From a virus: a stretch of DNA of 22,585 nt. The stretch spans positions 1 to 22,585 of the IMG/VR virus record IMGVR_UViG_3300019884_000014; one strand, given 5' to 3'. Below, piece by piece: positions 1 to 22,585 of this stretch. The number at the start of each line of letters is the position of its first letter. The first letter of the stretch is position 1. Both the position numbers and the translations under genes were made by a program. A model generated the notes under the pieces. The model saw only the letters and a list, made by a program, of their open reading frames with translations, ran no database searches and had not been told where the DNA came from.

Positions 1-218
1 CGCCAATTAAACAGCTTCCAACCCCACTCGTACTCGATGAAGCCGCTGGCGTAGTCACCCAGCGATAACAGCGCGGTCGCCTTGTTCCAGTGCGCGTAGG
101 GATCGTCCGGCGCGTAGCTAATCGCTGCGTCGAAATCAGCAACGGCAGCAGCAAATTCATTGCGCTGCAACCAATCGATGCCGCGCAACAAAAACGAGCG
201 GCTGATTAGCATGTTCAT
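1..218 (-). CDS. TPR-repeat protein, N-terminal part (gene runs off the left edge)
   Basis: The 72 visible codons read as a tetratricopeptide repeat: an amphipathic helix pair with WLQRNEFAAAVADFDAAI, then PDDPYAHWNKATALLSLGDY, ending in EYEWGWKLFNWR. The G-Y/F-x-EYEW-x-W pattern is common in TPR proteins fused to or partnered with glycosyltransferases, so a role in glycan transfer is possible, but the catalytic part is not in the window. The start ATG at 218 overlaps the methyltransferase stop codon as TGATG, which indicates translational coupling; a second in-frame ATG lies at 212. It is the last visible gene downstream of the capsid gene on the minus strand. TPR assignment is fairly sure, function is not. 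Confidence 0.7.
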   Translation of the reverse strand, partial: MNMLISRSFLLRGIDWLQRNEFAAAVADFDAAISYAPDDPYAHWNKATALLSLGDYASGFIEYEWGWKLFNW

Positions 219-769
219 CAGCGGGGCTCAAAGGCCAGCCACGTATGCGCGACGTGATAAATTTCGCGGCCACCGGCATGCAATTCATCAAGAACCTCGG
301 TGACCTTAACCGTTGGGTTTCCGTAATCGTGATAGATGATGAGGCCACCGGGCAGGGTCACACGCTCGGCCCATTCGGCATCTTGCCTCACTGCGTTGCG
401 CCCGTGATCGCCATCCACAAAAACAACATCCGCCACGAGCGGCAACTTCTCACCACGCAGTACCAAGCGAAAGCGCGGATCATCGCGGACCAGACGACCC
501 GGCTGGTCCGGCCGCTCCACCGCCTGCGCTGGAATCTCAAATTGGTAATCAGCGGGAATGTCGACGCCATAGTAGTGCTCGATGGTCGGAACATCCCGCA
601 GCACAGCTTGCGCGGTCAATCCGATATTGATTCCAATCTCCACCATAACCCTCGGCGCGACACTCTTGACCAGCGCCAAGAAAACATCTTGCTCACCCGG
701 CATCATGTAGTGCCGGACCGTGAAGCCGATGACGTTGAATTTCGACTTACTGACGACAGGCAAGGTCAT
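218..769 (-). CDS. class I SAM-dependent methyltransferase (Methyltransf_24-like)
   Basis: A 183-aa protein with a Rossmann-type methyltransferase pattern: motif I VEIGINIG (residues 43-50) for SAM binding, an acidic strand end at GVD (68-70), the FVDGDHG motif (117-123) typical of Methyltransf_24-like enzymes, and GGLIIYHDYGNP (141-152). It probably methylates a sugar or small molecule rather than DNA, because no DNA-methyltransferase DPPY/NPPY motif is present. It overlaps the TPR gene downstream (TGATG), so the two may act together on a glycan; that is inference. No Shine-Dalgarno sequence precedes the ATG. A hairpin lies between it and the capsid gene upstream. Confidence 0.8.
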   Translation of the reverse strand: MTLPVVSKSKFNVIGFTVRHYMMPGEQDVFLALVKSVAPRVMVEIGINIGLTAQAVLRDVPTIEHYYGVDIPADYQFEIPAQAVERPDQPGRLVRDDPRFRLVLRGEKLPLVADVVFVDGDHGRNAVRQDAEWAERVTLPGGLIIYHDYGNPTVKVTEVLDELHAGGREIYHVAHTWLAFEPR

Positions 770-774
770 TTTTG

Positions 775-806
775 AAGGAAAGGGCGGGCGATGACCCGCC
801 CCTTTT
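775..806. terminator. bidirectional intrinsic terminator-like hairpin after the capsid gene
   Basis: A perfect 7-bp GC stem, GGGCGGG (782-788) and CCCGCCC (795-801), encloses a 6-nt loop. On the plus strand it is followed by CTTTTATTTATT. On the minus strand, the direction of the flanking genes, it is followed by TTTCCTTC. It sits 11 nt beyond the capsid stop codon and just before the methyltransferase start, so it may reduce readthrough from capsid into the methyltransferase/TPR pair. The minus-strand U-tract is interrupted, so termination may be partial. Confidence 0.6.
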
Positions 807-811
807 ATTTA

Positions 812-3028
812 TTACCAAGTGACTGCGGAAGTCCAAGCAATCACACCCGAGCGGCGGACAACCCAGTTCATCGGAAGGATGAGCCGAAGCGCCATCGAAT
901 CGGTTTGGAACATGGACATCGTCGGCGCTGCAACAGTGGCAGGCGTACCGGCCGTGCCGATGTTGAGCGGAGTCGTATCTTCCATGTGCAGCGTGGCCTG
1001 ATCGCTGATCTCGAAGCGCGGGTTGTCGCCCGTGACCGAGACGAAATCAGCCGCATCGATGACGATCACAACGCCGAGCGGAACGGTGCCCGACTTGATC
1101 ACCGGATACCCCATCAGCCGACCAGCGTTGATCTCAGCCGCGAACGGGAAGAGACCGCCTGGGTTCGGGGGCTGGATGAAGCCGATGCTCAGCGCCTGTT
1201 GCGGATTCATGATGAAGGCCATGTTCCGAACATTGCCGTTGGTCGCCGTCAGTACCGCGCCGGTTAGCTGCTTCAGGTCGCCGACAAGGGCCGCGAAGCC
1301 GCCGCCTGTGGTTGCCGTCAGACCGCCGACGCCGTTGCGTAGACCGGCCGGCCGGATGGTCGTCGCCGCAGCGGTATCGAGCAAGATGGTGTCGATGGAA
1401 ACCGCCGTATCTTCTTGGATCGCGTTGCGCAACAAGCCTTCGATGGCGGGCACGGAATGCTCATCCATCTCACGGGTCCAAGTCGTGATCACCGCCATTT
1501 TCTTCGGGGTGAGTAGTTGCGCGGTGAATCCCGCCTGACGGACAGGAATCGGCGCACCTTCACCGACGAACGATCCAGCAACTGTCGGAGTCGCTGAGCG
1601 GGTCGGGATGCTAATGCGCCCGTTGCGCCCGAAGTCGAGCCGCAGACCCAGACCGGACAGCGCCGGATAGACCGACGACGGCGTGAGACGCGGCATCAGT
1701 TCCGCGTTGATCTGCTGCACCAGTTCGGCCGCCCAGCCAGCGACATCGGTCTTGGCGGGAGCCGTTGCGGCTTTCAGGGTCAGATCGCAGATGACCCTTG
1801 TCGCTTCGTCGGTGCCGTAGATTTGCTCACGGATTTGATCGAGTGATTTCCCGGCGAAATCCGACGACTTGGACAGCGCGCGGATCGTACCGGCGCGGAC
1901 CAAGAACTCAAGCGGCTCGATTTTTCTCGGCACGACGGAGAACGGACGCACGATGGCGGGCATGCTTCGGCCGTTGCCGTTGCCGCCGTTGCCGCCGCCA
2001 TCGACCGTGCCCTTCAGCTTGGTCTCGGCTTCCAACAGCGAAAGCCGCATCGCCTCCTGATCGGCGATTTTCTTGTTCAGTTCGTTGGTAACCGTAACAT
2101 CGGCCTCGGTGACATTTTCGTCGTCGACGCCTTCGAGATGGGTAGTCAATTGATCGCGCAACCCCACGAGCCTCTGCTCGGTGGCTTCGATGCGCTTGGT
2201 GAGTGGTGTCATAACAATCCCCCTTCGGGATCGTGGAGTGTCGGCAGACCCGCCGTTTGAACCGCGACGTGCGCCGCTCTGGTCTTCTTTCTTGCCTTGC
2301 CCGGCAAAGACCATGTCGACGGTGTCGCGGGAGATGTTGAGCGATTTTGCAATCGCCAAAGCGTTTGGGTTGGCTGGAATCGAGACCAGTGATGATTCGA
2401 CCAGTTCGGTTTTGCGAAAGCGTGTGCCGCCGCCATTCTTGGTCAGCGGCTCGGATTGGATCGGCAGAAAGCCGACCGAGACCGCGCGCAGGATGTCGGC
2501 GTCGACCAGTCGGCGGATTTCGTCGATCCGATCGGAGGTGCCGAGCGGCGCGAGTTTCAGGTCGCCGCGCAGTTCGCCTTTTTCGTTGCGCAGGTTGATC
2601 CACTTGCCGATGGGAAAGTTGGCATTGTGATTGAACAACGCCACCGGATTTTTTTTGAAGTTGCGCAAATCCCAGCCGTCGGCGTCGATCACATCGCCCA
2701 TGCGGTCGGGCGTCATGTCGGACAGCACGAAGGTCATGCCAGCCTCGTGCGAGACGTGCGTCTTGCGCACGACCTGTTTGCTGCTGCGCTCTTCCCACGC
2801 CAGCGCGCAAGCATCTTCATCGCCACTTTCCGCGACGCAGTCGACCATGAAGTCTTCGCGCGAGTCGTAGCCGTCAGGCGAGATGGTTTTTTCCTTTTTG
2901 GCTTCGCGCCAAATGCTCAGGCAGGCGGCGACGGCCTGATCCCGCTCGCGCCCGCCTTCTATCATTTCCGGCACGCACCGGCTGGTGAACTCGGACTGGG
3001 TTTCCCCAGCATGCGGCTTCATTGGCAT
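812..3028 (-). CDS. fused HK97-type prohead protease (S78) and major capsid protein
   Basis: A single 738-codon reading frame joins two head-assembly proteins. Residues about 85-235 are a herpesvirus-like S78 prohead protease with candidate catalytic His134 (FNHNANFP), Ser184 (RAVSVGF) and Glu211 (ELVESSLVSIPANP). Residues about 273-370 form a charged helical scaffold-like region, and about 380-738 carry an HK97-fold capsid with FVGEGAPIPVRQAGF and LTPKKMAVITTW. Residues 8-78 hold two copies of a Cys-containing motif (FTSRCVPEM, FMVDCVAES). The start at 3028 is chosen because GGAGG lies 6 nt upstream; longer reading-frame starts lack this. An internal ATG at 2212 (residue 273) follows AAGGGGGA, so free capsid protein may also be made. 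The protease would cut the scaffold region during maturation. Confidence 0.9.
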   Translation of the reverse strand: MPMKPHAGETQSEFTSRCVPEMIEGGRERDQAVAACLSIWREAKKEKTISPDGYDSREDFMVDCVAESGDEDACALAWEERSSKQVVRKTHVSHEAGMTFVLSDMTPDRMGDVIDADGWDLRNFKKNPVALFNHNANFPIGKWINLRNEKGELRGDLKLAPLGTSDRIDEIRRLVDADILRAVSVGFLPIQSEPLTKNGGGTRFRKTELVESSLVSIPANPNALAIAKSLNISRDTVDMVFAGQGKKEDQSGARRGSNGGSADTPRSRRGIVMTPLTKRIEATEQRLVGLRDQLTTHLEGVDDENVTEADVTVTNELNKKIADQEAMRLSLLEAETKLKGTVDGGGNGGNGNGRSMPAIVRPFSVVPRKIEPLEFLVRAGTIRALSKSSDFAGKSLDQIREQIYGTDEATRVICDLTLKAATAPAKTDVAGWAAELVQQINAELMPRLTPSSVYPALSGLGLRLDFGRNGRISIPTRSATPTVAGSFVGEGAPIPVRQAGFTAQLLTPKKMAVITTWTREMDEHSVPAIEGLLRNAIQEDTAVSIDTILLDTAAATTIRPAGLRNGVGGLTATTGGGFAALVGDLKQLTGAVLTATNGNVRNMAFIMNPQQALSIGFIQPPNPGGLFPFAAEINAGRLMGYPVIKSGTVPLGVVIVIDAADFVSVTGDNPRFEISDQATLHMEDTTPLNIGTAGTPATVAAPTMSMFQTDSMALRLILPMNWVVRRSGVIAWTSAVTW

Positions 3029-3085
3029 TGAAAACCTCCATGATCTCAGCGGCTTATGGCTGCGGTCATTATTAGATAGGACGGC

Positions 3086-3114
3086 TTGACATATAGGAAA
3101 GGATGGCCTATATC
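3086..3114 (+). promoter_or_regulatory. P1: sigma70-type promoter overlaid by inverted-repeat operator
   Basis: TTGACA (3086-3091), a 17-nt spacer, then TATATC (3109-3114). The arms ATATAGG (3091-3097) and CCTATAT (3107-3113) form a perfect 7-bp inverted repeat with 9 nt between, so a bound dimer would cover both promoter boxes. An extra half-site, AGATAGG, lies at 3074-3080. It drives the plus-strand gene at 3217 and lies in the divergent gap before the protease-capsid gene. Confidence 0.85.
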
Positions 3115-3216
3115 TGTTTTGTGAACGACAGGGTTTTCGGCAGCCAGACAAGGCGCTCGTCGAAACAAGCCGGGTGGGCGAAGGAAGGGCAGCCCGGACA
3201 AATCAGGAGCTACCAA

Positions 3217-3801
3217 ATGATCAAGCTTCGTTTCCGCACACTCGATGGCATCCGCAAGACCAAGACTTTCAAAACGGTCGCGGGCGCACGCAAGGCCGCC
3301 CATGACTGGGTCGGCAAGGACGCCGATGTTGGAATCGGCTACGCGGTCTCAACCGATGGCGTTGTCACGGTCTCTGTCGATGGCGCGACGCTCGACGACA
3401 TCTTCGGCGAGCCGAAAGTTGCCGAGAAGAAAGACGAGCCTCGCAAGTTCGTCGCAAAGCGCTCGGGTCCGGACAGCTACGATCTGTATTGCGGCGATCC
3501 AGTTCCAGCGAACAAATTCGGTCGCGTGTTCGAAGCCTACGAAGTTCACGTTGGCGACGAGCGCGATGGATGGGCACTCAGCTTCGAATGGCCAGAGCTT
3601 GGCTACACCGACGATCACTACTCCACACTGAAAGCGGCGCTCGCCTACGCGCGGTGGGCGGTCGAAGGCTACTTCGAATACAGCGCCGAGGAAGCCCGCG
3701 CCGAACAGGAAGCCGAAGGCGCTTGGCTGCGCCATGCCGAACGGCAGACCAACGACGATTTCGCTTTCGAAGAATACGAGCGCTCACGCGGTTTGATTTG
3801 A
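3217..3801 (+). CDS. hypothetical phage protein, 194 aa
   Basis: Function not recognised. The start at 3217 is supported by AGGAG at 3205-3209, seven bases upstream; an earlier in-frame ATG at 3103 lies inside the P1 promoter. The N-terminal 60 residues (MIKLRFRTLDGIRKTKTFKT, AGARKAAHDWVG) look like a small basic beta-alpha domain seen in phage hypotheticals. The C-terminal half is acidic and rich in aromatic residues. The protein ends in a charged helix. The roughly 100-nt leader after P1 contains a weak stem (CCGGGT 3170-3175 with GCCCGG 3192-3197). It is the first gene of the plus-strand block that runs to 6163. Confidence 0.8.
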   Translation: MIKLRFRTLDGIRKTKTFKTVAGARKAAHDWVGKDADVGIGYAVSTDGVVTVSVDGATLDDIFGEPKVAEKKDEPRKFVAKRSGPDSYDLYCGDPVPANKFGRVFEAYEVHVGDERDGWALSFEWPELGYTDDHYSTLKAALAYARWAVEGYFEYSAEEARAEQEAEGAWLRHAERQTNDDFAFEEYERSRGLI

Positions 3802-3822
3802 GGCAACCTGAAAGGAAGCAAA

Positions 3823-4125
3823 ATGAAAATGACAACACTACCCAGCAGCGACCACGACACCATCGGTAAGATCGCGCAGCGCGCGGTGTTCCTGTACGCG
3901 CAACACGACATCTGCGTCGACCGGCTGACCGTTCTGCTTGACGTAACGACCTGCCATTCACAGGGCCAGCCACTTCGGCTCGACGATCTGCTCGGTGCCG
4001 ATGACTTCAACTTCATGCACGACATCGGCGGCATCAATCGCCATCTGGACCGCAAGACCGGGCAACTGCTTGACGGGTTCCGGCCGCGCTTCTGCGCATT
4101 CAGGCCAATTAAATCTTCTATATGA
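3823..4125 (+). CDS. conserved phage hypothetical protein, 100 aa
   Basis: A helical 100-aa protein with no catalytic motif recognised. The patterns IGKIAQRAVFLYAQHDI, VTTCHSQGQPLRLDDLLGAD and FNFMHDIGGINRHLDRKTGQ match the style of a small conserved family found in phages and bacteria, but I cannot name it with certainty. AAAGGA lies seven bases before the ATG. It follows the 3217 gene by 21 nt and ends 4 nt before the P2 promoter, so it is likely cotranscribed from P1. Confidence 0.8.
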   Translation: MKMTTLPSSDHDTIGKIAQRAVFLYAQHDICVDRLTVLLDVTTCHSQGQPLRLDDLLGADDFNFMHDIGGINRHLDRKTGQLLDGFRPRFCAFRPIKSSI

Positions 4126-4129
4126 TCTC

Positions 4130-4158
4130 TTGACATATAGGTCGATAGGCCCTATATT
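4130..4158 (+). promoter_or_regulatory. P2: promoter with inverted-repeat operator
   Basis: TTGACA (4130-4135), 17-nt spacer, TATATT (4153-4158). Perfect arms ATATAGG (4135-4141) and CCTATAT (4151-4157) are spaced 9 nt, as in P1. A shorter nested palindrome ATAGG-C-CCTAT lies at 4145-4155. It drives the 4208 gene. Confidence 0.85.
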
Positions 4159-4167
4159 GAGGATGAA

Positions 4168-4188
4168 GGGTCGCGATGGGCGCGGCCC
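4168..4188 (+). promoter_or_regulatory. 5'-leader hairpin before the 4208 gene
   Basis: GGGTCGCG (4168-4175) pairs with CGCGGCCC (4181-4188), one pair being G-U, with a 5-nt loop. It lies between the P2 start site and the ribosome binding site and has no U-tract, so it is a leader structure rather than a terminator. A role in mRNA stability or translation is inference. Confidence 0.45.
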
Positions 4189-4207
4189 AGTGGAAAAGGA
4201 AGCGAGA

Positions 4208-4621
4208 ATGTTTCTCTCTCAATTCAGCGGCGTGCCCACGGCAGCCGGCAGCAAGTCGGCGCAGTTTGCGGCAGCGTTCACCAAGGCGGTCGCGGCCGGG
4301 CTAGAGGCCGGCAAGGCGGCAGTGCCCCGAGTGATGGTCGTGCAACAAATCGGCGCGGGCAACACGGTCCAGCAGGAATGGCACGAGCCCGAGGGCCTGT
4401 GCGGTTTTGCTTGGGTCAAGGTCACGCCCGGAAATTCGCCCTTCGCCAATTGGCTCAAGCGGCACGACTTCGCCAGCAAGGCTTACGGCGGCGGTGTCGA
4501 CATCTGGATCAGCGACTTCAATCAGAGCGTCACGCGGAAAGAAGCTGCGGCGAGCGCGCTGGCCAAGGTGCTGCAGATGGAGCTTGGCATCCACGCCTAC
4601 GCATCAAGCCGGTTGGATTAA
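4208..4621 (+). CDS. conserved phage hypothetical protein, 137 aa
   Basis: The start at 4208 is chosen because AAGGA (4196-4200) lies seven bases upstream and because longer in-frame starts precede or overlap P2. The C-terminal half carries a pattern familiar from many phage hypotheticals: CGFAWVKVTPGNSPFANWL, KAYGGGVDIWISDFNQS and LGIHAYASSRLD. The known family members have no assigned enzymatic activity that I can state. No membrane segment or signal peptide is seen. It is transcribed from P2 through a hairpin leader and followed by a second hairpin before the next gene. Confidence 0.85.
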   Translation: MFLSQFSGVPTAAGSKSAQFAAAFTKAVAAGLEAGKAAVPRVMVVQQIGAGNTVQQEWHEPEGLCGFAWVKVTPGNSPFANWLKRHDFASKAYGGGVDIWISDFNQSVTRKEAAASALAKVLQMELGIHAYASSRLD

Positions 4622-4631
4622 CCGGCGCAAC

Positions 4632-4654
4632 GGGCGCGGTTTTCGGCCGCGCCC
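4632..4654 (+). promoter_or_regulatory. intergenic stem-loop between the 4208 and 4668 genes
   Basis: GGGCGCGG (4632-4639) pairs perfectly with CCGCGCCC (4647-4654) around a 7-nt loop. There is no U-tract, so it is not a standard terminator; it could slow polymerase or protect an mRNA end. Confidence 0.45.
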
Positions 4655-4667
4655 AGAAACGGAAACG

Positions 4668-4862
4668 ATGGCTAAACGACGAACCAACGAACAACGGCTG
4701 ACTGACGCCCGCATCCAGAACGCGGTCTACGGATTCAGCATTCCGATGCTGTCCATCCCGGCGCTCTACAAGCAAATGGAAGCGGCCGTCGCACTCGGCG
4801 CGACCAACGATGAATTGAAAGCGGTGGTCGCCGCTTTCCCCGGCGTAAGTAGGACGCGTTGA
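4668..4862 (+). CDS. small hypothetical protein, 64 aa
   Basis: MAKRRTNEQRLTDARIQNAV is a basic N-terminus. It is followed by a helical region (IPALYKQMEAAVALGATNDE) and AFPGVSRTR. Function unknown. GGAAA precedes the ATG by about four bases. The stop codon TGA lies inside the TTGACA of promoter P3, an arrangement also seen at P5. It is probably cotranscribed with the 4208 gene from P2. Confidence 0.7.
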   Translation: MAKRRTNEQRLTDARIQNAVYGFSIPMLSIPALYKQMEAAVALGATNDELKAVVAAFPGVSRTR

Positions 4863-4887
4863 CATATAGGAACGGCTGCCCTATGAA
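4859..4887 (+). promoter_or_regulatory. P3: promoter-operator with a gene start inside its -10 box
   Basis: TTGACA (4859-4864), 17-nt spacer, TATGAA (4882-4887). Arms ATATAGG (4864-4870) and CCTATGA (4880-4886) keep the 9-nt spacing with one mismatch. TAGGAC at 4850-4855 matches the extra half-site of P1. The ATG of the next gene (4883) lies within the -10 hexamer, so this promoter would start transcription downstream of that ATG and serve the 5040 gene onward, or act mainly as an operator. Confidence 0.7.
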
Positions 4888-5056
4888 GGAATCCAACGTC
4901 ACAGTCGGCCGGGTTTATCGCGCGGATGGCGAGATCGTCCGCGTCCTATCCAAACATAGCGACCAAGTTTACGCTCGCGTAGTCGCGGACAGGAAACCGA
5001 AATACCGCTATGTGCTGTATTCCAAATTGGAGGAAATAGATGAGCACCGCCCCTGA
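4883..5056 (+). CDS. small hypothetical protein, 57 aa
   Basis: MKESNVTVGRVYRADGEIVR followed by a beta-rich stretch ending in KYRYVLYSKLEEIDEHRP; it looks like a small SH3-like or barrel domain, but no family is recognised. The ATG lies in the -10 box of P3 and the nearest purine-rich sequence (AGGAAC) is about 10 nt upstream, so it is probably translated from mRNA coming from P2. It overlaps the next gene by 17 nt. Confidence 0.65.
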   Translation: MKESNVTVGRVYRADGEIVRVLSKHSDQVYARVVADRKPKYRYVLYSKLEEIDEHRP

Positions 5057-5264
5057 CGGGTTTCACGATCACACCGAACCGACATGGTTCAATCAACTGT
5101 TTCACGCGCACCAGCTTTTGAAAGAAAAGGGCTACGACGAAGTCAGGCGGCACGCGCGCGTGTCCAGCGAGAATCGACACCGCTGCCGCGAATGCTTTTG
5201 CTGCGCCTGCGCTGCGGTGCTTTACGACCCGGTGGAACGCCGCAAGCGCGGCTTGCCGGGATGA
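5040..5264 (+). CDS. small Cys-rich hypothetical protein, 74 aa
   Basis: The ATG at 5040 follows GGAGG by 7 nt. The C-terminal part holds a dense cysteine cluster, CRECFCCACAAVL, preceded by a His-rich N-terminus (GFHDHTEPTWFNQLFHAHQL), consistent with metal binding, which is inference. Its start lies inside the end of the preceding gene in a different frame. It could be the first gene translated from P3 transcripts. Confidence 0.7.
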   Translation: MSTAPDGFHDHTEPTWFNQLFHAHQLLKEKGYDEVRRHARVSSENRHRCRECFCCACAAVLYDPVERRKRGLPG

Positions 5265-5300
5265 TTCAAGGCGACTGATTAAATGAAAGAAAGGGACATT

Positions 5301-5576
5301 ATGCCACTACTCGGTGACGCTCCAATTTCACCTGAACTCCACAAGCTGATGAATGGCGTCGCGCAAGGCTTGGATGCAGTCTTCAACGGTGACGCCAAAG
5401 GCAATGATCGTAAGAACGGCTTTGTCCTGCTGGTGTTTCCGTTCGATAACTTGGCGGACGGTGACGCACGCTGCAATTTCATTTCCAACGGAGCCGACCG
5501 CAGGGACGTGGTGGTGCTGATGAAGGAAATGATCGCCCGCTTCGAAGGTCAGCCGGAGATTAAGGGGAAAGCATGA
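5301..5576 (+). CDS. conserved phage hypothetical protein, 91 aa
   Basis: The start at 5301 is preferred over the in-frame ATG at 5283 because AAGGGA lies seven bases upstream of 5301 and nothing comparable precedes 5283. The segment ARCNFISNGADRRDVVVLMK followed by EMIARFEGQPE is a pattern I associate with a widespread phage hypothetical family of unknown role. The protein is soluble and alpha/beta. Its stop overlaps the next start as ATGA, showing translational coupling. Confidence 0.8.
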   Translation: MPLLGDAPISPELHKLMNGVAQGLDAVFNGDAKGNDRKNGFVLLVFPFDNLADGDARCNFISNGADRRDVVVLMKEMIARFEGQPEIKGKA

Positions 5577-6163
5577 GGCACCACACAATCGCGGCTGAAC
5601 TAGCGCACGAGTTATTCGCGCATGAATGCTTCGCCTTCACGGGCGAGGGGCAACCGCATTCGATGAACTGCCGACGCGCGCAGACGTTGATCGCCGACGC
5701 AATAGAACGCCAGCAAGAATTAGACGATGCGCGATGTCGCGACATACGGGATTTAGTTGTTCAACTCTCCCAAGCCAAAGCGGAGGTGGAGGAAGTCACA
5801 GACAAGTTCCGCGCCTTCGAAGCAATGGCTGTAGGCAGGGCGAAGCGCATTAACGAACTACACGCTCAACTCAAATCTGACCAAGAAGAAAATCGTGTAG
5901 GGGTAGTAGCGGATCGAATGGCAGAGCTTGATATGGCGTCACAAGAACGCATTGAGCAGTTAGAAGCTCAACTCTCCCAAGCCAAGGCAGATGCGGCGAA
6001 CCTACGCGCCGCCGCAGAGATTGGACTTTCCGCGCTCAAGAAAATTGATGCTCGCTGCACTGAAGCCCTCTCCCCCGCTCCCGCCAAGCCCTTCGACCGC
6101 ACACTAAGAGACAAAGAACTCTGGCTCCTTGATGACGAGCAAACAGAAGAGGACCGGGATTGA
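5573..6163 (+). CDS. coiled-coil hypothetical protein, 196 aa
   Basis: It starts with an ATGA overlap and a good AAGGGG ribosome binding site. Residues about 40-155 are a long heptad-rich coiled coil. The phrase QLSQAKA occurs twice, and the matching DNA (CAACTCTCCCAAGCCAA) is repeated near 5762 and 5970, so part of the coil arose by duplication. The N-terminus (HHTIAAELAHELFAHECFAF) is His-rich. No enzymatic motif is seen. It is the last gene of the plus-strand block and converges on the minus-strand lysis-like operon. No clear terminator follows. Confidence 0.75.
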   Translation: MRHHTIAAELAHELFAHECFAFTGEGQPHSMNCRRAQTLIADAIERQQELDDARCRDIRDLVVQLSQAKAEVEEVTDKFRAFEAMAVGRAKRINELHAQLKSDQEENRVGVVADRMAELDMASQERIEQLEAQLSQAKADAANLRAAAEIGLSALKKIDARCTEALSPAPAKPFDRTLRDKELWLLDDEQTEEDRD

Positions 6164-6182
6164 CAGCGACGCAATCCGATAA

Positions 6183-6284
6183 TTAGCCTTGTCCGGGCGT
6201 GTGTTTTGTCATCTTACGGATGACATAAATCGCCAGCGCACCAACAACAATACCCCCGACCACGATGTAGATAATTATTTCCAT
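6183..6284 (-). CDS. 33-aa single-span membrane peptide
   Basis: The frame encodes MEIIIYIVVGGIVVGALAIY, then VIRKMTKHTPGQG: one transmembrane helix of about 20 residues and a short basic tail, which predicts N-out/C-in topology. AAAGG lies five to six bases before the ATG, directly after the peptidase stop codon. It is the last gene of the endolysin, sulfatase, peptidase operon, so a holin-like or lysis-accessory role is possible but unproven. Confidence 0.7.
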   Translation of the reverse strand: MEIIIYIVVGGIVVGALAIYVIRKMTKHTPGQG

Positions 6285-6293
6285 CGTGCCTTT

Positions 6294-7004
6294 TCACGCC
6301 GCTTCCTTGACCTCAACGGCGACAGCGGCTTCGCCTTGTTCTTCGATCAACTGTTCCAGCGTTTCAAACGTAAGCCAAGCCTTGCCGTTCTGCCCCCATC
6401 CACTGCCCCATGAATTGATCATGCGTGCCGCGCCCGTGGTGCCGTCAGGATTTTTACGCTTGCGATTGATGCCAATAATTGTCCACGCATGGCCGCCAAC
6501 ATACGAGCCCCGGGGTTCGATATAGCCATCCCAATCGGGCGTGAACATATCCATATACCAATCAGTGCCCATGACGACTGGCCCTTTTGTCAAAACATGA
6601 GCAACAACAGTGTCCAAATCGAAGCCCCAACGGTATTCGGAACAAAGCCCATTGGCCTTTAGCCATTTGAACATGGCGCGGACAGAGGTCCCGTCATAAT
6701 CGGTCCCCGGCCATTCGTCGATTTCTTGCACCCGCTCGTAAACCTTCGTGCGTTCCGCAGCCGTGAGAAAGCCAGCATTGACGACTGGGCGCGTGCTCAA
6801 CCATTTATCGGTTGAATAAATGACGCACTCAGACGTAGCGCCTTGGTCAAGCGCATCGCCAAGTGAAAGCCAATACTTTGATGTGACCGCAGGAGGTACA
6901 GTTTCCTTGCGCAACAAATACTTGTTGTCGCGTTCATCTGGCGCGTAGCGTCTGCCAAGGCCAGATAGATTTTGTTCCGGGTTCAATGGCGCTAGTGCTG
7001 TCAT
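6294..7004 (-). CDS. papain-like (C1 family) cysteine peptidase
   Basis: A 236-aa protein with the papain catalytic layout: oxyanion Gln54 and nucleophile Cys60 in DQGATSECVIYS, His172 in GGHAWTIIGI, and Asn197 in INSWGSGWGQNGKAWL (the NSWG signature). No signal peptide or propeptide is visible, so it acts in the cytoplasm or is released by lysis. The start at 7004 is chosen for GGAG about 8 nt upstream; ATG 7028 and TTG 7034 are alternatives that overlap the sulfatase end. It lies third in an operon after endolysin and sulfatase, which suggests a role at lysis or in host-protein processing. Confidence 0.88.
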   Translation of the reverse strand: MTALAPLNPEQNLSGLGRRYAPDERDNKYLLRKETVPPAVTSKYWLSLGDALDQGATSECVIYSTDKWLSTRPVVNAGFLTAAERTKVYERVQEIDEWPGTDYDGTSVRAMFKWLKANGLCSEYRWGFDLDTVVAHVLTKGPVVMGTDWYMDMFTPDWDGYIEPRGSYVGGHAWTIIGINRKRKNPDGTTGAARMINSWGSGWGQNGKAWLTFETLEQLIEEQGEAAVAVEVKEAA

Positions 7005-7020
7005 TGTTGGCTCCACGGGT

Positions 7021-8382
7021 TCACGCATTCTCAATCGGTTCGACTTCGGCGCGGCCCGATGCCGCCAGCAGCGCGGTTATACGTTCCTCGTAACCGGCGC
7101 GCGCCCCTTCGGTGTCGTATGCCGGGCCGAGGTTATTCATCTCGTAGGGATCGCTTTTCAGATCGTAGGCTTCGATCTCGCCATGATAGTTGGTGTAGAC
7201 GTAATCCCGCATCTGGATCGAGCGCCATTCGACGCCGGGCGATATTCCCGCCATCGAACCACCGACAGGGGGCTCGCTGTCGCCAGTGACGCGCATGCCG
7301 TGCGCCAGCATGACATTGCGCCATGCTGCGGGCGTCTCGCCTTTCAGCAGCGGCACCAGCGAACGCCCATCCATAACAGCGGGAGCTTCAAGGCCAGCCA
7401 ACTCCAAAATCGTCGGACCAATGTCCAAGCCGCCGACCAGACGGTCGTCATATCCGGGCTTCACGCCGGGACCGATCCAGTACAAGACGTTCCGGCAGGA
7501 TTCCTGATATGGCCGACCCTTGTCCGGCATCCGGTGCGCATTCCAAAGATAGCCGTTATCGGCATAGATGATGAAATGCGTTTTACCCATGATGCCGAGC
7601 TTGCCGACAATGCTGTGCATCTGCCGGATCATGTCGTCGATGCTGCGCGACTTCTCCCGCGCCTTGCGCCAGTCGGCGCGCAAAGTTACGACTTCCTCCG
7701 GAGTCAGCCTGACCGCATTCTGCACATACGCAGGCTTGTTTGTTACGTTGAGTGGATTGAAATTCGGCTTCGCCGCTGGCGCAAACGGTTCCGCCGCATA
7801 GAGGCCAGCGTGCGGCGCATCGGGAATGAATGGTTCGTGCGGCGCAGTCGGCGTCAGCACGATAGCAAAAGGTTTCCCCGCAGCCACGCAGCGCTTGATG
7901 GTGGTCTCGGCGCGATCCGCCAGCCACTTTGCTTGATAGTGCCCCGTGACCAGAACTTCGACGCCGGTTCTGTTCACCTCGAACTGGGTCACGTTGCCGG
8001 TGTAGACGATGTCCCACCGATTCCACATATCGCCCATCGGCGCGCCGGTATAGACATTAAGCGACTTGCCGTGCAGCGCGGTTTGATGCGTGCCCGCCGC
8101 CCGCAGCACTTGTGGCCAACTGCCGACATCCAAATTGTTGTCGAGAAAATTCTGGTATCCATTCGGGTTGGAAAATATGTCGTTGTTGTGCGGCAACCGC
8201 CCGGTAAAAAGCGAAACCCGCGACGGCGTGCAGATCGGGCAGGTATAGATCGCGCGGGTGAATTTGCGGGCGCGCACCGTCAGCTTGTGCAGGAACGGCA
8301 TCCACGCGCGTCCTTTGGAATCCCTCCCATCAATGGCCGCGCGTTCCATGTCGTCTGGTACGATGACGATGAAGTTATCCAT
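7021..8382 (-). CDS. type I sulfatase (alkaline phosphatase superfamily)
   Basis: A 453-aa sulfatase. Asp10-Asp11 is the N-terminal metal site. CTPSR (51-55) is the C-x-P-S-R motif whose Cys is converted to formylglycine by a host maturation enzyme. APHEP (181-185), DNG (275-277) and H283/K288 in NAHRMPDKGRPYQES complete the active site. It would hydrolyse sulfate esters, perhaps on sulfated glycans; the substrate is unknown. No signal peptide is present, so it would be cytoplasmic until lysis. Its ATG overlaps the endolysin stop by 8 nt, so the two are coupled. Sulfatases are uncommon in phage genomes. Confidence 0.92.
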   Translation of the reverse strand: MDNFIVIVPDDMERAAIDGRDSKGRAWMPFLHKLTVRARKFTRAIYTCPICTPSRVSLFTGRLPHNNDIFSNPNGYQNFLDNNLDVGSWPQVLRAAGTHQTALHGKSLNVYTGAPMGDMWNRWDIVYTGNVTQFEVNRTGVEVLVTGHYQAKWLADRAETTIKRCVAAGKPFAIVLTPTAPHEPFIPDAPHAGLYAAEPFAPAAKPNFNPLNVTNKPAYVQNAVRLTPEEVVTLRADWRKAREKSRSIDDMIRQMHSIVGKLGIMGKTHFIIYADNGYLWNAHRMPDKGRPYQESCRNVLYWIGPGVKPGYDDRLVGGLDIGPTILELAGLEAPAVMDGRSLVPLLKGETPAAWRNVMLAHGMRVTGDSEPPVGGSMAGISPGVEWRSIQMRDYVYTNYHGEIEAYDLKSDPYEMNNLGPAYDTEGARAGYEERITALLAASGRAEVEPIENA

Positions 8383-9190
8383 TTTTGTTTCGCCTGACCG
8401 TTTTGCGCCGCAGGTTCGGTGCCTTCGTTGACGAAGCCGCTAGGTTTGCGAGGAACTGATCGACCGCCTCCCCTACGTTGGGGTGAGGGTATGATTTCGC
8501 GAGAGCATCAAAGAATACAGCCACGCTGGCGAGCACCGCGCTGGCCTCGATTTCGTCGGGCACTGGTACGGGCACTGGTACGGGCACTGGTACGGGCGGC
8601 GCTTCTGGCGCGATGGCCTCTGCGATGTCGTCCCGCACTTTGGAAAGTTGCCGAAGAACTGTCATCGTGCCCATCTGCTTGTCGTCGGCATTCGGGTCGA
8701 ACACGCCGTCGGCGACGTATTTTCCTTTTTGCTCGTGATTGCTGCCGGCCCAAACATACGGGCTGTTCACGCCCTTATTGACGTAGCCAAAACCGTTGAA
8801 GCGCTCTGCCTCGAAGCCCATCCGCTCAATCGACCACTCATCGATTTCGTGCAGGTCTTTAAGTCTCAGAGCGTCGACGGCAGATTCTTCCCATGACGAA
8901 AATGGGCCTCGCCCGGCCGGCACCAAAGAGGTCTTTTTTCCAGTCCCGATAATGCGCTCTCCATTGTGGAGCACGCCAGTAAAGGAGCAAGCCGACTCGC
9001 GCATGTGCAGCGCCCCGATAAAGAACCAAGGCACGCCAGTTTGCGTTTGCACGCTGCGATAACGTTTCTCCCCGGCAATAATCTTCTGAGCAAAGGATGC
9101 GGCATCGGCGGCGTCTTGCCCGCCCTTGATGACAAGCGAGCGCCACATATTGCCGTAGCCGTTGCGCATGTCCTCGAAGGTGAGGGCCAT
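8375..9190 (-). CDS. endolysin, lysozyme-like muramidase
   Basis: A 271-aa protein matching a known phage lysozyme-like endolysin pattern: GVPWFFIGALHMRESACSF with candidate catalytic Glu65, LHNGERI (75-81), VPAGRGPF (90-97), WEESAVDAL, then FNGFGY (131-136) and SPYVWAGSN (143-151). It would cleave peptidoglycan at lysis. Residues 198-211 are a (Pro-Val) linker encoded by a DNA tandem repeat, followed by a 60-residue helical tail ending in a basic stretch (RRKTVRRNKNG) that could bind the wall or membrane. No signal peptide or SAR helix is seen, so a holin would be needed. The start at 9190 has AAGGAAG upstream; 9301 lies beyond P4 and is rejected. Confidence 0.88.
   Translation of the reverse strand: MALTFEDMRNGYGNMWRSLVIKGGQDAADAASFAQKIIAGEKRYRSVQTQTGVPWFFIGALHMRESACSFTGVLHNGERIIGTGKKTSLVPAGRGPFSSWEESAVDALRLKDLHEIDEWSIERMGFEAERFNGFGYVNKGVNSPYVWAGSNHEQKGKYVADGVFDPNADDKQMGTMTVLRQLSKVRDDIAEAIAPEAPPVPVPVPVPVPVPDEIEASAVLASVAVFFDALAKSYPHPNVGEAVDQFLANLAASSTKAPNLRRKTVRRNKNG
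8558..8593. repeat. 12-bp tandem repeat, 3 copies
   Basis: Three perfect copies of GGGCACTGGTAC lie in the endolysin gene and encode the Pro-Val linker between the catalytic domain and the C-terminal tail. The repeat keeps the frame (12 nt = 4 codons), so copy-number change would alter linker length without breaking the gene. Confidence 0.9.
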
Positions 9191-9242
9191 TTGGGCGCTT
9201 CCTTTTTTCCACCGTGAGACCACGAGGGCCAGATAGGGCCTA

Positions 9243-9271
9243 TTGACATATAGGACGAAATGACATATATT
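9243..9271 (+). promoter_or_regulatory. P4: promoter-operator in the divergent endolysin/HD gap
   Basis: TTGACA (9243-9248), 17-nt spacer, TATATT (9266-9271). Arms ATATAGG (9248-9254) and CATATAT (9264-9270) have one mismatch and the standard 9-nt spacing. The extra AGATAGG half-site lies at 9231-9237, exactly 17 bp upstream of the left arm as in P1. It drives the HD hydrolase gene and lies 53 nt from the endolysin start on the other strand. Confidence 0.85.
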
Positions 9272-9294
9272 CAGATTGAAAGGAGGCACGGTTA

Positions 9295-9807
9295 ATGTCA
9301 CTGATAAGAAAAGCCCTTCGGTTCGCCACCAAGGCGCATGCCGGGGTCTTCCGTAAATGGACTGACGGCGAGCCCTATATCGCGCATCCGGCGCGCGTGG
9401 CCGCGATGCTGGCCGAGCTTGACTTCCCCGACGAGGTCGTCGCCGCCGCGTTCCTGCATGACGTGGTCGAAGATACGGCCTATTCCAACGCCGATCTGAC
9501 CGCCGCCTTCGGCCCCACGGTCGCGGCGCTGGTCGCCGAGGTCACCAATCCAAGCGACATCCCGAAAGTGCCCGGCAACCGCCCGGTGCGGAAGGCCGCC
9601 AACAAGGCGCATCTGGCGCGTGCCAGCTATGCCGGAGCCTCGATCAAGCTGGCGGACATGATCGACAACGCCACCGACATCGCCACGCGCTCCCCGAAAT
9701 TCGCCAAGCGCTACCTGCCGGAGGTCGCCGACAACCTGTCGGTCCTTGGCCACGGCCACCCGGCCCTGCTGGCCAGACTGGCCAACATCCTCAATATGAC
9801 CTCTTGA
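9295..9807 (+). CDS. HD-domain (p)ppGpp hydrolase, MESH1/SpoT-like
   Basis: A 170-aa stand-alone HD domain. ATKAHAG (11-17), the GEPYIAHPARVA segment with His31, FLHDVVEDT (His55-Asp56, Glu59-Asp60) and KLADMIDN (118-125) follow the order of the hydrolase domain of RelA/SpoT and MESH1 proteins. It would remove the 3'-diphosphate from ppGpp using Mn2+. The synthetase and TGS domains are absent, as in small alarmone hydrolases. A strong AGGAGG (9281-9286) precedes the ATG by eight bases, downstream of P4. A likely job is to blunt the host stringent response during infection (inference). Its TGA stop lies inside the TTGACA of P5. Confidence 0.88.
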   Translation: MSLIRKALRFATKAHAGVFRKWTDGEPYIAHPARVAAMLAELDFPDEVVAAAFLHDVVEDTAYSNADLTAAFGPTVAALVAEVTNPSDIPKVPGNRPVRKAANKAHLARASYAGASIKLADMIDNATDIATRSPKFAKRYLPEVADNLSVLGHGHPALLARLANILNMTS

Positions 9808-9832
9808 CATACCGGACATAACGTCCTATATC
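9804..9832 (+). promoter_or_regulatory. P5: promoter-operator before the LPD29-like gene
   Basis: TTGACA (9804-9809), 17-nt spacer, TATATC (9827-9832). The right arm CCTATAT (9825-9831) is intact; the left arm is ATACCGG (9809-9815), with two changes from the consensus. The 9-nt spacing is kept. The -35 box contains the stop codon of the HD gene. Confidence 0.8.
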
Positions 9833-9865
9833 AGGGGTGCCCCTCCCGAGAGAAAGGAACAAAAA

Positions 9866-10429
9866 GTGTCTGACTATCTGACTTGCGCTGAGACCGCCAA
9901 GCTGGTGCGCACTGCGCTCAAGAAGGCTTTCCCCGGCGTCAAATTCTCGGTGCGCTCCAGCGTTTACGCGGGCGGCGCATCGATCAATGTCCGCTGGACC
10001 GATGGTCCGGCGCGTAAAGTGGTCGAGGCGGTGGCCAAGCGCTACGCAGGCGGCGGCTTCGACGGCATGATCGACATGAAATACAACGTCGACTCGTGGC
10101 TGCTTCCGGACGGCTCGGTCTGTGCCGCGTCCTCGCCCGGCACTTCCGGCTCGATGGGCGTCTATGAGCCCTACAATCACGCCGCCCCGTCGCCGAACGC
10201 CAAGCTGGTTAACTTCGGTGCCGACTTCATCTTCTGCGAAAAAGAACGCTCGCTCGAAACCTACTCCGCCGCCGTCGCCAAGGTGTGCGCCGAATACGGC
10301 GTGCCGGTGCCGGAAGTAAAGATGTCAGGCCATTACCCCTACGTCTCGCACATTGCCGTGCCGAACGCTGACACCGATCTGTCGACGCTCGTGCATCGCG
10401 AATTGGAAAAGGAAAACGCATGCCAGTGA
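9866..10429 (+). CDS. LPD29-domain-like phage protein, 187 aa
   Basis: The start is GTG at 9866, with AAAGGA seven bases upstream. The N-terminal half reads ETAKLVRTALKKAFPGVKFS, then VRSSVYAGGASINVRWTDGP and VAKRYAGGGFDGMID, matching my recollection of the LPD29 (large polyvalent protein-associated) domain found in phage and plasmid proteins. Its biochemical role is not established. The C-terminal part is unassigned. It is first in a tightly packed operon in which successive genes overlap or abut up to 11837. Confidence 0.8.
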   Translation: MSDYLTCAETAKLVRTALKKAFPGVKFSVRSSVYAGGASINVRWTDGPARKVVEAVAKRYAGGGFDGMIDMKYNVDSWLLPDGSVCAASSPGTSGSMGVYEPYNHAAPSPNAKLVNFGADFIFCEKERSLETYSAAVAKVCAEYGVPVPEVKMSGHYPYVSHIAVPNADTDLSTLVHRELEKENACQ

Positions 10430-10614
10430 AGCCGCGACACGCAGCGCGCGTGGAATTGCCGACCTTTGCCGAGATCGCGGCTCAGCGCCTCGCGGATGCT
10501 GGCCCGCGCGACAAGACCATCACGATCAAGGTCGCGATCAACACCGCCCGCATGATGGTCGAGGCGGAAAACGCCCGGCACAACCGCGAACTGTCACAGG
10601 AGAATACCGCATGA
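10420..10614 (+). CDS. small hypothetical protein, 64 aa
   Basis: It overlaps the LPD29-like gene by 10 nt and has AAGGA in the coupled ribosome binding site. The sequence MPVKPRHAARVELPTFAEIA then a helical segment with TITIKVAINTARMMVEAENA is soluble and helical. No family is recognised. Its stop overlaps the next gene as ATGA. Confidence 0.7.
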   Translation: MPVKPRHAARVELPTFAEIAAQRLADAGPRDKTITIKVAINTARMMVEAENARHNRELSQENTA

Positions 10615-10895
10615 CGCAGGCGGCTCTCGAATTCGGAAAAAATCTCGCGGCCAAAGCTTTTGCCAAACGCAAAGGCCACGGCGGCGCGGAGGGTGTTTGT
10701 TACCTTCAAATGACAGAGGCAAAGCTTGCTGCCTTTATCGCAATCGCTTTCGAAGCAGGCGCGAAGTCGCAGGGCGCTCTTGTTGCCGAGTTGCTAACGA
10801 TCATTGATGGCGACGACGTAGATGTATTTCGGTTTGCCCGCATTCTGCGGGAAGCCCGCGCCGCAGCAGGCGCAACCAGCGAAGGGAGCAAATAG
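10611..10895 (+). CDS. hypothetical protein, 94 aa
   Basis: The start at 10611 overlaps the previous stop as ATGA, and ACAGGAG lies eight to nine bases upstream. A longer in-frame reading from 10353 would overlap two genes and is rejected. The protein is mainly helical (GVCYLQMTEAKLAAFIAIAF, EAGAKSQGALVAELLTIIDG, FARILREARAA) without a recognised motif. It is translationally coupled within the P5 operon. Confidence 0.7.
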   Translation: MTQAALEFGKNLAAKAFAKRKGHGGAEGVCYLQMTEAKLAAFIAIAFEAGAKSQGALVAELLTIIDGDDVDVFRFARILREARAAAGATSEGSK

Positions 10896-11114
10896 ATGGG
10901 CTACGCACTCTGCACGAGCCCCTGCATCGGCTGCGGCCAAATCTTCTCCTACAACCCGGTGCGGGTGCCGAGCATCACCATTCACGGCGACCGCAAACCG
11001 ATCTGCCGGTCCTGCGTCGAGCGGGTCAATCCGCAACGCATCGCCAACGGGCTCGATCCTATTGTGCCGCTGCCCGATGCCTATGAAGCCTGCCACGAGG
11101 AGGAATTGGAATGA
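10896..11114 (+). CDS. small zinc-ribbon-like protein, 72 aa
   Basis: The ATG directly follows the previous stop codon, with GGGAG eight bases upstream. Two cysteine pairs, CIGCG (10-14) and CRSC near residue 38, frame a beta-rich loop (IFSYNPVRVPSITIHGDRKP). This is the arrangement of a zinc ribbon, so zinc binding is likely; the target is unknown. The C-terminus is acidic (EACHEEELE). Confidence 0.75.
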   Translation: MGYALCTSPCIGCGQIFSYNPVRVPSITIHGDRKPICRSCVERVNPQRIANGLDPIVPLPDAYEACHEEELE

Positions 11115-11305
11115 AATGTCGCTTCCTCATTTCGCGCGTCACCAAATACTTTCCGCGCATTCGGGAAAAGACGCGCGTCGTGTTTATCGATGCACCGACA
11201 TTTGCGGAAGCTCGCGATCAAATCGTCCGAGACTATCCGGAATGGTCAATCAATATGGCGTGGCCAGTCTGGCCGGAAACAGAGAAGGGAATAAATAATG
11301 ACTGA
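11111..11305 (+). CDS. small hypothetical protein, 64 aa
   Basis: It has an ATGA overlap with the previous gene and a strong GAGGAGG upstream. MKCRFLISRVTKYFPRIREK is followed by RVVFIDAPTFAEARDQIVRD and YPEWSINMAWPVWPE, a small alpha/beta protein with a Trp-rich end. No family is recognised. It overlaps the next gene by 8 nt. Confidence 0.7.
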   Translation: MKCRFLISRVTKYFPRIREKTRVVFIDAPTFAEARDQIVRDYPEWSINMAWPVWPETEKGINND

Positions 11306-11837
11306 CAAACCACTCGACGACTACGGCCTGATGCTGCAGCGCGTGCAACGCGTCGGCACCGACTACATCGAACTGCACATAGTGCGGCGCGAGAAAGAGC
11401 GCCCGGATGTGCCGCTCGGCTGCTCCGGCGACGGCGAAATCTTCGCCGGTTACGGCTGCCCCAAACATCTACTTGGGCTCGCGCTCGACGGACTCGGCAT
11501 GCGCGGCTTTGTCAGCGACAGCACGAGCAACGTGTCGTTCATTGGTCACGGCGTCGAATTTTACGATGTCTATTCCAGCCACGAGCGCAAGCTGCGGCGC
11601 ATGCTCAAGGCAGTCAAGCGTGTCAATGACCGCATCGCCAAGGACGAAGCGCGGGAGCCCGGCGACCAATTGGTCGCCTTCGCCAAGGCGCTGAAACTGA
11701 GCTTTGTGGTCGAGCGCATCGGGCCGGCGCGCCGCGATCCTGACTGGCGCTGGATGACGATTCAGGAAGGGCGCAACCGCTACCGTACCCTGATCGACCA
11801 AGCGGTGGCCGAAGCCATCGCGCGCAAGACCGCGTGA
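11298..11837 (+). CDS. hypothetical protein, 179 aa
   Basis: GAAGGGA lies about 9 nt before the ATG. The N-terminal half is beta-rich with two cysteines in CSGDGEIFAGYGCPKHLLGL; the C-terminal half is helical and basic (ERKLRRMLKAVKRVNDRIAK, DPDWRWMTIQEGRNRYRTLI). No known domain is recognised. The basic helices would suit nucleic-acid binding, but that is only inference. It is the last gene of the operon that starts at P5. Confidence 0.75.
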   Translation: MTDKPLDDYGLMLQRVQRVGTDYIELHIVRREKERPDVPLGCSGDGEIFAGYGCPKHLLGLALDGLGMRGFVSDSTSNVSFIGHGVEFYDVYSSHERKLRRMLKAVKRVNDRIAKDEAREPGDQLVAFAKALKLSFVVERIGPARRDPDWRWMTIQEGRNRYRTLIDQAVAEAIARKTA

Positions 11838-11862
11838 TGAATGGTCAGTCAGGATTAGGGCC

Positions 11863-11891
11863 TTGATTTTATAGACAAAAAGCCCTATGTA
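11863..11891 (+). promoter_or_regulatory. P6: diverged promoter-operator before the HTH gene
   Basis: TTGATT (11863-11868), 17-nt spacer, TATGTA (11886-11891). The right arm CCTATGT (11884-11890) resembles the family, but the left side keeps only ATAG, shifted by one base. TAGGG at 11856-11860 may be an upstream half-site. The predicted start site (about 11897-11899) is only 3-5 nt before the ATG at 11902, implying a nearly leaderless mRNA. Confidence 0.55.
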
Positions 11892-11901
11892 AGCGGCCAC
11901 C

Positions 11902-12168
11902 ATGAACGCAAAACAATATCGCGAAGCTCTTGCCAAGCTCGACCTGTCGCAGGCCACGGCTGGCGATCTCTTCGGCGTCGGCGCGCGGACCTCGCGGCGC
12001 TGGGCTCTGAATGAGGCGCGTATCCCGCCACTGGTCGGGATGTTGCTGGAACTGATGCTGTCCAAAAAGCTCAAGGTCGAACTGACCATCCCGGTCAGCC
12101 CGGACCGTTCGCAGGCAGAGCGCCGCGTCTGGAGCTTTCAGGCGAAGCAAAGCGTTCAAGCGCTGTAG
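11902..12168 (+). CDS. small helix-turn-helix DNA-binding protein, 88 aa
   Basis: Residues about 5-48 resemble a small HTH fold: YREALAKLDLSQATAGDLFG, then VGARTSRRWALNEARIPPLV, where ARTSRRWALNEARIP is the typical recognition-helix and turn pattern of Cro/XRE-like proteins. The remainder (KKLKVELTIPVS and a basic tail) may help dimerise. No clear Shine-Dalgarno sequence is present and the predicted promoter P6 leaves almost no leader. It is the only obvious DNA-binding regulator in the window and the best candidate to bind the ATATAGG/CCTATAT operators, including its own; that link is inference. Confidence 0.75.
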   Translation: MNAKQYREALAKLDLSQATAGDLFGVGARTSRRWALNEARIPPLVGMLLELMLSKKLKVELTIPVSPDRSQAERRVWSFQAKQSVQAL

Positions 12169-12194
12169 CGCATTTGCACGACAGGGCCTATTCT

Positions 12195-12220
12195 AGTGCG
12201 GCGGCCGTTGCTGCCGCACT
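12195..12220 (+). promoter_or_regulatory. strong leader hairpin before the 12232 gene
   Basis: AGTGCGGCGGC (12195-12205) pairs with GCTGCCGCACT (12210-12220) over 11 positions, one being G-U, with a CGTT tetraloop. No U-tract follows; instead GGAAT and the ATG of the next gene lie 11 nt away. It could affect ribosome access or 5'-end stability. Confidence 0.6.
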
Positions 12221-12231
12221 GGAATAGATCA

Positions 12232-12411
12232 ATGACGAAGGAACCCGACAAGAAACCGCTACCGCCGCCTGTGAGCAAACTCGGGCCGATCCCGCCTGAG
12301 CATTTTGATGACGATCTGCCATGCACTGGCGAGGGCGACAAATCACCCGGCTCGCTCTATGACGATATGCAGAAGCGTCACGGCAACAAGCGAAGCCGGA
12401 ATAAATCGTAA
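12232..12411 (+). CDS. small hydrophilic protein, 59 aa
   Basis: The protein is Pro- and Lys-rich at the N-terminus (MTKEPDKKPLPPPVSKLGPI), acidic in the middle (PEHFDDDLPCTGEGDKSPGS) and basic at the end (KRHGNKRSRNKS), and looks largely disordered. GGAAT is a weak ribosome binding site directly after a stable hairpin. Function unknown. It is the last plus-strand gene before the convergent effector gene. Confidence 0.6.
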   Translation: MTKEPDKKPLPPPVSKLGPIPPEHFDDDLPCTGEGDKSPGSLYDDMQKRHGNKRSRNKS

Positions 12412-12430
12412 GCGAGTTGGTACGCGGCCC

Positions 12431-12455
12431 CACTATTACACTAGGTGTAATAGTG
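12431..12455. terminator. perfect inverted repeat between convergent genes
   Basis: CACTATTACAC (12431-12441) and GTGTAATAGTG (12445-12455) are perfect 11-bp arms with a 3-nt loop, between the plus-strand gene ending at 12411 and the minus-strand gene ending at 12467. It may be a two-way terminator, although it lacks a U-tract on either side, or a dyad binding site. GTGTAATA is also directly repeated at 12445-12460. Confidence 0.5.
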
Positions 12456-12466
12456 TAATAGCTGTG

Positions 12467-14326
12467 TCATTTGCTCTTGCGCGCGTGCAGGTTCGGCTTG
12501 TCACCCATGTTGTCGTAGACTTCCCAGTAATCCATGTCCGCCCGGTGCTTGTCGAACGATGTTTCGTTGGTGACCGAGCCGAGCGAATATTCTGGCAGCA
12601 CGAAACGGCCATTGCCGTTGGTCTCATTGCCTCTGACAAATCGGCCAAGCGCGCGCTCAGCGGCGGTCGCTGGCGACGCGTACATATAGTGGCCGGAGAT
12701 TTTGTAGCCTGCGGCCTTGGCAAGCGCGATCCGCATGTCCGTCGTCGACTCGCTTTTTAACGTCGCATCAACGATCATGTTGAGACGGTTGTCGCGCGCG
12801 TAGGTTTCCATCGCCGTGCCGACGTAGCTTGATTCCTCGTGCAGCAGCGCGGCGTTCCAGCCTTGGTATTCCGGCAGCGCTGATTTCACGTCGTCGCTGT
12901 TGATGTAGAGCGCCTTTTCCTTGGCTTGCGCGAGCGTGCCGCCCTTGCGCGCGTCCATGAACCAACCCTTGCCTGATCCGCCACGCCCGCCGAGAATATA
13001 CAGCGTCGGTTGCTCGCCCGGCTCCGGTGTTGCCGCCGCGATCTGCTCGGGCGTCATCAGCTTCTCGACGATTTGCCGATGCACGGCCGCGCGCTCCGGA
13101 GCCCATTTCCCGCTCGGCAGTTTGTAGGTCGCGTCCGTCGGCACATCTTCCGCCAGCTTTCTGCGCGCTTCGGCGGCCTGCTCCTTGGAGCCCGGGACTT
13201 TCTGGTAAAGTTCCTCGACCGTGACCCTTTCAATTTTCAGCAGCGACGACGCCGATGTCGGGTCTTTGGCGGCGCGGCTATGATCCTGCTGTGCGGCGAC
13301 GCCTTCATCGTAATCCTTGACGTAGCGGCCGTCTTTTTTGCTGTAGCTCTGCGGCTTCGACGATACGTCCACCATGAAGACGACATCGGGCTCGCCGTTG
13401 TTGAATTCCTTGAACGTCTCCTTATCCCAGCCGTCAGGCTTTTGCGTTTCGTCCCACTTCAGCCGGGCGACGGCGACAAATCCGCTGTCGGCATAGATGT
13501 ACGGCAACTGCGTGTCGAACGCGTCGAGTCGCCGCCCGCCCTGTTCGCTGGCGAGTTCCAGCGCAACGTCGGCAACGCCATTGGCGGTCGAGCTTGGATG
13601 TTTGAACAGCGACACGATCTCGTCGCCCTTGAGCGCGAAACCGCTGCGGCCGTCCGGAGCCATGAACAGCCGCATCTTCTCGTAGCTGTTTGCATCGTAG
13701 ACATGGACGGCGGCACCGTATTTGCTCTCCGCCTTGGCGCGTGTGATCGCGTTTTCGAAACTCTTCGCGCCGGCCTTGTCGCCGAACTCGTAAAAAGTTT
13801 GCGGTGTATTGCCCGCCGCACGCATCTTCTCGGCGGCAGCCGCAGTCGGCCGATGGATGGCGACTACGCCCCGGCTTCTTTGATCATCTCCAGCGCTTTC
13901 GCGGTCGAAAGCTCGGGGTGATTGCTTAGCAGGTTTGCTAGGACCCTCTGCTGGCCCGGCGTCAGGTTTTCCGGTATCCGCCGATCCACCGCCTGCGAAT
14001 TGTCCGCCTTCGGATGACCCTGCTGGTTCTCTTGGATGGTCGGCTTCATTCCATACCTTCTCTTCCCGAACCCTTCTATATAGGCCACTTTGGCCATTTT
14101 GCAACAGCGCAAGCGTGCGTTGCTTAACACGCCGCCAGTGCCGCTTGCGCAGCGTCTCCTGCGTCTTGGCCTGATGCGCTGCGCGATGGCGCGCGCGGAT
14201 CGGAGCCATGATCTTTTCGTCGATGGGAAAGTCGACCGGATTGATAATCGGCCCATGCAGTTCGCTGTCCTGCTTGTTGCCGTCTTCATCGAGATAGAAA
14301 AATTCCTCGGCTGGTTTGTCAGGCAT
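12467..14326 (-). CDS. effector-like fusion: GNAT-like domain plus zeta-toxin kinase
   Basis: A 619-aa protein. Residues 1-90 are charged and helical. WNEADHPREPAGSSEGGQFA (92-111) is a linker typical of phage head-morphogenesis tails. Residues about 170-330 form a domain with YGAAVHVYDANSYEKMRLF and RRLDAFDTQLPYIYADSGFV, resembling GNAT-like domains of phage cargo proteins. Residues about 435-565 are a zeta-toxin-like kinase: Walker A GGRGGSGKG with Lys453, INSDDVKSALPEYQGW with Asp478/479, the HEESSYVG segment, and IVDATLKS. Zeta toxins phosphorylate UDP-sugars. The start at 14326 overlaps the upstream gene by 8 nt. A separate gene is embedded in another frame at 13864-14049. It may be injected or used against the host or rival phages (inference). 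Confidence 0.85.
   Translation of the reverse strand: MPDKPAEEFFYLDEDGNKQDSELHGPIINPVDFPIDEKIMAPIRARHRAAHQAKTQETLRKRHWRRVKQRTLALLQNGQSGLYRRVREEKVWNEADHPREPAGSSEGGQFAGGGSADTGKPDAGPAEGPSKPAKQSPRAFDRESAGDDQRSRGVVAIHRPTAAAAEKMRAAGNTPQTFYEFGDKAGAKSFENAITRAKAESKYGAAVHVYDANSYEKMRLFMAPDGRSGFALKGDEIVSLFKHPSSTANGVADVALELASEQGGRRLDAFDTQLPYIYADSGFVAVARLKWDETQKPDGWDKETFKEFNNGEPDVVFMVDVSSKPQSYSKKDGRYVKDYDEGVAAQQDHSRAAKDPTSASSLLKIERVTVEELYQKVPGSKEQAAEARRKLAEDVPTDATYKLPSGKWAPERAAVHRQIVEKLMTPEQIAAATPEPGEQPTLYILGGRGGSGKGWFMDARKGGTLAQAKEKALYINSDDVKSALPEYQGWNAALLHEESSYVGTAMETYARDNRLNMIVDATLKSESTTDMRIALAKAAGYKISGHYMYASPATAAERALGRFVRGNETNGNGRFVLPEYSLGSVTNETSFDKHRADMDYWEVYDNMGDKPNLHARKSK
13864..14049 (-). CDS. 61-aa ORF embedded out of frame in the zeta-toxin gene
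   Basis: The frame is +1 relative to the surrounding gene. It starts MKPTIQENQQ and ends with a strikingly protein-like helical segment, NLTPGQQRVLANLLSNHPEL then STAKALEMIKEAGA. AGAAGG lies six bases before the ATG, and a promoter-like sequence lies about 30 nt upstream. In phage cargo proteins a similar 'LTPGQ...HPELS..KALEM...AG' tail can follow the DHPR linker, so this may be a relic of an ancestral frame; alternatively it is a real small protein, even an antitoxin to the host gene's zeta domain. Both views are inference. Confidence 0.5.
   Translation of the reverse strand: MKPTIQENQQGHPKADNSQAVDRRIPENLTPGQQRVLANLLSNHPELSTAKALEMIKEAGA
14077..14104 (-). promoter_or_regulatory. internal minus-strand promoter-like sequence
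   Basis: On the minus strand, TTGCAA (14104-14099), a 16-nt spacer and TATATA (14082-14077). CCTATAT, the right arm of the operator family, overlaps the -10 box, and a poor left arm AAAATGG lies 9 nt before it. It sits inside the 12467-14326 gene, just upstream of the embedded ORF. Confidence 0.4.
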
Positions 14327-15905
14327 GACTTTTCCGGCCGACATAGGCTTTGAAGCGCGCCATCGATTCCTTGTCCTTCAGATCGAGCACACCCTTCCAG
14401 TCCGTCCCCAGCAGTAACTCTTTGCCGCGTGGCGAGTCGGCGATCTTCCAGATCGATTTCGGATTGGTGCTGCGCACCGCTTCGAGCAATGCGTCTTTCG
14501 TCGGTTCCAGCGCCAATTCCTTTTCCGGTTCCTCTTCCGCATCTGGGTCTGGCTCGATCTCGATACGGGCCATGTCGTACAGAATGGCGTAGCGCAGCTT
14601 GTCGGTATCCTCCATGCCGTCCCAGTATTCGGCCTGATATTCGGTGATACTCTCAGCCAGATAACCGGGCGGCTCCATGTCGTCGGCCGCTTGTTCCGCG
14701 CGCTTGTTGAAGGCGTATACCAGACCGTCGCTCAATTGCTCGCGCATCTCTTCGGTCAGACTCTTGGACAAATCCTCCGGCTCAATGCCGGGCAGCGTCA
14801 TTTGGTCCTTGTTGCCCTCGCGCCCAATCGGCTCGCGCAGGAGGTCGTCGTCGAAGTTGATGTCCGGGTCTTCGCTGCCGTCGCCGCGCCTGTCTTCATA
14901 GAAGATTTTGATGGCGTCATACAATTGTTGGTTCGTGTACGGGATCGGCGGCTCGCCCTTCTTTTCCCGCTCATCGCGTATGTCGTTGAGTGCTTCGTCG
15001 TAAAATTCTGGCGGGATGGAATTTTCCGGCAGGTCTGCGGCCAATTCGCGCTTGGCATCGGCCAGCGCCTGCCCGTTCTCGCGCCAGTTACTGATTTCGC
15101 TGTCCAGAAATTCGCTGTACGACTCGCGCATCCATTTGTCGCGCACGTCGTCCTGCCGGTCGTGGGTGAGCGCATCCCATTCGTCGGCCTCGATGGTGTT
15201 CTCGCCCCATTCGTGCCGTTCGTTGCGGTTGCCGGTCAATTTGCGTTCGAGACGGCTGCGCAGGCTGTTCCATGCCGACTGCGTCGGCACGTAGCCGTAT
15301 TTGGCCCAAGCATAGCCGCCAACGTTGATGTTGGCGGTGACGTTGATCTTCTCGATGCCGAGCCGTTCATAGGTCTCGACATTGCCAGCCAGCAGTTTCT
15401 TGCCGATGTCGGATTTCGTGTGGCTGTCATGCAGCGAAAAATAGGCGCTGGTGGCGGTCTTGTCGTCGGGGTTGAGATAGCGCGTGAAGGTCCCCGCGTT
15501 GGTTCCCGTGTCCGGTGATTCGATGATGCCTTGAACATTGATCTGCTGAGCGGAGCCGCCAAGCGTCATCGTGCCGTCGAGGCCGCCCATGAAGCTTTTC
15601 TTGAAGGTCTCCGGGTCCTCGCCGATCTTGTTGTTCCAGATCGCCACGAAGTCGTCTTCCGAACTGACATCGCCGAGCTTGATCTTGGCTTTCTTGAAAT
15701 CTTCTTTGGTCGCCTTTTTCTTCGGCCCACCCTTCGGCTTCTCGCTGCTGGCATCGCCAGCGCCGCCGCTGCCGAAGCGCCCGGCTTCGTCGCGTGGCTG
15801 GTTTGGATCGAACTCTGGGTAGCCGCGCGCGAGCAGGCGTTGTGATTGTGCCTTCGCGATGCGGTAACGCTGCTGGGGGCTCAGCGCCGCTTGCTCTTGG
15901 CGCAT
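14319..15905 (-). CDS. cargo/effector-like protein with GNAT-like domain, 528 aa
   Basis: The N-terminal 45 residues end in the linker PNQPRDEAGRFGSGG, the same kind of linker as in the next gene and in tails of phage morphogenesis proteins. Residues about 120-220 hold SAYFSLHDSHTKSDIGKKLL, then YERLGIEKINVTANINVGGY and AWAKYGYVP, resembling a GNAT-like fold in which a glycine-containing turn binds acyl-CoA; enzymatic activity is not proven. The C-terminal 300 residues are very acidic and mostly helical. The start follows the previous stop by 3 nt and its end overlaps the zeta-toxin gene. The usual MuF domain is absent, so this is probably a separate head-associated or injected protein. Confidence 0.7.
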   Translation of the reverse strand: MRQEQAALSPQQRYRIAKAQSQRLLARGYPEFDPNQPRDEAGRFGSGGAGDASSEKPKGGPKKKATKEDFKKAKIKLGDVSSEDDFVAIWNNKIGEDPETFKKSFMGGLDGTMTLGGSAQQINVQGIIESPDTGTNAGTFTRYLNPDDKTATSAYFSLHDSHTKSDIGKKLLAGNVETYERLGIEKINVTANINVGGYAWAKYGYVPTQSAWNSLRSRLERKLTGNRNERHEWGENTIEADEWDALTHDRQDDVRDKWMRESYSEFLDSEISNWRENGQALADAKRELAADLPENSIPPEFYDEALNDIRDEREKKGEPPIPYTNQQLYDAIKIFYEDRRGDGSEDPDINFDDDLLREPIGREGNKDQMTLPGIEPEDLSKSLTEEMREQLSDGLVYAFNKRAEQAADDMEPPGYLAESITEYQAEYWDGMEDTDKLRYAILYDMARIEIEPDPDAEEEPEKELALEPTKDALLEAVRSTNPKSIWKIADSPRGKELLLGTDWKGVLDLKDKESMARFKAYVGRKSHA

Positions 15906-15908
15906 TCT

Positions 15909-16295
15909 TCAGGCAACGACGTGAAGCGGTGGAAACTGCACAGCGCCCAAGGGTTCCTGTGCCCACGGATCGGGTGCCACAAAGATCAGGCCGTAGGACA
16001 GTGTCGAAGTGATTCCGCCGATCACAATTCGGATCACGTCAGCATAGCGGCCAGCGGCCAGCGCCGACGTTTCTGCTGCCGGGATTAGAATAGAACAGGT
16101 GCCTTCCAGCGGATCGATGACAGAGATCGTCACGTCGCTCTCGTCGAGCACCTTTTGAAATGCACTGTTCATCAGCGCCCATTTGATGGTAGCGCCGTTA
16201 AGATTGAAGGGATCGCCGTTCTCATCGAGCAGCGTGGCGTCGATCTGCCAGTCGTCGCCCGCCGTCCAGTATAAACTTTCGTGATTGGTTATCAT
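15909..16295 (-). CDS. phage virion protein, BppU/Ig-like fold, 128 aa
   Basis: The pattern LYWTAGDDWQIDATLLDENG, then FNLNGATIKWALMN and AGRYADVIRIVIGG, is typical of small beta-sandwich tail or baseplate proteins resembling the N-terminal domain of BppU. No enzymatic residues are seen. It overlaps the upstream repeat protein as ATGA and is followed 3 nt later by the 528-aa gene, so all are in one transcription unit. The virion role is inferred from fold type and neighbours. Confidence 0.75.
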   Translation of the reverse strand: MITNHESLYWTAGDDWQIDATLLDENGDPFNLNGATIKWALMNSAFQKVLDESDVTISVIDPLEGTCSILIPAAETSALAAGRYADVIRIVIGGITSTLSYGLIFVAPDPWAQEPLGAVQFPPLHVVA

Positions 16296-18922
16296 GATTG
16301 GGCATCCCAGCTAGATGACGCGGTGCGTTGGGCGACAATCGACGCAGTCGATCTTTGCGCGATGATTGCTGGCGTCAAGGATTTCTGCGCCGTGATAGAA
16401 ATGCGCTTGGTGGGTCTGCTAAACGTGAAGTGGACAGTGAGCGGCGCGAGCGTTTGGGCGAGCGTACCAACAATTGGGCTGGCACCGGAAGATTGAGACG
16501 ACAGCGGCGCTAACGTTCGCGCGAGCGTGCCGGTAATTGCGCCCGGACCCTCGCCCATTGCCGCAGCGGTCAACGGTTCTAAGGTCTTGGCCACCACGCC
16601 AGCGAGCGCAAGCCGCGCTGCACCAGTCACCAACAGGGGTTGCAGCGTGACCGCGACATCACCACTACCATCTTGAGCGAGATGTCCGGTGGCTACCAAC
16701 GTGACCGGCGCGAGTTGCTTCGCGACAGCGGCGGTAATTGCTAAGCGGCCAGTCGCCGCAGCGACCAACGGCTGTAGCGTCTGACTCGTCGAACCTTTGA
16801 CAGTTAGCGATCCGGTTGCTTGGACTGTCAGAGTGGCGAGTTGGGTCGTCGATTGAGCAACAATTGCCAAACGCCCAAGCGCGACCGCCTGTAGATTCGC
16901 CAAGGTGTGAACCAGCGAACCTTCAATTGGTGGCGGTGCCCCACTAAACGCATCAAGCGTTACATTGGCGAGCGTTTTGCCGAGCGCACCAGCAATAGCA
17001 AGTTTAGCGGTCGCGACGCACGTCAGCGGCGCAAGCTGAATTGCTGCCTGCGAAGTAATAGCCAATCGACCGGCAGCGGACGCCTGCAGGGCTTGAAGCG
17101 ACGACGACAGGGACCCTACAAGCGCCAGCTTGCCGGCCACCACCGCGCCCAGTGGCTGTAGCGTCTGACTCGTCGAACCTTTAACTTCGAGTTTTCCGGT
17201 TGCTTCGACTGTCAGGGCCGCCAACTGGGTAGCCGCAGTAGCCGCAATCGCAAGACGCGCTTGCGATGCGGCGGCCAAATTCGCCAGCGTCTTATCGACG
17301 GTGCCATGCGATTCAGCTTTGCCAGATGCCGTCAGCGTCAACGCATCAAGCGTTTTCGAAAGCGTGCCAACGATAGGACTTAGTGGTTGACCGCCAGCCG
17401 CAACCAGCGTGACCGCATCAAGTGTTTTATTGAGCGTTCCTACAACCGGCAGTGCGCCAGTGGAAACCAAGGTAATGTTGGCCAAGGTCTTACTGACCGC
17501 ACCAACAATAGGCAACGCCCCGGTCGCATTGACGGTGAGCGGCGCGAGCGTTTGGACAACAACCCCGGTTCCGCCAGAGGCAGGCTGCCAATTTTCCGCG
17601 CCGGCAAGCGTCCAACCAGTAGGAGCAAAATCGACAGTCGCCGTGTCGTTTACCGGCTGGAACTGCAACATAAGAAACAGTTCCGCACCAGCCGGTCGCG
17701 TAAGTGTGGCTGGCGCAGTCGTCCAATTCGAGCCGTCAGCAGAATGTTTCCACTGGACAGTGGTGGGCGCTAGAACAACCGCCCAAAATCGATCTGCAAA
17801 TCCAATATCCGCAAAAGCACCGGGACTAGCCGCATTGTAGTAAAGATCGCCACTTTCAATAAACACAGCGCATGAATTGGCATCGCTGCCGATTGCGCCT
17901 GTTGTCCATCCGCCACCTAACAGAGCGCTTGCATTTCCAAGAGCGACGCCCGTTTCGTTATTCCCATTGGCCATGCCAGTGAGTTTGAAAACGTAGGTGC
18001 CATCCTCAGTCAGTCCGACGGTAGACTTGACCGACTTGAAATCCGGCGTACCAAGAATAGTATTTGTTGCGGTTAGATTGCCGTTCGAAAGCGTGATGTC
18101 GGCATGCTTCTTTGCCGGGTCGAGAGTGTAAACCGGAGGCCCGACGCCGGTAGCAACCAAAGTCAAATTGGCAAGTGTCTTAGTAAGCGTGCCTACAATC
18201 GGTGGCGGCGCGCTTTCCTTGAACGCCACATAGGCCGACGCGTGATCGACGTTGCCAGCGCCGCCAGTAGGATTGGATGCCGCTCCGGTCGCGGTTGAGA
18301 TCAACCACTCGCCGCGAACTCCCATCTCGGTTGCGGTTGTGCCCGCGCCGGAAATAGCCTGCGCAAAGATCGCCCATGTTGCAGTCGGCGTCAGCGCAGT
18401 AGACGAATTGCTTTCCGACGCAATGCCGCGAACACGCAGACATTCAATGTTGGCGGTGGTGACGTTAAGCGAACCAACAGCAGCACCATCGGCAGCTAGA
18501 CCACCCGGCGTACCTTCGACGGCAGCGATATTGCCGGCCGTCATGCTAAAATTTTTCGCCGTCATGGCCGAAGCATCGGCCAAAGCGGCGTTGGCGAACG
18601 TAGCGGTGATCGTACCGCCGCTGGGTAACGTGGTGGCTAGTTTGCCGCCGTCCGGAAACCAGATCGAAATATCCGCGCCGGCTTGCGCTGCGGCTTGACC
18701 GTTGGCGAAACCTTTGGCGCGTTGGTAGGTGTTGCCCGCGCTATCGACGACGCCACTGACGGCGGTGGAATCGCCATCGGTGGTTTGGACGTTATCGACG
18801 GCGATCAGAAGAACAACAAGAGAGCCGGCAAGTGCCTGCGCTGTTGTTGTTAGGACAAGCGAAGCCTGATTGTTGGCGGAACTGAGGGCGGTGCCAAGGT
18901 TACCGACATGAGCCAATGCCAT
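16292..18922 (-). CDS. tail-fibre/adhesin-like protein with SPRY-like domain and repeat solenoid
   Basis: An 876-aa protein starting after AAGGTG. Residues 1-235 form a beta-rich N-terminal domain found in phage structural proteins. Residues about 265-445 look like a SPRY/concanavalin-type lectin domain (AKKHADITLSNGNLTAT, DSGDLYYN-like IESGDLYYNAASPG, WKHSADGSNW). Residues 453-837 are about 18 tandem copies of a 19-25-residue unit (consensus VGTLxKTLAPLTLxATGxLxI); one more copy precedes the lectin domain at 243-258. The repeats predict an elongated beta structure and the lectin domain suggests glycan binding on the host. It ends SWDAQS. It is the largest gene in the virion block. Confidence 0.8.
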   Translation of the reverse strand: MALAHVGNLGTALSSANNQASLVLTTTAQALAGSLVVLLIAVDNVQTTDGDSTAVSGVVDSAGNTYQRAKGFANGQAAAQAGADISIWFPDGGKLATTLPSGGTITATFANAALADASAMTAKNFSMTAGNIAAVEGTPGGLAADGAAVGSLNVTTANIECLRVRGIASESNSSTALTPTATWAIFAQAISGAGTTATEMGVRGEWLISTATGAASNPTGGAGNVDHASAYVAFKESAPPPIVGTLTKTLANLTLVATGVGPPVYTLDPAKKHADITLSNGNLTATNTILGTPDFKSVKSTVGLTEDGTYVFKLTGMANGNNETGVALGNASALLGGGWTTGAIGSDANSCAVFIESGDLYYNAASPGAFADIGFADRFWAVVLAPTTVQWKHSADGSNWTTAPATLTRPAGAELFLMLQFQPVNDTATVDFAPTGWTLAGAENWQPASGGTGVVVQTLAPLTVNATGALPIVGAVSKTLANITLVSTGALPVVGTLNKTLDAVTLVAAGGQPLSPIVGTLSKTLDALTLTASGKAESHGTVDKTLANLAAASQARLAIAATAATQLAALTVEATGKLEVKGSTSQTLQPLGAVVAGKLALVGSLSSSLQALQASAAGRLAITSQAAIQLAPLTCVATAKLAIAGALGKTLANVTLDAFSGAPPPIEGSLVHTLANLQAVALGRLAIVAQSTTQLATLTVQATGSLTVKGSTSQTLQPLVAAATGRLAITAAVAKQLAPVTLVATGHLAQDGSGDVAVTLQPLLVTGAARLALAGVVAKTLEPLTAAAMGEGPGAITGTLARTLAPLSSQSSGASPIVGTLAQTLAPLTVHFTFSRPTKRISITAQKSLTPAIIAQRSTASIVAQRTASSSWDAQS
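16412..17566. repeat. coding tandem repeats, about 18 units of 57-75 bp
   Basis: In-frame degenerate units encode TL-x-x-L-T-x-x-A-T-G segments of the fibre-like protein. Unit boundaries vary by insertion of short Pro/Gly loops (GAPPPI, GGQPLSPI, GEGPGAI). Because each unit is a multiple of three, gain or loss of units would change protein length only. Confidence 0.85.
16770..17182. repeat. 29-bp perfect direct repeat, 384 bp apart, within the solenoid
   Basis: The sequence beginning GGCTGTAGCGTCTGACTCGT occurs at 16770-16798 and 17154-17182. The surrounding units also match (KGSTSQTLQPL in both), so a block of about six units was duplicated. It could support recombination between copies. 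Confidence 0.85.
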
Positions 18923-18951
18923 TTCGGATCACCTTGGCCCATCAAAATGCT

Positions 18952-19359
18952 TTAAGCATTCCCATCGGTAAGCGTGAATCCGGTAATGCTGAATGCCTGA
19001 GCGAGAGCAAATACAACGTTGTCGACGGTCATATCGCCGCCACCAGCAGTCGCGGTGATCGAACCTTGAATATGTGGGGTCGTGCCGTCCGAGGCATAAA
19101 TACGAAAGTGCGCTGCGGTGCCGGCCGCATCGGCGGAAGCATCCGCCCATGTGCCCGACATGGCTTTTGCTCCAGCCGCCGCAGCCGCCAGCCAGTCCGA
19201 AGGCAGCGTAAGCGTTGCGAGGACCGTACCGGAATCGGCGGTGGCAATGTTCGCAGGCTGCGCACCCGTTCGAATTTTCAAAACAGCAGACACGCCGATT
19301 GCTGTTTCGATTGCATCCAGCCGCGCGTTGCGCACAGCCGTCGATAGTTGAATAGTCAT
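18952..19359 (-). CDS. conserved phage structural protein, 135 aa
   Basis: The sequence MTIQLSTAVRNARLDAIETA with KIRTGAQPANIATADSGTVL and a C-terminal beta-rich half (FRIYASDGTTPHIQGSITAT) matches a family of small virion-associated proteins often encoded beside fibre proteins in phages; biochemical role unknown. GGGGAG lies about 8 nt before the ATG. It is first in the minus-strand virion block and 29 nt upstream of the fibre gene. A short palindrome (AATGCT-TAA-AGCATT) covers its stop codon. Confidence 0.8.
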   Translation of the reverse strand: MTIQLSTAVRNARLDAIETAIGVSAVLKIRTGAQPANIATADSGTVLATLTLPSDWLAAAAAGAKAMSGTWADASADAAGTAAHFRIYASDGTTPHIQGSITATAGGGDMTVDNVVFALAQAFSITGFTLTDGNA

Positions 19360-19424
19360 CTAGCAAACTCCCCTGTGAACAGCGTGGATAGCGATTTTAA
19401 GCTCTTGTGCGCGGTCTCGATGTA

Positions 19425-19451
19425 GGTCAACTTGACCGGACAATGACCGGA
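19425..19451 (+). promoter_or_regulatory. operator-like repeats across the 19443 start codon
   Basis: GGTCAA-C-TTGACC (19425-19437) is a perfect 6-bp inverted repeat with one central base. TGACCGGA occurs at 19433-19440 and again at 19444-19451, 11 bp apart, and the second copy contains the ATG of the gene. One-helical-turn spacing suits protein binding on one DNA face; this is inference. Confidence 0.45.
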
Positions 19452-19892
19452 TCATTCAACAAGGAACTACGCGACCAATTACGCGACCAGCTTTTGGAAA
19501 CGCTGGAAGTCGCCTTCCGCATTCATTTCGTCAAGGCGCTGGAAACCACGGCGATCACGCTGATGCACGAGCGGATGACGGAAGTCGTCGATCACTTTCT
19601 GCAGGAATTTCTCGTCGACGAAGACATGAACTGCTGGCTTTCGTTCGAGGACGGCAATCCGCGCATTCTGGTCGGCATTGGTCCGGGGCATTGCGCCGCG
19701 TCGTTCCAACCCAGTCTGTTCAACGATCCTTATCGTTTGACCGGAGGTCCGACATCGAAAGCGCAGCATGATGATCTAGTCGAGCGCGTGGCGACGATGA
19801 AAAAATTCATCGCCCTGCTGGCGGACAACTGCAAAGATTTGGAAACGCAGATCGCGGCTTACGAGGCGAAGCTGGTGCCGCAACTGTCGTAA
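19443..19892 (+). CDS. hypothetical helical protein, 149 aa
   Basis: A mostly helical protein (MTGSFNKELRDQLRDQLLET, VVDHFLQEFLVDEDMN), then a beta segment with CWLSFEDGNPRILVGIGPGH, and a C-terminal coiled coil (VERVATMKKFIALLADNCKD, LETQIAAYEAKLVPQ). No family is recognised. ATG 19443 is preferred; a GTG at 19407 would add 12 residues. It is on the opposite strand to the virion genes around it, together with the small membrane protein that follows. Confidence 0.75.
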   Translation: MTGSFNKELRDQLRDQLLETLEVAFRIHFVKALETTAITLMHERMTEVVDHFLQEFLVDEDMNCWLSFEDGNPRILVGIGPGHCAASFQPSLFNDPYRLTGGPTSKAQHDDLVERVATMKKFIALLADNCKDLETQIAAYEAKLVPQLS

Positions 19893-19901
19893 GAGGCAAA
19901 C

Positions 19902-20066
19902 ATGCAGGAAATCTGCCTATCCTTGGCTTCTGTTATCATACTACTGATCGCGTTCGGCTTCCTTTGGGCCGGTGCTTTTTTCTTTGGTCGCGCCAGTGGA
20001 TTTCGCGCAAGTCACAAACTGGTCTCGCAATACCTGCAGGAAATTCGTCGTCTGGCGGCGCGCTAG
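19902..20066 (+). CDS. 54-aa single-span membrane protein
   Basis: GAGG lies about 6 nt before the ATG, directly after the previous gene. Residues about 5-28 (CLSLASVIILLIAFGFLWAG) form one transmembrane helix, followed by a basic cytoplasmic tail (GRASGFRASHKLVSQYLQEI then RRLAAR). It could be a small holin-like or membrane regulator, but its position away from the endolysin argues for caution. Its stop codon overlaps the stop of the convergent gene within CTAG (20063-20066). Confidence 0.7.
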   Translation: MQEICLSLASVIILLIAFGFLWAGAFFFGRASGFRASHKLVSQYLQEIRRLAAR

Positions 20067-20281
20067 TCGAGTGATGCACGATCCAGTGGATAAACGAAAT
20101 CCATATCGCCCGGATGCGTGCCCGCCGCGTCGTGCTCGGCTTTGCAGAGTGCATAGGCGACTTCATGCGCCATCTGCTGGCTATCGTACTCGCCCTTGAT
20201 GGAGGAAACTCCGGTGTCGTTCCGGTAGCGGGTCACGATGTATCGTGTCACCGGGCGCACCCGGTACTCGATCTTCGGCAT
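20063..20281 (-). CDS. small hypothetical protein, 72 aa
   Basis: The start at 20281 is chosen because AAAGGA lies eight bases upstream; the longer frame to 20413 overlaps another gene. MPKIEYRVRPVTRYIVTRYR followed by GEYDSQQMAHEVAYALCKAE and PGDMDFVYPLD is a compact alpha/beta protein. Function not recognised. It ends tail-to-tail with the membrane gene, sharing CTAG. Confidence 0.7.
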   Translation of the reverse strand: MPKIEYRVRPVTRYIVTRYRNDTGVSSIKGEYDSQQMAHEVAYALCKAEHDAAGTHPGDMDFVYPLDRASLD

Positions 20282-20309
20282 GGGCTTTCCTTTTCTGAGG
20301 CCATCAGCC

Positions 20310-20459
20310 TCAATCTGGTTGTGCTTCGGCGATTGCGTGCGATAGCTTGCCACGGAACAGCACATCACCTTCGAACCAAACGATATGGACATACTGATCG
20401 TCGATGCCCTCAATCGTCACTGATATGCCGTTGATCTTGATAACGTCACCGATCTTCAT
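20310..20459 (-). CDS. 49-aa hypothetical protein (SH3-like barrel)
   Basis: MKIGDVIKINGISVTIEGID followed by DQYVHIVWFEGDVLFRGKLS resembles a small five-stranded beta barrel, as in many phage and ribosome-associated SH3/KOW-like peptides. GAGG lies about 10 nt upstream, inside GCGAGGTCCGGCAA, a near copy of the sequence before the gene upstream. Function unknown. Confidence 0.65.
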   Translation of the reverse strand: MKIGDVIKINGISVTIEGIDDQYVHIVWFEGDVLFRGKLSHAIAEAQPD

Positions 20460-20610
20460 TTTGCCGGACCTCGCGCGACGGCCATCGTGCCGAGAGCCAC
20501 ATCAGGCCGATCCAAATTTGACGCCGGTAGTTTGGTAGACGACGCGCCAACCAAACAGCAAGGCGAGCGCCGCTTGTAGTCATGTCAACAAAACGATCTT
20601 CGCTTTTCAT
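20446..20610 (-). CDS. 54-aa hypothetical protein
   Basis: Starts MKSEDRFVDMTTSGARLAVW with a moderately hydrophobic, Trp/Arg-rich middle (RRQIWIGLMWLSARW). GAGG in GCGAGGCCCGGCAA precedes the ATG. A longer TTG-initiated frame reaches 20715. It overlaps the next gene by 14 nt. A 45-codon plus-strand frame (20582-20719) competes for part of the region. Moderate confidence only. Confidence 0.45.
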   Translation of the reverse strand: MKSEDRFVDMTTSGARLAVWLARRLPNYRRQIWIGLMWLSARWPSREVRQNEDR

Positions 20611-20760
20611 TGCCGGGCCTCGCGGACTCCTGATTTCCCGGTTATCGCAATACTGTCGCGTTCCGCTTGAAGCAAGTCCTTTCATCCCGACCGTTGGACT
20701 TGCAGAGCCGTTCAAGTGACCTGTTAGGGGCAGAGGACGGGACGGCTTGATGCTTTAAGC

Positions 20761-20794
20761 TTACGATATGATGGTGCTGACATCAACCGGCCGC
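20761..20794 (-). pseudogene. duplicated terminase C-terminal tail
   Basis: This short minus-strand stretch reads RPVDVSTIIS-stop, against RPVDVSTLIS-stop at the end of the intact terminase (9 of 10 residues identical). It is not joined to a terminase body; the residues before it (VEQLIA) diverge. It is a remnant of a second terminase 3' end, and the 145-aa gene lies between the two copies. Confidence 0.65.
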
Positions 20795-21277
20795 GCGATT
20801 AGTTGCTCGACTTGGTCGCTATGTTTCTCCGAATTTCATGCAGAGTCTTTAACTGCTGTTCGAGCTTTCCACGCGTAGCTTCTAAGTCGCGCATTTGTTT
20901 TTGGATAACTATCCGTGTTTCAAGATCGTTGGTCTTGCGCAACTCGACTTCCCATTTCACAAAGGCATCCCGATTAGCTTCCAGCTTCCCTTCTGCGTTC
21001 TCAGCTTGTAGATCGCGAACGGCTCCAGATGTACCTTCGAACGCCATCCTAAGAGGACCAATCCGAACCTCCACAATTTGTCCAACGTAGTTTTCTGGTA
21101 GCTGACGGACTGTGGCGAAGGCTCCCGTGATAGCCGCTATCGCTCCAATGGAGCCGGTCACGAGACCGGCAACAATCCCCATCTTCATTAAAGGAGATTG
21201 GTCAGAGAACCATGAATGTTTCACTGGCTTTTTCAAACTGTGATCAGCTTATGAGAGTGCTGACATCAACCGGCCGC
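20774..21277. repeat. 21-bp direct repeat flanking a 483-bp inserted segment
   Basis: GTGCTGACATCAACCGGCCG plus a final C occurs at 20774-20794 and 21257-21277. The right copy is inside the terminase 3' end and the left copy is the detached tail. The interval contains only the 145-aa gene. The layout resembles insertion into a gene 3' end that regenerates the end, or recombination between related terminase tails. Confidence 0.8.
20799..21236 (-). CDS. membrane-anchored coiled-coil protein, 145 aa
   Basis: Residues about 19-43 (MGIVAGLVTGSIGAIAAITG then AFATV) form one transmembrane helix, and residues about 75-140 form a charged coiled coil (RDLQAENAEGKLEANRDAFV, QMRDLEATRGKLEQQLKTLH). Function not recognised; such proteins occur as phage accessory genes and sometimes as superinfection or lysis modulators. 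The start is uncertain: TTG 21236 or GTG 21224, neither with a good ribosome binding site. It begins 8 nt after the terminase stop, lies inside the repeat-flanked segment and may be a recent acquisition. Confidence 0.65.
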   Translation of the reverse strand: MKKPVKHSWFSDQSPLMKMGIVAGLVTGSIGAIAAITGAFATVRQLPENYVGQIVEVRIGPLRMAFEGTSGAVRDLQAENAEGKLEANRDAFVKWEVELRKTNDLETRIVIQKQMRDLEATRGKLEQQLKTLHEIRRNIATKSSN

Positions 21278-22585
21278 ATCTGTTGCGAGACGCCGACTGC
21301 CATTGCCAGCGCCACCATGCCGTCGATCCGTCCGGATGATTTGTTCTTCGACAGCCTGCGGCTGGCGTCGTCCTTGCCATCAACAACAGCGCACATCGCG
21401 TTCATCGACAGCACCGGATGATTGCCGTGCGCGATCTTCTTGTCGCGCAGCAATTCTTCCAGTGACCGCAGCGCGGGCGACATCGATTGCGTGCCTTGAC
21501 CGAATTCAACGAAACGATCCTCGATCATCTGCACCGAAAAACCAGCGCGCTCCAGCCACGGCCGCAGATGCTGCATGTTCCAGCGGTCGAAACCGATTTT
21601 ACGAATGTTGTATTTGGTGAATTGCTCGCGCAGAAACTTCGCGACGTATTCGTAGCTCACCGTCGAGCCGGCCGTCGTCTGCAGAAAATCCTGCGCGGCC
21701 CACAAATCATACGGCACGCGGTCGGTGCGGCTTTTCTCCGCCAAGCCTTCGCTCGGCAACCAGAACGTCGGATGCACATGCCATTTGCTGTCGACAACCG
21801 GGACGCCAAGTTTGGTGACTTCGAGCGGCTGACCGATCAGCACCAGCGCCGTGAGATCGGCGACCGACGACAGGTCGAGCCCGCCATAGAGCGGCATTGT
21901 GCCGTTGAACGGCTGCACCGTGGCCTTGCCGCAGGCTGCCCAGATCGACGGGATCACAAACGGATTGCTTGCCAAGACCCGTTGGTTGAGCACGAGGTTG
22001 CGGTATTCCGCCTCGCGCGCGGGCAGGCGGCGCGCGTCCTCGGCCATCGCCAAGACCTCGGCTCTGTTCATAAAAATTTCCAGCGCCGGGTTGGCCGCCT
22101 TGATCGCCTTCAAGCTGAAGGGATTGTCTTCCATGTCGGCGGCGTTCATGCGCAGCACCGTGCGCGGGTCGGCTCCGGTTTTGGCGTCGTCGATCAACAG
22201 CGACAGCAGGTCGGCGTCGGTCGGGGCTTGCGTCGAGATCACCACCGTCAGCGGGTTTTCCTGCGCCGCCGTCGCCGTTTCCAACGCCTCGTAAAGCGAA
22301 AAGCGCGGCCCGCGTACCTGCCCAAGCTCATCGTGAATCGTCAGCGCTGGCGATAAGCCGAACGCCGTCGCCGTCTCCGCCGACAGCGCCTTGAACATGC
22401 TGCCGGTGCCGGGACAGTGCAGTTCGCGCGCGCTTTCCCTGATCTGCACCACGCGCCGCAGCACCGGGCTCATCCGCACCATCTTCGCCGCCAGCCGGAA
22501 GATGATTGACGCCTGATCACGGCTTTGTGCGGCTGAATACAGCGAACCGTTCGGCGTGTATTCCGGACCGCACAGATGCAGCAGC
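21244..22585 (-). CDS. terL: phage terminase large subunit, C-terminal part (runs off the right edge)
   Basis: About 446 residues are visible. The ATPase half shows GTGSMFKALSAETATAFGLS, the acidic Walker B-like segment IHDELGQVRGPRFSLYEAL and the coupling-type segment VVISTQAPTDADLLSLLIDD. The nuclease half shows YGGLDLSSVADLTALVLI, with Asp predicted to bind metal, and KIGFDRWNMQHLRPWLERAG. These match Terminase_1-type large subunits that cut and package DNA into procapsids. The Walker A region lies outside the window. It ends RPVDVSTLIS. No portal gene follows, unlike the usual terminase-portal-protease-capsid order. Confidence 0.93.
   Translation of the reverse strand, partial: LLHLCGPEYTPNGSLYSAAQSRDQASIIFRLAAKMVRMSPVLRRVVQIRESARELHCPGTGSMFKALSAETATAFGLSPALTIHDELGQVRGPRFSLYEALETATAAQENPLTVVISTQAPTDADLLSLLIDDAKTGADPRTVLRMNAADMEDNPFSLKAIKAANPALEIFMNRAEVLAMAEDARRLPAREAEYRNLVLNQRVLASNPFVIPSIWAACGKATVQPFNGTMPLYGGLDLSSVADLTALVLIGQPLEVTKLGVPVVDSKWHVHPTFWLPSEGLAEKSRTDRVPYDLWAAQDFLQTTAGSTVSYEYVAKFLREQFTKYNIRKIGFDRWNMQHLRPWLERAGFSVQMIEDRFVEFGQGTQSMSPALRSLEELLRDKKIAHGNHPVLSMNAMCAVVDGKDDASRRLSKNKSSGRIDGMVALAMAVGVSQQMRPVDVSTLIS

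Follow-up and report, generated by a model that had tools for sequence, protein, structure and literature searches.

Abutting 17-bp operators at dispersed promoters in a virus genome and a small HTH protein as their putative repressor

Genes and operator-promoter elements in the window

The window, i.e. the whole stretch of 22,585 nucleotides that was analysed, comes from IMG/VR virus record IMGVR_UViG_3300019884_000014. The following features on the plus strand are relevant here; O1 and O2 denote the upstream and downstream operator of an element.

3077..3110, plus strand: O1 (3077-3093, TAGGAC-GGCTT-GACATA) and O2 (3094-3110, TAGGAA-AGGAT-GGCCTA); promoter TTGAC(3086)-N17-CTATAT, predicted +1 G at 3121
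3217..3801, plus strand: putative target gene of 194 aa without a Pfam match; several site-bearing phages have a member of its family
3823..4125, plus strand: gene of a putative target operon, domain match to DUF6874
4121..4154, plus strand: O1 (4121-4137, TATGAT-CTCTT-GACATA) and O2 (4138-4154, TAGGTC-GATAG-GCCCTA); promoter at 4130, predicted +1 4165, upstream of gene 4208-4621
4208..4621, plus strand: putative target gene, 137 aa, phrog_22149; in 12/13 site-bearing phages and absent from all other records compared
4668..4862, plus strand: 64-aa gene; in 13/13 site-bearing phages
4850..4883, plus strand: degenerate tandem operator, TATGAA in place of the -10 box
9234..9267, plus strand: O1 (9234-9250, TAGGGC-CTATT-GACATA) and O2 (9251-9267, TAGGAC-GAAAT-GACATA); HD hydrolase promoter with predicted +1 at 9278
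9295..9807, plus strand: putative target gene, domain match to HD_4 (SpoT/Mesh1-like) phosphohydrolase
9795..9828, plus strand: O1 (9795-9811, TATGAC-CTCTT-GACATA) and O2 (9812-9828, CCGGAC-ATAAC-GTCCTA); LPD29 promoter with predicted +1 at 9839
9866..10429, plus strand: putative target gene, domain match to LPD29
11863..11890, plus strand: HTH gene promoter TTGAT-N17-CTATGT, which has one degenerate O2 only
11902..12168, plus strand: small, 88-aa HTH protein with a lambda-repressor-like fold and residues 27-35 as recognition helix; candidate repressor

Pfam matches were missing for most of the putative target genes. Accessory genes of alphaproteobacterial phages are almost all unannotated. 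The window had no megablast match among named phages, and the HD hydrolase, used as bait for relatives, retrieved nothing.

The initial annotation had described six identical promoters with a shared -35 box, 17-nt spacer and -10 box, five of them overlaid by an inverted repeat. The repeat was confirmed at five plus-strand sites (3086, 4130, 4859, 9243 and 9804), which fitted TTGACATATAGG-N9-CCTATAT with 0, 0, 2, 1 and 2 mismatches, respectively. Its fixed spacing, judged to be far beyond chance, was indeed never matched in 100 dinucleotide-preserving shuffles, even with three mismatches allowed. The repeat was perfect at 3086 and 4130, while the one-arm changes that had been noted affected the right arm at 4859 and 9243 and the left arm at 9804. 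Identity between the sites was not confirmed: they differ in the 9-nt centre and in some arm bases. Site 4859 has a poor -10 box. Its predicted +1 (~4894) lies downstream of the only sensible ATG (4883), and its matrix score of 24 was the lowest (the other four scored 51-61). It may be a decayed site. Site 11863 (TTGATTTTATAGACAAAAAGCCCTATGT) does not belong with the five: it has no left arm and, as the HTH gene's own promoter, represents a distinct conserved class outside the target set. This class also occurs in G001, G002, G004, G005, G013, G014, G019, G022 and L196. In the window the HTH gene is nearly leaderless, with ~4 nt between the predicted +1 and the ATG.

An independent repeat search returned the same five sites as one 35-nt family (starts at 3077, 4121, 4850, 9234 and 9795), and these starts coincide exactly with those of O1. 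The single inverted repeat of the initial annotation proved to be only part of the element, which consists of two abutting 17-bp operators with the common geometry TAnGnC-N5-GnCnTA. Among the axes covered by a dyad scan, 0.90 of the letters were complementary around axis 17.0 and 0.63 around axis 0.0, against 0.51 for the next best axis. An upstream TAyGACC box was initially interpreted as a UP element or a site for an activator. This was rejected, because relatives show TAGGCC or TAGGGC at this place, which makes the box the left half of a second operator. O1 is located at about -43 to -27, with the -35 box in its right half, and O2 spans the spacer up to and including the -10 box; the operator period thus equals the promoter spacer. 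A literature search found no paper describing this element, nor the motif string itself in text.

In sequence, the promoters match the alphaproteobacterial sigma-70 pattern CTTGAC-N17-CTATAT, and the predicted positions -1 and +1 are T and G, respectively. The letters TATAGG and TGACATATAG superficially resemble T7/SP6 promoters, and the arms could pair into a hairpin. Even so, a promoter for a phage single-subunit RNA polymerase or an N4-like hairpin promoter is extremely improbable, given the conserved TG at the expected sigma-70 -1/+1 position and the -35/-10 spacing of 17. PF00940 had no match in 11 records, which counts for little as the control of this search also matched nothing. A T7-like promoter, considered for its TATAGG letters, was rejected on promoter geometry.

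Distribution in relatives and background genomes

The weight-matrix scan proposed with the initial annotation was carried out on the phage and its relatives. Close relatives contained 4-10 non-redundant sites each, nearly all on the same strand and nearly all directly before small genes, and the reversed matrix gave 0 matches (1.95 Mb, both strands). Instead of lying at random positions, 78 of the 81 sites had a same-strand gene start at -25 to 200 nt from the predicted +1, and none of the 81 was inside a called gene. The HD hydrolase gene was preceded by a site in 11 phages. Exactly abutting tandem operators were found in 23 IMG/VR stretches, compared with nine for gaps of 1-8 nt taken together. 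O1 was degenerate in G003, G005 and G022. The isolate Bradyrhizobium phage ppBeUSDA76-2 (OP596614) carries TAGGGC-CACTT-GCCCTA followed directly by TAGGGC-CAATG-AGACTA, ~300 bp upstream of its HTH gene.

Since letters of the -35 and -10 boxes are shared with the operator arms, a strong promoter cassette could have been copied around the phage genome with no regulator involved and its symmetry incidental. We regard this as very unlikely. The left arm (positions 7-12) is outside the -35 and -10 boxes, yet 90-98% conserved; the two dyad axes are exactly 17 bp apart; abutting operators are enriched over other spacings; and the letter at positions 13/21 changes symmetrically from phage to phage. 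The 13/21 signal is one between phages; arm covariation within single phages was not significant. The operator-centre pair 15/19 was also coupled, but in a non-Watson-Crick manner (G..T or A..C) that is not accounted for by a simple symmetric dimer.

Alternatively, the sites might be bound by a chromosomal regulator of the host, the phage having copied a host operator and thereby tied its genes to host physiology. The promoters do fit the phrase given as host-type sigma-70 consensus, CTTGAC-N17-CTATAT (PMC2873474). However, the pattern was at or below background in one candidate-host order, that of a Rhizobiales-type genome: 397 genomes gave 3 matches versus 11 for the reversed control. The gap-9 form was nearly absent from 257 Gb of genomes. 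A genome-contig scan with gaps of 7-11 nt returned mostly a different, gap-7 motif in Clostridia, and in five chromosomes of the candidate-host order the operator was not found adjoining any HTH gene. Moreover, the operator bases vary among phages with a residue of the phage's own HTH protein. A host regulator is therefore improbable.

The HTH protein and its link to the operators

The AlphaFold model of the 11902 HTH protein had a pLDDT of ~90 over residues 1-53 and was disordered past ~60; the C-terminal dimerisation domain of Aca2 was not seen. Foldseek with this model gave Aca2, Aca1 and Aca10 among the top matches (rmsd 1.3-1.6 A for the closest chains, E 0.05-0.1). A profile of the protein matched the same proteins weakly in the PDB (Aca2, E=0.0045; 7xi5 (Aca10), 0.014; Aca1, 0.68).

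A variant operator was present immediately upstream of the HTH gene in nine relatives and the window, i.e. in ten phages. When loci were retrieved by the HTH protein alone, 11 of 32 contained sites (23 in total) and the remaining 21 had no site at the stringency used, while TerL-relative control loci (446 kb) had 0 sites. Conversely, loci retrieved by the tandem DNA pattern alone contained the HTH gene in 16/23 cases versus 0/46 controls. The HTH gene was not found in G003 and G010, which are fragment contigs. An HTH relative is encoded in G024, which lacks sites; a scan of G024 for palindromic promoters of its own found none.

Residue 27, the first of the recognition helix, tracked a symmetric half-site base: Gly occurred with C, and Asp, Asn or other residues with G or A (Fisher p=3.4e-4 for 23 phages, in a test that ignores phylogeny). 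Only about two independent switches are visible. One phage with Asp27 and TAGGGC at all of its sites (G005) is nested within the Gly clade, and three phages with Gly27 (G000, G019 and L202) have mixed bases at the tracked position.

The regulator might instead be another phage protein, such as the 64-aa protein encoded at 4668-4862 or the HTH_3 protein present in G002, G019 and G026. All 13 site-bearing phages have the 64-aa family, which was absent from every other record compared, but its gene occurred in only 3/23 of the tandem-operator loci, against 16/23 for the HTH gene. The HTH_3 domain (PF01381) is missing from several site-bearing phages, and for neither of the two is a variant operator present at the gene start in every phage. 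We consider this explanation unlikely.

The initial annotation had suggested one regulator, taken to be a dimer, for several small plus-strand operons, including the HD hydrolase and LPD29 genes, and had named the 11902 HTH protein as a candidate. Comparative evidence that reaches far past the window supports this reading: the site arrays in relatives, the protein's own variant operator, the reciprocal retrieval of loci and the residue-27 covariation. At the level of sequence, the HTH linkage and this covariation are established alongside the tandem operators and their placement before genes. A protein of the 11902 type is probably the regulator that shuts this gene set off.

Proposed repression and comparison with known systems

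We infer a mechanism in which a strong host sigma-70 promoter is embedded in the two abutting operators, and the 11902-12168 protein would bind both, most likely as dimers. One dimer on O1 over the -35 box and one on O2 over the -10 box would keep RNA polymerase off. An early burst of many small genes would then be followed by their joint shut-off as the repressor accumulates, like Cro or Aca proteins. The promoter of the HTH gene has a weaker -35 box, no O1 and a half-degenerate O2, and should therefore be repressed last. We assign a probability of roughly 0.76 to the reading that this small Aca/Cro-like protein binds O1 and O2 and shuts a dispersed early regulon.

The position of O1 is open to activators, and the regulator's own promoter has no O1; an activator or dual regulator could thus act from O1 upstream of the -35 box. 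Such activity has a low probability, however, as O2 extends over the spacer to the -10 box, the spacer has the optimal length of 17 bp, the -35 and -10 boxes are near consensus, and small HTH proteins of the Aca families, whose inverted repeat lies within the core promoter, act as repressors (PMC9410906).

More tentatively, the 11902 protein may represent a phage repressor family that is widespread yet undescribed, has a readable code (residue 27 versus half-site base 5) and acts through abutting 17-bp operators with a period equal to the promoter spacer, controlling dispersed early regulons of small genes in alphaproteobacterial phages, with many counter-defence genes among them (the HD hydrolase being a candidate). 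If the repressor reading is right, the natural Gly/Asp switches that follow one symmetric operator base would offer a test bed for the co-change of repressor and operator, and the promoter signature could be used to find co-regulated early genes in these phages. If many regulon genes do serve counter-defence, the operator could guide searches for new anti-defence genes, a route already taken in archaeal viruses.

In the early anti-defence regulon of archaeal rudiviruses (SIRV2), one conserved regulatory sequence surrounds a strong promoter before many single small early genes, and the motif is also present at the gene of the small HTH regulator, Aca8 (PMC11065993). The present phages resemble it in these respects. 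Rudiviruses use an archaeal TATA/BRE promoter and a winged-HTH regulator, whereas here a sigma-70 promoter lies inside abutting 17-bp operators; their targets are anti-defence genes, whereas the present target set contains no gene shown to be one. Aca1, Aca2 and Aca10 are small phage HTH proteins with one or more inverted repeats in the core promoter, sometimes with a second similar repeat (PMC9410906, PMC8434428). The 11902 protein has in common with them its small size, its lambda-repressor-like fold and inverted repeats within the -35/-10 region. Aca proteins act at the promoter of the acr-aca operon, whereas here up to 10 promoters are dispersed and no acr gene was identified.

Many dispersed sites with one phage repressor, the putative arrangement here, are also known from phage SPbeta and from Cluster A mycobacteriophages. 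In SPbeta, the master repressor MrpR acts at about ten dispersed promoters through SPBRE, which was noticed as a repeat before it was identified (PMC10516654). MrpR is recombinase-like and SPBRE a single 15-bp motif; the present sites are tandem and 17 bp long, and the candidate repressor is an HTH protein of 88 aa. The stoperators of Cluster A mycobacteriophages are dispersed sites of the immunity repressor, with a specificity that varies between phages (PMC9283540), as the putative specificity does here. Stoperators are asymmetric and also act on elongation, whereas the present sites are symmetric, paired and located at promoters. Finally, the operators of lambda and P22 are 17-18 bp pseudo-palindromes, bound by dimers of the lambda-repressor fold and arranged in tandem over promoters. 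Lambda operators are spaced 6-7 bp apart at two loci, whereas the present ones form exactly abutting pairs spread around the genome; they share the lambda-type 17-bp dyad geometry, on which dimers would be expected to bind.

Anatomy of the promoter elements

Five plus-strand matches to TTGACATATAGG-N9-CCTATAT with at most three mismatches were found in the window, a virus record of 22,585 bases, at 3086, 4130, 4859, 9243 and 9804, and none in 100 shuffles of the window. An independent repeat search returned the same five sites as one 35-nt family (starts at 3077, 4121, 4850, 9234 and 9795). Hence, the observation in the initial annotation is real. Of the six shared promoter-operators listed there, five recur, although the site at 4859 is weak (its −10 box is TATGAA, and a downstream ATG at 4883 precedes the predicted transcription start) and the one at 11863 is of another class.

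Counted from the first T of TTGAC, the site matrix contains TTGAC (1–5), a left arm TATAGG (7–12), a centre GGCC-N5-GGCC and CCTAtaT (22–28), followed by a conserved T-G at 35–36, the expected −1/+1 of a sigma-70 promoter. The −35 and −10 letters and the spacer agree with the rhizobial promoter consensus CTTGAC-N17-CTATAT, as excerpted from PMC2873474. Use of the sites by a phage polymerase is a very unlikely alternative reading.

Upstream of the −35 box lies a second conserved block, TAyGwCC at −8 to −2. Its interpretation as an activator box was dropped, since further relatives read TAGGCC or TAGGGC there, in a palindrome with the −35 region. This upstream palindrome has the geometry of the downstream one; in viral record L202, for example, TAGGCC-CCCTT-GCCCTA abuts TAGGCC-ATTAC-GCCCTA. 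In an axis scan of 81 sites, complementarity was 0.90 at position 17.0 and 0.63 at 0.0, with 0.51 as the next best value. Given these axes and the equal geometry, the element consists of two abutting 17-bp operators, O1 (−8 to 8) and O2 (9 to 25), rather than of the single inverted repeat described earlier. O1 carries the −35 box and O2 the −10 box, each in its right half, and the operators repeat at the same distance as the length of the promoter spacer.

A scan of all IMG/VR revealed 23 stretches with an abutting TAGGNC-N5-GNCCTA pair, against nine in total for gaps of 1–8 nt, five of them at gap 1. Locus L249 alone carries six abutting tandem elements. The TTG was out of the window group's register in five of the 23 stretches (L254, L260, L263, L266, L270). 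Within O2, pair 13/21 was complementary in 52 of 81 sites versus 36 expected (p below 0.0005) and changed symmetrically between phages, with no significant covariation within phages. Pair 15/19, in the centre, was complementary in 19 versus 31 expected; across all phages these two positions are linked in a G..T or A..C manner, contrary to Watson–Crick symmetry. A TTTCGTGAT-like string recurs 10–20 nt upstream of O1 in L237, G010, G019 and G022. Palindrome arrays (TAGGAC-N5-GACCTA) with a period of ~21–24 bp and no obvious promoter occur at L275:1258–1391 and L278:8799–8837.

Distribution and placement of the sites

With gaps of 7–11, the exact motif was found in 31 stretches of viral contigs, most with gap 9, and in 38 stretches of 84,980 genomes, mainly a different, gap-7 Clostridia motif. 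The latter, TTGACATATAGG-N7-CCTATAT, is common to ~20 Clostridia genomes (e.g. L036, L038, L054) and also occurs in some low-GC viral contigs (L004, L027, L029). Whole-record searches of relatives revealed site arrays, almost entirely on a single strand (G002, 10; G019, 10–11; G014, 9–10; G026, 7–8; several fragments, 5–6 each), and no sites with the reversed-pattern control. A matrix made from the array sites recovers them, and its reverse gave no matches above score 8 over 1.95 Mb on both strands.

According to gene calls from a purpose-built codon model, a gene on the same strand starts between −25 and 200 nt (typically 13–47 nt) from the predicted +1 at 78 of the 81 non-redundant sites, and no site falls within a called gene. 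In 11 phages, a site precedes the HD hydrolase gene. Named target genes are HD_4, LPD29, DUF6874 and DUF2958; most others have no Pfam match, so that an anti-defence role is purely hypothetical. Temperate character varies: an integrase was present in G002, G007, G034 and the L202, L218 and L220 records, and not found in G019, G022 and G026. The minus strand of the window also encodes a sulfatase (7021–8382; PF00884, E 2.4e-20), among phage structural genes, and a protein of 625 aa (12467–14344) whose C-terminal part is a zeta-toxin domain (PF06414, E 1.2e-24).

The candidate regulator

11902–12168, plus strand: candidate regulator gene, encoding an 88-aa HTH protein

The promoter of this gene, at 11863, belongs to a conserved class, approximately TTGnn-N6-GACAnAAyGsCCTAnnT, located 7–19 nt upstream of the ATG in the window and in G001, G002, G004, G005, G013, G014, G019, G022 and L196. 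It matches O2 in the centre and right half, is degenerate in the left half and has no O1. A terminator lacking a T run may lie just 3′ of the gene, in the form of a strong hairpin at 12190–12226 (TTCTAGTGCGGC...GCCGCACTGGAA).

AlphaFold predicts four helices (pLDDT ~90 over residues 1–53) and a disordered remainder. Foldseek matched the model to HigA2, Aca2, Aca1, Aca10, MqsA and P22 c2, none with an E-value better than 0.02; among solved structures, Aca2 is the nearest in a sequence-profile comparison (E=0.0045). PHROGs labels most family members as transcriptional regulators. The protein probably acts in the manner of an Aca or Cro protein. We do not class it among the Aca proteins, given the lack of a known anti-CRISPR gene here and its weak homology to the named Aca families.

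Loci fetched by the HTH protein alone contained 23 sites in 11 of 32 new loci (one mismatch allowed), against none in 446 kb of loci from terminase relatives. Conversely, 16 of 23 loci fetched by the tandem DNA pattern alone encoded an HTH of the window protein's family, compared with 0/46 and 0/33 control loci; two contigs had been met previously and L250 and L269 are near-copies, leaving ~14 of 20 independent loci. In a named isolate, Bradyrhizobium phage ppBeUSDA76-2, a tandem operator lies ~300 bp upstream of the HTH gene, separated from it by one small gene. A host regulator acting on the sites is an unlikely alternative: across 397 genomes from a single candidate host order, the pattern had three matches, below the 11 of the reversed control, and is therefore not a host regulon. 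Separately, in contig 12 of the bacterial genome G087 (~867.8–869.5 kb; L241, L242), a different HTH gene is flanked by two gap-9 TAGGGC sites 1.7 kb apart, probably within a prophage.

Residue 27, with which the recognition helix begins in the model, tracks base 5 of the half-site: Gly accompanies C in 8 of 11 phages, and in all 12 phages with Asp, Asn or another residue the base is G or A (Fisher p=3.4e-4, with kinship ignored and about two independent switches visible). G005 has Asp27 and only TAGGGC sites, though nested among Gly proteins. For further Asp/Asn proteins from the independent set (L250, L261, L264, L268, L273, L274), the half-site again has G or A and never C, apart from a T dictated by the −35 box. 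Another phage protein as regulator, or no regulator at all, are less likely alternatives to the HTH protein; the reciprocal linkage, its variant promoter and the covariation support the earlier nomination of the 11902 product.

Proposed mechanism and known systems

On sequence grounds, we consider the promoter with tandem operators, its placement, the HTH linkage and the covariation established. Linkage and covariation also support the earlier proposal of one regulator over several small operons; its dimeric state and repression we infer. HTH dimers on O1 and O2 would keep host RNA polymerase out; target genes would be on early and then shut off jointly, and the HTH gene, whose promoter has a single weak operator, would be the last to be repressed. 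Less probably, the regulator could be an activator.

The motif string had no occurrence in the literature searched. The closest parallel in logic is the SIRV2/Aca8 early regulon (PMC11065993), and in mechanism the Aca promoters (PMC9410906, PMC8434428). In history, it is MrpR/SPBRE of SPbeta, where the repeat came first and its role as master operator was shown later (PMC10516654).
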